53,537 bases of DNA from a virus. The stretch spans positions 1 through 53,537 of IMG/VR virus record IMGVR_UViG_3300009127_000006, one strand, 5' to 3'. Below the pieces are notes generated by a model that saw only the letters and a list, made by a program, of their open reading frames with translations, did no database searches and was not told the origin of the DNA. The position numbers were made by a program, and so were the translations under genes. This document shows, piece by piece, positions 1 through 53,537 of the stretch. Position 1 is the first letter of the stretch, and each line of letters opens with the position of its first letter.

Positions 1-170
1 TCGCCTAAAGCTTTGGCACGTTCAAAGGAGTTGGGGCCGGATAGCAAAAACGTTGTGTAAAGGATTTGTTTTGATTCTGTGCCATATTTGTCTGCTTCCG
101 TTTGTAATTCTATGTAAACGGGGTGGGTATCCTCTTTCGAGGGTGCTACGACAATAAGAATATCTTTCAT
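1..170 (-). CDS. Partial hypothetical protein (5' end only)
   Basis: A leftward frame begins at ATG 168-170 and runs off the window edge with no stop, giving about 56 residues starting MKDILIVVAPSKEDTHPVY. The start has a purine-rich stretch (AAAGAAAG) at ribosome-binding distance. The beginning, a hydrophobic strand followed by APSKED, could open an alpha/beta fold, but I do not recognise the family. It is the only gene I would place on the minus strand and is divergent from the gene starting at 205, with only about 34 bp between the starts. Its codons are more AT-rich than those of the structural genes. Confidence 0.55.
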   Translation of the reverse strand, partial: MKDILIVVAPSKEDTHPVYIELQTEADKYGTESKQILYTTFLLSGPNSFERAKALG

Positions 171-204
171 GGTTCTTTCTTTAATATGGAAAGGAGTGAT
201 TAGA

Positions 205-489
205 GTGAAAATATTTCAAAAATTAACGCGTAACATAAAGTTAAAGAGTTTTCAAGGTAAAAATGAGGCCGCATTCGAGTGTTTAGTCGGATGCGGCTTT
301 TCTTTACCCAGGATTCGGAAGGCGCTCATGGTGTTAAACGGTCTCACGTTGGACGGTTTAACGGACGGGGCGGTTTCCAAGGTAACTGCCTCCAATACGA
401 TCGCGGGCCAGCGGCGAAACAGGATTGTTATGAGCGCTTTGTCGCTGAAATTGGGTTTAAATGCGGATCAACTTTTTCCGGAGGAATAG
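205..489 (+). CDS. Small helix-turn-helix regulator-like protein
   Basis: GTG 205 is preferred because AAGGAG lies at 191-196; an earlier in-frame ATG at 169 has no good ribosome binding site. The product is about 94 aa. Its C-terminal half looks like a compact phage helix-turn-helix domain: a first helix (IRKALMVLNGLTLDGLT), a recognition-helix-like VSKVTASNTIAGQRR, then an LGLNADQLFPEE ending common in Ner/Nlp-like or Cro-like regulators. It may control the divergent gene at the left edge. A hairpin followed by a T-run lies inside the first third of the frame, so true translation may begin downstream at ATG 328 or be attenuated. The assignment rests on motif shape only. Confidence 0.55.
   Translation: MKIFQKLTRNIKLKSFQGKNEAAFECLVGCGFSLPRIRKALMVLNGLTLDGLTDGAVSKVTASNTIAGQRRNRIVMSALSLKLGLNADQLFPEE
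268..301 (+). terminator. Terminator-like hairpin inside regulator frame
   Basis: GCCGCATTCGA (268-278) pairs with TCGGATGCGGC (287-297) with one mismatch over 11 bp and is followed by TTTT. On the + strand this has the shape of an intrinsic terminator and lies within the 5' third of the regulator-like gene. It could be an attenuator, or may mean that the real gene starts downstream. Confidence 0.35.
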
Positions 490-491
490 TA

Positions 492-695
492 ATGGCGCCA
501 GCGTATGTGCAGGAAACAGAGAAGATATCGATCAGTATTCCATCATCTCTTGTTGAGATTGTGGATTACCTGAGCGAGGCGAAGGGGTACAGCCGGTCCG
601 GATTTATCCGCAAGGCCGTGGAGAACCAAATCCTGTTAGAGCTTAAAAGCCGCACAGTTTTGGAACAAGTTTATCACGGTGTTTTCGGGGAGTAG
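492..695 (+). CDS. Ribbon-helix-helix (CopG/Arc-like) DNA-binding protein
   Basis: A 67-aa protein starting at ATG 492, with GGAGG at 480-484 seven bases upstream; the ribosome binding site overlaps the end of the preceding gene. The segment EKISISIPSSLVEIVDYLSEAKGYSRSG followed by FIRKAVENQILLEL matches the RHH_1 layout: a short beta strand with alternating polar residues, helix A, the GYSRSGFIRKAV turn, then helix B. Such proteins dimerise and insert the beta ribbon in the DNA major groove. In phages they act as small transcriptional regulators or antitoxin-like factors; no toxin partner is visible here. The C-terminal tail of about 20 residues is outside the core fold. Confidence 0.8.
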   Translation: MAPAYVQETEKISISIPSSLVEIVDYLSEAKGYSRSGFIRKAVENQILLELKSRTVLEQVYHGVFGE

Positions 696-735
696 TCCCA
701 TTAAGTAGGTGTAAGTAGCAGGGAAGGAGGGGGAA

Positions 736-1350
736 ATGGAAGAGCTAAACCTGAGGCATGCGCCTATGTTGATTTCGGAGGCGAGGGAGAAGACGGATCA
801 GATCATCAATAATATCCAAAACACGAGGAACCTTCTTCTTGAGATGTACGAACGGGACGGGTGGAAGGCGCTGGGGTATGAGAGTTGGCGGGAATATGGC
901 CAGGTTGAGTTTGGGTTTTCTGAAAGCCGGATCTATCAATTAGCCGATGCGGCACGGGTAGAAGAAAATCTTTCCACAATTGTGGAAAAAGATAAACCGA
1001 TTCAAGAAGGCCAGCTTCGCCCCTTAACCAAATTAGGCACGAAACAGCTCCAGCAGGAGGCGTGGCAGAAGGCGGTGGCTACGGCACCAGATGGCAACGT
1101 CACGGCGCGGCATGTGTCGGAGGTGGTGAATGAGATGGTTTATGAGGAAGAGATAGAGGCCAGGATAAAGCGAGAGGAAGAGCTGCGGGGCGGTATGAGG
1201 AAGGATGAGATGATGGATCCGGGTTTCAAGGAGGCCTTTGACGCGTTTTATTCTGAGCTCCAGGGGGCCCAGGCGGTGAACTGGAAACGCACATCGAAGA
1301 AGGCGGCTTTGATATGCGTGAAGATGATCGAGAATGTTATCGGGGAGTAG
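736..1350 (+). CDS. ParB/KorB-like DNA-binding protein
   Basis: A 204-aa protein with a strong ribosome binding site (GGAAGGAGG). The block WKALGYESWREYGQVEFGFSESRIYQL is a helix-turn-helix of the sort found in phage and integrative-element proteins that recall ParB/DUF3102. It is followed by the characteristic EGQLRPLTKL linker and a second helical block (VTARHVSEVV). No N-terminal ParB nuclease/CTPase domain is seen, so this is a DNA-binding protein rather than a full partition protein. It probably acts in replication or early gene control, as it sits at the head of the early block. The C-terminal part is highly charged and probably helical. Confidence 0.7.
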   Translation: MEELNLRHAPMLISEAREKTDQIINNIQNTRNLLLEMYERDGWKALGYESWREYGQVEFGFSESRIYQLADAARVEENLSTIVEKDKPIQEGQLRPLTKLGTKQLQQEAWQKAVATAPDGNVTARHVSEVVNEMVYEEEIEARIKREEELRGGMRKDEMMDPGFKEAFDAFYSELQGAQAVNWKRTSKKAALICVKMIENVIGE

Positions 1351-1353
1351 ATC

Positions 1354-1713
1354 ATGGAGATATTAATGGAGATATTAGCGGAAATTATAAATGCACATTG
1401 GTTTTGGTTCGGGCCTTTGTTTCTCGTGGGCCTGGTGTGGGCCTTGATCCGGCGTGGTCCTTATGTAGATGCCAGAGCTTATGGTGATGCTTTGACTGAT
1501 GTGACTATTCAAGCAGCAATTACGGCAATAGGTGCAAATAAAAGGGTGTTGCGAATTACTCCTGGCACTTGGGTGGTTAATCCTACTGATGCAACCATAG
1601 AAGTTCCAGACAATATAACCTTGAAAGTTGATAGAGGTGCATTGCTAAGTGTTTCGGCTGGAAAAACATTGACTATCAATGGGCCACTTGAAGCTGGGCT
1701 TTACGGTGATTAA
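1354..1713 (+). CDS. TM helix fused to truncated tailspike beta-helix leader
   Basis: A 119-aa frame of two unrelated parts. Residues about 1-35 form a membrane segment (FWFGPLFLVGLVWALI) followed by RR. From about residue 37 the sequence is typical of the N-terminal part of pectate-lyase-like phage tailspikes or tail fibres: VTIQAAITAIG, then LRITPGTWVV, VPDNITLKVDRGALLSV and KTLTINGPLEAGLY. In tailspikes this opening leads into a long right-handed beta helix; here it stops after GLYGD. I read it as a truncated or recombined fibre module captured behind a membrane segment. Base composition becomes AT-richer from about 1450 and stays so through the methyltransferase, so the fragment probably arrived as part of one transferred segment. 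Confidence 0.55.
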   Translation: MEILMEILAEIINAHWFWFGPLFLVGLVWALIRRGPYVDARAYGDALTDVTIQAAITAIGANKRVLRITPGTWVVNPTDATIEVPDNITLKVDRGALLSVSAGKTLTINGPLEAGLYGD

Positions 1714-1725
1714 AAGGAGTTTAAA

Positions 1726-1767
1726 ATGGGAAGAATAAACTATCTGTTAGCCAGCAGGAGAAAGTAA
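1726..1767 (+). CDS. Candidate 13-residue leader peptide
   Basis: A mini-frame, MGRINYLLASRRK, with a good ribosome binding site (AAGGAG at 1714-1719). Its stop (TAA 1765-1767) directly abuts the GTG start of the methyltransferase. It might serve translational coupling, or be a remnant of a longer gene. Evidence is limited to the ribosome binding site and spacing. Confidence 0.25.
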   Translation: MGRINYLLASRRK

Positions 1768-2577
1768 GTGCTGAAACCATATTATGAAACAAAGTTGGGT
1801 AAACTTTATCACGGGGATTGCCTGGATATTATGCCGAAATTGGAACCGGTGGATTTGGTTGTTACTTCTCCACCATATGATGATTTGCGGCAATATGAAG
1901 GGTATAAGTTTGACTTCCATCAAACCGCATATGGCCTTTACCGGTTGCTTAAATCTGGCGGGGTTGTCGTTTGGGTTGTTGCTGATGCAACAAAAAACGG
2001 GAGTGAAACCGGAACCAGTTTTAGGCAGGCGTTGTTTCTTAAGGCTATCGGGTTGAATCTTCATGATACCATGATTTGGAATAAAGGTGTTTTTACATCC
2101 CCACAAAAAACCAGATACCCAAATACTTTTGAATATATGTTTATCTTCACAAAGGGCCGGATTTCTGTTTGTAACCAGATAAAAGATAGAAGAAATAAAA
2201 AAATTGGTTCTTCTTCAATCCATACTATTCGGAAGAAAAACGGAGAAACAAAAAATATGTATGCCGATTGCAGAAAAATAAAAATTGGCGCTATCGGTGT
2301 TCGCTTTAATGTTTGGGAAATTTATCCAGAGCAATCAAATAAAAAAAGATTGCACCCTGCGCCATATCCAGAAGCATTAGCAAGGGATCATATTCTATCA
2401 TGGTCTAACCCTGGCGATATTGTTTTTGACCCAATGTCTGGGAGTGGAACAACATTAAAAATGGCAGAGAATACAAACCGCAGATGGATAGGTTGTGAAA
2501 TATCGGAAAAGTATTGCGAGATCATAGCCAAGAGGCTTGAACAAGAAACCAGCCAGTTAAAGTTGTTTGCTGGCTAA
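1768..2577 (+). CDS. Orphan DNA methyltransferase (TSPPY type)
   Basis: A 269-aa SAM-dependent DNA methyltransferase. Catalytic motif IV is TSPPYDDLR near the N-terminus (about residue 29). The SAM-binding motif I, FDPMSGSGTT, is near the C-terminus and is followed by a WIGCEISEKYCEI block. This order is that of beta-class amino-methyltransferases; TSPPY is common in N4-cytosine and some N6-adenine enzymes, so the target base is not settled. GTG 1768 follows the previous stop immediately, with AGGAG at 1756-1760. No restriction endonuclease is next to it, so it is probably a solitary phage enzyme that masks phage DNA or alters regulation. The gene is clearly AT-richer than its flanks, which suggests recent acquisition. 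Confidence 0.9.
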   Translation: MLKPYYETKLGKLYHGDCLDIMPKLEPVDLVVTSPPYDDLRQYEGYKFDFHQTAYGLYRLLKSGGVVVWVVADATKNGSETGTSFRQALFLKAIGLNLHDTMIWNKGVFTSPQKTRYPNTFEYMFIFTKGRISVCNQIKDRRNKKIGSSSIHTIRKKNGETKNMYADCRKIKIGAIGVRFNVWEIYPEQSNKKRLHPAPYPEALARDHILSWSNPGDIVFDPMSGSGTTLKMAENTNRRWIGCEISEKYCEIIAKRLEQETSQLKLFAG

Positions 2578-2679
2578 CCAGTCGCTGCACTGGACTGCAA
2601 ACAGCGCAGCCAGTGAGCTTAAACGGTAGACATGGCAACTAAAATTTGTGTTGAGATCTTTACCCTGGAGGGATGAGGG

Positions 2680-2745
2680 ATGGCGGGTACCGGGTGTTGG
2701 ATAGTGATCGGGTACGTGTATGTGGTGTGGGTGTCTTATAATTGA
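2680..2745 (+). CDS. Candidate 21-aa hydrophobic peptide
   Basis: ATG 2680 with GGAGGGATGAGGG upstream opens MAGTGCWIVIGYVYVVWVSYN, almost entirely a single membrane-spanning stretch. Its TGA (2743-2745) overlaps the ribosome binding site of the next gene. It may be a real micro-membrane protein or a chance frame in a 180-bp gap. Confidence 0.25.
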   Translation: MAGTGCWIVIGYVYVVWVSYN

Positions 2746-2760
2746 GGAGGGGGTGCGAGT

Positions 2761-2994
2761 ATGAGCCGGCCCATAACGGGGGTGATCGAGAAATGTTTTG
2801 TTATTTCGGAGATGCTGCGGACCTGGTGGTTTGTGACGGTGAAAGATGTTATGCGCGAGTGCTGCATCAGCCGGAGCGTGGCCAATAAATACCTGGTGGC
2901 GGCCTCCACCATCCTGCCGGTGGTGGTGGAAAACGAGCAGATGGGTCCCCATCCATACAGATACACATTGATGGAGGAGAGTGGAGATGCGTGA
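2761..2994 (+). CDS. Small winged-helix-like DNA-binding protein
   Basis: A 77-aa protein with a strong GAGGAGGGGG ribosome binding site. The central segment (VTVKDVMRECCISRSVANKYLVAAS) has the spacing of a helix-turn-helix, with ISRSVANKYL as the recognition helix. The following VVVENEQMG...YRYTL resembles a beta wing. I expect a small phage regulator. Its end overlaps the start of the next gene (2987), so the two are translationally coupled and probably work in the same early operon. Confidence 0.6.
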   Translation: MSRPITGVIEKCFVISEMLRTWWFVTVKDVMRECCISRSVANKYLVAASTILPVVVENEQMGPHPYRYTLMEESGDA

Positions 2995-3301
2995 GGTAAT
3001 TTTCAAGTCTGATAAAAACGCCGAGAAGGTGGTCAAGTCGCCGTGGCTGCGGATCGCGGAGGCGGCGGCCTATTGCGGGATATCGCGGTCCATGTTTACG
3101 GAGCATTCCGAGGACCTGCCTCACGGGGGGGATTACCGGACCCGGCTTTATCATGTGGATGTGCTGGATGACTGGATCGCGGGGCAGCTGGAGGTGCCTT
3201 TCCGGAAGGGTCGGCGGCAGGCGCGGCAGAGGGTGATCCGGCGCCCGGTTACGGATGAGGAGATGTTTCTGGTTCATCCCGGGACGGGGAAGGTTTATTG
3301 A
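2987..3301 (+). CDS. Excisionase/MerR-like helix-turn-helix protein
   Basis: A 104-aa protein. ATG 2987 is chosen over an in-frame GTG at 2981 because GGAGGAGA (2973-2980) is correctly spaced to it. The segment WLRIAEAAAYCGISRSMFTEHSEDLPHGG...YHVDVLDDWI is a typical Xis/helix_turn_helix_17 domain: an initial helix with AAAYCGIS, a recognition helix, then a beta turn leading to a VDVLDDWI helix. The tail is Arg-rich (RKGRRQARQR), suiting nucleic-acid binding. The TGA stop (3299-3301) overlaps the first unit of a 7-nt repeat array. A recombinase gene lies about 1.5 kb downstream, so a recombination-directionality role is possible but unproved. Confidence 0.7.
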   Translation: MREVIFKSDKNAEKVVKSPWLRIAEAAAYCGISRSMFTEHSEDLPHGGDYRTRLYHVDVLDDWIAGQLEVPFRKGRRQARQRVIRRPVTDEEMFLVHPGTGKVY

Positions 3302-3334
3302 TTGCAGATTTCAGATTGCAGATTTCAGATTGAA
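3300..3334 (+). repeat. Heptad array, five units (GATTGCA/GATTTCA)
   Basis: Five exact 7-nt units, alternating GATTGCA and GATTTCA and ending GATTGAA. The array begins inside the stop codon of the upstream gene and ends about 2 nt before the GGGAGGGGG ribosome binding site of the next gene. It belongs to the window-wide period-7 family. Confidence 0.9.
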
Positions 3335-3347
3335 GGGAGGGGGATTT

Positions 3348-3872
3348 ATGAAGATTGGAATTATGGGGACGCATGGGGTTGGTAAGACGACCCTGGCGCT
3401 GAAGATGGCGGCGGATTTGAAGACGTGTGAGCCTGGCAGCCGGGTGGGTTTGGTGATGGATGTGGCGCGGGCGTGCCCGTTTCTCGTGAACCGGGAGGCG
3501 TCGGAGGAGGCCCAGTCGTGGATCTTTTTTACTCAGCTGACCCGGGAGATCGAGGCGGCGGCGGCCAATGAGATCGTGATTTGCGACCGGACCGTGTTTG
3601 ACAGCCTGGCTTACTCGGCGGTTCAGGGGTACAAGGATTTTACGACCATGATGTGGCAGTTTGCCATGGACTGGCGCGAGACCTATGACGAGCTGTACTG
3701 GCTGCGGCCGGACCAGGGCACCGTGGTGGCGGACGACGGTTTCAGGGATCCGGATCCGGATTATCAGAGGTTGGTGGATACCACCTTTGAGGTGCTTTAC
3801 AGCGTGGGCCCTACGGTGATCCGGTGCGGGAAGGACGGATGGACGGGCGATATTAAAATGGGGAGGCGGTAA
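3348..3872 (+). CDS. P-loop ATPase/kinase (NadR/AAA_28-like)
   Basis: A 174-aa protein from ATG 3348, placed by its GGGAGGGGG ribosome binding site; the frame could extend upstream only through the repeat array. It starts MKIGIMGTHGVGKTTLA, where GTHGVGKT is a Walker A motif. This is followed by VGLVMDVARACPF and by IVICDRTVFDSLAYS, a Walker-B-like DR-T block typical of NadR-like and deoxynucleoside-kinase-like P-loop proteins. Such phage proteins are small nucleotide or nucleoside kinases or ATPases, probably cytosolic and active in nucleotide supply. The substrate cannot be told from sequence. Confidence 0.75.
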   Translation: MKIGIMGTHGVGKTTLALKMAADLKTCEPGSRVGLVMDVARACPFLVNREASEEAQSWIFFTQLTREIEAAAANEIVICDRTVFDSLAYSAVQGYKDFTTMMWQFAMDWRETYDELYWLRPDQGTVVADDGFRDPDPDYQRLVDTTFEVLYSVGPTVIRCGKDGWTGDIKMGRR

Positions 3873-4028
3873 ATGAGGAGATATCTGGTTTGCGGGAAGC
3901 GGCGGAATACTCCGTGGGTGGCCATGGAGGTGTGTGAGGCGTGCAGAAAACGGCGTAAATGTTTTCAGTTCAAGGAGGCCTGCAATGAAGCAAAGACCGG
4001 TGATCCCGGTGGAGATCTCGGGAATTGA
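3873..4028 (+). CDS. Cys-rich 51-aa protein, probably zinc-binding
   Basis: ATG 3873 begins directly after the preceding TAA, with GGGAGGCGG as ribosome binding site. The 51-residue product has Cys at about 7, 21, 24, 30 and 36 (VCGKR, VCEACRKRRKC, KEAC) set among many Arg and Lys residues, like a small zinc-stabilised nucleic-acid-binding knuckle. The end overlaps the next gene, which starts at 3985 in another frame. The tail (AKTGDPGGDLGN) is read through that gene's start and may be unselected. Function unknown. Confidence 0.5.
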   Translation: MRRYLVCGKRRNTPWVAMEVCEACRKRRKCFQFKEACNEAKTGDPGGDLGN

Positions 4029-4194
4029 CGAGATCACGGACCGAGGGATAAAGGTGGTGTTGAGGGAGTCGGGAGAGACCTGCTGGCTGCCGAAGGATGA
4101 TGTGGACTATTTACCCGGGTGCGTGGTTATCCCTGAGTGGCTGGCCCGCAGAATGAATAGATGGAAATCGCAGTCGAGACAGGCGAGAGCGTAG
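3985..4194 (+). CDS. Conserved phage hypothetical protein
   Basis: A 69-aa protein; ATG 3985 has AAGGAGG nearby and an upstream in-frame GTG is unlikely. It reads VEISGIDEITDRGIKVVL, ESGETCWLPKDDVDY, VVIPEWLARRM, a compact beta-rich pattern that I recall from small early proteins of many phages with no assigned role. It overlaps genes on both sides, consistent with a tightly packed early operon. Its 3' end overlaps the next gene by 34 bp. Confidence 0.6.
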   Translation: MKQRPVIPVEISGIDEITDRGIKVVLRESGETCWLPKDDVDYLPGCVVIPEWLARRMNRWKSQSRQARA

Positions 4195-4598
4195 AGTACG
4201 AGGATGGCCACCGGAGGCTGTGGGCCAGTGTGCTGACCCAGGCGGTGAATGATCTGACACACCGGAATGTATATATCCGCAACGAGGTGCGTAATTGGAT
4301 TAGATCGGATCGGCGGGCGGCGGGGTCGTTTGACTGGGTGTGTGGACATTTTGGGATTGATTCGGGTGCGGCGAGAGATGGATTATTGTCGGGGGAGCTT
4401 CCTGAGAAGCGTAAATCTGTACTTTATTATTGGCGCACAACCAATAATGTATCACAGAGGGGTTTGGCGGCCATGATCGGGGTGTCGCCCTCGACTGCCT
4501 TTAAATTGGAGGATCTGAATTATTTCGAAGGGGCGTCCTCGAGGGTTAGGGGACCGGTGGAGAGGTTTTTGGCGGAGGTGGGGGCGAGTTTGAATTGA
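4161..4598 (+). CDS. Conserved phage protein with C-terminal HTH-like region
   Basis: A 145-aa protein with two parts. The N-terminal part (LWASVLTQAVNDL ... VRNWIRSDRRAAGSFDWVCGHFGID) is common in small phage and mobile-element proteins of unknown function. The C-terminal part (WRTTNNVSQRGLAAMIGVSPSTAFKLEDL) has the look of an XRE-type helix-turn-helix: SQRGLAAMIGVSPSTAFKLE. A DNA-binding regulator is the likeliest role. The TGA stop (4596-4598) lies inside a 7-nt repeat array that leads straight to the next gene's ribosome binding site. Confidence 0.6.
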   Translation: MEIAVETGESVEYEDGHRRLWASVLTQAVNDLTHRNVYIRNEVRNWIRSDRRAAGSFDWVCGHFGIDSGAARDGLLSGELPEKRKSVLYYWRTTNNVSQRGLAAMIGVSPSTAFKLEDLNYFEGASSRVRGPVERFLAEVGASLN

Positions 4599-4615
4599 AA
4601 CTTGAAATTTGAAAC
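4589..4615 (+). repeat. Heptad array (TTGAAAC/TTGAAAT)
   Basis: About four units of the period-7 family: TTTGAA, TTGAAAC, TTGAAAT, TTGAAAC. The stop codon of the upstream gene is embedded in the array, and GGAGGGGGGAGG follows immediately as the ribosome binding site of the next gene. Confidence 0.85.
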
Positions 4616-4629
4616 TGGAGGGGGGAGGC

Positions 4630-4827
4630 ATGTTTAACTACTGGAGAAAAAGAACAAAGCCACCGATATGCGCCGTGAAGCGCGGCCAGTTTGCCTGGGT
4701 TTTGGGGCTTAGTGATCATAATGATATGCCGTTTGAGATATGTAGGTGGACCGGGAGCAGATGGGTTAATAATTACGGGGATGTTGTGTTTATTCTGAAA
4801 TGGAAGAGATTAAAAAGGGGGAGATGA
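4630..4827 (+). CDS. Small hypothetical phage protein
   Basis: A 65-aa basic protein beginning MFNYWRKRTKPPICAVKRGQ with a very strong ribosome binding site (GGAGGGGGGAGG). The middle (WVLGLSDHNDMPFEICRWTG) and the Arg/Lys-rich end give no recognisable motif. Its stop is followed one base later by the next start. Likely an accessory early protein; no function assigned. Confidence 0.5.
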   Translation: MFNYWRKRTKPPICAVKRGQFAWVLGLSDHNDMPFEICRWTGSRWVNNYGDVVFILKWKRLKRGR

Positions 4828-4828
4828 A

Positions 4829-5434
4829 ATGGCAAAGAAAAACGGGGGGAATAATAATCATCCGAAGAAGGGCTCTGAGATAAAGGTGGAGCCTATTAAG
4901 GAGCTGAAGGACGTGAGACTGATCAAGAAGATGCTGGCGGATAAGCCGCGGGACCTCGCTATCTTTACGGTTGGGGTCAATACGAACCTGCGGGCGTCGG
5001 ATCTGGTGGGGTTACGGGTGGGCCAGGTGCGGGGACTGGTTGCGGTTGTCGGCGATACGGTGGAGATCAGGGAGAAGAAGACTAAGAAGAAGCGGCGGGT
5101 GACGTTAAACGGTGCCTGTGTTCGGGCCATCGGGGACTTGCTGGAGGATCACGAGGGGGAAGACCACGAGCATCTGTTTGTGGGGCAGCGGGGTCCGCTT
5201 ACGGTGCCGACCATTAATAATATGGTTAAGGGGTGGTGTGCGGAGATCAACCTGCGGGGGAATTTCGGGAGCCATACCCTGCGAAAGACCTGGGGGTATC
5301 ATCAGCGGGTGAGTTTTGGTGTGGATCTGCCGCGGTTGATGGTGTGCTTTAATCATTCGAGCCAGAAACAGACGCTTGATTATTTGTGTATACAGCCGGA
5401 GGAGATCGAGGACGTTTATCGGAATGAGATTTGA
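4829..5434 (+). CDS. Tyrosine recombinase, catalytic domain only
   Basis: A 201-aa phage integrase/XerD-family catalytic domain. The usual residues are visible: Arg in TNLRASDL, Lys in the basic KKTKKKRRVTL hairpin, H-x-x-R in SHTLRKTWGYHQR, a second His in FNHSSQ, and the nucleophile Tyr in TLDYLCIQPEE. There is no arm-binding or core-binding N-terminal domain; only about 20 low-complexity residues precede it. Full integrases are usually 300-400 aa. It may act as a stand-alone recombinase (dimer resolution or site-specific rearrangement) or need a partner. It does not by itself prove lysogeny, as no attachment site is visible nearby. Confidence 0.85.
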   Translation: MAKKNGGNNNHPKKGSEIKVEPIKELKDVRLIKKMLADKPRDLAIFTVGVNTNLRASDLVGLRVGQVRGLVAVVGDTVEIREKKTKKKRRVTLNGACVRAIGDLLEDHEGEDHEHLFVGQRGPLTVPTINNMVKGWCAEINLRGNFGSHTLRKTWGYHQRVSFGVDLPRLMVCFNHSSQKQTLDYLCIQPEEIEDVYRNEI

Positions 5435-5448
5435 GGGAAGGGGGGAGG

Positions 5449-5649
5449 ATGTTTAATACAAGCCAAATAAAATACATAAAGGACCTAAGTAAACGCTTAA
5501 ACTCAAGAGGATTCTCCTGGCAGCATGACGACTTTCCTATGCTGCAAAAAATCATACCTGAAACACTCTGCCATATCTGTATCCACGGAGATAAAAACGA
5601 CGGAGGCTGCTTTCAATGTTCTGAGGAGTCTAAATTCGAGGTTTTTTAG
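5449..5649 (+). CDS. Small Cys-motif protein
   Basis: A 66-aa protein from ATG 5449 with a GGGGGGAGG ribosome binding site. The C-terminal third carries LCHICIHG...GGCFQCSEESK, two CxxC pairs spaced like a zinc ribbon. The N-terminal part (IKYIKDLSKRLNSRGFSWQ) is amphipathic. The base composition is AT-richer than its neighbours. A nucleic-acid-binding accessory protein next to the primase is plausible but unproved. Confidence 0.5.
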   Translation: MFNTSQIKYIKDLSKRLNSRGFSWQHDDFPMLQKIIPETLCHICIHGDKNDGGCFQCSEESKFEVF

Positions 5650-5658
5650 CGGGGATGT

Positions 5659-8562
5659 ATGGCGGGGATATTTGATCGGGTAAAGTCTTTGGTGGATATC
5701 AGGGATTACATCCAGGCAGAGACGGGGATGACCGGGAAGAAGGTGGGGGCCGGGACTATTGGACTGAGCCAGTGCCCGTTCCCCGGGTGTAATAGTAAAA
5801 AGGGTTTTCGGATCGACGAGCCGAGGCAATATTTCAAGTGCTTTTCCTGCGATGCTAAGGGCGACGTGATCGAGTTTGAGCAGCGGTATCACGGCCGAGC
5901 GAGCCCTCTCGAGGCGGCCAACTCTATTGCCGACAAGCGGGGTATCCCTGTGTTAGACAGTGATAAGGGAAACGAAAAGCGCCCGGAACCTGAGAGAGTG
6001 CCGGCGGAAGAGGATAGACCGGCGCCGCCGGCCGTGGGGCGTGTGAAGAAGGACGAGCCCAAGGCGCCCGGGATAGAACAGGGGCGGGCCCGGGAGATCC
6101 GGAAGAAGGCCGCCGGGTTTTATCATGCGCGGCTCCTGGCGGATAAGGGGGCGGTGGCGTATCAGACAGGTAAGCGCGGGCATGATATCGAGACCATAAA
6201 GGATCTTCAGGTAGGCCTGGGCGGCGGGAATCTGATCGGATACATGAAGGATAAGGGGATCAGCGCTGAGGAGTTGTCCGCCGTGGGTCTCGTGAGGAAG
6301 CGGGGCCGCGGGTACGGGGTTGTTATAAAGGACGGTCTGAATGTGTATCCTCATTTTAAAAGTGGGGATGTTCTGTTTTTCAGCCTGAAGGACCCGGCCA
6401 AAAAGGTGTCGTACCAGCTGCAAAAGATTTTTGTGGATCCAGAGTGGCTTTGTTACGGCCAGGATGCACTGGGGCACGGTGCGCCCGTGGTGGTGGTGGA
6501 GGGTGAGAACGACCTTCTTGGTGTGAGGAAGTGTGGGTACGACCAGGTGATGGCTACCATCGGGGCTTATAATGAAGGGACCATATTAGAGTATCTGAGA
6601 AAGAACAGTAAAGACCGGGCCTTTTATCTGTGTTTTGACCGGGATCCGCCGGTAGAAGGGAAAGAGGGTGCCGGCGCGCGGTATACAAGGAAATACGCGA
6701 ACGCGATCCTCGATGGGGGCGGTAAGGTGAAGGTGATCGGGATCGCGGCCGGGGAGAACGGGGGAAAGCGGGATATTGACGATATACTGAGGGAGGCTGA
6801 AGACCCGGCGGCGAAACTGCGGGAGCTAATGAAAGAGGCTATGCCCGTGACCAAGGTGGTGCTTGAACCCGGGGAAGAGGACAGAGCGCAGCCGAAAAAG
6901 AAAGGACCGGTACCGCCGGCGCCTCCGGAGGCGTATAAATTTAAGTCGTTTCAGGTGTTGGGCGAGCTCGGGAACGGTTCTATTTTGTTTTGGTCGTTGT
7001 GTAACAAGCGGCTTTATACGGTGTCGCTTCGTGATTTAAACCTTGATCAGCTGGTGCAGGTAGGCGGTATCGAGGTGGCGGCGAAGGTGGCGCGAGGTGC
7101 GACCTCTTATAAGGAGGGGAATGTTTTATTCCAGGACCTGAAGAAGAGAATCATCGTGGAGGCGTCCAAGAACATAATGGGAACACCCGAATACTGGGGC
7201 CAGGGCATACACTGGCTGAAGGCCAAGAAACAGCTCCTGGTGGTGGTGGGAGGGCAGGCCTGGGTGTGGGACGGCCGGAAGGCGGTGGAGTGGAAACATC
7301 CGCTGATCGCGGGAAAGCTGATCCAGTGGGCGGTGCCGCGGAAGTGGATTGACTTCGGAGCGGTTCAGACAGAACTGGCGGCCATGGACCGGGAGAGGGC
7401 CGCGGAGATCCGGGAGCAGGTGTTTGGCAAATTTTACGAGTGGGGATTTACCGGGAGTCTGGACGTGTGGCTTTTGGTGGGGTGGGTGCTGGCGCAATAT
7501 CTGCAGCTGATGTGGAGCTGGCGACCTCATATCTGGATGACGGGGAGCGCCGGATCCGGAAAGACCTTGATGAATGAGCTGATTGGAGACCTGGGCGGCG
7601 GTCTGGCCATGCGATGCGAGGGCCAGAACTTGACCGAGCCGGGTCTCAGGCAGAGTATCGGGGATGACAGCTGTTTGATTTTGATCGATGAGATCGAGTC
7701 CAGTAAGAAGCGGGAGGCGATTATCAGTTTTATCCGGTCCGCCGGCCGGTCTGGAGGTAAGACCAGGAAAGGCGGTTCGGATCAGAACCCGATTAATGCC
7801 GAGATCGACCACATGGTGTTTATGAGCAGTATCGAGCGGGGTGTGGCCCGGGCGGCGGAGGTGTATAGATATTTGCCCATCGAGACCGTGAAAAGCGATG
7901 AGTACCGGCCGACGATGCCGGGCGTCGAGGAGCTCAAAGAGCTTCGGGCTAAGATTATGGCTTATGTGCTGTGGGCTGCGTTTCCGGCCAGGAAGCTGGT
8001 GGTGGGCGTGGGCCGTATGGAAGGGTATGATTTTAGGTTTGTGGAGAGCCTGAGTGTTGCGTTTTCCATGATTGCAGTTGTCGAGAAGGACGGTGCGGAC
8101 GCGTTGTCGAGGCTTCTGAGTGACTATCTGAAAGAATGGGGGGCACGGAACGAGGGCGGCGCCCTGGAGGATGAAGGGACGCTGTTGCAAGACATTTTGA
8201 TGGCGGGGATACAGATCGAGGAAGATATAGAGGGTGGCGGATACGGATCATCATCATCTACCATGAGAAAGGTGACAAGGACTGTGTCTCACGTCGTAGG
8301 ATTAAAAGATAGCCTGGTGGATTCGGAAAAGAGAACGCTCGAAGCTCACGGGTTAAAGGTATGCGATGACGGGTTGTTTATAGTTCCGGGCATGGCTGCT
8401 CGAGCCCTTCTTAAAGGGACGCCGTGGTACAGTTTGAACATTAAAGACATCCTGATGAGGATTCAAGGTGCAGACGGGAGGCGGCGGCGGGTATCTACAA
8501 CGTCCATCCGGGGCGTCTTGATACCATGGTATGTGGTTAAAATAGAAAATGAGGGGGTTTGA
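5659..8562 (+). CDS. Primase with CHC2 zinc finger, TOPRIM and AAA-like ATPase
   Basis: A 967-aa multidomain replication protein. A CHC2-type zinc finger is formed by Cys39, Cys44, Cys61 and Cys64 (CPFPGC ... CFSC). A TOPRIM domain follows around residues 275-390: VVVVEGENDLLGV with the catalytic Glu, then FDRDPP with the acidic pair. The second half holds a P-loop ATPase: Walker A GSAGSGKT at 629-636 and Walker B ILIDEIES near 675-682, with FMSSIERGV as sensor-like segment. This matches phage primase-helicase fusions that make RNA primers and unwind DNA at the fork. The ATPase is closer to DUF927/virulence-E-type modules than to DnaB. It is the main replication gene of the window. Confidence 0.85.
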   Translation: MAGIFDRVKSLVDIRDYIQAETGMTGKKVGAGTIGLSQCPFPGCNSKKGFRIDEPRQYFKCFSCDAKGDVIEFEQRYHGRASPLEAANSIADKRGIPVLDSDKGNEKRPEPERVPAEEDRPAPPAVGRVKKDEPKAPGIEQGRAREIRKKAAGFYHARLLADKGAVAYQTGKRGHDIETIKDLQVGLGGGNLIGYMKDKGISAEELSAVGLVRKRGRGYGVVIKDGLNVYPHFKSGDVLFFSLKDPAKKVSYQLQKIFVDPEWLCYGQDALGHGAPVVVVEGENDLLGVRKCGYDQVMATIGAYNEGTILEYLRKNSKDRAFYLCFDRDPPVEGKEGAGARYTRKYANAILDGGGKVKVIGIAAGENGGKRDIDDILREAEDPAAKLRELMKEAMPVTKVVLEPGEEDRAQPKKKGPVPPAPPEAYKFKSFQVLGELGNGSILFWSLCNKRLYTVSLRDLNLDQLVQVGGIEVAAKVARGATSYKEGNVLFQDLKKRIIVEASKNIMGTPEYWGQGIHWLKAKKQLLVVVGGQAWVWDGRKAVEWKHPLIAGKLIQWAVPRKWIDFGAVQTELAAMDRERAAEIREQVFGKFYEWGFTGSLDVWLLVGWVLAQYLQLMWSWRPHIWMTGSAGSGKTLMNELIGDLGGGLAMRCEGQNLTEPGLRQSIGDDSCLILIDEIESSKKREAIISFIRSAGRSGGKTRKGGSDQNPINAEIDHMVFMSSIERGVARAAEVYRYLPIETVKSDEYRPTMPGVEELKELRAKIMAYVLWAAFPARKLVVGVGRMEGYDFRFVESLSVAFSMIAVVEKDGADALSRLLSDYLKEWGARNEGGALEDEGTLLQDILMAGIQIEEDIEGGGYGSSSSTMRKVTRTVSHVVGLKDSLVDSEKRTLEAHGLKVCDDGLFIVPGMAARALLKGTPWYSLNIKDILMRIQGADGRRRRVSTTSIRGVLIPWYVVKIENEGV

Positions 8563-8568
8563 GCTACA

Positions 8569-8808
8569 ATGAGAGTAGGTGAGTTGATCGGCGCGATTGT
8601 TCTGTTTATCATCCTGATGGCCACCGTTATACTATGTCATGAGCGGGACCTGGAGGTGTCGAGCCGTGACCGGCTGGTAGCGGACCTGCGGGCCAGGTTG
8701 GTGAAGGTGGAGCAGCGGGTGTTTACGCCGACCATCCAGATCGGCCGGGCCAGTGTCTATGCGGGGGCAGGAGAGATAGTGGTTGAGTCGTTAGACTCAA
8801 AACCATAA
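8569..8808 (+). CDS. Small single-pass membrane protein
   Basis: A 79-aa protein starting six bases after the primase stop, with GAGGGGGTTTGAG upstream. Residues about 5-24 (ELIGAIVLFIILMATVILC) form one membrane span. They are followed by a charged helix (RDRLVADLRARLVKVEQRV) and a beta-rich tail ending SLDSKP. The layout suits an inner-membrane-anchored coiled coil, but no lysis partner is next to it. A 7-bp inverted repeat (TTGAGTC/GACTCAA) in its last codons and a T-run just after the stop could end transcription weakly. Confidence 0.55.
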   Translation: MRVGELIGAIVLFIILMATVILCHERDLEVSSRDRLVADLRARLVKVEQRVFTPTIQIGRASVYAGAGEIVVESLDSKP

Positions 8809-8988
8809 TATTTTTTTGCCTATTCCCTGGACCCTATGTTGATTTGAAGTAGGTTAAAATGAAAATATGAAAAAAAGATAAATCGGATTCAATTAAAACT
8901 AAGTTAGGACGGGGTCTATCTGCTGTAATTGTGGGTTTTGTGGTGTTTAAGGCTGCCAGGATACGATAATGAGGCAAAAACATAAACT

Positions 8989-9240
8989 GTGTGCGGGTGC
9001 GGGGGGTTTTTGTGGCGGTTTTTGGCCGGGGCGGCCGGGATCGGGCTCCTGGGGGCCTTTTCCGGGTCCTCCGGCCGGATCCGGAGCGAATAGGGCCTCC
9101 TGGAGACGTTCAGGCTGGGCCAGGAAGGATGGCAGTTGGCCAGGGGTTGGTTGTTTGTTAAAAAGATACAAACATCGATCTGGCCACCGGGCGAGTTGGC
9201 GGCTGCGATTGCACTCCTGGGGGCTGGGTATCCGGATTGA
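8989..9240 (+). pseudogene. Amber-interrupted frame, broken or recoded small protein
   Basis: One frame from GTG 8989 to TGA 9238-9240 reads as a protein except for a single TAG at 9091-9093. The first part is short and hydrophobic (FLWRFLAGAAGIGLLGAFSG, then RIRSE). The second part is GLLETFRLGQEGWQLARG, WLFVKKIQTSIWPPGEL, AAAIALLGAGYPD, which has a natural helix pattern. TAG is an ordinary stop elsewhere (for example 1348-1350 and 5647-5649), so whole-genome recoding is unlikely. Options are a recent nonsense mutation, leaky readthrough giving two isoforms, or two separate peptides. There is no strong ribosome binding site at 8989. Confidence 0.4.
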
Positions 9241-10060
9241 AACTGGCTAACTTTTGATAATTTGTTGGGGAGTGGGTTTTGGGTTGTTTATGGCGTCATA
9301 GCAGGGGATTGCCGGGGTTTTCGACCGAGGTGGGGGATGTGGGATGCCGGGGACTGGTGGGGTTTCGTGGTTAGGGTGTGGATAGTTGGGGAGATCGCGG
9401 GCCCGGGTCTTCGGCCGGCGCCAGGCCTGCCAGCGCTTCTTTTTTATATGGATGACCACCTCGGCGGCGCTGCGGCTTGGAAGAATGAACCCGGGCCTGG
9501 GATGCGGGAAAGGGGAAATCCGAAAACCGAAAACCCCGGAGACCCGAGTCCCTACCCCCCCTATATATATGGTTGCTGTGGGATTTTTCAAGGTTTTGAC
9601 TTGGATTTCCATACTACCCTTAATAATTTCCAGATATTTACCCAGGCAAAAGGGGTGCGGGGAATTTGGTTGCGACTTGCTGGATTAAGGCTGATAATGC
9701 GAAATGTCCTGATTAAGATATTTAGAAGTGTTTTAGCGCGACTTTTTCCAAATCTATATAAACGAGCTATGTTAATTGAGTCAGGGTTTTTATGGGTAGG
9801 TTTATTTATGTGGAAAAATCCGATTAAGATATTTGGAAGATTTTCAGGGCGGAAAAATTCAATTCCAGATCAATGTGTTAATGGGGTAGAGGGGATAAGT
9901 GACTGTCACTCTTATAATAATAGTGGTTTTTATATCTGGAATTGCTGTTTTGGAAATTTTTAAAAATTTCAAACACCGGATTCTATATAAAAGATTGGTG
10001 ATTATTAATGTCTAACTTCTTTCAGTTAATTATAACAGGTTTCAATAAGGATGTCGGCTC
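9241..10060 (+). other. Gene-poor stretch, GC-rich then AT-rich
   Basis: No convincing gene. 9241-9590 is GC-rich and open on both strands, but the frames look like overlapping shadows. From about 9590 the sequence becomes AT-rich. It contains the direct repeat GATTAAGATATTT(A/G)GAAG at 9711-9728 and 9822-9839 and a perfect palindrome GAAATTTTTAAAAATTTC at 9953-9970. TTGACT at 9596-9601 could be a -35 box, but no good -10 is seen at the right distance. The stretch leads into the repeat cluster at 10061-10418. Confidence 0.5.
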
Positions 10061-10418
10061 TGGATCGCTGGATCGGCTTGGATCGGTTTTGGGATCGGTT
10101 ACTACTACTACTACTACTACTACTATATTATTATATATTATATATATATTAATAGCTTATCTATCTTTCGTTAATCCCATATTCCGTTTATGTTTATATA
10201 CCGATCCAGCGATCCAAGGTTTTTCTTTAAGAGACACGCGAGAAAATTATCTTCTATTTTCCAAATCCAGATACCCTTATTTGATCTGGAATCTCGAAAT
10301 TAGAGACCTTTTATATAGATCTCTTAGATTGAAAAAGATGGATCGCTGGATCGCTTAGTAAGAAATCGAGTCAATACAGTTATTTAAATCGATCCAAGGC
10401 CGATCCGGGGCCGATCCA
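10061..10418 (+). other. Origin-like iteron cluster around AT-rich core
   Basis: The 15-mer TGGATCGCTGGATCG occurs exactly at 10061-10075 and 10339-10353, and as its exact reverse complement at 10202-10216. Further half sites (TGGATCGG or CGATCC) lie near 10079, 10091, 10390, 10400 and 10412, about eleven in all. Between them lie a run of ACT triplets (about 10101-10124) and a nearly pure A/T block (about 10122-10155). Repeated protein-binding sites beside an easily melted segment, between primase and helicase-like genes, is the usual make-up of a replication origin. An operator cluster for the gene at 10436 is the main alternative. The small open frame across it consists of repeat translation and is not a gene. 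Confidence 0.6.
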
Positions 10419-10435
10419 AAAAACAGGAGTTTAAG

Positions 10436-11926
10436 ATGGATCAAAAAGAGATGTTGAAAAAATCCAGGCGGTTACCTATAGATTTCGCGAGGCCAAACCC
10501 CTTGGATCGCCTTAAAGAGGCGCCCGCCTCCCCAAAGGTCCGGATCCGGGTGGACCACGAGCTGCGCGTCTCCCTGGCCGAGATCCCACCCGAGCTCGTG
10601 GATGATGTGATCCGCCGGCTTACATTCAAGAATCCCCTTTATGCGGCCATGGTCCGGGCCGGGAGATATGACGACCGGATCACGGAGTATTTAACCGCCT
10701 ATTTTAAAGATGACGCGCGTCTCTATATGGCGAGGGGGTTTGCCAACACCTTCATGAGGATGGCCCAGGGTTTCGGGCTCCGCGGGTCCTACGAGGACTA
10801 TACTGTGAAGCTCGAGCCGGTCGATTTCCGGTTTTATGGTTCTTTATATGCTTATCAGAAGGAATGTATTGAGTCGATGGGATCGAAAAGGTTTGGAATA
10901 ATCAGTGGAAAAATAGGGTCGGGGAAAAAGGCGGTCATCCTTTATAGGGCTGCACAGCTGCGGCTTCCGGTGGTGGTGATCGTACACTCCAAGGCGCAGT
11001 TATACCAGTGGAAGGATGCGGCGGAAAAATTTCTAAAGCTGGCGCGGGATGATATTGGGCTTATAGGCGACGGGCACCAGGAGGTCGGGAGGCCGTTTAT
11101 TGTGGCCATCGACAAGTCGTTTCACCGGCATATAGATAATATTTCCCATCAGATAGGTATACTGGTTATTGATCGATGCGACACGGCCCAGTTGAATATT
11201 TTCTTTAAGTTTACGAAAAGGATACCTTCCCCTTATATGTTCGGGGTGGCATCCGGAACCAGACGGCCTGATAAGCTGACGCCGCTCATGTGGGCCTATC
11301 TCGGCCCGGTCCTCCACAAGATAGATATAAAGAGGGTACACCAGGAGGCCTCCATTATAAGGCCGGTTTTAAATATTAGGGACACGGAATTTGATTTTGC
11401 TTTCAAGGGGGATTATGGCGATATGGTAAAGGCTTTGGCTTTGGATGATGTCCGGAATGAGCAGGTTGTATCCGACATCCTGAAAGAGACTGCGGACAGG
11501 GGGGGCCGGGCCCTGGTACTCTGTGAGCGGTTGATTCATCTCGAGGTGTTGAAAAACAAACTCGGAGATAACTACAGGGAGGCCGCCATGGTAAGCGGTA
11601 AGGTGAGCGCTGCGGTCCGGGAGGGGATTGAGGACAGGTTTAATAAGGGGAAGATCCAGGTGGTCTGCGTGACGGCCAAGAGCGCCGGGTTTTTAAAGCT
11701 GAAAAAAATTACACATCTCTTTGTGGTTTCGCCGCTCCGGCACGGGGAGAATCTATCCCAGGCCGTGGGTATGGTGCTCCGGGCCCAGGGGGATGAGCCG
11801 GCCAAGGTGTTTGATTATAGGGACCGGCCGGAGGTGTTGCAGCGGAGTTATTTGGGAAGGGTGAAGATGTATCGGGAGATGGGGGTGGAGATTGTTGAAG
11901 CGCAGAGAGCAGAGAGTGTAGCGTAG
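10436..11926 (+). CDS. SF2 helicase-like protein with degenerate motifs
   Basis: A 496-aa protein with the overall plan of phage DEAD/DEAH-type SF2 helicases, from an N-terminal variable part to two RecA-like lobes. Every catalytic motif is altered: Walker A reads GSGKK instead of GSGKT; the DExx box reads VIDRCD; motif III reads ASGTR instead of SATP; motif VI reads QAVGMVLR instead of the usual QxxGRxxR. Scaffold segments are kept (VVIVHSKAQLYQW, GRALVLCERL, FVVSPLRHGE, KVFDYRDRPEVL). The gene is full length with no frameshift and a good ribosome binding site (CAGGAG), so it seems selected for a non-catalytic job such as DNA binding or partner recruitment. It lies directly after the origin-like repeats. 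Confidence 0.75.
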   Translation: MDQKEMLKKSRRLPIDFARPNPLDRLKEAPASPKVRIRVDHELRVSLAEIPPELVDDVIRRLTFKNPLYAAMVRAGRYDDRITEYLTAYFKDDARLYMARGFANTFMRMAQGFGLRGSYEDYTVKLEPVDFRFYGSLYAYQKECIESMGSKRFGIISGKIGSGKKAVILYRAAQLRLPVVVIVHSKAQLYQWKDAAEKFLKLARDDIGLIGDGHQEVGRPFIVAIDKSFHRHIDNISHQIGILVIDRCDTAQLNIFFKFTKRIPSPYMFGVASGTRRPDKLTPLMWAYLGPVLHKIDIKRVHQEASIIRPVLNIRDTEFDFAFKGDYGDMVKALALDDVRNEQVVSDILKETADRGGRALVLCERLIHLEVLKNKLGDNYREAAMVSGKVSAAVREGIEDRFNKGKIQVVCVTAKSAGFLKLKKITHLFVVSPLRHGENLSQAVGMVLRAQGDEPAKVFDYRDRPEVLQRSYLGRVKMYREMGVEIVEAQRAESVA

Positions 11927-11960
11927 GGCGTTTGTCTTGTCTTGCCATACGCTACACTCT
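11913..11960 (+). repeat. 13-bp perfect inverted repeat spanning a stop codon
   Basis: AGAGTGTAGCGTA (11913-11925) is the exact reverse complement of TACGCTACACTCT (11948-11960), with a 22-nt loop. The left arm includes the end of the helicase-like gene and its TAG. Both arms continue into 7-nt-periodic sequence (GCAGAGA, ACGCATA). No T-run follows, so it is an RNA hairpin at the gene border rather than a classic terminator. Confidence 0.75.
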
Positions 11961-11991
11961 TACCGCTATACGCATAAAAGGAGGATTTATT

Positions 11992-12264
11992 ATGAAAATA
12001 TTAATTATGGTTCTGGTGATTGTGCTTCTACCCATGGGGGCGTTTGGTGAGACCGAGTTTTTTAATAAGTTTGGCGATTACGAGGGTAAGATCAACGACT
12101 ATGGCGAGATCCGCGACAAGTGGGGCAACTATCAGGGTGAGATTAACGACAGGGGTGAGATCCGCGACAAGTGGGGTAATTATCAAGGCGAAATTAAATC
12201 TGATGACGAACCGAGCAATCCTCTCGGGGATTACGGCCGCCGGCCCCGGCGCCTATGGGATTAA
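11992..12264 (+). CDS. Secreted protein with tandem 17-residue repeats
   Basis: A 90-aa protein from ATG 11992 with AAAGGAGG. Residues 1-19 form a signal peptide (MKILIMVLVIVLLPMGAFG, cleavage near GETE). The body contains three tandem units of 17 residues, best seen as KWGNYQGEINDRGEIRD, with the pattern GxYxGxIxDxGEIRD. Such units form small beta-flower or beta-propeller-like folds in other small secreted proteins. A periplasmic or surface role is likely. It is followed 12 nt later by a metallopeptidase-like gene; the two may form a pair. The tail is Arg-rich (GRRPRRLWD). Confidence 0.7.
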   Translation: MKILIMVLVIVLLPMGAFGETEFFNKFGDYEGKINDYGEIRDKWGNYQGEINDRGEIRDKWGNYQGEIKSDDEPSNPLGDYGRRPRRLWD

Positions 12265-12275
12265 CGGAGGGTGAG

Positions 12276-12650
12276 ATGATTATTATCTGGTGGACGTGGT
12301 GTTTTCCACAGACGTTTATAGGGTTTATCCGGCGGCGGATGATGATAGGGAAAATCATCTCCGAGGTGTTTTATATGTCAGGGACCCAGATCGTGTATTA
12401 TAGAGGGTCTTATTGGGACGGTGCCTCTTTAGGCCGGTACCTGTTCTGTCCGGGGGAGCATATGGTCAGGCATGAGTATGGCCATAGTTTACAGTCTCTC
12501 ATCTTAGGTCCGCTCTATCTACTTGTTATTGGTGTACCGTCAATGGTGTGGAATTTCATGAAACGGCGGGATATGTTTAGCGGAATTGATTATTATGCGT
12601 TCTTTACCGAACGATGGGCGGATAAATTGGGGAAGGGAGCCGGCGGGTAA
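12276..12650 (+). CDS. HEYGH zincin-like membrane-associated protein
   Basis: A 124-aa protein from ATG 12276 with GGAGGG upstream. The central RHEYGHSLQS is a HExxH-type zinc site. The following hydrophobic stretch (LGPLYLLVIGVPSMVW) and FFTERWADKLG, whose Glu may be a third ligand, match a family of small predicted metallopeptidases with a membrane segment behind the active site. A basic, hydrophobic N-terminus (MIIIWWTWCF ... RRRMM) may also contact the membrane. The substrate is unknown. Adjacent to a secreted repeat protein and just upstream of the packaging genes, it could act on the host envelope during the late phase. Confidence 0.65.
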   Translation: MIIIWWTWCFPQTFIGFIRRRMMIGKIISEVFYMSGTQIVYYRGSYWDGASLGRYLFCPGEHMVRHEYGHSLQSLILGPLYLLVIGVPSMVWNFMKRRDMFSGIDYYAFFTERWADKLGKGAGG

Positions 12651-12652
12651 AT

Positions 12653-12799
12653 ATCCTACATCCTGCATCTTGCATCTTGCATCCTGCATCTTGCATCTTG
12701 CATCCTGCATCTTGCATCTTGCATCCTGCATCTTGTATCTTGCATCCTGCATCTTGTATCCTGCATCGTGCATCTTGTATCCTGCATCGTGCATCCTGT
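12653..12799 (+). repeat. Longest heptad array, 21 units (ATCCTGC/ATCTTGC)
   Basis: 147 bp made of 21 consecutive 7-nt units, mostly ATCCTGC and ATCTTGC with ATCTTGT and ATCGTGC variants. The first half shows a 21-bp higher-order pattern (two ATCTTGC then one ATCCTGC, repeated). Because 7 is not a multiple of 3, all frames stay open in places, producing false proteins on both strands. No unique spacers occur, so it is not a CRISPR. An AT-rich spacer follows. Confidence 0.95.
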
Positions 12800-12913
12800 A
12801 AAACCATGTCAAGCGGTATTTTATTTTTTTTTACACTTATTTTTAGTCTATATTGTTGAATAATGTTTTTTCGGGCTGCTTAAAAAAGCACGGCCTGAAT
12901 GTGTGGTAATATG

Positions 12914-12962
12914 AGCTCAAAGCTGAAAGGTGAAAGCTGAAAGCATGATAACTGATTTCTGA
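12914..12962 (+). repeat. Heptad array, seven units (AGCTGAA type)
   Basis: AGCTCAA, AGCTGAA, AGGTGAA, AGCTGAA, AGCATGA, TAACTGA, TTTCTGA: seven consecutive 7-nt units drifting in sequence while the period is held. It lies about 45 bp upstream of the terminator before the candidate small terminase gene. Confidence 0.8.
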
Positions 12963-13007
12963 TCCATGGGTCTGCAGCCCGGGATCAGGAGTAAAGAGAT
13001 AAAAAGA

Positions 13008-13049
13008 GCGGCTATGTGGAGCCACATCTCCCACGTAGTCGCTTTTTTT
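13008..13049 (+). terminator. Intrinsic terminator before packaging genes
   Basis: GCGGCTATGTGG (13008-13019) pairs with CCACGTAGTCGC (13031-13042), twelve positions with two G-T wobbles, and is followed by seven T. An A-run precedes the stem, so it may work both ways. It lies 25 bp before the start of the next gene and separates early/middle from late transcription, or acts as a leader attenuator for the late operon. Confidence 0.75.
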
Positions 13050-13073
13050 ATTGGTCCTGAACAGAGGAAGATT

Positions 13074-13817
13074 ATGGGAAACAGGAAGACAAAGGTTGAA
13101 TCCATGGGTCTCGGTCCTCAGATCGAGAAGATGATGCTTACCGGAATTTCGGCGAGGCGGATCGCTGCCAGGATACAGGCGGAACATCCAGATATCGATA
13201 TCTCGGACTCGGCCGTTATCCGGTATGTGGGCAAGGCCCGTAAGGAGGCCACGGACGAGGCCTTCGAGACCATAAGAAAGCATGTGGACGTGGTTATCCC
13301 GGAGGACCTGAAGGCCCTCGAAGAGATGGAGGCTCAATGCCTCGTATGGGTCAGGGAGGCGGGCCGGGACCGGATCGAGCGGATCGCGGAGGCGGCCTAC
13401 GAAATCAAGGGAAAGATCGACGAATGGGTGGACCGGTTTCTGATGTACGCGGAGAAGCGCGACGATGCCGCGCGGGATATCCTGATCAGGAAGATAATCC
13501 GTGAGTGTATCGAGCTCATGGCCCGGGAGGACCGGCTCCAGGCCGAGCGGGACAAGGCCATGAACACGGCCATAAAAATCATAGATCTCAAGCTGCGCCA
13601 GGCCGGGCTCTTGGATGAAGAGGGTAAGGGCCGGATCGTGATCGTGGACAGAACCCAGGAGATGCCAAAGGGCGACGACGGTAAGGGGTACACGCCATTT
13701 GTCGTCAAGGGAGGTAAACCCATGGAGGCGGCGCCGGCCAGGTCAGAGGCGAGCGGTTCGTGGGCGGATAAGGGTTTTAAGAAGGGGGATAGTGAGCGCG
13801 GGGTTCTCTCGAATTAA
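13074..13817 (+). CDS. terS: Candidate small terminase subunit
   Basis: A 247-aa protein from ATG 13074 (AGAGGAAG ribosome binding site, after the terminator). The N-terminus (GLGPQIEKMMLTGISARRIAARIQ ... DSAVIRYVGKARKE) is a helix-turn-helix of the kind small terminases use to bind the packaging site. The middle is a long charged helical region (about residues 70-190) suited to ring oligomerisation. The C-terminus is flexible with a short basic/hydrophobic end. The call rests on fold pattern and position: it opens the late block, with the large terminase two genes downstream. Unusually, two sugar-metabolism genes separate the terminase subunits. The TAA stop lies in the first unit of a heptad array. 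Confidence 0.65.
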   Translation: MGNRKTKVESMGLGPQIEKMMLTGISARRIAARIQAEHPDIDISDSAVIRYVGKARKEATDEAFETIRKHVDVVIPEDLKALEEMEAQCLVWVREAGRDRIERIAEAAYEIKGKIDEWVDRFLMYAEKRDDAARDILIRKIIRECIELMAREDRLQAERDKAMNTAIKIIDLKLRQAGLLDEEGKGRIVIVDRTQEMPKGDDGKGYTPFVVKGGKPMEAAPARSEASGSWADKGFKKGDSERGVLSN

Positions 13818-13838
13818 GAATTAAGAATTAAGAGTTAA
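13811..13838 (+). repeat. Heptad array, four units (GAATTAA)
   Basis: GAATTAA three times then GAGTTAA. The TAA of the first unit is the stop codon of the upstream gene. The array ends about 6 nt before GGAGGGGGAGG, the ribosome binding site of the WlbA-like gene. Confidence 0.9.
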
Positions 13839-13854
13839 GGGTTGGAGGGGGAGG

Positions 13855-14700
13855 ATGGCTAATTTTGCTTTAATTGGAGCGGCCGGATATGTGGCTCCCC
13901 GTCATATGGAGGCGATCAAGGACTGCGGGGGCAGGCTTATTGCAGCCACGGATCCACATGATTCGGTCGGAATCTTAGATAAATGGTTTCCCGAGTGCCG
14001 GTATTTCAAGGAATTTGAACGGTTTGACAGGTACTGCTCCAGGGAGAACCTCAACCGGGATCCCATCGACTATGTATCCGTTTGTTCCCCTAATTATCTT
14101 CATGACGCCCACTGCCGGTTTGCGCTCCGTCTCGGGGCCGACGCCATCTGCGAAAAACCCCTCGTCTTAAAAGAGAGAAACCTCGACGAGCTCAGGGCTA
14201 TGGAAGAAGCCACGGGTAAACGCGTGTGGAATATTCTCCAGCTGCGGCTCAATAAGCAGCTCCAGGAGATCAGGGAGGGATTGGACGACGATCATCACCA
14301 GGTGAGCGTTCAGTACCATACGCCCCGGGGCCGGTGGTATTTATACTCCTGGAAGGCCGACAGGTCATTATCGGGTGGCCTTGCCACAAATATCGGGGTC
14401 CATCTCTTTGATCTGCTGATCTGGATGTTCGGCGAACCCGATTACTACGTGAAAATGCCGGGCTCCTGGGAGACGGTGAGCGGTAACATCGAATTTAAAA
14501 AGGCCGGGGCCGCGTTCGAGCTTTCCATAAAGGCGGATAACGACCCGTGCCGCCGGATCGTCATCGATGACACGGAGATCGATTTCACCAAAGGCTTTGA
14601 AGGTCTTCACCTGAAGAGTTACCAGAAGATCATGGCCGGCCGGGGCTTCGGGCTGGAGGATGCCAGGGGCGCGGTCAAATTGTGTGAGGCAATGAGATAA
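13855..14700 (+). CDS. wlbA: UDP-GlcNAcA 3-dehydrogenase-like oxidoreductase (WlbA/WbpB)
   Basis: A 281-aa Gfo/Idh/MocA-family protein. The dinucleotide-binding start is [35 protein letters not shown] and ICEKPLVL (catalytic EKP) follow, then [22 protein letters not shown] in the substrate domain. This string of motifs is that of WlbA/WbpB, which oxidises UDP-N-acetylglucosaminuronic acid at C3 in the pathway to diacetamido-mannuronic acid of some O-antigens. It is somewhat shorter than the usual roughly 310 residues, missing mostly C-terminal sequence. Its partner acetyltransferase follows directly, but the aminotransferase step between them is not in the window and may be supplied by the host. 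Confidence 0.9.
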
Positions 14701-14704
14701 AAAA

Positions 14705-15241
14705 ATGAACGTCCAGGTAAGCGCCAGACTCCGACATCGAACGCCCAACATCGAACGTCGAATAAAAGAAGAATATCAATCAACAATCCATAAGACTGCT
14801 GTGATTGACGATGGCGCGGTGATCGGATCCGGCACCAGGATATGGCATTTTTCTCATATCATGGGCGGCGCCGTGATCGGCCGGGACTGCGTGCTGGGTC
14901 AAAACGTGTTTGTGGGTAATGGTGTGGTTATCGGGGATCGGTGCAGGATTCAGAATAATGTGTCCCTCTATGAGGGGGTAATCTTAGAGAGTGATGTGTT
15001 TGTGGGTCCTTCGGCGGTGTTTACAAATATTAAATGTCCCCGGGCATCCATTAACCAGAAAGACAGGCTTGAGCAGACGTTTATAAGGCGCGGCGCCACC
15101 ATCGGGGCCAACGCAACTATTATCTGCGGTGTGGCAATCGGGAAGGACGCCTTTGTGGCGGCCGGGGCCGTGGTGACGAGAGATGTGCAGCCGGGTGTCA
15201 CGGTGGCGGGTGTTCCCGCTGAAGAGCTGTACTGGGATTAA
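14705..15241 (+). CDS. wlbB: Hexapeptide N-acetyltransferase (WlbB/WbpD-like)
   Basis: A 178-aa left-handed beta-helix acetyltransferase. Hexapeptide repeats run from about residue 34: [76 protein letters not shown]. The IWHFSHI opening and the VFTN...PR loop are diagnostic of WbpD/WlbB, which N-acetylates the 3-amino sugar made after the WlbA step. The N-terminal 28 residues are unlike the family: 14733-14760 is a heptad repeat array (ACATCGA type) translated as [10 protein letters not shown], so repeat DNA has become coding. No strong ribosome binding site is seen, and translation is probably coupled to wlbA. Confidence 0.85.
14733..14760 (+). repeat. Heptad array inside acetyltransferase 5' end
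   Basis: GACATCG, AACGCCC, AACATCG, AACGTCG: four units of the AACATCG type, lying within the open frame of the WlbB-like gene and encoding [10 protein letters not shown]. The same unit type in the same reading frame occurs at 21561-21595. Confidence 0.8.
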
Positions 15242-15245
15242 ATTT

Positions 15246-16703
15246 ATGACGGATAACGATCTTGTATTTGATCTTTCCCCCACACAGAGCGCCTTTGTGC
15301 ATTCCGATGCCGAGATTTGCATGATTATCGGTCCGATGGGTGAGGGAAAGACGTTTGCGGCCCTTGCCGGCCTTATGCGTCATGCGGAGAGATGCGGCCG
15401 ACCCATCAGGGGGGCGCTCATACGGGACACCCATGTAAATATCAAAAACTCCACCATCCCCGACATCCAGGAGATCCTCGGCAGCAGGGCCACTTTTCAC
15501 GACGACAGCCACAAACTGGTTATCCACTCCACGCCGAGGGTGGATATGGATCTTTTCGGCATCGACGACCCGGCATCGTTATCAAAACTCCAGGGCCCGC
15601 AATACGCCATTATATGGTTAGAGGAGCCCGCTCCCATCATGGAAAAGGCCAATGCCGGGCTGCCCAGGGATGTATTCGATCTCGCCGTGGCGAGGGCGTC
15701 CCGTCAAACCGGGACCGCCATGCGCGTTCAGATATCACAGAACCCGGCGGACGAGGACCACTGGACCGAGGACCTGGCCAATGAGCCTGATCTTTACTCA
15801 AGCGATCCCGAGACTGGTGTCGAGATCCGCAAGGCGGTATTTCACATCGCGTACCGGGAGAATAAATATCTCAACCCCCACACCAGGGCCGCCAACATAG
15901 GCGCGTTCAAGTCCGACCCGGGCAAATACGCCCGGTATGTGGAGGGCCGGGCCGCGCCGGTGCTGAAGGGTAAGAAGGTGACTCCCGAGTATGACCCGGT
16001 CAGGCATTACGCCGGTGACCGGGAGCTCGACATCGTCCGGGGGGCCGTCGGTATCCGTATGTGGGACGCCTGGCAGAACCCTTGCTGTATTATAGGCCAG
16101 TTGGTGCGGCCCGGTAAGCTGTGGATTCATAACGTATGCGTAGGGGAGAATATAGGCGTCAAGGAGCTGATCGAGCAGTCCGTGGTCCCGCTCATGAACA
16201 CGCCCAAATATAAAGGCCGGATCGATGACTGGAGGGAGATCGGGGACCCCACCATGAGGACCCCGGATCAATCAACCATACAGGAAACAGCTGCGAGGCG
16301 GGTGGAGCAGGCCTTTGGCACGCGTTTCGAGCCCGGGCCCACCCGGTGGGCCGCAAGAATCGAGCCCACAAAATCGGCGCTGCTGCAATCCGCCACGGAC
16401 GCATCGCCGAAGATATTCATATCCCGGACCGCCCATCTGCTGCACCGAACCCTTAACGGCGGATGGCACTGGAAGAAGGATAATTCGGGGAACATCATCG
16501 GGAGTCTGCCCGTAAAGGATAAGTTCAGCCATCCCGGGGATGCCTTTTCCTATGGCGTGAGTGTGCTCTTCCCTTATACGCGGTATCGGGGGAAGAAGAA
16601 AAAGGCCGCACGACGCGAGGATGAGAAGAAGACGGCTATGGGTTATCGATCGGGAAATTATGGGCGAGGCGGAGGGAGGGTACAATATGCCGGCGGGATA
16701 TGA
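15246..16703 (+). CDS. terL: Terminase large subunit
   Basis: A 485-aa packaging motor. The Walker A motif GPMGEGKT is at residues 29-36 and a Walker-B-like YAIIWLEEPA near residue 120, giving the ATPase lobe. The C-terminal half has nuclease-like acidic positions (GIRMWDAWQNP, WREIGDPTMRTPD, then KDKFSHPGDAFSYG near the end). ATG 15246 follows the WlbB stop by four bases. Large terminases pump DNA into the prohead and cut it; this one has the compact form seen in podovirus-like phages. The Gly/Arg-rich tail overlaps the next gene by 17 bp. Confidence 0.9.
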   Translation: MTDNDLVFDLSPTQSAFVHSDAEICMIIGPMGEGKTFAALAGLMRHAERCGRPIRGALIRDTHVNIKNSTIPDIQEILGSRATFHDDSHKLVIHSTPRVDMDLFGIDDPASLSKLQGPQYAIIWLEEPAPIMEKANAGLPRDVFDLAVARASRQTGTAMRVQISQNPADEDHWTEDLANEPDLYSSDPETGVEIRKAVFHIAYRENKYLNPHTRAANIGAFKSDPGKYARYVEGRAAPVLKGKKVTPEYDPVRHYAGDRELDIVRGAVGIRMWDAWQNPCCIIGQLVRPGKLWIHNVCVGENIGVKELIEQSVVPLMNTPKYKGRIDDWREIGDPTMRTPDQSTIQETAARRVEQAFGTRFEPGPTRWAARIEPTKSALLQSATDASPKIFISRTAHLLHRTLNGGWHWKKDNSGNIIGSLPVKDKFSHPGDAFSYGVSVLFPYTRYRGKKKKAARREDEKKTAMGYRSGNYGRGGGRVQYAGGI

Positions 16704-16845
16704 GCAGATGCGAGATAAGTTTATTAGGGAGGGCATGAGTGAGAAAGCCGCCAAGAAAAAGGCGGCCAGGATCTGGAACGCCACGCACCCGCAAAACCCG
16801 GTGGGGCGCGGGCACGGGCGCAGAAGCAAGAGGAAAAAAAGATGA
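16687..16845 (+). CDS. Small basic conserved phage protein
   Basis: A 52-aa protein beginning MPAGYEQMRDKFIREGMSEKAAKKKAARIWNA with GGAGGGAGG upstream. The M-Y-x-x-MRDKF...AKKKAARIWNATH pattern is found in many phages, usually next to packaging or structural genes, and has no proven role. The end (GRGHGRRSKRKKR) is strongly basic, suggesting nucleic-acid contact. It overlaps the ends of both neighbours, so expression is coupled to terL. Confidence 0.7.
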   Translation: MPAGYEQMRDKFIREGMSEKAAKKKAARIWNATHPQNPVGRGHGRRSKRKKR

Positions 16846-17102
16846 GCGGGAAATTTGATCGATACTGGGAGTTGACCGAGGGTGGACCCTATGAGCCCGG
16901 GGAAGAGATGTTTAAATGCTCCGACTGCGGGGCCGAGACCTTTCCGGAAGATGGATGGAACGGGGAACCGGAGCCCGGTCTCTGTAAGCGCGGGTGCAAG
17001 AGCCACGACACGGACTGGGCGCCCGGGAATAACAGCCGGGCGTTTAAGAAGAATTTCGATCGGATCTTTCCCGGCGCTCCGGGTTCGGAGTTTGGATTAT
17101 GA
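16842..17102 (+). CDS. Zinc-ribbon-like small protein
   Basis: An 86-aa protein coupled to the previous gene (its ATG overlaps the upstream TGA). It carries FKCSDCGAETF, CxxC followed by a Gly, and later LCKRGCKSHD, a second Cys pair, so four Cys can form a zinc ribbon. The end (SRAFKKNFDRIFPGAPG) resembles small phage proteins of unknown role. No enzyme motif is seen. Confidence 0.6.
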   Translation: MSGKFDRYWELTEGGPYEPGEEMFKCSDCGAETFPEDGWNGEPEPGLCKRGCKSHDTDWAPGNNSRAFKKNFDRIFPGAPGSEFGL

Positions 17103-17260
17103 ACGAAGAGCCGAATTTATATACCAGGCCACCGATTATTGAAATAAAAATCGACCTGTTTAAGGTCGTCAATTTACGGAAATGGTGGCTGAAGAAACAG
17201 AGGGAAAGACGGGCGATCCGCCATGCCAGGACCCAGTGGTATTACATGGGCTGCGAATGA
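17099..17260 (+). CDS. Small basic protein (53 aa)
   Basis: ATG 17099 overlaps the preceding TGA in the ATGA arrangement. The product reads MNEEPNLYTRPPIIEIKID then a strongly basic helix (LRKWWLKKQRERRAIRHAR) and ends WYYMGCE. It is too short to classify. The chained ATGA start argues that it is translated. It might bind nucleic acid or membrane. Confidence 0.45.
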   Translation: MNEEPNLYTRPPIIEIKIDLFKVVNLRKWWLKKQRERRAIRHARTQWYYMGCE

Positions 17261-17340
17261 CGAGCCGGACTTCGAGAACGGAGCGTTTCTCATTGTTCAG
17301 TACATTTCAACAAGCTAAAGCGGAGATTGATCAAAGATGA
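17257..17340 (+). CDS. Candidate 27-aa peptide
   Basis: ATG 17257 again overlaps the upstream stop (ATGA), and this frame's own stop overlaps the next start. The product is a polar peptide (MTSRTSRTERFSLFSTF, then QQAKAEIDQR). Only the unbroken chain of overlapping starts and stops supports it. Confidence 0.3.
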   Translation: MTSRTSRTERFSLFSTFQQAKAEIDQR

Positions 17341-17462
17341 GATGGTATAATGAATTTAGATATAATTGGGGATATGCAAGAGCATATCTCATAAGCAAAC
17401 TAAAATGGTTAATCATTTATTTGGCTGGACTGGGAGTTTTGGTATTCTTGATTTTATTGTAG
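17337..17462 (+). CDS. Small single-span membrane protein (41 aa)
   Basis: ATG 17337 overlaps the previous stop. The peptide has an aromatic N-terminus (MRWYNEFRYNWGYARAYLIS) and a C-terminal membrane span (WLIIYLAGLGVLVFLILL). The DNA is much AT-richer than the adjacent genes. Tiny membrane proteins next to a papain-like hydrolase could take part in envelope disruption, but this is inference. Confidence 0.45.
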   Translation: MRWYNEFRYNWGYARAYLISKLKWLIIYLAGLGVLVFLILL

Positions 17463-17475
17463 GCAAGGTAAGTAA

Positions 17476-18060
17476 ATGAAGATACCGCAATGGATGATTG
17501 AGTTTACCGGGCATGCGATGCTCCATAAATATCCTCCGTGGTTTATGTACCGTCCGGATATTCACCGGGTTCGGGGTTCGGATGTGCGGTGGGTCATGGA
17601 ATCGCTCCGGGTGGGGGATATTCACCTTAGACGGTTTGACGGGTACCTCAATACCATACTTACGCCGGGTTTCTGGGGTCATGCGGGAATCTATGTGGGG
17701 AGAAATCAGGTGGTTCATGCGGTATCGGAGGGGGTTATTTTAGAGGATATCCTGAATTTCTGCCGGACCGACGCGGTTTGTGTTCTGACACCATTAACCA
17801 CATGGGATGAGGTTCTCATCGCCGTTGACAGGGCCCGGGCCGCGGCCGATGAAAACATCTTATATGACTTTGATTTTTCGTCCAATAACGAGAAGCAGTA
17901 CTGCACGGAGATGGTGGATATTGCTTATAGCAACCTGTTTAATGAAGATTATGTGGAGAAGATGGGTCAGCTTATCCTGATGCCGGACGGGATCCGAAAC
18001 AGTAAGAAGGTGTTTTTAAAACTGGAAATCAAACCTACAACAGAAGGAGGGACATCATGA
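17476..18060 (+). CDS. YiiX-like permuted NlpC/P60 cysteine hydrolase
   Basis: A 194-aa protein with the order of motifs of the circularly permuted NlpC/P60 (YiiX/YebB) class: RVGDIHLRR and FWGHAGIYVGRNQVVHAVSEGV, which supplies the catalytic His, followed about 80 residues later by KQYCTEMVDIAY with the catalytic Cys. Members cleave amide bonds in peptidoglycan or lipids, or act as proteases. In a phage it could be a second lytic or DNA-injection-related enzyme; the M15-type endolysin is far downstream at 51820. No signal peptide is seen. Its stop overlaps the next start. Confidence 0.75.
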   Translation: MKIPQWMIEFTGHAMLHKYPPWFMYRPDIHRVRGSDVRWVMESLRVGDIHLRRFDGYLNTILTPGFWGHAGIYVGRNQVVHAVSEGVILEDILNFCRTDAVCVLTPLTTWDEVLIAVDRARAAADENILYDFDFSSNNEKQYCTEMVDIAYSNLFNEDYVEKMGQLILMPDGIRNSKKVFLKLEIKPTTEGGTS

Positions 18061-18413
18061 AAAATTGGTTTCTAACTATAGCTATCGGGATGATCATTAA
18101 AATATTAACGAAACAGGCCCCTGAAATGATCAGTAAGTTCTGGGCCAGCCTGCGGGAGAAGGCGCAGAAGTACGTTGAAGGCACAGAGAACACCGCCGAT
18201 GATTGGATCTATAAATGCTTATTTGAGGGTGGTGAAGACGTGAAGAGGCTCGCTGATATGGTGCTGGATTTTGGGGAGGTATCTATCTTAGGGTCGGCGT
18301 CAAAGTTAGATGATGCGATCTTCCTGCCGGTGTTCAAAATGATCCGTGATGTTGGAAATATCCCTGAGTTTGACGAGATCCCTGATCTTCCAGCGGATGT
18401 GATTGAAGGGTAA
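18057..18413 (+). CDS. Hypothetical phage protein with hydrophobic N-terminus
   Basis: A 118-aa protein with an ATGA overlap to the hydrolase gene. The N-terminus (WFLTIAIGMIIKIL) could insert in the membrane; the rest is helical and acidic (FWASLREKAQKYVEGTENT, DVKRLADMVLDFGEV, IPEFDEIPDLP). Genetic coupling to a hydrolase with a small membrane protein just before suggests a lysis or envelope module, but no holin family is recognised. Confidence 0.5.
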   Translation: MKNWFLTIAIGMIIKILTKQAPEMISKFWASLREKAQKYVEGTENTADDWIYKCLFEGGEDVKRLADMVLDFGEVSILGSASKLDDAIFLPVFKMIRDVGNIPEFDEIPDLPADVIEG

Positions 18414-18420
18414 TAAGGGG

Positions 18421-18477
18421 CACTACTATATGTTGTGGGGCGGTACCGGTTTTACACCACAATATATAGTGGTACCT
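18421..18477 (+). repeat. Imperfect inverted repeat before the glycan cassette
   Basis: CACTACTATATGTTGTGG (18421-18438) and CCACAATATATAGTG (18457-18471) can pair with one bulge, and GGTACC occurs at 18442 and 18471. It marks the left border of the glycan cassette, with a heptad array directly after it. No T-run follows. Confidence 0.5.
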
Positions 18478-18479
18478 TA

Positions 18480-18514
18480 AATCAACAATCAACAATCAAC
18501 AATCGACAATCCAA
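18480..18514 (+). repeat. Heptad array, five units (AATCAAC)
   Basis: AATCAAC three times, AATCGAC, AATCCAA, then GGTGGGGG as the ribosome binding site of the glycosyltransferase. Confidence 0.9.
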
Positions 18515-18527
18515 GGTGGGGGAAAAA

Positions 18528-19586
18528 ATGAATCTACTTTTTGCGAGTAATCATTGTTGTATCCGGGTCGTGAAACAGGGGCTGGCCCTGGTGCAGGCCG
18601 GGCATTCGGTGGTGTTTCTTCAAAACCGGATAGCAAACCCGGACGCCATGAACGTGCTGCCCATCGTCAGTTTTTACGGGCCTTTGTCCCAGTTCAAGGC
18701 AAAGCTCGATGTGTTTACAAATATAGACCTCATCCACGTGCATAACGAGCCGAGCAGTCTCGTTAAAATCACAAAGGAGGCCCGGCCCGAGGTGCCCGTG
18801 GTGTTTGATGTGCATGACCTGAACGCGGTGAGGTATCACCGGGTGGAAGAGGCCGAGGTGGAGGCCTTTGCGGCGTGTGACGCCGTGGTGTGGCCGTCAA
18901 AGGGATATCAGCGGTTCTGTACCGAGGATTTTCAGTATCAGTTCCCAGGGCTCAAAGACAAACCCCAGGAGGTGATCTACTCCATGTGTACGGAGAATAT
19001 ACTGGAGATCCCGCCCGCGGCCAGGGTCAGGGGTATCGTGTACCAGGGCCGCGTGTCAACGGACGAGGATGAGAAGGATTACAGGGAGATTGTCCTCGCC
19101 ATGGACAGGGAGGGTATCCCGTTTTATGTGTACCCGTCCAATATGGCCAACGTGACCCAGTACAGCAACGCCGGCGCCATCGTTATGCCCACGGCGCCCT
19201 TTGCCGGGATGATGCACGGTCTAAGCCGGTTCGACTGGGGTTTCTGCGGTCCGGCCATGAGATCGCGCCAGGGGGATAACGGTATGGCCAATAAATTATT
19301 CGAGTATATCACGGCCGGGATCCCCATCATCGTGCACGAGGCGAGTGAGATGGCGGAGTTTGTGACACGCCACGAGCTTGGTGTGGTCATAGAGCATTAC
19401 TCGGACATCCCGAAGATATACGATAAACACGCCCATTTCAGGAAGATCGTGGCCTCGAAACAGAAAGAATTTACCATGGAGACACAGTTGGAGAAGTTGG
19501 AAGGGCTGTATAGAAGGGTTTTAAGAGATGAACGTCCAATCCCGCCTGCGGCGGGACCTGCGGCGGATGAAGGGATGAAAGGATAG
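18528..19586 (+). CDS. GT-B fold glycosyltransferase (GT4-like)
   Basis: A 352-aa protein from ATG 18528 (AAGGTGGGGG ribosome binding site). The N-lobe has the GT4-like beginning VVKQGLALVQAGHSVVFLQNR and a VVFDVHDLNAVRYH segment. The C-lobe has IVYQGRVST and, near residue 250, the nucleotide-sugar-binding NGMANKLFEYITAGIPIIV with the Glu and Gly typical of EX7E-type GT4 enzymes. It should transfer a sugar from an activated donor to a glycan, lipid or protein acceptor in the cytoplasm. The last 17 residues (RPIPPAAGPAADEGMKG) come from a GC-rich palindrome (CCCGCCTGCGGCGGG at 19541-19555), so the C-terminus has been extended by repeat DNA. Confidence 0.8.
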   Translation: MNLLFASNHCCIRVVKQGLALVQAGHSVVFLQNRIANPDAMNVLPIVSFYGPLSQFKAKLDVFTNIDLIHVHNEPSSLVKITKEARPEVPVVFDVHDLNAVRYHRVEEAEVEAFAACDAVVWPSKGYQRFCTEDFQYQFPGLKDKPQEVIYSMCTENILEIPPAARVRGIVYQGRVSTDEDEKDYREIVLAMDREGIPFYVYPSNMANVTQYSNAGAIVMPTAPFAGMMHGLSRFDWGFCGPAMRSRQGDNGMANKLFEYITAGIPIIVHEASEMAEFVTRHELGVVIEHYSDIPKIYDKHAHFRKIVASKQKEFTMETQLEKLEGLYRRVLRDERPIPPAAGPAADEGMKG

Positions 19587-19590
19587 AGAA

Positions 19591-20355
19591 ATGAAAATTG
19601 TCGGGATTATGGCCATACATAAGAGACCTGGGATCACCAGGGAGACCCTTAAAATGCTCAAGGAGCGGCAGACGCTGCCCTTTCATCAGATCATTGTCAT
19701 GGGAGAGAGTCCCGAGGAGGAGGCCTGCGCCACAGAGACCGGGTGCGATTTCCTGAAGGTTCAGAACGATCCCCTGGGGAGAAAGTACCAGGCAGAGGTT
19801 TTCTGGTCCATGACCTATAACCCGGACGCTTTAGTCGTCCTCGGGTCGGATACGTGGTTGAGTCCGGGGTGGTTAGAGACCGGCGCCCGGGAGATCGAAA
19901 AGGGCGCCGAGCTGGTGGGTAAAGCGGACTGGTACAGTTTAAAGGCATACGCCGGAGAAAAGGTCGAGATCATCCACCGGGGCTACCCGGAAGGCCACCG
20001 GAGGGATCCGGTGGGAGGCGGCCGGATGATCTCCCGGTATGTCCTGGACCGGATGGGGTGGGATCTTTTCCCCATCATCTACAACAGCAACCTGGATTAT
20101 TCCAGTTTCGCGCGCATGGAAGAGCACGATGTCAGGATATCTATCCTGCCGCCCTCGGACCCGGTCAAGGTCATGGGCGTCAAGTCCACATGGCCCACAC
20201 TCAATAAATTCGATAATTTAAAGGTCGCGACACGGCTCAAGGATCTCGGCGATGTGCCGGATCCCCCGGGGTGGCTCAAGAAAAACTTCCCCGGCGGCAC
20301 CGAGGCCCTTAGGCGCGTGGTGGACAACCTGCGGTTAGAGGGGAATAATGAGTGA
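19591..20355 (+). CDS. GT-A fold glycosyltransferase (GT2-like)
   Basis: A 254-aa protein. IVGIMAIHKRPGITRETLKML is the first strand and helix of a GT2 nucleotide-binding domain. ALVVLGSDTWLSPGW holds the acidic pair expected at a DxD-like position (SDT). PVGGGRMISRYVLDRMGW supplies the acceptor side. It probably adds a sugar to the same product as the GT4-like enzyme. It starts five bases after that gene and overlaps the methyltransferase downstream by 8 bp, so the cassette is one translational unit. The size is near the minimum for a GT2 domain without membrane parts. Confidence 0.75.
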   Translation: MKIVGIMAIHKRPGITRETLKMLKERQTLPFHQIIVMGESPEEEACATETGCDFLKVQNDPLGRKYQAEVFWSMTYNPDALVVLGSDTWLSPGWLETGAREIEKGAELVGKADWYSLKAYAGEKVEIIHRGYPEGHRRDPVGGGRMISRYVLDRMGWDLFPIIYNSNLDYSSFARMEEHDVRISILPPSDPVKVMGVKSTWPTLNKFDNLKVATRLKDLGDVPDPPGWLKKNFPGGTEALRRVVDNLRLEGNNE

Positions 20356-20937
20356 CAAAACCACCAGGGAATGGATCAGTAGCGAATACGACGAAGCATT
20401 GAGGCTTGTGGCGCTCCCCCTCAAGGAGAGCCCCTGGCTGGCCCTTTACCTGCGGGTTATGGCCGAGGCGGCCGAGGTACGACCGGAACATATCATGGAT
20501 CTCGGATGCGGCACGGGCCGATTTGCCCGCATCGTTGACTGTTGCGGGTTCGGGGATGGTTATCACGGGGTGGATTTTTCCAACAAAAGGATATTTATGG
20601 CAAGGGAGTATGCCCCCGGGCTGAAATTTACATGCGGCGACATCTTCGATACCGGCATACGGGACACCTTTCCCGTATACGATATGTTTACACTCATAGA
20701 GATCCTTGAGCATCTCCATGAAGACCGGAAGATACTTTCCTTTATCCCGGAAGGAAAGACAATAGTTGCCAGTGTCCCGAACTATACAGGGCCCGGGTCC
20801 GGGCATGTGAGGTGTTTTAAGACGGAGGCGGATGTCTTAAAAAGATATGAGGGTATTGTAGACATAAACAGAATATCTTGCCACCACATATCACACACGA
20901 AGAAATTTTTTATTTTCAGGGGTGTGAGGGTGTGCAA

Positions 20938-20941
<4 letters not shown>
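20348..20941 (+). CDS. SAM-dependent methyltransferase (class I)
   Basis: A 197-aa Rossmann methyltransferase. Motif I is MDLGCGTGRFARI, the acidic end of strand 2 is GVDFSNKRI, and motif IV/post-I regions are FTCGDIFDTG and FTLIEILEHLHED. It resembles methyltransferase_11/25-type small-molecule enzymes, here probably a sugar O- or N-methyltransferase that caps or decorates the glycan. It overlaps genes on both sides. The segment VASVPNYTGPGSGHVRCF is like the loop following the active site in sugar methylases. Confidence 0.8.
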
Positions 20942-22331
<1,390 letters not shown>

Positions 22332-22359
22332 GGGTATTGGGTACTGGGTATTGGGTATT
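22332..22359 (+). repeat. Heptad array, four units (GGGTATT)
   Basis: GGGTATT, GGGTACT, GGGTATT, GGGTATT, starting at the base after the upstream TGA and followed by GAAGGGG, the ribosome binding site of the PP-loop gene. Confidence 0.9.
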
Positions 22360-22372
22360 GAAGGGGTGAAAT

Positions 22373-23644
22373 ATGAAAGAGAGATATAATCAGCTGCCGG
22401 TTTGGCCTTGCTGGCGGGTTAAGGGGTCGGGAGAGACTTATCCCACTATTCATAAGGCCGCGCTCGCGGTAAAGGATCTTTCCTTTAACCTCGACCATGT
22501 GCTGATCCGGAGCGCCCGGCCTGAAAAGATGAAGGTTTATCATAAATACGCGGCCCTTCTGGACCGGGACGAGTTTACCCGGACCACCATGTTTAATGAG
22601 ATCGAGGTGGTTACACGGGAACCGTCCCCGGAGATCAGAGCCCTGTACCGGCAGACGCCCGGCACAAAAGAGATAGAGACCACCTATATGGCCGAGCAAT
22701 GCGTAAAGGCCTTGGCCGCGGCCATAGAGGATGAGTGGGAGCCGGACAAGGTCCATATAATGCCTCACTCTGCCGGGTATGACAGCCGGCTGATAAGCGC
22801 CATACTCAGAAACCTGGCCCGGAAAAACGGACCGGAGTGGCTCGGCGAGATGCGTTTTGCCTGTTGGGAACCCGAGACGGCTTATTTTAAACGGATCATG
22901 GATCATATGGGATGGCCCGAGCGGTTCATATGCCCCATCCGGTCCGACCGGGTGGTGGATTATTACGAACGGGTGACCGATTTCGATCTCGTGGGCGAGA
23001 TTTATTGCGAGCCCGAGCGGTTCTGGGCAGGCCCGGCCCTGGCCAGGGTTATGATGCAGGATGAGGGAATCGACGAAGATGACTGCGTAGGCATTACCGC
23101 CCTCTTTGGCGATGAGACCGGGAAGATGAACCGGCTTTCCTGGCCCGGTATCAGCTATTTTCTGGCCTGCTATCTCTTTGAGAACCCGTCTCCCTGGTTG
23201 GGGAGCGAAATCCCTTTTATGACACCCTTTGTGTCAAAACCGTGGCTGGAGCTGCTATCGAGGTATAAGATCCCGTGTACTTTGGATTATTTTAAACTGG
23301 AAATGATAGCGATTGCGGACCGGGAAATGGTTGATTTATTTAGGTTTCCCAACTTCCGGTTTGTGCATGGGCCCATCATGAGCCACAAGAAATACCACCC
23401 GCACCAGGTCTTGAGCGAAGAGACCGCAAAAAAAATGGAAACGTGCTTTTTAAATTCGTGGTATTATCAGAATCACGGAAAAAAAGAGGTCCTCCCGTTT
23501 CCAAGGATTCTGTACTACCACCACGAGGCCTGGAATGAGTATCTGAAGGCGGCAATTTGTGAGAATCTGATAAAAAGGGGATGCACGATACAGCCTCCGG
23601 CCCAGAGGGCCTCTGGCCCGGCGGGGATGGATGATGCAGGATAG
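22373..23644 (+). CDS. PP-loop ATPase, asparagine-synthase-like
   Basis: A 423-aa protein. Residues 133-139 read SAGYDSR, a variant of the PP-loop SGGxDSR that binds ATP and pyrophosphate in asparagine-synthase-like and related amidotransferases. No glutaminase domain is present, so ammonia or another amine would come from elsewhere. A role in activating a carboxyl group of a sugar acid (amide formation) would fit a glycan cassette but is inference. The C-terminal residues TIQPPAQRASGPAGMDDAG are translated from the 41-bp GC-rich palindromic element at 23589-23629, so the native C-terminus was probably shorter. Confidence 0.65.
   Translation: MKERYNQLPVWPCWRVKGSGETYPTIHKAALAVKDLSFNLDHVLIRSARPEKMKVYHKYAALLDRDEFTRTTMFNEIEVVTREPSPEIRALYRQTPGTKEIETTYMAEQCVKALAAAIEDEWEPDKVHIMPHSAGYDSRLISAILRNLARKNGPEWLGEMRFACWEPETAYFKRIMDHMGWPERFICPIRSDRVVDYYERVTDFDLVGEIYCEPERFWAGPALARVMMQDEGIDEDDCVGITALFGDETGKMNRLSWPGISYFLACYLFENPSPWLGSEIPFMTPFVSKPWLELLSRYKIPCTLDYFKLEMIAIADREMVDLFRFPNFRFVHGPIMSHKKYHPHQVLSEETAKKMETCFLNSWYYQNHGKKEVLPFPRILYYHHEAWNEYLKAAICENLIKRGCTIQPPAQRASGPAGMDDAG
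23589..23629 (+). repeat. 41-bp GC-rich palindromic element, copy 1
   Basis: Starts TACAGCCTCCGGCCC and contains AGAGGGCCTCTGGCCC; identical over 41 bp to copies at 24136-24176 and 29493-29533. This copy lies inside the 3' end of the PP-loop gene. Confidence 0.9.
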
Positions 23645-23654
23645 AGGAGGAATA

Positions 23655-24128
23655 ATGGGGGACGCGGTGCAAGAGATTGTTTATTCGATTAAGCGTATTT
23701 GTGAGGTAGGTAAATTCTGCGCGATCCCTCCGGATCTTCAGGTGGGGGCGGGTGTGGTCATCGAGAATTTTGTGGAGATACAGAAACAATGCGTCATAGG
23801 CCAAGACACATGGGTCAGGTCTTATGTCCGGATCGGCAACGGGTGCCAGGTGGGGGCCAATGTGACCCTGAAATGCTCGGCTATTCTGGGACCCGGGACC
23901 ACGGTTGAAGACAATGCCTTTATCGGGCCCCAGGTAATATGCCTGTCTGATCTTGAGACAAAGGTCACGGGTACGGTTATCGAGAAGGGCGCCTTTGTGG
24001 GTGCAGGTACGAAGATCATGCCCGGAATTACCGTAGGCGCCGGCGCCATTATCGGCGCTATGAGTTTTGTAAATCGTAATTGCGAACCCGGAAAGAAATA
24101 CGCGGGTGTGCCCATACGGGAGATATGA
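23655..24128 (+). CDS. Hexapeptide-repeat acetyltransferase
   Basis: A 157-aa protein from ATG 23655 (AGAGGAGGAATA ribosome binding site). The beta-helix repeats cover most of it (VGAGVVIENFVEIQKQCVIG, VRIGNGCQVGANVTL, AFIGPQVICLSD, VIEKGAFVGAGTKIMPGITVGAGAIIGA), ending with a PGKKYAGVPIREI tail that resembles maltose-type and WbpD-type transferases. It is the last gene of the glycan cassette. Together with the PIG-L deacetylase it may re-acetylate an amino sugar. Followed by a composite repeat border before the portal gene. Confidence 0.8.
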   Translation: MGDAVQEIVYSIKRICEVGKFCAIPPDLQVGAGVVIENFVEIQKQCVIGQDTWVRSYVRIGNGCQVGANVTLKCSAILGPGTTVEDNAFIGPQVICLSDLETKVTGTVIEKGAFVGAGTKIMPGITVGAGAIIGAMSFVNRNCEPGKKYAGVPIREI

Positions 24129-24135
24129 TGTACGA

Positions 24136-24221
24136 TACAGCCTCCGGCCCAGAGGGCCTCTGGCCCGGCGGGGATGTAGGATGTAGGATGGAGGATACAC
24201 GATGCAAGATGCAAGATGCAG
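24136..24221 (+). repeat. Composite border: 41-bp palindrome copy 2 plus heptads
   Basis: Palindromic element at 24136-24176, running straight into seven heptads: GATGTAG, GATGTAG, GATGGAG, GATACAC, GATGCAA, GATGCAA, GATGCAG (24173-24221). This 135-bp non-coding border separates the glycan cassette from the portal gene. Confidence 0.9.
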
Positions 24222-24263
24222 GTCGAAGATCCCGTTTTTAAGCGGGGATGAAGGAAAAAAGCC

Positions 24264-26201
24264 ATGCCGATTCAGGTGATTGATCCGACCTTGGAGCTGT
24301 TAGATCGTAAACGCGAGATGGATACGCTTTCGCCTTTTACCGTCAGGCACGGCCAGGAGGAAGAGGAGAGGCTGGACGCGGCCCGGGCCTATGCCGGGGA
24401 AAACGAAAAGCATTTTGTGGATTATGCCGCCGATTGTGTGACCCAGTCTGTGGATGCCATGAAGGATATCCGGCGGACGCAAAACTATTGCTGGAACGTG
24501 TATAACGAGGTGGAGCCCGAGTCATACGCCGATAAAGACCAGTGGATGAGCCGGATCGTGGTGCCCAAACCCTTTGCAGCGGTCCAGTTCGGGGCCGCCG
24601 CGGTCAAGAAGGCCTTTTCCCCTAACTACCTCTCCATCAGCAATACGAAAAATGAGGCCGCCGCCGAGTTCTGGGAGAAGTGGATCGAGTGGCAGCTCAA
24701 CGAACAGCATGCCGATTTTAAAACCATATTCACCGACGCGGTTACCATGGGTCTTGCCGTAGGGATTTCCATGGAGATGATCCCCCGGTGGGTCAAGGGC
24801 AAGGGTCTTGAGTACGCATTAGTGGAACCCTGGAAGATACACCGTGATCCGGACGCGTCGAGCCGTGACCCCCAGGCCGGTATGTTCTGGTGTCACCAGG
24901 AGTGGCTGGATTATTTTGTGCTGCGCCAGGGAGAGGAGGCCGGAAGATATTTCGATGTGGCCAGGGTCAAGGAGACCACGGGCGAAGACCCGGAAGATCC
25001 TTTTATGAGTAAAGAGGCCATACGGGCCAGAAAAGAAATGATCTGGGACGACCGGTCCCAGTACCGGAAGATGATCCTTACCACCGAGTTTTGGGGCATC
25101 GTCCTGGACCCGAAGGGCGAGATGCTGCTTCCCAGGGCCACATACACGGTGGCGGGCGGCCGGGTGATCCAGGAGCCCACCACGTCCCCATATAGAAAGT
25201 TAAGATGGCCGGGCCTTGCCTTTTCGCCCATGCCGGACATCCTCCGGTTTGGCGGCCGCGGTCTTCTCGAAGGCGTTCTCACCATATGGGAGGCCATGAA
25301 TAATATCATGTGCCTCCATCACGATTATCTTCAGTGGATAGTCAATCCCCCCTATGAAATCAATGTAGACGGTCTGGTGGATCCGGACGATGTAGAGGTG
25401 TGGCCCGGCAAGAAATATATTGTCCGCGACACGCCGAACGGCCAGCAGGTGGTCCGGGTAGTCCAAAGACGGTCCAGGACAAACGATGCTTTGAGCAATA
25501 TGCAGTATTACGATCAGCAGTTTCAGCGGGGTTCTTTCGTGTCGGACGCGGTCCAGGGCCTCCCCGGGTACAGGAAGGATATGACGTACCGGGAAGCCGC
25601 CATGAATCTCGATCAGGCCATGGGTGTTTACGGCTTGATGGGTGAAAATATCGAACGGGGCGCCATCCAGGCTATCGAGGCCGGTCAGGAGATCATAGAA
25701 AAATACGCGGGGTATAACGATTACACGGAGCTTTTTACAGATGAGCAGCTCCAGGCCATGGGTGTCATGCCCAACCCCGAGTCCCCCACCGGTATATCCG
25801 GGGTCCCGGAGATGGACGGATCGTATCATGTGTCGGGTATTCAGAGTTTAATGAAGGAAAACGAGACCCTCCAGTCGCTAAAAGAGATCATGCCGCTCGC
25901 CAATGATCCGCGTTACGGCCGATATATAAAACCCTACCAGGTCCTGAAATCCATCGAAGAGAGAGTCAATTTATCCGACGAGGGTGTTATCGTGTCAGAG
26001 AAAGAGGCCATGGAGATCCAGCAGCAGGAAGCCGATATGATGGAGGAGCAGAAGGAGAATATGAAGGCGGCACAGAGTCTGGAACAGACCAAGGGGATGG
26101 CCGAGGTTATGCGGTTGATGGAAGGGGATAAAAAAGCTCAAAGCTCAAAGCCTGCCGAAGATCCCGCCACAGGCGGGAAAAGCAAAGAAGGAGCTGAATA
26201 A
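24264..26201 (+). CDS. Portal protein
   Basis: A 645-aa protein. The layout is that of podovirus-type head-tail connectors: a helical N-terminal wing (SVDAMKDIRRTQNYCWNVYNEV), a stem region with YALVEPWKIHRDPDASS, the clip near RYRKLRW-type sequence (SPYRKLRWPGLAFSP), and a C-terminal crown with long charged helices. It forms the dodecameric ring through which the terminase packages DNA. Position just before scaffold and capsid genes supports the call. The last 25 residues (AQSSKPAEDPATGGKSKEGAE) are coded by three heptads (AAAGCTC, 26133-26153) and a CCCGCCACAGGCGGG palindrome (26163-26177), another repeat-extended C-terminus. Confidence 0.85.
   Translation: MPIQVIDPTLELLDRKREMDTLSPFTVRHGQEEEERLDAARAYAGENEKHFVDYAADCVTQSVDAMKDIRRTQNYCWNVYNEVEPESYADKDQWMSRIVVPKPFAAVQFGAAAVKKAFSPNYLSISNTKNEAAAEFWEKWIEWQLNEQHADFKTIFTDAVTMGLAVGISMEMIPRWVKGKGLEYALVEPWKIHRDPDASSRDPQAGMFWCHQEWLDYFVLRQGEEAGRYFDVARVKETTGEDPEDPFMSKEAIRARKEMIWDDRSQYRKMILTTEFWGIVLDPKGEMLLPRATYTVAGGRVIQEPTTSPYRKLRWPGLAFSPMPDILRFGGRGLLEGVLTIWEAMNNIMCLHHDYLQWIVNPPYEINVDGLVDPDDVEVWPGKKYIVRDTPNGQQVVRVVQRRSRTNDALSNMQYYDQQFQRGSFVSDAVQGLPGYRKDMTYREAAMNLDQAMGVYGLMGENIERGAIQAIEAGQEIIEKYAGYNDYTELFTDEQLQAMGVMPNPESPTGISGVPEMDGSYHVSGIQSLMKENETLQSLKEIMPLANDPRYGRYIKPYQVLKSIEERVNLSDEGVIVSEKEAMEIQQQEADMMEEQKENMKAAQSLEQTKGMAEVMRLMEGDKKAQSSKPAEDPATGGKSKEGAE
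26133..26177 (+). repeat. Heptads plus palindrome inside portal 3' end
   Basis: AAAGCTC, AAAGCTC, AAAGCCT followed by CCCGCCACAGGCGGG. Both elements of the border system lie within the coding sequence of the portal C-terminus. Confidence 0.75.
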
Positions 26202-26518
26202 TGCAGCCAAGCGGTGTCAGTATAGATCCGGTGAGTTTGAGGCCTAAGCGGCAGGGGATTGTGGTCGGGGAACGTGAACAGGCCATGAGGGAGGAAAAGG
26301 CGCTTAGAGATAAGGCGGCCGATATTAACCTGGTGCATGACGAGGCGGGGCAGCGAATAACCACGTTGATTTGGGGCCTGTTAGAAAAAAGGATCGAGGT
26401 CCTCGTTAAAGAGGACGAAAAAGCCGAGGCCTATGTGGAGCTCTTAAACGAGTTGGGACATAGGTATAATATAGCGAGGCAGGCAGTGGATAAATTATAC
26501 AGGAGGAATTTTGAGTAA
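26201..26518 (+). CDS. Small helical protein between portal and scaffold
   Basis: A 105-aa protein whose ATG shares a base with the portal stop (TAATG). It is mostly helical and charged (REQAMREEKALRDKAADINLVHDEAGQRITTLIW, then LEKRIEVLVKEDEKAEAYVELLNELG). Genes of this size and place often encode head accessory proteins, but I recognise no family. Downstream a terminator separates it from the scaffold gene. Confidence 0.6.
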   Translation: MQPSGVSIDPVSLRPKRQGIVVGEREQAMREEKALRDKAADINLVHDEAGQRITTLIWGLLEKRIEVLVKEDEKAEAYVELLNELGHRYNIARQAVDKLYRRNFE

Positions 26519-26568
26519 CAAGGAATCGTAAATAACTCGGGGCCATTGGCCCCGGGCCAGAAGATTTA

Positions 26569-26622
26569 GGGAGTGTCTGCATCCGGCGCCGGACACGGCG
26601 GGTGTGTCACTCCCTTTTCTTT
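26569..26622 (+). terminator. Intrinsic terminator before scaffold gene
   Basis: GGGAGTG (26569-26575) pairs with CACTCCC (26608-26614), with an inner CCGGCGCCGG palindrome, followed by TTTTCTTTT. A smaller GC-rich hairpin (CGGGGCC/GGCCCCG) lies upstream at about 26538-26555. It would allow capsid-region transcripts to be set apart from the packaging region. Confidence 0.7.
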
Positions 26623-26630
26623 TGGCGAGC

Positions 26631-26691
26631 ACGATGCAAGATGCAAGATGCAGGATACAGGATGTAGGACAATATTCAATATTCAATTTAA
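26631..26691 (+). repeat. Heptad array, about eight units
   Basis: ACGATGC, AAGATGC, AAGATGC, AGGATAC, AGGATGT, then AATATTC, AATATTC, AATTTAA. Two unit types succeed each other in the same border upstream of the scaffold gene. Confidence 0.85.
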
Positions 26692-26735
26692 AACGGCCCC
26701 CCCCGTTCGGGGATTACGCCAGGAGGTACGAGGAT

Positions 26736-27752
26736 ATGCCAAAAAAGGAAAACACAGAGGAGAATACGCTGGACCTTGATCAGGCCATGGCAGAGGGCAT
26801 GGATCGTTTCGAGGGAGAACTCAAAGAGGCAGCCATCGGAACGGACACCATTACCCCTGAGCCCGCCGGCGAGGAAAGCCCTCCGGAGGACGAGCAGGGC
26901 GCAGAGAGCGAAGCGCATAGCAAGGAAGAGGAAGAGGAAAAACCAAAGGATGAGGACGAAACACCTCCCCCCGGGGAGGAAGCGGCTGAGGACCCGAAAG
27001 ATAAAGAGGCCATAGACGAGGCGGCCAAGAAACTCCGGTTTAAGGGACACGAGGAGGCAGAGCGCGGTTATCGGAACCTGCAGGGTGAAAAAACCCGGCT
27101 GGAACAGCGCAACAAGGACCTGGAACAGGAGCTTTTGAGACTTCAGAAGGCCGACGAGATAAAGGCCGAAATGGAAAAGGCGGACCAGGAGATATTTGAT
27201 TACTCCGCGAAACGCCACGAGGAGGCCTTGGAGGCCATCGACGCACTGGACCCGGACGAGGAAGATTATCAGGCCGAGGTCGGTAAGGTGTGGGCGGCAA
27301 AAGACAGGGATGTCAGGCGCTTTGAAAGAGAGAATCCAATACTGGACCAGACCACGACCAACGAACCGAACCAAACCCCCGGAGAAGGAGCCGAACAGGA
27401 GGCCATGGGTTTCGTTTCCCAGGCCGCTGAAAAGGCCGGAATCGATCCGGATGACGAGCATTTCAAGCTCGTATGCCGGACCACGCCGCTCCAGGACCAT
27501 ACGGGAAAGGAAATGAGCTTCCCGGAGCAGGTGGACTGGGCCATCAACCAAACCAGACAGTATAAGAAGGCTCAGGAGCAAAACTTCCAGGAAACCCTGA
27601 AAGAACGGGCGGCCAGGAAGGCCGAGGAGGCACAGGATCAGGGTCTCCCCATGGGAAGAAGCGCGGCAGCGCGCACACCCATGGAGGACGCGCCCCCCAT
27701 TGTTTCCCTCGACGATGCGCTCATGAGCGCGCAGGAAGAACGAAGACTATAA
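26736..27752 (+). CDS. Scaffold protein
   Basis: A 338-aa protein from ATG 26736 (AGGAGG ribosome binding site); the frame is open upstream only through repeat DNA. It is very acidic in its first third (GEESPPEDEQGAESEAHSKE and EEEEEKPKDEDETPPP), with a long central coiled coil (EEAERGYRNLQGEKTRLEQRNKDLEQELLRLQ) and a basic C-terminal segment for coat binding. This charge pattern, and position between portal and major capsid protein, are those of internal scaffolds that guide prohead assembly and then leave. No protease domain is present. Confidence 0.8.
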   Translation: MPKKENTEENTLDLDQAMAEGMDRFEGELKEAAIGTDTITPEPAGEESPPEDEQGAESEAHSKEEEEEKPKDEDETPPPGEEAAEDPKDKEAIDEAAKKLRFKGHEEAERGYRNLQGEKTRLEQRNKDLEQELLRLQKADEIKAEMEKADQEIFDYSAKRHEEALEAIDALDPDEEDYQAEVGKVWAAKDRDVRRFERENPILDQTTTNEPNQTPGEGAEQEAMGFVSQAAEKAGIDPDDEHFKLVCRTTPLQDHTGKEMSFPEQVDWAINQTRQYKKAQEQNFQETLKERAARKAEEAQDQGLPMGRSAAARTPMEDAPPIVSLDDALMSAQEERRL

Positions 27753-27891
27753 AAGAAGTTTGGAGTTACGAGTTTGGAGTTTTAATCGGAATATTCCTTA
27801 TTTAACTTTAGCCTCTGGCCCGGAGGGCCTCCGGCCCGGAGGGGCACTCCACACTCTACACTTTAAACTTAACAGAAGGAGGTAATCTGAT
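27753..27891 (+). repeat. Composite border repeat A, upstream of capsid gene
   Basis: Order: GGAGTTA-type heptads, the spacer AATCGGAATATTCC, a GC-rich palindrome (27811-27845, GCCTCTGGCCCGGAGGGCC core), CACTCCA-type heptads, then AACTTAACA and AAGGAGG. Nearly the same roughly 140-bp block lies downstream of the capsid gene at 28861-29006, so the capsid gene is flanked by direct repeats. Confidence 0.95.
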
Positions 27892-28860
27892 ATGGCAACA
27901 CAGGTATTTACATGGAACTGGGACGCCCCCACGGGTGTCTACAAGAACCATGCACTCTCTGGCCAGCTTTTGAAGGTCGCGGCAAGGGAGTTTAAATTCG
28001 TACCCTTTACCAAAAAGGAAAGCTCCTTTGGTAAGGGAAAAGGTGAGAGTGTAACCCTTATCTATTACAAGCCCTTAACACAACCCACTTCGGCGGCCCT
28101 GGAAGAAGAGACCAGGATCCCCATCGATCAGCTGACCACGGGAAAGCAGAGCATCACCATCCAGGAATGGGGTCGTGGTGTGGAGTACACGGATCTCGCC
28201 AAACAGCTCTCCAAGTTCGATCCCGGTGAAGGCGCCCAGGAGGCCCTTAAGGATCAGATGAGGGAGGCCATGGACGTGGCGGCAGCATCGGAGTTTAACG
28301 GCACGGACGCCAAGGTCATTTTCATCCCCACCAGTCTCACGGGCGGGACATGGGACACGGACGGAACTGCGTCTACCGCGGCCACGGTGAATGTGACAAA
28401 GCATCACATCTCGGCCATCAGGGATTATATGATAAAGGATCTTCATGTGCCCTTCTACGATGGCGAGCATTATATCGGTCTCATGTCCACCAAGGCCCTC
28501 CGCGGGCTCAGGGACGACAAGGTCATCGAGGCCTGGAACCTCTATCTCCGTAAGGGTGATCATCTTTACAGGGGTGAGATCGGCCAGGTGGAGAATGTGC
28601 GCTTTGTGGAGGTGACCAATGAAAACTCCCTGTCAAACAGTGTCGGAACCGGCAGCGTCCTCGGTGAGGGTGTTATATTCGGGAAAGATGCGGTCGCCAG
28701 GATCGAGATCGAGTTTCCGCATCTCAGGGCACAACCCAACTATGTGGCCGACTTCGGTCGCAGGCACGCGGTGGCCTGGTACGGAACGGTGGCCTTTGGG
28801 GTCAAGTTCCCCACCGCCACGGATCGCGAGGCGAGGATTGTAAGGATAACAAGTTCATAA
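27892..28860 (+). CDS. Major capsid protein (N4-gp56 type)
   Basis: A 322-aa protein with a strong ribosome binding site (AAGGAGG). The sequence pattern is that of N4-gp56-family HK97-like coat proteins: an N-terminal arm, LLKVAAREFKFVPFTKKESSFGKGKGESVTL, then EEETRIPIDQLTTGKQSITIQEWGRGVEYTDLAKQLS, a central HHISAIRDYMIKD helix, YIGLMSTKALRGLRDD, and near the end NYVADFGRRHAVAWYGTVAFGVKF. It builds the icosahedral shell. Expression is probably the highest in the genome, in line with its codon use and ribosome binding site. Flanked by a near-identical 140-bp repeat on each side. Confidence 0.92.
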   Translation: MATQVFTWNWDAPTGVYKNHALSGQLLKVAAREFKFVPFTKKESSFGKGKGESVTLIYYKPLTQPTSAALEEETRIPIDQLTTGKQSITIQEWGRGVEYTDLAKQLSKFDPGEGAQEALKDQMREAMDVAAASEFNGTDAKVIFIPTSLTGGTWDTDGTASTAATVNVTKHHISAIRDYMIKDLHVPFYDGEHYIGLMSTKALRGLRDDKVIEAWNLYLRKGDHLYRGEIGQVENVRFVEVTNENSLSNSVGTGSVLGEGVIFGKDAVARIEIEFPHLRAQPNYVADFGRRHAVAWYGTVAFGVKFPTATDREARIVRITSS

Positions 28861-29006
28861 AAGAAAGTTAGGAGTTACGAGTTTGGAGTTCGGAGTTAAA
28901 ATCGGAATATTCCTTTTTTAACTTTAGCCTCTGGCCCGGAGGGCCTCCGGCCCGGAGGGGCACTTCACGCTCCACACTTCAAACTTAACACAAGGAGGTA
29001 ATTATC
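28861..29006 (+). repeat. Composite border repeat B, downstream of capsid gene
   Basis: The same composite as 27753-27891 (heptads GGAGTTA/GGAGTTC, spacer AATCGGAATATTCC, identical GC palindrome at 28927-28961, heptads CACTTCA/CGCTCCA/CACTTCA, AACTTAACA, AAGGAGG), with small differences. It supplies the ribosome binding site of the next gene. Confidence 0.95.
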
Positions 29007-29468
29007 ATGTTAAGGAGCGATATTCCTGTAGCACTTCCCCTACAGCTGTTTATTGATTATGACGATGCGGCAGGGGTTGATGTTGATCAGTCGGCCAAGG
29101 ATGTGGGCGTGTTCAGCGTTCCCTTCAAATGCCAGGTGGAGAGGGCCTATCTCGCGGTTACAGAGGTCTGTGCCGGGGCTACCCTTACACCGGTGGTCAA
29201 GTTCGATAAACGACCCACGCAAGGGAGTGACACGGCCCGGGGTGATGGTGACATTGCAAATTTCGTCATGAGCACCACGGCCCAGGGAAAAACCCTTTAC
29301 GATGAGGTGGCCCAGGGCACTGTTCTCAGTCCGGGTGAGGAGGTCATTGTTGAACTCGCGGTCAGGCCTACCGGCGGCGCCGTCACGGGCCATTTCCGTC
29401 CCGTGCTTCTGGTGGAGTATTTACCGGAGACACAGGCCAACCTGTCCGACACGGTTGTAACCGCTTAG
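29007..29468 (+). CDS. Probable capsid accessory or decoration protein
   Basis: A 153-aa beta-rich protein directly after the major capsid protein. It reads MLRSDIPVALPLQLFIDYDD, KDVGVFSVPFKCQVERAYLAVTEV, TLYDEVAQGTVLSPGEEVIVELAVRPT and GHFRPVLLVEYLPE. Strong strand-turn periodicity and position suit a head decoration or head-fibre protein. No family is recognised. Confidence 0.55.
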   Translation: MLRSDIPVALPLQLFIDYDDAAGVDVDQSAKDVGVFSVPFKCQVERAYLAVTEVCAGATLTPVVKFDKRPTQGSDTARGDGDIANFVMSTTAQGKTLYDEVAQGTVLSPGEEVIVELAVRPTGGAVTGHFRPVLLVEYLPETQANLSDTVVTA

Positions 29469-29476
29469 GGGTTAAT

Positions 29477-29533
29477 GATGCAGGATACAGGATACAGCCT
29501 CCGGCCCAGAGGGCCTCTGGCCCGGCGGGGATG
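29477..29533 (+). repeat. Heptads plus 41-bp palindrome copy 3
   Basis: GATGCAG, GATACAG, GATACAG followed by the 41-bp GC-rich palindromic element at 29493-29533, identical to the copies at 23589 and 24136. Confidence 0.9.
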
Positions 29534-29583
29534 GATGATCCAGTATTCTGCACCCAAAAACCAAAATCAAAAGGGAGGTTATT

Positions 29584-30054
29584 ATGGTAGCTTTAGCAGC
29601 TTCAGACGTTACCGTAACCGTTTCTAACAGGGATAAGGATATTGCACACGGTCGGGCGGATAAGAACATTACCATTTCCAGCGTAGCGTTCGGGAATGGC
29701 GTCCTTACCTATCCCACCGGCGGAGTGCCTTTGCCGGCCATAGCCCAGTTCGGCTATCAGCGGGCAGTGGATTTCTGTGCAATCCAGGAACCTTACGGGA
29801 ACGGTTTCACGTATAAGTACGACGCGACTAATCATAAGATCAAAATATTCACCCAGGGTATGGTCACGGGCTCGACAGCGGCCACGACCTGCGCCAACGG
29901 CGCGCTGGCGGAAAACTCCGCCGCCGCAGAGAGCGCGGTCAGGCTTTCCGGGTCGGCCGTGGATACCACCTATGATCTCGGAGCCATGATCGAACTGCCC
30001 GCCACCGTAGCACCGGCGGCAGCCACGTTAAAGCTCATGATGATGGGCGAATAA
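29584..30054 (+). CDS. Virion structural protein (head-region, beta-rich)
   Basis: A 156-aa protein from ATG 29584 (GGGAGG ribosome binding site). Segments SDVTVTVSNRDKDIAHGRADKNITISSVAFG, PAIAQFGYQRAVDFCAIQEPYGNGFTYKYD and TYDLGAMIELPATVAPAAATLKLMMMG are mostly beta strands. Phages with N4-gp56-type capsids often carry one or two proteins of this length here, thought to be minor head or decoration proteins. The role is inferred from place only. Confidence 0.55.
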   Translation: MVALAASDVTVTVSNRDKDIAHGRADKNITISSVAFGNGVLTYPTGGVPLPAIAQFGYQRAVDFCAIQEPYGNGFTYKYDATNHKIKIFTQGMVTGSTAATTCANGALAENSAAAESAVRLSGSAVDTTYDLGAMIELPATVAPAAATLKLMMMGE

Positions 30055-30056
30055 GG

Positions 30057-30144
30057 AGATTGTAGATTGTAGATCGCAGATCGCAGATTGAACTGCGATC
30101 TACAATTTCAATCCAAAATCTGAAATCCAAAATCCAAAATCAAG
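30057..30144 (+). repeat. Two heptad arrays with a 13-bp perfect inverted repeat
   Basis: AGATTGT, AGATTGT, AGATCGC, AGATCGC, AGATTGA (30057-30091), then after the turn AATCCAA, AATCTGA, AATCCAA, AATCCAA, AATCAAG (30110-30144). TTGTAGATCGCAG (30067-30079) is the exact reverse complement of CTGCGATCTACAA (30093-30105), so the array folds on itself. Confidence 0.95.
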
Positions 30145-30156
30145 ACGGGGGGGATC

Positions 30157-30702
30157 ATGGCGCAGACGTTATTCGTACAGGGGAAGGATAAGGACGGACG
30201 AAATATCATGAACGAGGTGCAGATAATCAGGTCCTGGCAGGACTCGCACGGTGAACAGCTCTATCTGCACACGAACGGGATTTACGGGTATAAGGACGGT
30301 ACCCCGGTCATAAAAAAAGAGGAGTTCGGTATTATCGGGGATAAGATTCAGAGACGTTTTGCAGAGGAGTGGTGGGATAGAATCGGAAAAAGGATCAGTG
30401 AAGATCATTACACCAAGGCCGAAGATGCCTTAGTTGCCCGCCAGGAGGCAGGTCTCGCGCCCGTGGTTCAGGGAGACGCCAGTGTGCTCGATATGGCGCT
30501 TTATAAGAGGAGGTCCCTTACGGGTAAGGACCGAAAATTTGGCGACCCCATGACCTGGTACGAGTGGTTTAACCAGAGACCCGAATGGTGGGGCCACGCC
30601 CGGGTAATCGAGATCGCCGGTTTCAGGTATCAGCAGGAGGCTATGGTAGAGGAGGCGGCGGAAGAGGTAGAACCGCCGCAAAAAAAAGTCATGAATTGTT
30701 AG
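30157..30702 (+). CDS. Hypothetical head-region protein
   Basis: A 181-aa protein starting MAQTLFVQGKDKDGRNIMNEVQIIRS with a GGGGGG ribosome binding site. Contains YLHTNGIYGYKDGTPVIKKEEF and a Trp-rich C-terminal half (EEWWDRIGKRISEDHYTKAE, TWYEWFNQRPEWWGHARVIEI). It ends in acidic low complexity (EEAAEEVEPPQKK). The aromatic clustering suggests a compact structural domain, perhaps a connector or head-completion protein. No family recognised. Confidence 0.5.
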   Translation: MAQTLFVQGKDKDGRNIMNEVQIIRSWQDSHGEQLYLHTNGIYGYKDGTPVIKKEEFGIIGDKIQRRFAEEWWDRIGKRISEDHYTKAEDALVARQEAGLAPVVQGDASVLDMALYKRRSLTGKDRKFGDPMTWYEWFNQRPEWWGHARVIEIAGFRYQQEAMVEEAAEEVEPPQKKVMNC

Positions 30703-30703
30703 T

Positions 30704-30779
30704 AGGATACAGGATGCACGATGCAGGATGAAAAAATAGCCGCAAAAAGGCGCAAAATAATAACTAATAACGAATAACT
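30704..30779 (+). repeat. Two heptad arrays (AGGATGC type and AATAACT type)
   Basis: AGGATAC, AGGATGC, ACGATGC, AGGATGA at 30704-30731, then AATAACT, AATAACG, AATAACT at 30759-30779, ending 3 nt before ATG 30783. Here the array occupies the ribosome-binding position itself, and no separate Shine-Dalgarno sequence is seen. Confidence 0.85.
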
Positions 30780-30782
30780 ATT

Positions 30783-30950
30783 ATGAGTGGACTTGTCGTT
30801 GATATGCCCGTGAGGGTTTGTAATAAATGCCTCGCCACTTATATCGAGGATGAAAAGATGTATCTCGAACCGGACCGGTGCCCCCGCTGCGGGGCGTATC
30901 CGGAGCCGGTGGCCCACGAAGACGGGGATGACGGTCTCGGCTGGATCTAA
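30783..30950 (+). CDS. Zinc-ribbon small protein (55 aa)
   Basis: A 55-residue product with two CxxC knuckles (VCNKCLATYI, RCPRCGAYPEP) about 25 residues apart, a classic zinc ribbon, and an acidic tail (HEDGDDGLGWI). Small zinc ribbons in phage structural operons are of unknown role and might help assembly or bind nucleic acid. There is no clear Shine-Dalgarno; the start follows an AATAACT heptad array. The next gene's ribosome binding site (GGAGGAA) overlaps its end. Confidence 0.6.
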   Translation: MSGLVVDMPVRVCNKCLATYIEDEKMYLEPDRCPRCGAYPEPVAHEDGDDGLGWI

Positions 30951-30962
30951 TTGGAGGAAATA

Positions 30963-31454
30963 ATGGATTATTCGGCTGTTCAGCGGGGTGGTATGAGAGG
31001 ACCGATGAAGACTCCAGTGGTTACGGGTCCATCTCCCGCCTTTTCACAACGAGCGGTGGTGAGGGCCCCGGCGGTACCGGAAATCAATCAGCCGGAGTCA
31101 GGTGTAGTAATAGGTCCGGGAATCGCTGCTCACGGAGGAATCGGGCTCCGGTGGGGCACCCCGAGGGATGTGACCATATCCGCCGGCGCCATTACCGTGA
31201 CCGGATCGGGTGTTTATAATGTTGACACTGAAGGGTCGGCGGCATCTGATACGCTCAAGACCATAAACGGCGGCGCCCAAGGAGACGAGATTGTCTTGAA
31301 ATTCGCCAATGCGGCCCGGGAGGTGGTAATTAACGGGCTGACCGATAATATACGTTGCGGGCCCTATCTCACACTCAGCAACGTGGCCGACCGTATGCGT
31401 TTTGTAAAGAACGCCTCCGGAAACTGGGCCGAGACCGGATGGAGATCCACATAA
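30963..31454 (+). CDS. Structural protein with fibre-type beta domain
   Basis: A 163-aa protein from ATG 30963 (TTGGAGGAAAT). Residues 1-70 are low-complexity and Pro/Ala-rich, a likely anchor (GPMKTPVVTGPSPAFSQRAV). Residues about 70-163 (DVTISAGAITVTGSGVYNVDTEGSAASDTLKTINGG) are a beta domain seen in many phage head-fibre and tail-fibre proteins. The same domain recurs in the protein at 51115 (VDTEGAAASDTLKTVTG), so the phage displays two copies on different structures. It may be a head fibre. Confidence 0.6.
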   Translation: MDYSAVQRGGMRGPMKTPVVTGPSPAFSQRAVVRAPAVPEINQPESGVVIGPGIAAHGGIGLRWGTPRDVTISAGAITVTGSGVYNVDTEGSAASDTLKTINGGAQGDEIVLKFANAAREVVINGLTDNIRCGPYLTLSNVADRMRFVKNASGNWAETGWRST

Positions 31455-31481
31455 GCAGGCGTAAGGATAAAGGGTGATATT

Positions 31482-32519
31482 ATGGATGGAAAACAGCTGA
31501 CAAGACTCGTGCTGGATCTTCTCGACGAGGAGGCGGCAAGCTCCCTGTTTGCAAAACAGCGGGTCATATTTGATTATCTCGATGCCGCCGCCGTATCTTT
31601 TTCGAGGGAGACCGAGGGTCTCAAGAGAGAGGCGGTCATAACCACCGTGGCGGATCAGCAGACATACGATCTGCCGCCTGATTTTATATCGCTCTATATG
31701 AAGAACAGCCGCGGCCGGTATTTTGCCAAGTATTACGATACGGCCAATTATTCGTTCCCCATCAAGAGCACATACGAGAAGATCTTTAAATCCAACCTTA
31801 CCACATCCAAATCCACCCCGAACAGGTTCTGTATCCGGGGCCCCGCGCCCACTGACTGGGCCTCTGATCTTACCCGTCTCGTTACTTATCTGACCACGGA
31901 AGATTTAGCCTATCTCCTGACCGAGGCGGACGGTTATATCACCACGGAGGATTTGGACCGGAACTTACTCACGGGCACCGTAACGGCTACACACGCCCTG
32001 TCTGCGGGCGAGTCCATCCTTGAAGACAGCGCTCAGGACTTTCTCACCGGTGTTACCGCGTACCCGAGAACCCCTAAGGTCTACCCCAGGGATTTTGTCC
32101 ATAACCTCACCGACGAATCCTCCGGTATGGTCTTGGGGGGTGTAGACGATATTCGTATGGCGACGGCCCTGTTTGAGGGATCCAGGAACAGCTGGCTCTT
32201 GGGCGATCAATATGTGATTGTCCCAAACGTTCAGTACCGTATCATGTTGGATGCGCCCTCCGAGACCGCCGGGCATACCTTTACGCTTCCTTATATCTCT
32301 ATGCCTGCACCGGTGTACTCGGATTATTGCCAGTGGCGTTTCTCCCCCAACACCTCTATGGCCATCGCCCAGGAGGCGGCCTTTTTATACCAGAACCAGA
32401 AGGGGGATTATAACGCGGCTAACCGGCATCATCAGATATTCGGGGCCGAGGTGCTTCAGTCAAAGAGAGAAAAGGCCCAGCTTAGACTACAGGCCGGACG
32501 TTATAGGCAAAGAATGTAA
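31482..32519 (+). CDS. Putative head-tail connector/structural protein
   Basis: A 345-aa protein starting MDGKQLTRLVLDLLDEE. The N-terminus (QRVIFDYLDAAAVSFSRET) is helical and is followed by TTVADQQTYDLPPDFISLYMK, a common opening of phage adaptor (gp6/gp10-like) proteins. Two tandem T-T-E-D-L units (YLTTEDLAYLLTEADGYITTEDLD) form an odd repeat in the middle. The end (AAFLYQNQKGDYNAANRHHQIFGAEVLQSKREKAQLR) is helical. Likely part of the connector below the portal; family not certain. Confidence 0.6.
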   Translation: MDGKQLTRLVLDLLDEEAASSLFAKQRVIFDYLDAAAVSFSRETEGLKREAVITTVADQQTYDLPPDFISLYMKNSRGRYFAKYYDTANYSFPIKSTYEKIFKSNLTTSKSTPNRFCIRGPAPTDWASDLTRLVTYLTTEDLAYLLTEADGYITTEDLDRNLLTGTVTATHALSAGESILEDSAQDFLTGVTAYPRTPKVYPRDFVHNLTDESSGMVLGGVDDIRMATALFEGSRNSWLLGDQYVIVPNVQYRIMLDAPSETAGHTFTLPYISMPAPVYSDYCQWRFSPNTSMAIAQEAAFLYQNQKGDYNAANRHHQIFGAEVLQSKREKAQLRLQAGRYRQRM

Positions 32520-32530
32520 GTGAAGGGATG

Positions 32531-32604
32531 AATGTCCAACATCGAACATTGAACATCGAACATCGAATGAAAGGACAAATACCTAATACCCAATACCCAA
32601 TACC
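32531..32604 (+). repeat. Two heptad arrays (AACATCG type, TACCCAA type)
   Basis: AATGTCC, AACATCG, AACATTG, AACATCG, AACATCG (32531-32565), then TACCTAA, TACCCAA, TACCCAA (32580-32600) running into CCCGGAGG, the ribosome binding site. Confidence 0.9.
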
Positions 32605-32617
32605 CGGAGGTTGAATC

Positions 32618-33235
32618 ATGGCGTACACGAAAGAGAATATATTGGACGAAATCAGGGCGCTTTTAAACGAGCCCACGGCGCAGTTTTACTCGGACGCTGA
32701 GATCAATGAGTGGATCGATCAGGCCGCCATCGATATCAGCTCAAAAACCCTGTGCGATGAGTCGTCGGACACCATTACCCTTGTGAGCGGTCAGTTGGAG
32801 TATACGAAGCCCACCGGGTGTATCAAGATCTACGCATGCAGGTATGGCAATGTGGGGCTGATGAAGATCAATCCGAGACAGATCGCCCATGTCACTGCCG
32901 CAGCGGGTGCCCCGCAGTTTTATTATGAGTTTGCCGGTAATATCGGGATATTTCCCGTGGCAGGCGCCGCCCAGGCCGCCACTGATGTGACCGTGCTCTG
33001 CTCGCTTCAAACGGATGATATCACCGATATCGCCGATGAGTACCAGCCATACGCCATTTTATTTGGTGTGTATAAGGCGAAACAGAAGGACGGTAAATAT
33101 GATCAGGCGGCCCAGATCTTAGTCCAGTATCTCAACTCCCTTATCTTTCACCGTCAGGATCTCTACGACCGGGGTGTGGATAGTAAAGATATGTTTAAGA
33201 TACCGGATCGCACCGTTATGGTCGGGCAGCAGTAG
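32618..33235 (+). CDS. Head-tail adaptor protein
   Basis: A 205-aa protein beginning MAYTKENILDEIRALLNEP...YSDAEINEWIDQAAIDIS, the typical helical start of phage adaptor/connector proteins (gp4/gp6-like). This is followed by QLEYTKPTGCIKIYACRYG...MKINPRQIAHVTAAAGAPQFYYEFAGNIGIFPVA, a beta core with the usual conserved F-P turn. The C-terminal helix (YAILFGVYKAKQKDGKYDQAAQILVQYLNS) is also typical. It likely forms the ring joining portal and tail. Confidence 0.75.
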   Translation: MAYTKENILDEIRALLNEPTAQFYSDAEINEWIDQAAIDISSKTLCDESSDTITLVSGQLEYTKPTGCIKIYACRYGNVGLMKINPRQIAHVTAAAGAPQFYYEFAGNIGIFPVAGAAQAATDVTVLCSLQTDDITDIADEYQPYAILFGVYKAKQKDGKYDQAAQILVQYLNSLIFHRQDLYDRGVDSKDMFKIPDRTVMVGQQ

Positions 33236-33238
33236 GTG

Positions 33239-33312
33239 CTGGGCCGGAGCGAAGCGGCCTCCGGCTCGTAGAGCCTACGCCTCGGAGAGAGGTCCCGCGG
33301 AACGCGGGATTA
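33239..33312 (+). repeat. GC-rich palindromic border
   Basis: A mixture of short palindromes between two structural genes, including GCGGCCTCCGGCTCGTAGAG and the hairpin CCCGCGGAACGCGGG (33295-33309). It is related in style to the other GC-rich border elements but is not an identical copy. Confidence 0.6.
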
Positions 33313-33327
33313 CGGGATTAAGAGATA

Positions 33328-36141
33328 ATGGAAAAAAAGAATCGGCCTATTATCAGTGAGGAGCAGGTTTCGTCTTTGAATACCGAGGCGCCCCGGGCCC
33401 GGGACATGGAGGTGATCGCCCCCGGGAGCACACCGGATCTCAAGACCGAGGTCCCTGGGGCCCGTGACAGGGAGATTTTATTTCCGTCGCCGGGACCCGT
33501 TGCAGCCTTTACTCCGCTCAAGGAAGTGGCGGGCCAGCCCCGTATAAAGGATGATGTCTATCAGCGGAAGCAGTTTTATTTTACCGGTGAGTGGGTCGCG
33601 GATGAGGATCCTTTAAAGATAGGTGAAAAGAATTATTCCACCCTCCAGAATTACCGGTACCGGAATGTGGGCATTGAAGGGGTGGCCGGGTATACAAAGA
33701 TAAATACCACGGCCCTGACCGTTAACCTGAAGGGAAGGAGCGCCATACAGTTTCCGACCCCCTACACGGTAGGGTCCTATGTCCTGGCCCAGGCCGAGAA
33801 CGCGGCAGAGACCGCCTCAAAGGTGTGGGAGAACCGAGGTGTTGTCCCGGCCCAGACCGATTTTGAGGCTACGGCCCTGTGGGACGACGACGCAGATGCG
33901 GGTCTCGGCCGGTTTTCTCTCTGGCCCCAGGGGCACGTGGCCTACTCGAACGAAAAAGAATCGGCCATATGGGGCGGTCTCGAAAAGATCGTAAACGCCT
34001 TCATCCTTGCATCGGCAGCCATCACCGATATAGTGGCAGACGCCGAAGACCACACCGATATAATGCAGAACGACCTGAGCGACACGGACAACGTCGCCAC
34101 GGTCAGTGTGGCCGGCAGCACCGAGTATATGCTGATCGGGTCCACCAGACCCCTCCAGGGTGTGAAGTTTTACGTGTCTTCCGCCAATGGGTCCGCCTCA
34201 TCTCTGTCAGCCACATACTGGACCGGTGCCGCGTGGGCGGCAGTCCCGGGCGGGGCTCCGACCGATGGGACCAGTGTGGGCGGCAAGGCCCTGGCGCAGA
34301 CCGGTATGGTCACATGGAACAGCACCGAGGCCACGGCAAAGGTAAAATTTCTCGAAGGCCGTCTTCTTTACTGGTATCAGGTCATCCTCAGCGCCGGATC
34401 CGCCGGTGTCTATCAGGTGACGCTCAACGCGGAAATGCAGTCGGTAAAGGATATATGGGACGGGGTTTTCCGGGTCCCGTCCCAGTGCCAGATCCTTCAT
34501 CATCAGAAGAACGTGTGGGTGGATTACACTATGAACGCCTATGTGGAGACACCGGCCGGGTGGTATCCCACGGACGACGGATCAGGAGGCGATTACGGGG
34601 ACGGGAATATGTACCCCGGTTATTACATCCCGCTCCAGGGTCTCCATCTCAACTCGCCGCTCCAGGTGGGTTTCGAGGAGCCCGTGTCCGGGATCCGGGT
34701 CAATATGCTGGCCACCACCTTCGGGTTTACAAACCACTGGACCGCAGGAGACGCAAAGGTAAAATACTGGAACGGGTCCGCGTGGACCCCTGTTTCGTCC
34801 CTGGTGGACGAGACAAAAGACCTCGATGCGGGAGCCACAAGACCCTATAACCGGTCCGGGGTATTAAGCTGGACCTCGGCCGACGATGAAACACCAAAGA
34901 GCGATTTCGGGTCTGTGCTCTATTATTACCAGGTATCTGCCTCGCCCCAGTTGTCCACCGCCGCCAATAAGAACGTGTGGGCGGACGTGCTGCGCGGGAT
35001 CCCGGCGCCCAAAACCTTTGCCAAGGGCTATAAATTTCCGTTTATGTTTCAGGGCCGGGCCATGTTATGCGGTTTGTCGGGCCAGAAAAACCGGATCGAT
35101 TACTCCATGAGCTTCAGCCCTGATGTGTGGAACGGGGACGATTCCAGTTTCGGACCCTACGGCCCCTTGTATTTCGGCGGGGACGAGGAGCTGACAGGCG
35201 GGGTCCAGGTGTATAACCGGTTCGGGAGCACCATATACAACACGGCCATCATCTGTAAAAAACAGGAGACCTATCTTTTAGACGGCTACGATTTCACCAG
35301 CTGGAAGATATACCGGATCTCCGACAACCTGGGATGTCCGGCCCCCCTCACCATGGCAACGGCCGAGGTGGGATACGAGGTGGGTGAGGGCGCCACAAGA
35401 AATATCGCCATCTGGCTGTCCCACGCGGGCCCGGTCATATTTGACGCCGGGGTCCTGTTTCCCTTCAGGGACAAGATATCGGTGTACTTCGATCCCCAGG
35501 ACGCGAGATGTATAAATTTCTCGTATATCGAAAAGTCCACCGGGTGGGTGGATTCCACCAAACAGGAGTATAATCTTCTTATCCCGTCCGGATCCGCTCA
35601 GACCACAAACAACGTATGGCTCGTGTTTGACCTTATACGCCGAAGATGGTTTGAAAAGAAACCCACCGCCGCCTCAAACCCGTACCCCCAGGCCTCGGTC
35701 CGGGTGGTGGACACGGGCGGCGCACAGTATAACTACGGTTTCCGTGATAACGGCTATATGATGCGGTTGGAGAACGGGACCACATGGGACGGGGCCGATA
35801 TCACACAGAAGGTGGTCACGGCGGATCAGGTGCCCACGGGCGACATGTGGGACGAGACCCAGGTAAGAAGGGTCAAGCTCATAGCCGAATCCGTGATCGA
35901 GGCATCCACCACCACCGATATCACCCTTTATAAGGACGGCCAGGCCGCGGGCACCGCGCTTACGGCGTTGCTTCTCACCGGGGCAAACCGCCACGTGAGG
36001 GCCACCCAGGCCGTGGGAGGTATGTCGTGTCAGGGCTGGTCGTATGCCTTCGAGTTTGAGACCGCCACGGCCGCGGAACTGAAAGGCGCCCCGCTTTTAG
36101 GGTGGGGATACACGTTTAAGGTGTTGAGAGAGGATGAATGA
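33328..36141 (+). CDS. Large tail protein (937 aa), probable tail hub/nozzle
   Basis: A 937-aa protein dominated by beta strands and repeated jelly-roll-like or YDG-type segments (VKYWNGSAWTPVSSLVD; ATYWTGAAWAAVPGG), with many aromatic residues. Residues 11-45 contain a short tandem duplication (TEAPRARDMEV / TEVPGARDREI). The C-terminal half (FQGRAMLCGLSGQKNRIDYSMSFSPDVWNGDD; LRRRWFEKKP-like segments) resembles phage tail-tube B/nozzle proteins of podoviruses. It likely forms the tail knob below the adaptor. The start has only a weak ribosome binding site. Confidence 0.6.
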   Translation: MEKKNRPIISEEQVSSLNTEAPRARDMEVIAPGSTPDLKTEVPGARDREILFPSPGPVAAFTPLKEVAGQPRIKDDVYQRKQFYFTGEWVADEDPLKIGEKNYSTLQNYRYRNVGIEGVAGYTKINTTALTVNLKGRSAIQFPTPYTVGSYVLAQAENAAETASKVWENRGVVPAQTDFEATALWDDDADAGLGRFSLWPQGHVAYSNEKESAIWGGLEKIVNAFILASAAITDIVADAEDHTDIMQNDLSDTDNVATVSVAGSTEYMLIGSTRPLQGVKFYVSSANGSASSLSATYWTGAAWAAVPGGAPTDGTSVGGKALAQTGMVTWNSTEATAKVKFLEGRLLYWYQVILSAGSAGVYQVTLNAEMQSVKDIWDGVFRVPSQCQILHHQKNVWVDYTMNAYVETPAGWYPTDDGSGGDYGDGNMYPGYYIPLQGLHLNSPLQVGFEEPVSGIRVNMLATTFGFTNHWTAGDAKVKYWNGSAWTPVSSLVDETKDLDAGATRPYNRSGVLSWTSADDETPKSDFGSVLYYYQVSASPQLSTAANKNVWADVLRGIPAPKTFAKGYKFPFMFQGRAMLCGLSGQKNRIDYSMSFSPDVWNGDDSSFGPYGPLYFGGDEELTGGVQVYNRFGSTIYNTAIICKKQETYLLDGYDFTSWKIYRISDNLGCPAPLTMATAEVGYEVGEGATRNIAIWLSHAGPVIFDAGVLFPFRDKISVYFDPQDARCINFSYIEKSTGWVDSTKQEYNLLIPSGSAQTTNNVWLVFDLIRRRWFEKKPTAASNPYPQASVRVVDTGGAQYNYGFRDNGYMMRLENGTTWDGADITQKVVTADQVPTGDMWDETQVRRVKLIAESVIEASTTTDITLYKDGQAAGTALTALLLTGANRHVRATQAVGGMSCQGWSYAFEFETATAAELKGAPLLGWGYTFKVLREDE

Positions 36142-36149
36142 TAAAAGAT

Positions 36150-36233
<84 letters not shown>

Positions 36234-36250
36234 ACCCGGAGGTTTGATCA

Positions 36251-36757
36251 ATGGCAAATACACGTTTTAATCCTTATCTGCAGAAGATTATGCGCCGGGC
36301 GGCCAATACTCCGGCCCATGTTTCGGCCACTCCCCTGTCACGGGTGGTGGCGGCAGCGGCCCCGTATATGGCCAAGGAGGCGGCCCAGGACAGGGCCATT
36401 GCCACACAGTCCAGGGCCACGGCCATGAAGGCGGACCAGAACCGGGCCGATATGGCCCTCAAACGGGAGTATTTGGAGGAGTACGAGGACCAGAACCGGA
36501 AGGCCACCTATCTCGCCCTGGCCGATCTCTTCGGGATAACACCGCTCTCTATTTACAGGGATATAAAACATGACCAGCGGGCCCAGGCTTTCAGGAAGGA
36601 GGAGGCCGCATATCGTACTAAGATGATGGATATGGCGACCAAGAGGGCTGCAAGAGAGAAGGCGGCCCATGCCAAACAGATGCAGAGCCTTGATCAATAC
36701 AGGGAGTGGGCCAGGGATCAGCTCATGGCCATGGAACATGGAGACGATTTTCTTTAA
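36251..36757 (+). CDS. Ala-rich coiled-coil virion protein
   Basis: A 168-aa protein, Ala- and Met-rich and helical: YLQKIMRRAANTPAHVSATPL, YMAKEAAQDRAIATQSRATAMKADQNRADMALKREYLEEYEDQ, then AYRTKMMDMATKRAAREKAAHAKQMQSLDQYREWARDQLM. It opens a set of four proteins of the same composition that precede the giant gene. In podoviruses such proteins are internal virion (ejection) proteins that enter the cell with the DNA. Role inferred from composition and order. Confidence 0.6.
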   Translation: MANTRFNPYLQKIMRRAANTPAHVSATPLSRVVAAAAPYMAKEAAQDRAIATQSRATAMKADQNRADMALKREYLEEYEDQNRKATYLALADLFGITPLSIYRDIKHDQRAQAFRKEEAAYRTKMMDMATKRAAREKAAHAKQMQSLDQYREWARDQLMAMEHGDDFL

Positions 36758-36775
36758 CCACGGAGGTACAGGGAT

Positions 36776-37102
36776 ATGGCAACTCAGATGCCGGGTATAA
36801 ATTTATCTGATCTTTATGGCGCCCAGGCGGGCAGTGTGTTCGGTAAACGACGCAGGCCCGCCACGCCCCTTACGGAGAGGATGGAGGCGGAAACGACCGG
36901 GTATCAGCAGATGATAGCCGATATGACCGGCCAATGGGTCCAGGAAGAGCAGTTCAGGGAGAATATGGAGCTTATGCAGCAGCAGCTCGAAGCACAGAAA
37001 GAGGCGGCCGAGACCTCCAACTGGATCGGCGTGGCCGGTCTCGGGCTCCAGGGCGCGAGACTCGGTTATGATGTGGCGTCCCTTGCCGGGCTTTTTGCAT
37101 AG
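36776..37102 (+). CDS. Short paralogue of following virion protein
   Basis: A 108-aa protein with an N-terminal block, LSDLYGAQAGSVFGKRRRPATPLTERMEAE, that matches the start of the next protein (RSLYTRQTGSTLGKRRPPKMPLVERREAD). A coiled coil follows (EEQFRENMELMQQQLEAQKEAAETS), then a Gly-rich amphipathic end (WIGVAGLGLQGARLGYDVASLAGLF). It looks like a trimmed copy made by tandem duplication. It may be packaged alongside its larger relative. Confidence 0.6.
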   Translation: MATQMPGINLSDLYGAQAGSVFGKRRRPATPLTERMEAETTGYQQMIADMTGQWVQEEQFRENMELMQQQLEAQKEAAETSNWIGVAGLGLQGARLGYDVASLAGLFA

Positions 37103-37123
37103 AACCACAGGAGGACCAGGTCA

Positions 37124-38353
37124 ATGGCTAACCTAAGAAGTCTATACACCAGACAGACCGGCTCGACACTGGGTAAGAGAAGACCGCCGAAAATGCCGCT
37201 TGTGGAGCGCAGGGAGGCGGATAAACCCGGCTGGAAGAAATCCGTACTCAAGATGACGGCCTTAAGGGCGGCCGCTGACCAAAAGAAAAGACAAAGGGCC
37301 CTGGAACAGGAAGGTCTCCATCTTCAGCGGGAGGCCGCGGACAAGGCCAACAGGATAAGGGCAGTGGGTATGGGTATGGATGCCGCCAAACTCGGGGCCA
37401 GCGGCCTAAAGGCCTATGCGGCCGCGGCTGCGGCAAAAAAGGCGGCTATAGCCCAAGCGGCGCTCATTAAGTCAGGTTACGCGCCCGCCGGTTATGCTTT
37501 GACCGCCCCGACCACGGGCACCGCTCCGGCCTATGGCCCGACCGTTGGAGGTCTGGTCGCCCCTACTGCCGGGCTCGGCGGCGTGGCCGGTGGCCTGGGC
37601 ACGGCCGGAGGTATGGCCGGTGCAGGCGCTGCAGGTTATGCCGGGGCAACTGCGGCCGGGGCATTTTCAGCAGGCGGTGGAGGAATGGCCGGGCTCATGT
37701 CCGCCATCCCGGGTGTAGGAATCTTTATCGGCGCCGGTATGCTTCTGATGAAGATCTTCGGTCTCGGGCCGTTTGGGGAACCCAGTAGGCACCGGAATAG
37801 GTTTGACAACGTCTATATGGCGGAAAGGGGCATGAGGTGGGAGCCGGATTCCCAGAAATGGATCCCGTGGGACAAGGATCGCTCCATGACCGGACAGGAG
37901 TACGCAAAGACGCAGTACCCTGAATTTGCCAGATCGCTCGTCCATAATTATCACAGCTCCGAGTCCATGAACCCAATGGAGGACGAGAGGTACCTGCCTG
38001 ACGAAGAATGGCTTTCTGCCGGCGCATGGGGCGCACAGACAAATGAATTTTACGCGAGTGTTTATGGTTCGGGTACACCCATGTACACCAATAAACTGAC
38101 CGATGAAAACAGGGATTTTTATGAGAGGAACCCATACGATGACAGTGCCAATCGGCGTCTTGACCAGCAGTTTCGTTACCGATTGAAATCACCCACAACG
38201 GATCAGCTTGAACAGGTCGGCAGGGAGATCCTGGCCAACTACGCAAAGAAGATGGGTTTTCCGGCCGGCGGCGGATCCCGCGCCACATGGCATCATAAAC
38301 CGGGTGTCCCCAATTTCTGGGAAAAGGAACCGGAAGCCAACAACCAGCAATAG
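37124..38353 (+). CDS. Ejection/internal virion protein with Gly-Ala membrane segment
   Basis: A 409-aa protein. The N-terminus shares the GKRR-P..PL.ER.EA module with the previous gene. A coiled coil (about 50-95) leads to a long Ala/Gly-rich stretch (GGVAGGLGTAGGMAGAGAAGYAG, GLMSAIPGVGIFIGAGMLLMKIF) suited to membrane insertion. The rest is polar with many Tyr and Arg residues (NVYMAERGMRWEPDSQKWIPW). This is the pattern of pore-forming ejection proteins of podoviruses. It is an inference from composition and gene order. Confidence 0.6.
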   Translation: MANLRSLYTRQTGSTLGKRRPPKMPLVERREADKPGWKKSVLKMTALRAAADQKKRQRALEQEGLHLQREAADKANRIRAVGMGMDAAKLGASGLKAYAAAAAAKKAAIAQAALIKSGYAPAGYALTAPTTGTAPAYGPTVGGLVAPTAGLGGVAGGLGTAGGMAGAGAAGYAGATAAGAFSAGGGGMAGLMSAIPGVGIFIGAGMLLMKIFGLGPFGEPSRHRNRFDNVYMAERGMRWEPDSQKWIPWDKDRSMTGQEYAKTQYPEFARSLVHNYHSSESMNPMEDERYLPDEEWLSAGAWGAQTNEFYASVYGSGTPMYTNKLTDENRDFYERNPYDDSANRRLDQQFRYRLKSPTTDQLEQVGREILANYAKKMGFPAGGGSRATWHHKPGVPNFWEKEPEANNQQ

Positions 38354-38363
38354 GAGTAAAGCC

Positions 38364-39437
38364 ATGTACGTACAAAACCCCTATGGAAGTGACGCGAATG
38401 TGAGTACCTCATTAAGGGAGTTGAGCCGGTCATTGAGGGATATGGTCAAGGACGAGATGACGGCCCGGGTCCGGGACAGGGAGTATCAGTCCAGGCTGGC
38501 GGATCGTCAGATGCAGCTAAAGATCCTTGGGCTTGACAGCGATAAACTGGCCCTCCAGGAGAAACTGGCCCTTCGTAAGCTGGACCTCCAGGGAGACAGG
38601 GATCAGCTGACCGCGGCCAGGGACGATAGAAGATTCCGGTTGAGCGAACAGACCGCCAACATTGCACAGCAGGATCGCGCCGCGCAGCTTGCACTCCAGC
38701 AGCAGATGTATGACGAGGGCGAGGATCAGAGGGCGGCAAAGCTGAAAGCCACTGAACAGCAAACAATGTTAAACAAACCCACGACCGTCGCCGAGTTTTG
38801 GGATTTCGATGAACAGCAGGACCAGGGCATAATAAAGACGCTTGCCACCCGTGGATTAACCGGCAGTATGACGAATGGTCAGATACGGGAAGCTATCCGC
38901 AAAGATCCGGTTATACCTGTTTTGTTAATGATGCACGGTCTTACAAAAGGTATGCCGCTGCTCAAAAAGCAGTATAAGAATGCCGACGCGGAAGGAAAGC
39001 TGCAGATACGGGAAGGGGTGAGACAGCAAACACAGGAACTGAGGGCCATACAGAACAAGATCTCACCGGATAAAATAATGGCTGTCGCGAAGACCCTGGC
39101 AGCGGATCCCATGGTCGGCGACCCGCTCAAAAAGGCCATGCAAATGGCGGCGCTTATTAAAGAGTGGAATGTTGACAAGCGTATAAAAGATATTGAGAAG
39201 TTCTTCGGGTTGAACAAGGAGAAAGCAAAACCCCAGGTCAAGACGGATACTAAGACAGCTCCGCCAAAAACGGTCGATCCGGCCGCCGCACGGCAGGAAC
39301 TGGCCGCGTTGGTAGAACAGGCCAACGCACTGGGAGTAAGTTACGGGATAGGTACCATCAGGAACCTGGTGAACCAGGGGAAGATGGACACGGCCATCAA
39401 GACGATGAAACGAATGATAAATCAGAAAAAGAGATAG
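38364..39437 (+). CDS. Long coiled-coil internal virion protein
   Basis: A 357-aa protein from ATG 38364 (AGGAG ribosome binding site). Residues 10-130 form a continuous heptad-type coiled coil (RELSRSLRDMVKDEMTARVRDREYQSRLADRQMQLK and following). The C-terminal half is helical with Lys/Gln-rich tracts (MPLLKKQYKNADAEGKLQIREGVRQQTQELRAIQNK) and a basic end. It is probably an ejection protein that works with the preceding Gly-Ala protein. The giant gene starts six bases after its stop. Confidence 0.6.
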   Translation: MYVQNPYGSDANVSTSLRELSRSLRDMVKDEMTARVRDREYQSRLADRQMQLKILGLDSDKLALQEKLALRKLDLQGDRDQLTAARDDRRFRLSEQTANIAQQDRAAQLALQQQMYDEGEDQRAAKLKATEQQTMLNKPTTVAEFWDFDEQQDQGIIKTLATRGLTGSMTNGQIREAIRKDPVIPVLLMMHGLTKGMPLLKKQYKNADAEGKLQIREGVRQQTQELRAIQNKISPDKIMAVAKTLAADPMVGDPLKKAMQMAALIKEWNVDKRIKDIEKFFGLNKEKAKPQVKTDTKTAPPKTVDPAAARQELAALVEQANALGVSYGIGTIRNLVNQGKMDTAIKTMKRMINQKKR

Positions 39438-39443
39438 GTTATT

Positions 39444-42400
39444 ATGGCCCAGGCATTTAGAACCGACGAAGAGTTCAGGGACTGGCTCGGTGTGCCGCCC
39501 CAGGCGCCGGATCGGGATCTGAAGTTTGAGGATGATGACGAGTTTGTCAACTGGTTGAAGACCGGCGAGAAAAAACCGGAAACTCCAGATTTTTTATTTA
39601 TCCCGGGCGCGGTCCTGAGATCCGTGTATGAGACCCCCCGGTCTATCGGGTACACCGGTCAGACCCTGGCCGATCTCGGTGCGGCCGCGGCGCGGAGATC
39701 CAGTGAGTCGCAGGAGATCCCCACAAGGGACCGTCTGGCGCCCTATGTGCTGAGTGATATTTTTAAGGGCGAGCGGGAACTGGGCCGTAAGTTTAATGAG
39801 GATGAGTATCGCGCCCGGGTCCTTCAGTCGAGACAGGCCCATGCCGAAGAGCGGCAGGCTCCATGGAGGTGGCTGAAGAAAAAATCCGGAGAGCACCTGG
39901 ACTATTATGAAGAGATCATAAAAAACGATCCTAAGATACAGAAATTTGAACGTGCCCTGGCAGAGGGTAAAGTGCCTTTACTTGTGGAGGCTCTGGGTAG
40001 TTTCGGGCCCACCTTGGGTGGTCTCATGACCGCGATGATCCCCGTGGTGGGCTCCCCGGCGGCTCTGGCCATGTTCTACGGTCTGAACAGCGAAGAGACC
40101 TATCGTACCATAAAAGACACATTATTGAAAAACGGTGTGTCCGAAGAGGACGCGGAAGCAGAGGCCCAGAAAAAGAAGCTGCAGATCGGTTTAGTGAAGA
40201 CCGCCCTTGATTTTATGGGTATGAAGGGTCTGGCCCAGGCCTATAAACCGGCCAGTAAATTCTTGAATGCGGCGTGGCAGTTCGGTATATCCACCATCCC
40301 GGAAGCGGTGACGGAAGGGTTTCAAGGGCTATCCGACACCCTGGCAAAGGAGTGGGTGACACGTCCAAAAGGGGAGACATCCAAGGCCTTTTTCGGCCGT
40401 ATGTGGGACAAGAAAGGCGAGTTGTTTAAATCCATGGCCCACGACGCGGCCATTGGCGGTCTGGTGGCAACGGGTGTGACAGCCACAGGGATGACCGCGG
40501 AGCGGCTTCTGGACAAAGACGCCGCCATGACTACCGGGGATCGGGGTGTGACGGATGCGGCGCAGCCTCCGGCGGAGGACGATCAGGCCTTTATGCGGGA
40601 TCTGGATGTGGACGACGGCCGGGTGGATATCAGCAGGGAGCTCGAAGCGGATACGCCCATGACCACCGGGGACCGGAGTGTAACGGATGCCGCGGAGGGC
40701 GATACGAGAGAAGCTGAAAGCTCAAGGCTGGAAGCTGAAAGGCTGGAGACCGAGGAAGAAGCCGCGGCCGAGGATGCCTTAGCCGCGATCGCGGCCGCCT
40801 CCGGCCCGGAGGGGCCTACGCCCCGGAGGGAAGAAGAGGCCCCTATCCTTTTAGATGATATCATAGACACACCGGTTGACGAGAGGTTGGAAGACTTACC
40901 CCAAGAGTCCCTACCCGGGGAGCCCCCCACTCTCCCGGATGAAGCGGACATTTCCCCCATACCACCACAGGAAGGGCCCGCCACGCCCGATCCTGTGGTG
41001 GTCCCACCTGTGGAAGGCGAAAGGCGAAAGGCGCAAGGCGCAAGGGAGGTGCCGGCGGTAAACGCTGAGGTTTCGGAGGGTGAGGGTGGTGTAACCAGGA
41101 TCAAATACACCAATGAAAAGGGGGAGGCCGTGGGTGATGCCCGGTTGATGGGTACGACTATCGGGGATATCACGGTCAAGGAAGATTTCAGGCGCCAGGG
41201 ATACGGCACGGCTATTTTAAATGATCTGATGGAGCGAGGTGGAAAAACCGGTGTTGCCGGTTCAGATGCCGGTGAGGCTTTGATGCGAAAGGCCGGGATG
41301 GTGGAGGGGCAGCGAGGGCATTTTGCTATTGAGGAGGCAATCCCGCCCATAGCCCTGATCAAAACAAAGGACGGGACCTTCCAGGCCGTGGGTACGCATT
41401 TAAACGTCCTCCAGGAGCATGGGATTAATCCCGAGGATGTCCTTGATACGGGGATGATCGACAAAAAGACCGGGGATGAGATATGGGGCGGCGGTAAGAA
41501 GGTTAAGGGCGCACCGAAGAAACCCTCCAGGGCTGTGGAAACCCTTACCGGGAAGAGAAAAAAACCAAAGGTCAAGGAGATCCGTTTGGATCCGGAGGAA
41601 CGGGAGATCCTTATAAAGTATACCCTCGCCGGGAAAAAGACCGCGGCGGAAATAGGTGAAACACAGAACCTGGTACTTACGGCCGGGCCCCCTGGAGCCG
41701 GTAAATCCACGGCCCTTAAAGGGTTAAATCGTGATGTCACGGACCATGTGGTGGCCAATGCCGACGATATCAAGGAGCTGGCAGGTTACGCGGACCAGGC
41801 CGAGGCCTTTCATGAGGAGTCGAGCCTTATAAATAAGGAAGTGATCAAGCGGGCCATGGACGGCGGGTATAACTCCATATACGATTCTTTGATGAGCAAC
41901 TTTCCGCTGGCCGATAAACTTATCTCCAAAACCCTTGAAAACGGCGGTGATGTGGATATCGCCATGACGGATATCGACGGGTACACGTCCGTGGTGAGAT
42001 CCCGGCTCCGGTACGAGAAGGGTGAAACCGTTCGGAAGGTGCCTATTGAGGCCTCTGTCAAGGGCTATAACCGTGTTGTGCCCACCTTTCTGGCGCTCTT
42101 TAAAAAGTACGGGGACAACCCCAATATAACATGGAATGTGGTCAATAATAACCGGGATCAGGCCCATCCTGACGACCGGCCGGCCCGGCCGGTTTTTACA
42201 AAATTGAACGGTGTTACAACGGTCCATGATCAGAATTTACTTGACAAGCTCTTTGATGTGGATTATATTGCTACTGGTACGGGAGGCGATTTACGTTATG
42301 AGAGGCGACAAAAGCTTACTGTTCAAGACGTCCGGGAAGCCGAGGAATCCATCCGGGCACGCATTAGGAAGGGCCGTTTTCAAGGCGATGATGTACATGA

Positions 42401-45400
42401 CACCGCACAAGCAGGAAGACGTCCAGTTTCTCGACACGGGCGAGGTCCGGCTGGCCAGCACAAAGACTCCCAAAAAGCCGCTCCGGCAGCAATAACCCCA
42501 TCTGACACTCCGTCTGATAAACAATCTGATACTCAAGAAGCTAAATTAAAAAAGGTGGGCATTGCCGTCGTTCCTACGGAAGACCTGAGCCTGGATCCCG
42601 CGCGGTTTCAATTTAAACGGGGTATGGGTAAGGGCGGAGCCGGGGCAAAGCTGCGCGGTATAGAGGTCTTCCGGCCCGAACTGGCCGGGGTCATCGCCGT
42701 GTGGAAGGATCCGGCGGACGGTAAGACCTATGTGGTGAACGGCCACCACAGGTATGAGATTGCCTCCAGGACCGGGTACCCGGAGATGGCGGTGCGGTAT
42801 CTCGATGCCGAGACCGCCGGGCAGGCCAAGCTCCTGGGGGCGCTGATCAATATCGCCGAGGACCAGGGGACCCCGGAAGACGCGGCCACCATACTCAGGG
42901 AAGAAGAAATAACCCCTGAACAGCTGAAAAACCAGTACGGAATATCCCTGAAAGGCCCACTTGCCAAGAAAGGGGTGGCCCTGGCACAGCTTCACCCGGG
43001 GATCTTTGACAAGGTCTTAAAGGGTGAGCTCCCGCAGACCATTGGTGTGGTCATAGGGGAGAAGGTCCCGGACGAGGCGGACCAGCTGGCGCTCATAGAG
43101 CTCATAAATAAGAAACAGAAAGGGCGTAAAGGCAGTATCGGCGCCGATGTTGTCGAGCAGATGATAAACACCCTGGCCGGCGCGGATAGGGTGACCGAGG
43201 AGCAGATAAATCTCTTCGGCGAGGAGGCCGTAGAACGACCTCTTTTAATGGAGACAGCGGAGCTCCATAGTTATCTAATAAAGAGCCTCAAAAAGGACAA
43301 GCGTCTCTTTGGTCTGGTGGCAAACTCCGGTAACGCAAAGGCTTTACAGGACCGGGGAAATCTGATAAAACAGGAGCAGAACCTTGAAATATCCAAGGAA
43401 GCCGCTGTAATTCTCGATGTTTATAATAAACTGGCCTATGTTGGAGGACCGGTAAACGATCTTATAAACGACGCGGCAAAGGAGCTGGCCGATGCAAAGG
43501 ACAAAAGAGGACGTGATAAGGTTAAGCAAGGCCTACAGAAGAAACTCAGGGAAGCAGTTTCAAGAGTCCTGCAAGGAAATCGCCCCGGCGTTTCGGAAGG
43601 CCCTGCGCGATATCCTGGACTTTCAAGACCATCCGGAAAAATATCTGAAGATGTACAAGGACAGATCCGGGAGCAGCTCGCCCTCTTCGGGGCGCCGGAA
43701 GAAGCAGGTTTTGAATTAACCCCTGAAGAGCTGACCAAAACAGAACAGCTGGCCCGGAAACAGGATGAGGCCAAAAAGAAGGGTCTGGTACCCAAAGGGA
43801 AGGGGTTGACATTCCCGGCGGGAAAGGCCATAAAGACAAAGAACGTAGGTAAGCAGCAGGGTCTTTTCGGTCCTGATGCGGACCAGGGCGATTTATTTGA
43901 TCAGGGTATAGAGGTACCAGGAGATGAGCAACCGGTTTATGAAACCGCAAAACCAGAAGAGATCGCACTTAAACCTGGTAAGGACGAAGGTCGTGCCCTA
44001 CCCGGTGCAGGAAGGGTGCAATATCGGACCTCCGGAAGAATCAAAGCGGCCGGTAACGTGGTCAAAGACACCGGCGACCTCGCCTCCCTCCTTGCCAGAA
44101 TCCGCACCGAGCCCGACGAATATTTCTACTCCGTAGCCGTAGACAAAGACGGCACCATCCTTGAAATTCATGAGCATACTAAAGGGGGCCGCTCCGGCGC
44201 CCATGTTTTCCCGGACACCGTGGTGGGCCGCGCGGTCCAGGTGCCCGGTGTGGCCAAGGTTTATTTTGCCCACAACCACCCGTCCTATGGCATGGCCCAT
44301 TCACCGGAAGATGCTCAGCTCACAAACGCTATAAACAGACTGCTCAATATCGCCGATATCCCCACGCAGTCCATCATTATAGGTGGGAATAAATTTGCCA
44401 TACTCACAGAAGCGGGCGCCGGCACTGCCAAAAGGATCAAACCCGTCTTACGAAAGACCCTGCTTAATAAGGTAAAGCGCCGGACGGGGAGAGCTTTTAA
44501 GCCGCAGTTCCCGGAGCTGACGAGTTCCGCCCAGGTGGGACCGTTTTTCGCTCAACACCTCAATGCCGAGGACGGGGTCCTGCTTTTAACCGGCCAGAAT
44601 GAGGCAGTGGCTTTTCTGCCCTTTGTCAAAGGCCGGAGCATGAAGCAGACCACACTTGACATCCTGAAGCTCGCGGAAAAGACAAACGCGAGCACCATGA
44701 TCATAAAGAACGATTCAAACAGCACGGCCCGGAAGGATTATATCAAGGCCCTGGTATCGGAAACCGTCGGGACCTTGAATGTTTTAGATGTGCTCGAATA
44801 CGGAAAATCCTTTGCAGATGGCGAGATTCCCGGGAAGTACGGGCGGGACAGCCTCGGGCAGACGGAGAGGGATGTTATGCTCGGGAGTGATGTCAGACTT
44901 TCTGTGGTGCCCCCAACAAAAAAAACTGGCCGTCCGAAACGGGGCTTCCCCCACAAAACCGTCAGCGATATTGTAACAAACATCCACAAACAGCTCGCCG
45001 TGCCGGAGTTGCAGGTCCGTTTTCTTCCCGATGTCCGTAATCTCGGACCAAAGAGACTGGCCCGTTTCAAGATCGACCCGGACCGGCAGCTCGTTCGAGG
45101 GCTCTTCACCCATGAGGACGGGAAACCCGTCGCCTATTTCTTTTATAATAATCTCGATACAAAAAAAGAGGTCATCGATGTGGCCATGGAAGAGATCCTC
45201 CATTTCGGTCTCTTCAGGTCCCTCGGAAAAGGATACAGAGATGTCCTGGACCGGGTCTATAAAGGACATAAGACGGCCATAAAGAAGACCCTCGGGGCTG
45301 ATTACGAATTTGATCTCAATACCGTCAAGGGCCGGGCCGAGGCCGTGGATGAGTGGATCACAAAGGGGATCGTGAATGAGACCCTGCCGCAGAACGTGTG

Positions 45401-48400
45401 GCGCCAGATCGTGACGGCGGTCAGGAGGATGCTGCGGGCGGCCGGGATCAAGATCCATTACTCCACCGCTGAGATCAAGTCCATAGTGATTGATTCGGTG
45501 AGCAAGGGACAGAGGTCAGAGGTCGGAGGTCGGAGGTCAGGTGCGCCGGGGACCCGGAAGCAGGTGGTGGCGTGGCAGGGTGGCGGTGCCGAGGTGGTGG
45601 GTGGATACCAGGATCGGTTTATTGGTAGTGGTGAAGGCGAGACGGCGTTTGGGTGGGGGCATTATTTTACGGATCTGAAGAGTATCGCGGAGTCGTATGC
45701 AGAGGATCTCGGTAACCGGAATCTGATTGTCTATGACGGTGTTGAGTATTCGCCGGATGAGTTTATCGCGCGGATTGAAAAAGAGTTTGGGTCAAAGTAC
45801 CTTGGAGTGGGCCAGATAATCCAGTACGATTTCAGAAGCGGGTATTTGCCTGATGAAATATACAACACCTTGACCCGTATGAAGAATGAAACTCCGGATA
45901 GATTGAAGGTTGCGAAACAGATAACAGAGGGACTTGAAAGGGCCTCGACCGAGACCGGTCGCTGGCAGGTACGTCTGAAGGGTGGGATAAGAGACCTGAA
46001 TAAACTCTCCGATCAAGAACGGAGCACGTTATTTGAAATCCAGGGCCGGGCCGGATGGGTTTTAAAGAAGAGAGATCCCTTGAAAGTAGTGAGGGCAGAC
46101 CTTAAAAAGACCGTAAAGGCGCAGAAAGAAAATATTGCATACCAGAAAAAACATCCGCGGGCGGCTGACCCAGGGAGAGATCCAGTTCAAATAATGAAAG
46201 AGGCCCAGGCCACGCTTGATTTCATGGACAAGCATGATCTTGTTACCGAGTGGCCCAAAGGCCGGCGCCACCTTCATAAAGTAACCATCCAAAAAGGCAA
46301 AAAACCGAGTGAGTATGAGTGGCTGGATTGGGATAAGACAGTTACAGATAAACAGTTAGATAAAATTAATAAATCAATAGATGAGGACTACCCAAAAGGA
46401 AATCCATTGAGAGATAGTTTTCACAGTTTAATAGAGTCGTTAAGGCGTGAAATATCTCTGTATGAAGGTGTTAGAGCCAATGGTGAAGAACTTTATAAAA
46501 GCATTTCCAATATTCTTGGTGAAGCTTGGAATAGGGGTCAAAAAGAGGCTGGTGGGATATATTCAAGATCCGGTCATGCACTTGCCGACAAAGAAGCCTC
46601 CATGTTCTTATTAAGGGCAGGTATAGACGGGATCCGGTACCCGGCGGGATCGCTGTCCGGGATGGAGGATAAGGGCGCAAAGAACTATGTGGTGTTTGAT
46701 CCCAACGTGGTTACGGTGGAGGAGCATACCAGATACAGTATGGAGGCCGGGAAAGCGGAAGAGCGAAAGAGGGTCGTTGACCTGCTTAAAAATCAGGATG
46801 GTTTTGTGTCCATCGAAGGTTTGAAAAGCGTCCCTGTAATACACGATAATGTTTTAAATACAGCGAAAGACATGATAAATCAGGGAGCTGCGACCTATCA
46901 GCAATTCGTAGCTCGAATGAAAGAAATCTATGGCGAGGTGTGGGATAAGATCAAGGCGGTAATGAAAGACCTTTACGATACCGCTAAAAAGATTATTTCC
47001 AGTGAGGTCGGAGCCATAACAATAGAAGGGAAGCCCCGTAAATCAGAGCTCGATACTGTTTATGAGGGTATGCGGCCGGAGGTTCGGGAGCGTTTGGAGG
47101 CTTCGGAGGGTGTGGAGAAGCTGCCGTTTTGGGAGAGGGCTAAGCAGAAGATCGACAAGGTCCGGGGATCGCGTCATCATTTTGAACATCTCCGGGCGGA
47201 TTACGGCCATCTCTCGGACCCACTTAGATTACTGGAAGGGGCTTCAGAACGAAGCCGCGAGAAGGCCGTGGAGGCGCTAAAAGGGATCCATGCAGGTCTT
47301 GGTACCCCCAAAAACAAGCGTATTTTCGAGCTGAACCTGGTTTTAGACGATCTGGTAAAGGATATGGAGTCGGGTCTTCTTCCCCAAAAGGCGGACCCGG
47401 ACGAGACCCTGCCCTTTGGTTTTAAGGATATGAACGAGGTGTCCCGGGAGCTGGCCCGTCAGAAAACCATGGCCGATAAAAACCCGGCCGTGAAAAAGGC
47501 GCTCGAAAAACGTACAAAATACATGACCGATCTCCGTAATAGCCTGGTGGAGAACGGCCTCCTCGATGAGGCGGTGTTAAAGGACGACCGGTATTTTCAT
47601 CATCAGGTCCTGGAACATCAGGTCATAAAAGAGATGGGGGAGGAGTGGAAACAGAAGCCGGGGACATCCACGGCGGATGTGCGGCTGCGGAAGAAGGGAT
47701 GGCAGCGGGCCCGTAAGGGAAGCCTGAAGGATTATAACACGGAGTACATCCAGTCCGAGTTCGAGGTGATCGCCCAGGCATTGAGTCAGTTAGAGATCAA
47801 GCAGACCATGGACACGCTCAAGGACCGGGCCGATATCTTTGACGGGCTGAAGGAGCAGGCCAAGAATTATAATGTCAATAAGGTGTGGGACGTGCTCCGG
47901 AAGAAAGGCCAGATCGAGATCAACGAGAAGACAGGCGAGGAGATCGATCCCTTTACACCGTTTAAACAAAAGACCTTTGTGGCAAACCTGAAACTGGCCG
48001 AGATGGCCGCAAACGGCGAGCTGGAGGTCCCGGATCAATACACCGGCCTCGTGGAGGATCTGGCCGATTCTTATAATCAGTATATGGCCGACAAAAAGGA
48101 TTACCCGGATGACCCTGATATGTGGACACGGCCAGGATCAAACGACCCGAAATGGTTTCCATTCCTGGGGTATCTCGTGGGGAACAAGACGCCCGGATCC
48201 AACTGGGCCGCCAGTGTGTTTAAGACGGTTATGGAGCGGGACCGGTTTATAAAGAAGACCCTGGGCCGCGGGTTTAAGACTTATGAGGACTTTATCCCGG
48301 AGGATTTTCAGGCATGGGATCCGTCCGTGGACGGGGTCTGGTTTAAGACCAACATGATTACGGACCAGATGCTGGAGCAGATCCGGGCAGGAGACAGGGA

Positions 48401-50528
48401 CCTGCCCGAGAAGTTCGCCCAGGTGTGGGCCCGGGTCCCGGCCAAAAAATGGGTCATCCCGAAACCTTTGGCCAGGACCATGGACGAGTTCCGGAAATCG
48501 CCGTCCGACAACCTGGTGTCCCGGGCGTTCAGCAAGGCCCAGTCCGGGTGGAAACAGTGGACGCTGATCAACCCGTACCGGATTGCAAAGTATAATTTGA
48601 ATAACATGTCCGGTGATGCGGATATCGTCCTGGCCTACGCGCCGTCCATTATAACGAAATACGGGGTCAAGGCCGCGAAAGACCTGGCCCGGAAGGACCC
48701 CAAAGGCAAACTCCAGGAGGAGCTCAAGCTGGCCCGGGAGTTGGACGTGATCGGATCCGGATGGGCCATGCAGGAGGTGGAGGACGTAACGAGATATCTG
48801 TCGAAAGATAAAGAGATGAACCTGATACTCGGGAAAAAGCCGAACCTGATCAAGAGATTCTGGCAGGGATCAAAGAATTTCACCGTGTGGCGCGAGAACA
48901 TGCTGCGGTTTGCGGCGTTCAGGTATTTCAGGGATCAGATTAAGAAGGGTCGGAAGCCCGGCGTGGACATGTTCGCCGCGTCAAACACCAAAGAGCTCAA
49001 GGCCATGGCCAAGGAGGCCACGGGCGACGAGCTGGCGGCCCGGCTGGCCAGGGATCTGATAGGCGATTACGGCAACATCTCCCAGGCCGGGCAGTGGCTG
49101 AGACGTTATATGATCCCCTTTTATTCCTGGATGGAGATAAACGCCCCGAGATATTACCGGCTCATGAAGAATCTGCCAAAAGAGGGCGGGTCCCGGAGCC
49201 GGATCCCGGCGGCCCTGGGGCTGCGTGTGGGATGGAAGGCGGCGACCCTCGGTCTGAAGGCCTCCATGTTGTATGGCGCCGTCATGCTGTGGAACCGGCT
49301 TATGTTTCCGGATGAGGAGGACGAGCTGTCCGAGGCCCAGCGCCGGCAGCTTCATCTTATACTCGGGCGCCGTGATGACGGGTCCATTATATCGATCCGG
49401 TTTCAGGGGGCGTTGTCGGATGTGCTGTCTTATGTGGGTATGGAGGACCTGCCCCAGGACTTAGACGATCTGATCGCCGGGAAAAAGACCGGAAAAGAGC
49501 AGGTAAAAGAGGCCGGATCCGCCTTTGTGAACAAATGGGCCCAGGGTATAAGACCCGATATAAAGACCTCGGCCGAGCTGATGTTTGACCGGGCCGCCTA
49601 TCCGGACGTGTTCACGCCCCGGCCCATACGGGACAAGCTGGAGCATATTGCCGGCGTGTTTAGTATGAAGATGCCGTACAAGATTATCGCCGGAAAGCCC
49701 CGCCAGGGGGACGACGTCTCGGAGAGGATGTGGAACGACGTGCTTTCCCTGGGCACCTATTCCTCTGATCCCGGGGAGGGCGCGTACTGGGGTATAAAGA
49801 AGGCAGGTTTTGATTTCTTAGACAAAGAGGGCAGGAGCCGGCCGTCCATGATCCCCACGGACAAGGCCAACGCCCTTTATTATTATAAGCAGTCCCTCCG
49901 GTACGGGGATCTTCCGGCGGCCCATAAATACCTGAAGAAGTACCAGGAACTGGGCGGATCATTGAACGGGATGGAGATCAGTGTAAAAAGATCGGCGCCT
50001 TTGGGCGGTTTCCCGGCGGCCCTTCGCGGGAAGTTCATAAAATCCCTGTCGCCTGATCAGCGCGATAAACTGGCCCTGGCGGAGCAGTGGTACAACAACG
50101 TGTACAAGGGCGATAAACAGACCGGGACCATGAAAACTTTCTTGAAAGACCTGAAAGAAAAACCCGCGGCCCGGGACGCGTTTTTAAAACCGCCCATTAT
50201 CCGGCAGGGCACCGGCCGGGACAAGGCCGTGGATCTGGTGGAAGATCTTATGGAGCAGGGGCTATTATCCATGGGTCCGCCGTCTCGGTACATATCCATA
50301 GGCGGGGTCAGACGCGCCATGTCCGACGCCATTTACCAGGAGTATCTTGAGACATCGAGCGCCATGGCCAGGAAGAGGATCGCCGGGATCGCCACGGGTG
50401 CACCCGGAGCGAGGAAGGCCCTGGCCGCGGTGAGGATCATCAAGGCTGCCCGGAAAAGGGCCCGGGCCAAGATAAAGAGGATGATGTTCCGGGAGATCCG
50501 TCAAAGGGCCGGAAAAACGGCTTCGTAG
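39444..50528 (+). CDS. Giant polyvalent virion protein (3694 aa)
   Basis: One uninterrupted frame. In order: a helical N-terminus with a hydrophobic stretch near 180-210; an acidic linker; a GNAT domain (about 550-630, RRQGYGTAI); a zeta-toxin-like kinase (Walker A GPPGAGKST at 748-756, ANADDIKEL); a ParB/Srx-like domain (NGHHRYEIA near 1099); a JAMM/RadC-type metalloprotease (HNHPS at 1610-1614, with S and D following); a degenerate metallopeptidase-like part (MEEILH near 1915); an ADP-ribosyltransferase-like domain (GSGEGETAFGWGHYF near 2059, AGIDGIRYPAG, NYVVFDP near 2414); and about 1150 residues like the C-terminus of large polyvalent proteins. Such proteins are injected with phage DNA and act on host factors. 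Linkers carry heptad repeats. Confidence 0.85.
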   Translation: MAQAFRTDEEFRDWLGVPPQAPDRDLKFEDDDEFVNWLKTGEKKPETPDFLFIPGAVLRSVYETPRSIGYTGQTLADLGAAAARRSSESQEIPTRDRLAPYVLSDIFKGERELGRKFNEDEYRARVLQSRQAHAEERQAPWRWLKKKSGEHLDYYEEIIKNDPKIQKFERALAEGKVPLLVEALGSFGPTLGGLMTAMIPVVGSPAALAMFYGLNSEETYRTIKDTLLKNGVSEEDAEAEAQKKKLQIGLVKTALDFMGMKGLAQAYKPASKFLNAAWQFGISTIPEAVTEGFQGLSDTLAKEWVTRPKGETSKAFFGRMWDKKGELFKSMAHDAAIGGLVATGVTATGMTAERLLDKDAAMTTGDRGVTDAAQPPAEDDQAFMRDLDVDDGRVDISRELEADTPMTTGDRSVTDAAEGDTREAESSRLEAERLETEEEAAAEDALAAIAAASGPEGPTPRREEEAPILLDDIIDTPVDERLEDLPQESLPGEPPTLPDEADISPIPPQEGPATPDPVVVPPVEGERRKAQGAREVPAVNAEVSEGEGGVTRIKYTNEKGEAVGDARLMGTTIGDITVKEDFRRQGYGTAILNDLMERGGKTGVAGSDAGEALMRKAGMVEGQRGHFAIEEAIPPIALIKTKDGTFQAVGTHLNVLQEHGINPEDVLDTGMIDKKTGDEIWGGGKKVKGAPKKPSRAVETLTGKRKKPKVKEIRLDPEEREILIKYTLAGKKTAAEIGETQNLVLTAGPPGAGKSTALKGLNRDVTDHVVANADDIKELAGYADQAEAFHEESSLINKEVIKRAMDGGYNSIYDSLMSNFPLADKLISKTLENGGDVDIAMTDIDGYTSVVRSRLRYEKGETVRKVPIEASVKGYNRVVPTFLALFKKYGDNPNITWNVVNNNRDQAHPDDRPARPVFTKLNGVTTVHDQNLLDKLFDVDYIATGTGGDLRYERRQKLTVQDVREAEESIRARIRKGRFQGDDVHDTAQAGRRPVSRHGRGPAGQHKDSQKAAPAAITPSDTPSDKQSDTQEAKLKKVGIAVVPTEDLSLDPARFQFKRGMGKGGAGAKLRGIEVFRPELAGVIAVWKDPADGKTYVVNGHHRYEIASRTGYPEMAVRYLDAETAGQAKLLGALINIAEDQGTPEDAATILREEEITPEQLKNQYGISLKGPLAKKGVALAQLHPGIFDKVLKGELPQTIGVVIGEKVPDEADQLALIELINKKQKGRKGSIGADVVEQMINTLAGADRVTEEQINLFGEEAVERPLLMETAELHSYLIKSLKKDKRLFGLVANSGNAKALQDRGNLIKQEQNLEISKEAAVILDVYNKLAYVGGPVNDLINDAAKELADAKDKRGRDKVKQGLQKKLREAVSRVLQGNRPGVSEGPARYPGLSRPSGKISEDVQGQIREQLALFGAPEEAGFELTPEELTKTEQLARKQDEAKKKGLVPKGKGLTFPAGKAIKTKNVGKQQGLFGPDADQGDLFDQGIEVPGDEQPVYETAKPEEIALKPGKDEGRALPGAGRVQYRTSGRIKAAGNVVKDTGDLASLLARIRTEPDEYFYSVAVDKDGTILEIHEHTKGGRSGAHVFPDTVVGRAVQVPGVAKVYFAHNHPSYGMAHSPEDAQLTNAINRLLNIADIPTQSIIIGGNKFAILTEAGAGTAKRIKPVLRKTLLNKVKRRTGRAFKPQFPELTSSAQVGPFFAQHLNAEDGVLLLTGQNEAVAFLPFVKGRSMKQTTLDILKLAEKTNASTMIIKNDSNSTARKDYIKALVSETVGTLNVLDVLEYGKSFADGEIPGKYGRDSLGQTERDVMLGSDVRLSVVPPTKKTGRPKRGFPHKTVSDIVTNIHKQLAVPELQVRFLPDVRNLGPKRLARFKIDPDRQLVRGLFTHEDGKPVAYFFYNNLDTKKEVIDVAMEEILHFGLFRSLGKGYRDVLDRVYKGHKTAIKKTLGADYEFDLNTVKGRAEAVDEWITKGIVNETLPQNVWRQIVTAVRRMLRAAGIKIHYSTAEIKSIVIDSVSKGQRSEVGGRRSGAPGTRKQVVAWQGGGAEVVGGYQDRFIGSGEGETAFGWGHYFTDLKSIAESYAEDLGNRNLIVYDGVEYSPDEFIARIEKEFGSKYLGVGQIIQYDFRSGYLPDEIYNTLTRMKNETPDRLKVAKQITEGLERASTETGRWQVRLKGGIRDLNKLSDQERSTLFEIQGRAGWVLKKRDPLKVVRADLKKTVKAQKENIAYQKKHPRAADPGRDPVQIMKEAQATLDFMDKHDLVTEWPKGRRHLHKVTIQKGKKPSEYEWLDWDKTVTDKQLDKINKSIDEDYPKGNPLRDSFHSLIESLRREISLYEGVRANGEELYKSISNILGEAWNRGQKEAGGIYSRSGHALADKEASMFLLRAGIDGIRYPAGSLSGMEDKGAKNYVVFDPNVVTVEEHTRYSMEAGKAEERKRVVDLLKNQDGFVSIEGLKSVPVIHDNVLNTAKDMINQGAATYQQFVARMKEIYGEVWDKIKAVMKDLYDTAKKIISSEVGAITIEGKPRKSELDTVYEGMRPEVRERLEASEGVEKLPFWERAKQKIDKVRGSRHHFEHLRADYGHLSDPLRLLEGASERSREKAVEALKGIHAGLGTPKNKRIFELNLVLDDLVKDMESGLLPQKADPDETLPFGFKDMNEVSRELARQKTMADKNPAVKKALEKRTKYMTDLRNSLVENGLLDEAVLKDDRYFHHQVLEHQVIKEMGEEWKQKPGTSTADVRLRKKGWQRARKGSLKDYNTEYIQSEFEVIAQALSQLEIKQTMDTLKDRADIFDGLKEQAKNYNVNKVWDVLRKKGQIEINEKTGEEIDPFTPFKQKTFVANLKLAEMAANGELEVPDQYTGLVEDLADSYNQYMADKKDYPDDPDMWTRPGSNDPKWFPFLGYLVGNKTPGSNWAASVFKTVMERDRFIKKTLGRGFKTYEDFIPEDFQAWDPSVDGVWFKTNMITDQMLEQIRAGDRDLPEKFAQVWARVPAKKWVIPKPLARTMDEFRKSPSDNLVSRAFSKAQSGWKQWTLINPYRIAKYNLNNMSGDADIVLAYAPSIITKYGVKAAKDLARKDPKGKLQEELKLARELDVIGSGWAMQEVEDVTRYLSKDKEMNLILGKKPNLIKRFWQGSKNFTVWRENMLRFAAFRYFRDQIKKGRKPGVDMFAASNTKELKAMAKEATGDELAARLARDLIGDYGNISQAGQWLRRYMIPFYSWMEINAPRYYRLMKNLPKEGGSRSRIPAALGLRVGWKAATLGLKASMLYGAVMLWNRLMFPDEEDELSEAQRRQLHLILGRRDDGSIISIRFQGALSDVLSYVGMEDLPQDLDDLIAGKKTGKEQVKEAGSAFVNKWAQGIRPDIKTSAELMFDRAAYPDVFTPRPIRDKLEHIAGVFSMKMPYKIIAGKPRQGDDVSERMWNDVLSLGTYSSDPGEGAYWGIKKAGFDFLDKEGRSRPSMIPTDKANALYYYKQSLRYGDLPAAHKYLKKYQELGGSLNGMEISVKRSAPLGGFPAALRGKFIKSLSPDQRDKLALAEQWYNNVYKGDKQTGTMKTFLKDLKEKPAARDAFLKPPIIRQGTGRDKAVDLVEDLMEQGLLSMGPPSRYISIGGVRRAMSDAIYQEYLETSSAMARKRIAGIATGAPGARKALAAVRIIKAARKRARAKIKRMMFREIRQRAGKTAS
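40711..40830 (+). repeat. Heptads and palindrome in giant-gene linker
   Basis: AAGCTGA, AAGCTCA, AGGCTGG, AAGCTGA at 40711-40738 and a GC-rich palindrome (GGCCCGGAGGGGCC core) at about 40794-40830, all within the acidic linker before the GNAT domain. Both families of border repeat are present inside the coding sequence. Confidence 0.8.
41014..41048 (+). repeat. Heptad array before GNAT domain, coding
   Basis: AAGGCGA, AAGGCGA, AAGGCGC, AAGGCGC, AAGGGAG, encoding GERRKAQGARE about 14 residues ahead of the GNAT domain. Confidence 0.85.
45511..45538 (+). repeat. Heptad array before ADP-ribosyltransferase-like domain, coding
   Basis: AGAGGTC, AGAGGTC, GGAGGTC, GGAGGTC, encoding QRSEVGGRRS at the joint between the metallopeptidase-like part and the ADP-ribosyltransferase-like domain. 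Confidence 0.85.
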
Positions 50529-50598
50529 GATCCGCGAGAATCGACGAAAAGGGAGCTCCGCAGGCCTTGGTATGGGCTGTTTTCGGCCAAAAAACCCC

Positions 50599-50628
50599 TT
50601 GACATACTGCGAGGGAAAACTTCATAAT
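50599..50628 (+). promoter_or_regulatory. Sigma-70-type promoter after the giant gene
   Basis: TTGACA (50599-50604), an 18-bp spacer and CATAAT (50623-50628). The -35 is perfect and the -10 matches five of six. It lies about 70 bp past the giant gene's stop and about 125 bp upstream of the next gene, but a strong terminator follows only about 50 bp downstream. Confidence 0.7.
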
Positions 50629-50634
50629 AGGATT

Positions 50635-50721
50635 ACATAACAGATAGCCATATCACACACTGGCACTAACTAAAAAAAAGGCCTCCATCCGGCGCAAGGC
50701 TTCGGATGGAGGCCTTTTTTT
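50635..50721 (+). ncRNA. Candidate short RNA ending in a strong bidirectional terminator
   Basis: From the expected start about seven bases after the -10, transcription would meet a perfect 12-bp hairpin (GGCCTCCATCCG at 50680-50691 with CGGATGGAGGCC at 50703-50714) followed by seven T and preceded by eight A. That gives an RNA of about 87 nt. It could be a free small RNA, or a leader controlling the lysis/fibre genes by antitermination. The A-run before the stem would make the terminator work on the opposite strand too. Confidence 0.5.
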
Positions 50722-50752
50722 ATTAACCTAACTTAACGGAGGTGCCCTTTCC

Positions 50753-50998
50753 ATGATCAATACCAAAACAATTCAATATCCCTTTGATAAGAACGATCTA
50801 AAGATGCGGGCCGCCTACGTTGCCGGGGATCTGATCTATATCGGATATGCTCGACCGGGGGCCGCCACAAGCGCGGCGGAATGGCAGATCCGGAAGCTGA
50901 CCTATTCGGGCAGCGATGTGACCCAGGTGGATTTCGCCGGCGGGGTCAATGACTATGACAAAATCTGGGATAACCGGGCTGGTTATTCTTACAGTTAA
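50753..50998 (+). CDS. Small conserved phage structural protein
   Basis: An 81-aa protein beginning MINTKTIQYPFDKNDLKMRAAYVAGDLIYIGYARPGAATSA, with a GGAGGTG ribosome binding site. The second half (EWQIRKLTYSGSDVTQVDFAGGVNDYDKIWDNRAGYSYS) is a pattern found in many phages just before fibre genes, where EWQIRK and KIWDNR...YSYS are conserved. Probably a small virion protein at the tail; molecular role unknown. Confidence 0.65.
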   Translation: MINTKTIQYPFDKNDLKMRAAYVAGDLIYIGYARPGAATSAAEWQIRKLTYSGSDVTQVDFAGGVNDYDKIWDNRAGYSYS

Positions 50999-51017
50999 AA
51001 GGAGGGGTTAAGAGATG

Positions 51018-51099
51018 AACATCGAACATCGAACGTCCAACATCGAACGTCGAATGAAAAACCCATCCTGCATCTTGTATCCTGCATCTTGTATCCTGC
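51018..51099 (+). repeat. Two heptad arrays back to back (AACATCG, ATCCTGC types)
   Basis: AACATCG, AACATCG, AACGTCC, AACATCG, AACGTCG (51018-51052), then ATCCTGC, ATCTTGT, ATCCTGC, ATCTTGT, ATCCTGC (51065-51099), followed by GAAGGAGG as ribosome binding site. Two unit types seen separately elsewhere are joined here. Confidence 0.95.
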
Positions 51100-51114
51100 G
51101 AAGGAGGTTGATTA

Positions 51115-51501
51115 ATGGCATACGCATATAAAATAAACCCCTTCACAAGCAAGCTCGATATCGTGAGCGCCGGCGCCATAAGCGCGGGATCCTGGGATGT
51201 GGTCACGGATGTGACCATCGTGTCGGGTGTAATTACCGTGGGTGGACCCGGAAGATTCGCCGTGGATACGGAAGGGGCCGCGGCTTCGGATACACTCAAG
51301 ACCGTTACGGGCCTGAGCGACGGGCACGAGATCATCCTCACGCCTAAAAGCTCTGTCCGGACCGTGCATCTTAAGACCGGTCTCGGGAACCTCAGACTTC
51401 AGGCTAATTTTACCATGGATCATCGGTTTGACTCTGCCAGAATGATATGTGACGCCTCCGGGTTTATCAAGGAATCGGGCGGCAGGTCCAACAACGGGTA
51501 G
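51115..51501 (+). CDS. Fibre-type beta-domain protein
   Basis: A 128-aa protein. After a short leader (MAYAYKINPFTSKLDIVSAG) comes the same beta domain as in the protein at 30963: DVTIVSGVITVGGPGRFAVDTEGAAASDTLKTVTGLSDG, followed by KSSVRTVHLKTGLGNLRLQANFTMD. MAYAYKINPFTSKLDIV is a common start of phage tail-fibre tip or collar proteins. Together with the open-ended fibre downstream it probably forms part of the tail fibre apparatus. Confidence 0.65.
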   Translation: MAYAYKINPFTSKLDIVSAGAISAGSWDVVTDVTIVSGVITVGGPGRFAVDTEGAAASDTLKTVTGLSDGHEIILTPKSSVRTVHLKTGLGNLRLQANFTMDHRFDSARMICDASGFIKESGGRSNNG

Positions 51502-51505
51502 GTTT

Positions 51506-51823
51506 ATGGATGACTGCAAGGCCCCTAAATGTCATGAAGCTATGAAGATGTGTATATCCAAAAAAGTGTCGAAAAAAACCATCTGGATTGCGCTTATAGC
51601 ATTGGGCTTACCGCTGTTTATTACAGGGATTAAGGTCTGGTCTCAACAGGAATCAGACTCTCTCCGGTACGCGGCAAAGGCCGAAATGGCCACGCACGAA
51701 CTAAGAATAACGGAGATGCAGGTTGTCGTGAAGCATCTGGCTGAAGACATACAGGAGATAAAAGACGGACAAGCCGAAGCCCGGGAGGACCGCAGGGAAA
51801 TCTTGAGGCAGCTGGAGAAATGA
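51506..51823 (+). CDS. Membrane-anchored coiled-coil protein, holin/spanin-like
   Basis: A 105-aa protein from ATG 51506. A Cys-rich start (DDCKAPKCHEAMKMC), one membrane span (IWIALIALGLPLFITGIKVW), then a coiled coil (AKAEMATHELRITEMQVVVKHLAEDIQEIKDGQAEARED). An N-terminal membrane span with a periplasmic coiled coil is the plan of i-spanins and some holins. Its stop overlaps the endolysin start (ATGA), which supports a lysis role. No separate outer-membrane spanin is recognised. Confidence 0.65.
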   Translation: MDDCKAPKCHEAMKMCISKKVSKKTIWIALIALGLPLFITGIKVWSQQESDSLRYAAKAEMATHELRITEMQVVVKHLAEDIQEIKDGQAEAREDRREILRQLEK

Positions 51824-52119
51824 TCAGAGTAAAGCCCGGTGTCGTGTTTCACCCGGACTCGTTTACAAACCCGGAGGTCATGAGGATAATTCATGTGACC
51901 GGGCGTATGACCCCGGAGGATTATGACACCACCATTACAAGCGCCACCGAGGGAGAGCATAAACAGGGATCCCACCAGGAGGGAAAGGCCTTTGATTTCA
52001 GGACCCGGGACTTCCCTGCCTCGGTTCAGGTGTGGGCGGACCGGATCCGGAAGCGGCTCGGGGACGCGTATTTTATCCTGGTGGAAAGCGACCACCTGCA
52101 TATTCAATATAACGGTTAA
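51820..52119 (+). CDS. M15-type peptidase endolysin
   Basis: A 99-aa protein. The block EGEHKQGSHQEGKAFDFR supplies the SxHxxGxAxDxR-type zinc site of peptidase M15 (VanY/D-Ala-D-Ala carboxypeptidase-like), and ESDHLHIQYNG near the end gives the second His. It would cut the peptide cross-links of host peptidoglycan at lysis. It has no cell-wall-binding domain, as in many phages of Gram-negative hosts. Coupled to the membrane protein by an ATGA overlap. Confidence 0.85.
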   Translation: MIRVKPGVVFHPDSFTNPEVMRIIHVTGRMTPEDYDTTITSATEGEHKQGSHQEGKAFDFRTRDFPASVQVWADRIRKRLGDAYFILVESDHLHIQYNG

Positions 52120-52131
52120 AAGGAGCCTCAC

Positions 52132-53537
52132 ATGAAAAAGATACTTATAATGATTTTTCTCTCCCTGTTTTTTACCGGGACTGCACTGGGCGCCAACGGG
52201 GATCCGGTCTTAGAGGGCAAGACCGCCACCGGGAATATCACCACCAGCGCTACCCTCCAGGGGGAGCATATTATATCTACAGATGACGCGGATATAAACG
52301 ATAATCTGACGGTTGGTGATATCATAGTGGATGAGGCCACCGGTGTGATTGATTTTACTAGTGGGACAAGTGCTACAATATCTGCAACTGGTGCAAATGC
52401 ACTTATATTGTTAGAGAGTGTAACTATTGGTGATAACACAGATAATGACTTCAGTCTCACCTTTGATGGTGATACCTCGGACGGTGTGCTGAATTATGAC
52501 GAGGATAACGCTAATTTTGAGTTTGACCAGGATGTTACTACGACTGGGGTGGCAACCGGTGAGCATATCGTATCCACAGATGATGCGGATATAAACGATA
52601 ATCTGACGGTTGGTGATATCATAGTGGATGAGGCCGCCGGTGTGATTGACTTCACAGGTGTAACAAGTGCTACGATCTCTGCAACAGGTGCAAATGCACT
52701 TATATTGTTAGAGAGTGTAACTATTGGCGATAATACCGACAATGACTTTTCACTCACGTTTGATGGAGACACATCTAATGGCACTATCAATTATGATGAA
52801 GATAATGCAGATTTTGAGTTTGACCAGGACATTGCCTCAACTGGTAACGTTGAAGGCGCAACACTTACCTACAATGGAAATGAAGTTTATCGGGCAACTG
52901 GGACTGATGTACCAGTAACAGATGGGGGAACTGGAGTAAGTACGTTAGCCGATGGTGGATTAGTAATAGGAAATGCTACTGGGAATGTAGAAGTAGTAGC
53001 AGCTGGGACAGCAACACAGGTTCTAGTTGGCGGTGGAGCGAATACTGCACCTGTGTGGGGTACTGATATTCCAACAGCTGTAACCATAGGGGCAAAATAT
53101 ATCTACAGAGCTGATGGTACTGATGTCCCTGTAACTGATGGTGGAACTGGGGCAGGAACATTTACAGATGGAGGATTATTAGTAGGTGCTGGAACATCAC
53201 CACTCGAAGCATTAGCAGTAGGGTTAGCAACTGAGGTCTTAGTTGGTGGAGGTGCTGGTACAAATCCTGCGTGGGGAACAGACTTACCAACAGCTGTAAC
53301 GATTGGAGGTGCTGAAGTTTATCGAGTTGGTGGAACTGATGTTGCTGCAACCGATGGTGGAACAGGCAAAAGCTCCTGGACGCAGTATGCCATTCCTTAT
53401 GCTCCCACAACGACTACTATTGGCGAAGTAACGCCTGCCGCCAGTTCTGTTCTCGTGACTGATGGATCTAATATTCCAAGTCTGGCAACTGATATTCCTA
53501 CTGCTGTGACGATTGGTTCAGCTTATGTTTATAGGGT
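52132..53537 (+). CDS. Tail fibre, 5' part, with signal-peptide-like start
   Basis: At least 468 residues, open at the window end. Start ATG 52132 with AAAAGGAG. The first 22 residues (MKKILIMIFLSLFFTGTALG) look like a signal peptide, which is unusual for a cytoplasmic virion protein, though some environmental phage fibres have one. The body has two nested repeat systems: a 99-residue repeat (297 bp, 52264 and 52561, STDDADINDNLTVGD) and a 72-residue repeat (216 bp, from about 52903, TDVPVTDGGTG at 52903, 53119 and 53335). Both are typical of trimeric beta-structured fibres that bind the host surface. Base composition is AT-richer than upstream. Confidence 0.8.
   Translation, partial: MKKILIMIFLSLFFTGTALGANGDPVLEGKTATGNITTSATLQGEHIISTDDADINDNLTVGDIIVDEATGVIDFTSGTSATISATGANALILLESVTIGDNTDNDFSLTFDGDTSDGVLNYDEDNANFEFDQDVTTTGVATGEHIVSTDDADINDNLTVGDIIVDEAAGVIDFTGVTSATISATGANALILLESVTIGDNTDNDFSLTFDGDTSNGTINYDEDNADFEFDQDIASTGNVEGATLTYNGNEVYRATGTDVPVTDGGTGVSTLADGGLVIGNATGNVEVVAAGTATQVLVGGGANTAPVWGTDIPTAVTIGAKYIYRADGTDVPVTDGGTGAGTFTDGGLLVGAGTSPLEALAVGLATEVLVGGGAGTNPAWGTDLPTAVTIGGAEVYRVGGTDVAATDGGTGKSSWTQYAIPYAPTTTTIGEVTPAASSVLVTDGSNIPSLATDIPTAVTIGSAYVYR
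52264..53537 (+). repeat. Tandem coding repeats of the fibre (297 bp and 216 bp)
   Basis: Two copies of a 297-bp unit start at 52264 and 52561 (GAGCATAT followed by closely matching sequence). Three copies of a 216-bp unit are marked by ACTGATGT-like starts at 52903, 53119 and 53335. Both lengths are multiples of three, unlike the border arrays, so these repeats are selected as protein. Confidence 0.9.

Follow-up and report, generated by a model that had tools for sequence, protein, structure and literature searches.

Repeat-built hairpins before and after the major capsid gene of a phage late operon as candidate mRNA structures

The spacers on either side of the major capsid protein (MCP) gene were found to hold two copies of one composite intergenic element in the window, that is, the whole 53,537 nt of the virus record analysed. 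As RNA, each copy would form a long hairpin with an outer stem of heptads, an inner GC hairpin and the Shine-Dalgarno sequence left outside. On balance, the explanation favoured is that the two repeats are intercistronic hairpins that process or stabilise the late mRNA and were assembled from dispersing repeats. This function is inferred from their position, shape and folding strand bias, and from how REP elements and phage processing hairpins are known to behave. Repeats of this kind are usually seen as parasites or unexplained clutter, and the window offers a testable case of dispersing repeats serving as mRNA structure.

The repeat pair and its predicted fold

The gene between the repeats (27892..28860, + strand) matched phrog_1357 (E 1.5e-15), Pfam PF25209 and NCBIfam TIGR04387. 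The last match scored 76.4 bits against a curated cut-off of 60, placing the protein in the N4-gp56 family of major capsid proteins. It is followed by g29007 (29007..29468, +), a conserved small structural-module gene with 57-64% amino acid identity in the relatives compared, for which PHROG, Pfam and NCBIfam profile searches gave no family match.

The upstream copy occupies the whole spacer that separates the scaffold-like gene from the capsid gene (27753..27891, +) and consists of a long heptad hairpin followed by the Shine-Dalgarno sequence AAGGAGG. The downstream copy likewise fills the spacer between the capsid gene and g29007 (28861..29006, +) with the same element plus one heptad. The two were aligned as direct repeats of 133 nt with 89% identity (27754-27886 and 28870-29002, spacing 1116), and a nucleotide search with the upstream copy returned the downstream copy with an E-value of 3e-49, far beyond chance. 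The near-identical flanks described in the first-pass annotation were thereby confirmed, as was the order it had given, which the alignment showed in both copies: heptads, AATCGGAATATTCC, GC palindrome, heptads, AACTTAACA, AAGGAGG. Also supported was its proposal that the two genes share a leader, with an equivalent ribosome binding site for each. The differences between the copies amounted to five arm substitutions, a few more in the spacer and ends, and a single 7-nt indel of exactly one heptad. Assembly duplication of the second copy is unlikely, since an artefact would be expected to be identical whereas the copies differ by about 11% and one whole heptad; they are therefore real paralogous copies.

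The heptads on the two sides of the palindrome had been noted as roughly complementary, and folding of both leaders, a check that had been suggested, showed that they pair as the outer stem of a single long hairpin in each copy. In the upstream copy, the left-arm heptads AGTTTGG, AGTTACG, AGTTTGG and AGTT (27757..27782, +) pair with the complementary right-arm heptads CACTCCA, CACTCTA and CACTTTA (27845..27872, +). The layout was shared by the downstream copy, with left heptads of the AGTTTGG type pairing with right heptads of the CACTCYA type and the GC palindrome forming the inner hairpin. The palindrome region of the upstream copy, GCCTCTGGCCCGGAGGGCCTCCGGCCCGGAGGGGC (27810..27844, +), is identical to that of the downstream copy (28926..28960, +) and 89% identical to 29496-29530. 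Folded as mRNA, the upstream copy gave one continuous hairpin with the Shine-Dalgarno sequence unpaired (MFE -49.6, z -3.69) and the downstream copy one long hairpin with this sequence outside the stem (MFE -52.6, z -4.20). When the Shine-Dalgarno sequence was omitted from the downstream copy, the z value was -5.34 for the mRNA versus -2.79 for its complement.

Of the four arm substitutions between the two copies that fall at or beside paired columns, three preserve pairing, by one-sided G-U/G-C, U-A/U-G and G-C/G-U exchanges, and one left-arm T/A difference loses one pair in the downstream copy. The exchanges between the two copies were one-sided only, with no double-sided compensatory change, and the capsid pair alone therefore argues only weakly for RNA selection. 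That point is carried by the strand test across relatives described below, not by the pair itself.

The hairpins were also considered as intrinsic terminators, and this was rejected because the stems lack a U-tract: in the spacers compared, at most four U, mostly 0-2, were present in the nine bases after the stem. The bases after the two stems are AACAGAAGGAGG and AACACAAGGAGG, with no T in the six bases after the downstream-copy stem, and terminator prediction listed neither capsid-flank hairpin. A terminator-like hairpin does lie near 26592-26612, before the scaffold gene, and a heptad array of the GATGCAA type (26627..26669, +) is located 3' of it and 5' of the scaffold-like gene.

As both genes receive the same leader, the repeats could instead be a duplicated promoter, operator or attenuator with a signal driving both genes, for example around GGAATATTCC, which is a perfect 10-bp palindrome and is found in each copy. 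However, no sigma-70-like site was found in either copy, and the region contained fewer such sites than its shuffles. TCGGAATATTCC occurred only in the two capsid-flank spacers within the window and in no relative's orthologous spacer, and the lack of a U-tract means that the hairpins are not intrinsic attenuators. A regulatory signal of this type was considered improbable.

Heptad arrays and GC palindromes across the window

The window contained 15 strict period-7 arrays, rising to 23 at a relaxed threshold, built from many different units; shuffles produced no strict period-7 array. At other periods, one strict array was found at period 6 and none at 4, 5 or 8-13. The period-7 arrays were mostly in spacers, several of them 10-20 nt 5' of a start codon that has a Shine-Dalgarno sequence. 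The heptads flanking the capsid gene are thus part of a genome-wide period-7 pattern.

The GC palindrome core was present in five copies, in spacers or gene ends, between 23.6 and 29.5 kb (~6 kb), and at 23.6, 24.1 and 29.5 kb it recurs inside another heptad set. Further copies of a second composite family (heptad - GC palindrome - heptad) were located at 23580..23648 and 24127..24195 (both +); the whole spacer of the latter folds no better than shuffles (z +0.36). The spacer after g29007 (29469..29568, +) has a related GC palindrome enclosed by heptads of another set and forms a strong hairpin (z -3.91), and that after g29584 (30055..30156, +) forms a heptad hairpin of GATTGTA/GATCGCA (z -6.52). 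Strong hairpins were concentrated in the head module (24-33.4 kb) relative to the other window spacers (Mann-Whitney p=0.02), and heptad spacers without a hairpin also exist (36142 and 24129).

Several further repeats were recorded. A CATCTTG/CATCCTG heptad is repeated about 20 times in a spacer at 12650-12800, with a higher order of 21 nt. A GAACATC heptad element is found at 21554-21605, 32534-32569, 36144-36189 and 51016-51048, in the same orientation in several spacers, and is matched exactly over 34 nt by a viral contig (L073, 8620-8653) whose compared stretch showed no protein homology with the window. The arrays at 41009-41048 and 45503-45543 lie inside an ORF of 3694 aa (39444-50528) and are hence necessarily translated. 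A 297-bp tandem repeat of 1.9 copies (~85%) is located at 52264-52829, near the right end of the record. At 10054-10420, a cluster of short repeats (TGGATCGC, TAC, TA) with a 22-nt inverted repeat (10202/10332) precedes a helicase gene and is origin-like. Among the genes, three paralogous phrog_5353 proteins are encoded at 14705-15241, 21540-22331 and 23631-24128, the last also matching the Pfam hexapeptide repeat, and a short tyrosine recombinase (201 aa, 4829-5434) suggests a temperate phage or a truncated integrase. Searches of the window gave no Rfam match at gathering score and no tRNA.

The hairpin slot in relatives

The comparison covered nine close relatives and 41 loci collected with a profile. 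For the slot 3' of the MCP gene, where a spacer is almost always present in relatives, 28 non-redundant MCP-to-next-gene spacers were available (the window and 27 relatives). A hairpin with z < -2 was found in 22 of the 28 (mean -3.45), compared with 5% of coding windows as background; some of these loci are partly non-independent, L052 and L053 being alike, and likewise L048 and L051. Short hairpin-free spacers followed the MCP gene in L048, L050, L051 and L060. None of the 27 relatives' spacers resembled the window element (top alignment z 2.9, most near 0), and the relatives with a filled slot include distant ones whose hairpins are short, simple and GC-based and have no repeat units. Among distant isolates, a hairpin followed the MCP gene in Escherichia phage PTXU04 (z -2.5) and Streptomyces phage LuckySocke (z -4.6), and Vibrio phage D279 has a 10-nt gap at this position. 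Since most relatives hold a hairpin of unrelated sequence in the downstream slot, what is kept is that the mRNA has a hairpin there; the conserved feature is the hairpin slot after the MCP gene, not the hairpin sequence. The next two spacers past g29007 followed the same rule, which covers several head-module spacers and is therefore not specific to the capsid gene.

In the upstream slot, four of the six relatives examined had only ~15-35 nt before the MCP start. The two nearest in portal, G004 and G001, and the L035 group had upstream spacers of unrelated sequence. In one relative (L009 5955-6060 and G006 spacers), the spacers consist of inverted repeats of CCACGAATGAACACGAATAACACGAAT and CGCAGATCTACACGGAT, whose units are not of seven. 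Many of the hairpin arms are nevertheless heptad arrays, with differing units.

The first-pass annotation had proposed that homologous recombination between the direct repeats could exchange the capsid gene or remove it. At 133 nt, 89% identity and 1.1 kb apart, they are long enough for this in principle, and deletion of the capsid gene between them is physically possible. Against exchange, the order portal - scaffold - MCP - g29007 - g29584 was unchanged in all relatives with both flanks readable, and where contigs allow, the fuller order portal - g26201 - scaffold - MCP - g29007 - g29584 - g30157 was constant. MCP distances tracked those of the neighbouring genes (correlation 0.77 with portal and 0.71 with g29007), giving no exchange signal. 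Alignment of the flanks in relatives, also suggested at that stage, gave an upstream-downstream match beyond shuffles in none of the eight others: the best, L045, scored 23 against a shuffled maximum of 27, and the window pair scored 189. Loss of the capsid gene would in any case be lethal for the phage. The proposal was accordingly not upheld and is regarded as very improbable; the near-identical flanks of a capsid gene need not imply cassette exchange.

The capsid pair was the strongest spacer similarity observed, the next pair scoring 88. Similar spacer pairs made up 6.9% of those within a genome versus 0.9% of those between genomes (~8-fold), which suggests that elements spread by copying between slots and that the capsid pair is one case. 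Judged from these sequences, the capsid repeats would represent one private copy event in spacers with quick turnover. The element core was not found in viral contigs, and similar DNA was not found in isolate phages. Three matches to the core in genome contigs were without the heptads and GC palindrome and so were taken as chance-like. A heptad spacer searched against plasmids gave only a weak 39-nt match, in two Pseudomonas plasmids.

The main rival to the preferred explanation is that the elements are selfish, REP/MITE-like DNA palindromes without mRNA function that insert in spacers, so that the hairpin is the shape of the transposing DNA and the sites reflect insertion tolerance. The elements are indeed palindromic, extragenic and multicopy within the genome, the GC core having five copies across 6 kb. 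Related elements were also seen at non-orthologous positions in other phages (G006r 17245 versus G003 10317, score 67), and the GAACATC heptad element, which an unrelated viral contig carries in identical form, fits the same pattern. However, the post-MCP slot is filled in most relatives, including the distant ones with short non-repeat GC hairpins, and no Y1-type transposase was present among the 29 window proteins scanned.

DNA-level palindromes would also be expected to fold equally on both strands. Of the 24 spacers in which at least one strand formed a hairpin, 19 gave the better fold on the coding strand (sign test p=0.0066; Wilcoxon p=0.0035). Dinucleotide shuffles served as the control for composition, and a caveat is that palindromes are partly strand-symmetric. 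Coding windows showed an equal mean fold z for both strands. Some stems rely on G-U pairs and are lost on the complement, as in the g29584 spacer of G001 (z -8.0 versus -1.2); L045, L069, L042 and L047 had spacers that folded better on the complement. The bias favours selection at the mRNA level, pointing to RNA as the level at which selection acts, and is unexpected for selfish palindromes. That rival was rated as rather unlikely.

Proposed function and comparison with known systems

In the preferred explanation, the element flanks the capsid gene of the late operon with one copy in each adjoining slot, and the copies would serve as intercistronic mRNA punctuation. Each non-terminating stem would likely block exonucleases, mark a processing site, or both, and the capsid cistron, shielded at both ends, could then be produced in excess. 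The intergenic repeats would be copied from spacer to spacer within the phage genome and later replaced. For the capsid pair, one copy event is envisaged, probably into the upstream slot, because that slot is nearly empty in many relatives. More tentatively, the late operon of the clade may contain fixed hairpin sockets between structural genes, selected for RNA shape alone, into which different repeats are recruited, including heptads shared with unrelated viruses and presumably hosts, such that function is kept while sequence is replaced.

In enterobacteria, REP/BIME elements are multicopy GC-rich palindromes between operon genes, and their mRNA hairpin can shield the upstream cistron from 3' exonucleases. 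The phage element resembles them as an extragenic GC palindrome in several copies (five, 23.6-29.5 kb). It differs in that its outer stem is made of 7-nt tandem units, its sequence varies from phage to phage, and it is situated in a phage late operon with no RAYT/Y1 (HUH) transposase among the 29 window proteins scanned. In phages, the RNase III sites of T7 are hairpins for mRNA processing and stability. The RNase E processing sites of T4 gene 32 are conserved in related phages (PMC3014915). Like both of these, the hairpins described here lie between cistrons of a phage operon, where in the known cases processing gives differential mRNA stability. Unlike in the conserved T4 sites, the sequence of these putative processing hairpins is freely replaced.

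Tandem heptads have been described in two other settings. The class 3 multicopy elements of Geobacter metallireducens consist of five tandem heptanucleotides in opposed pairs, with the unit MTYCTGA, and were proposed as IHF/HU binding sites (PMC2700814). They share with the phage elements the opposed-strand heptad arrays with a spacer, the intergenic location and the many copies. The units here are AGTTTGG/CACTCYA and many others, however, and the elements are phage-borne, with strand-biased folding that points to RNA. The TAACTGA heptamer repeats of Beggiatoaceae, Cyanobacteria and Bacteroidetes are found in spacers just 5' of start codons, where they take the place of Shine-Dalgarno sites and do not act as hairpin arms (PMC4679880). 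Both types are tandem heptamers in spacers 5' of starts with differences in 7-nt steps (for TAACTGA, between relatives), but many units are used here instead of one and AAGGAGG is retained between array and start. Because the unit sequences differ, no membership in the Beggiatoaceae or G. metallireducens heptad families is claimed. Intercistronic hairpins and heptad repeats were each already known separately; new here are heptads as hairpin arms in phage late operons, a slot that is conserved while its sequence is replaced, and strand-biased folding.
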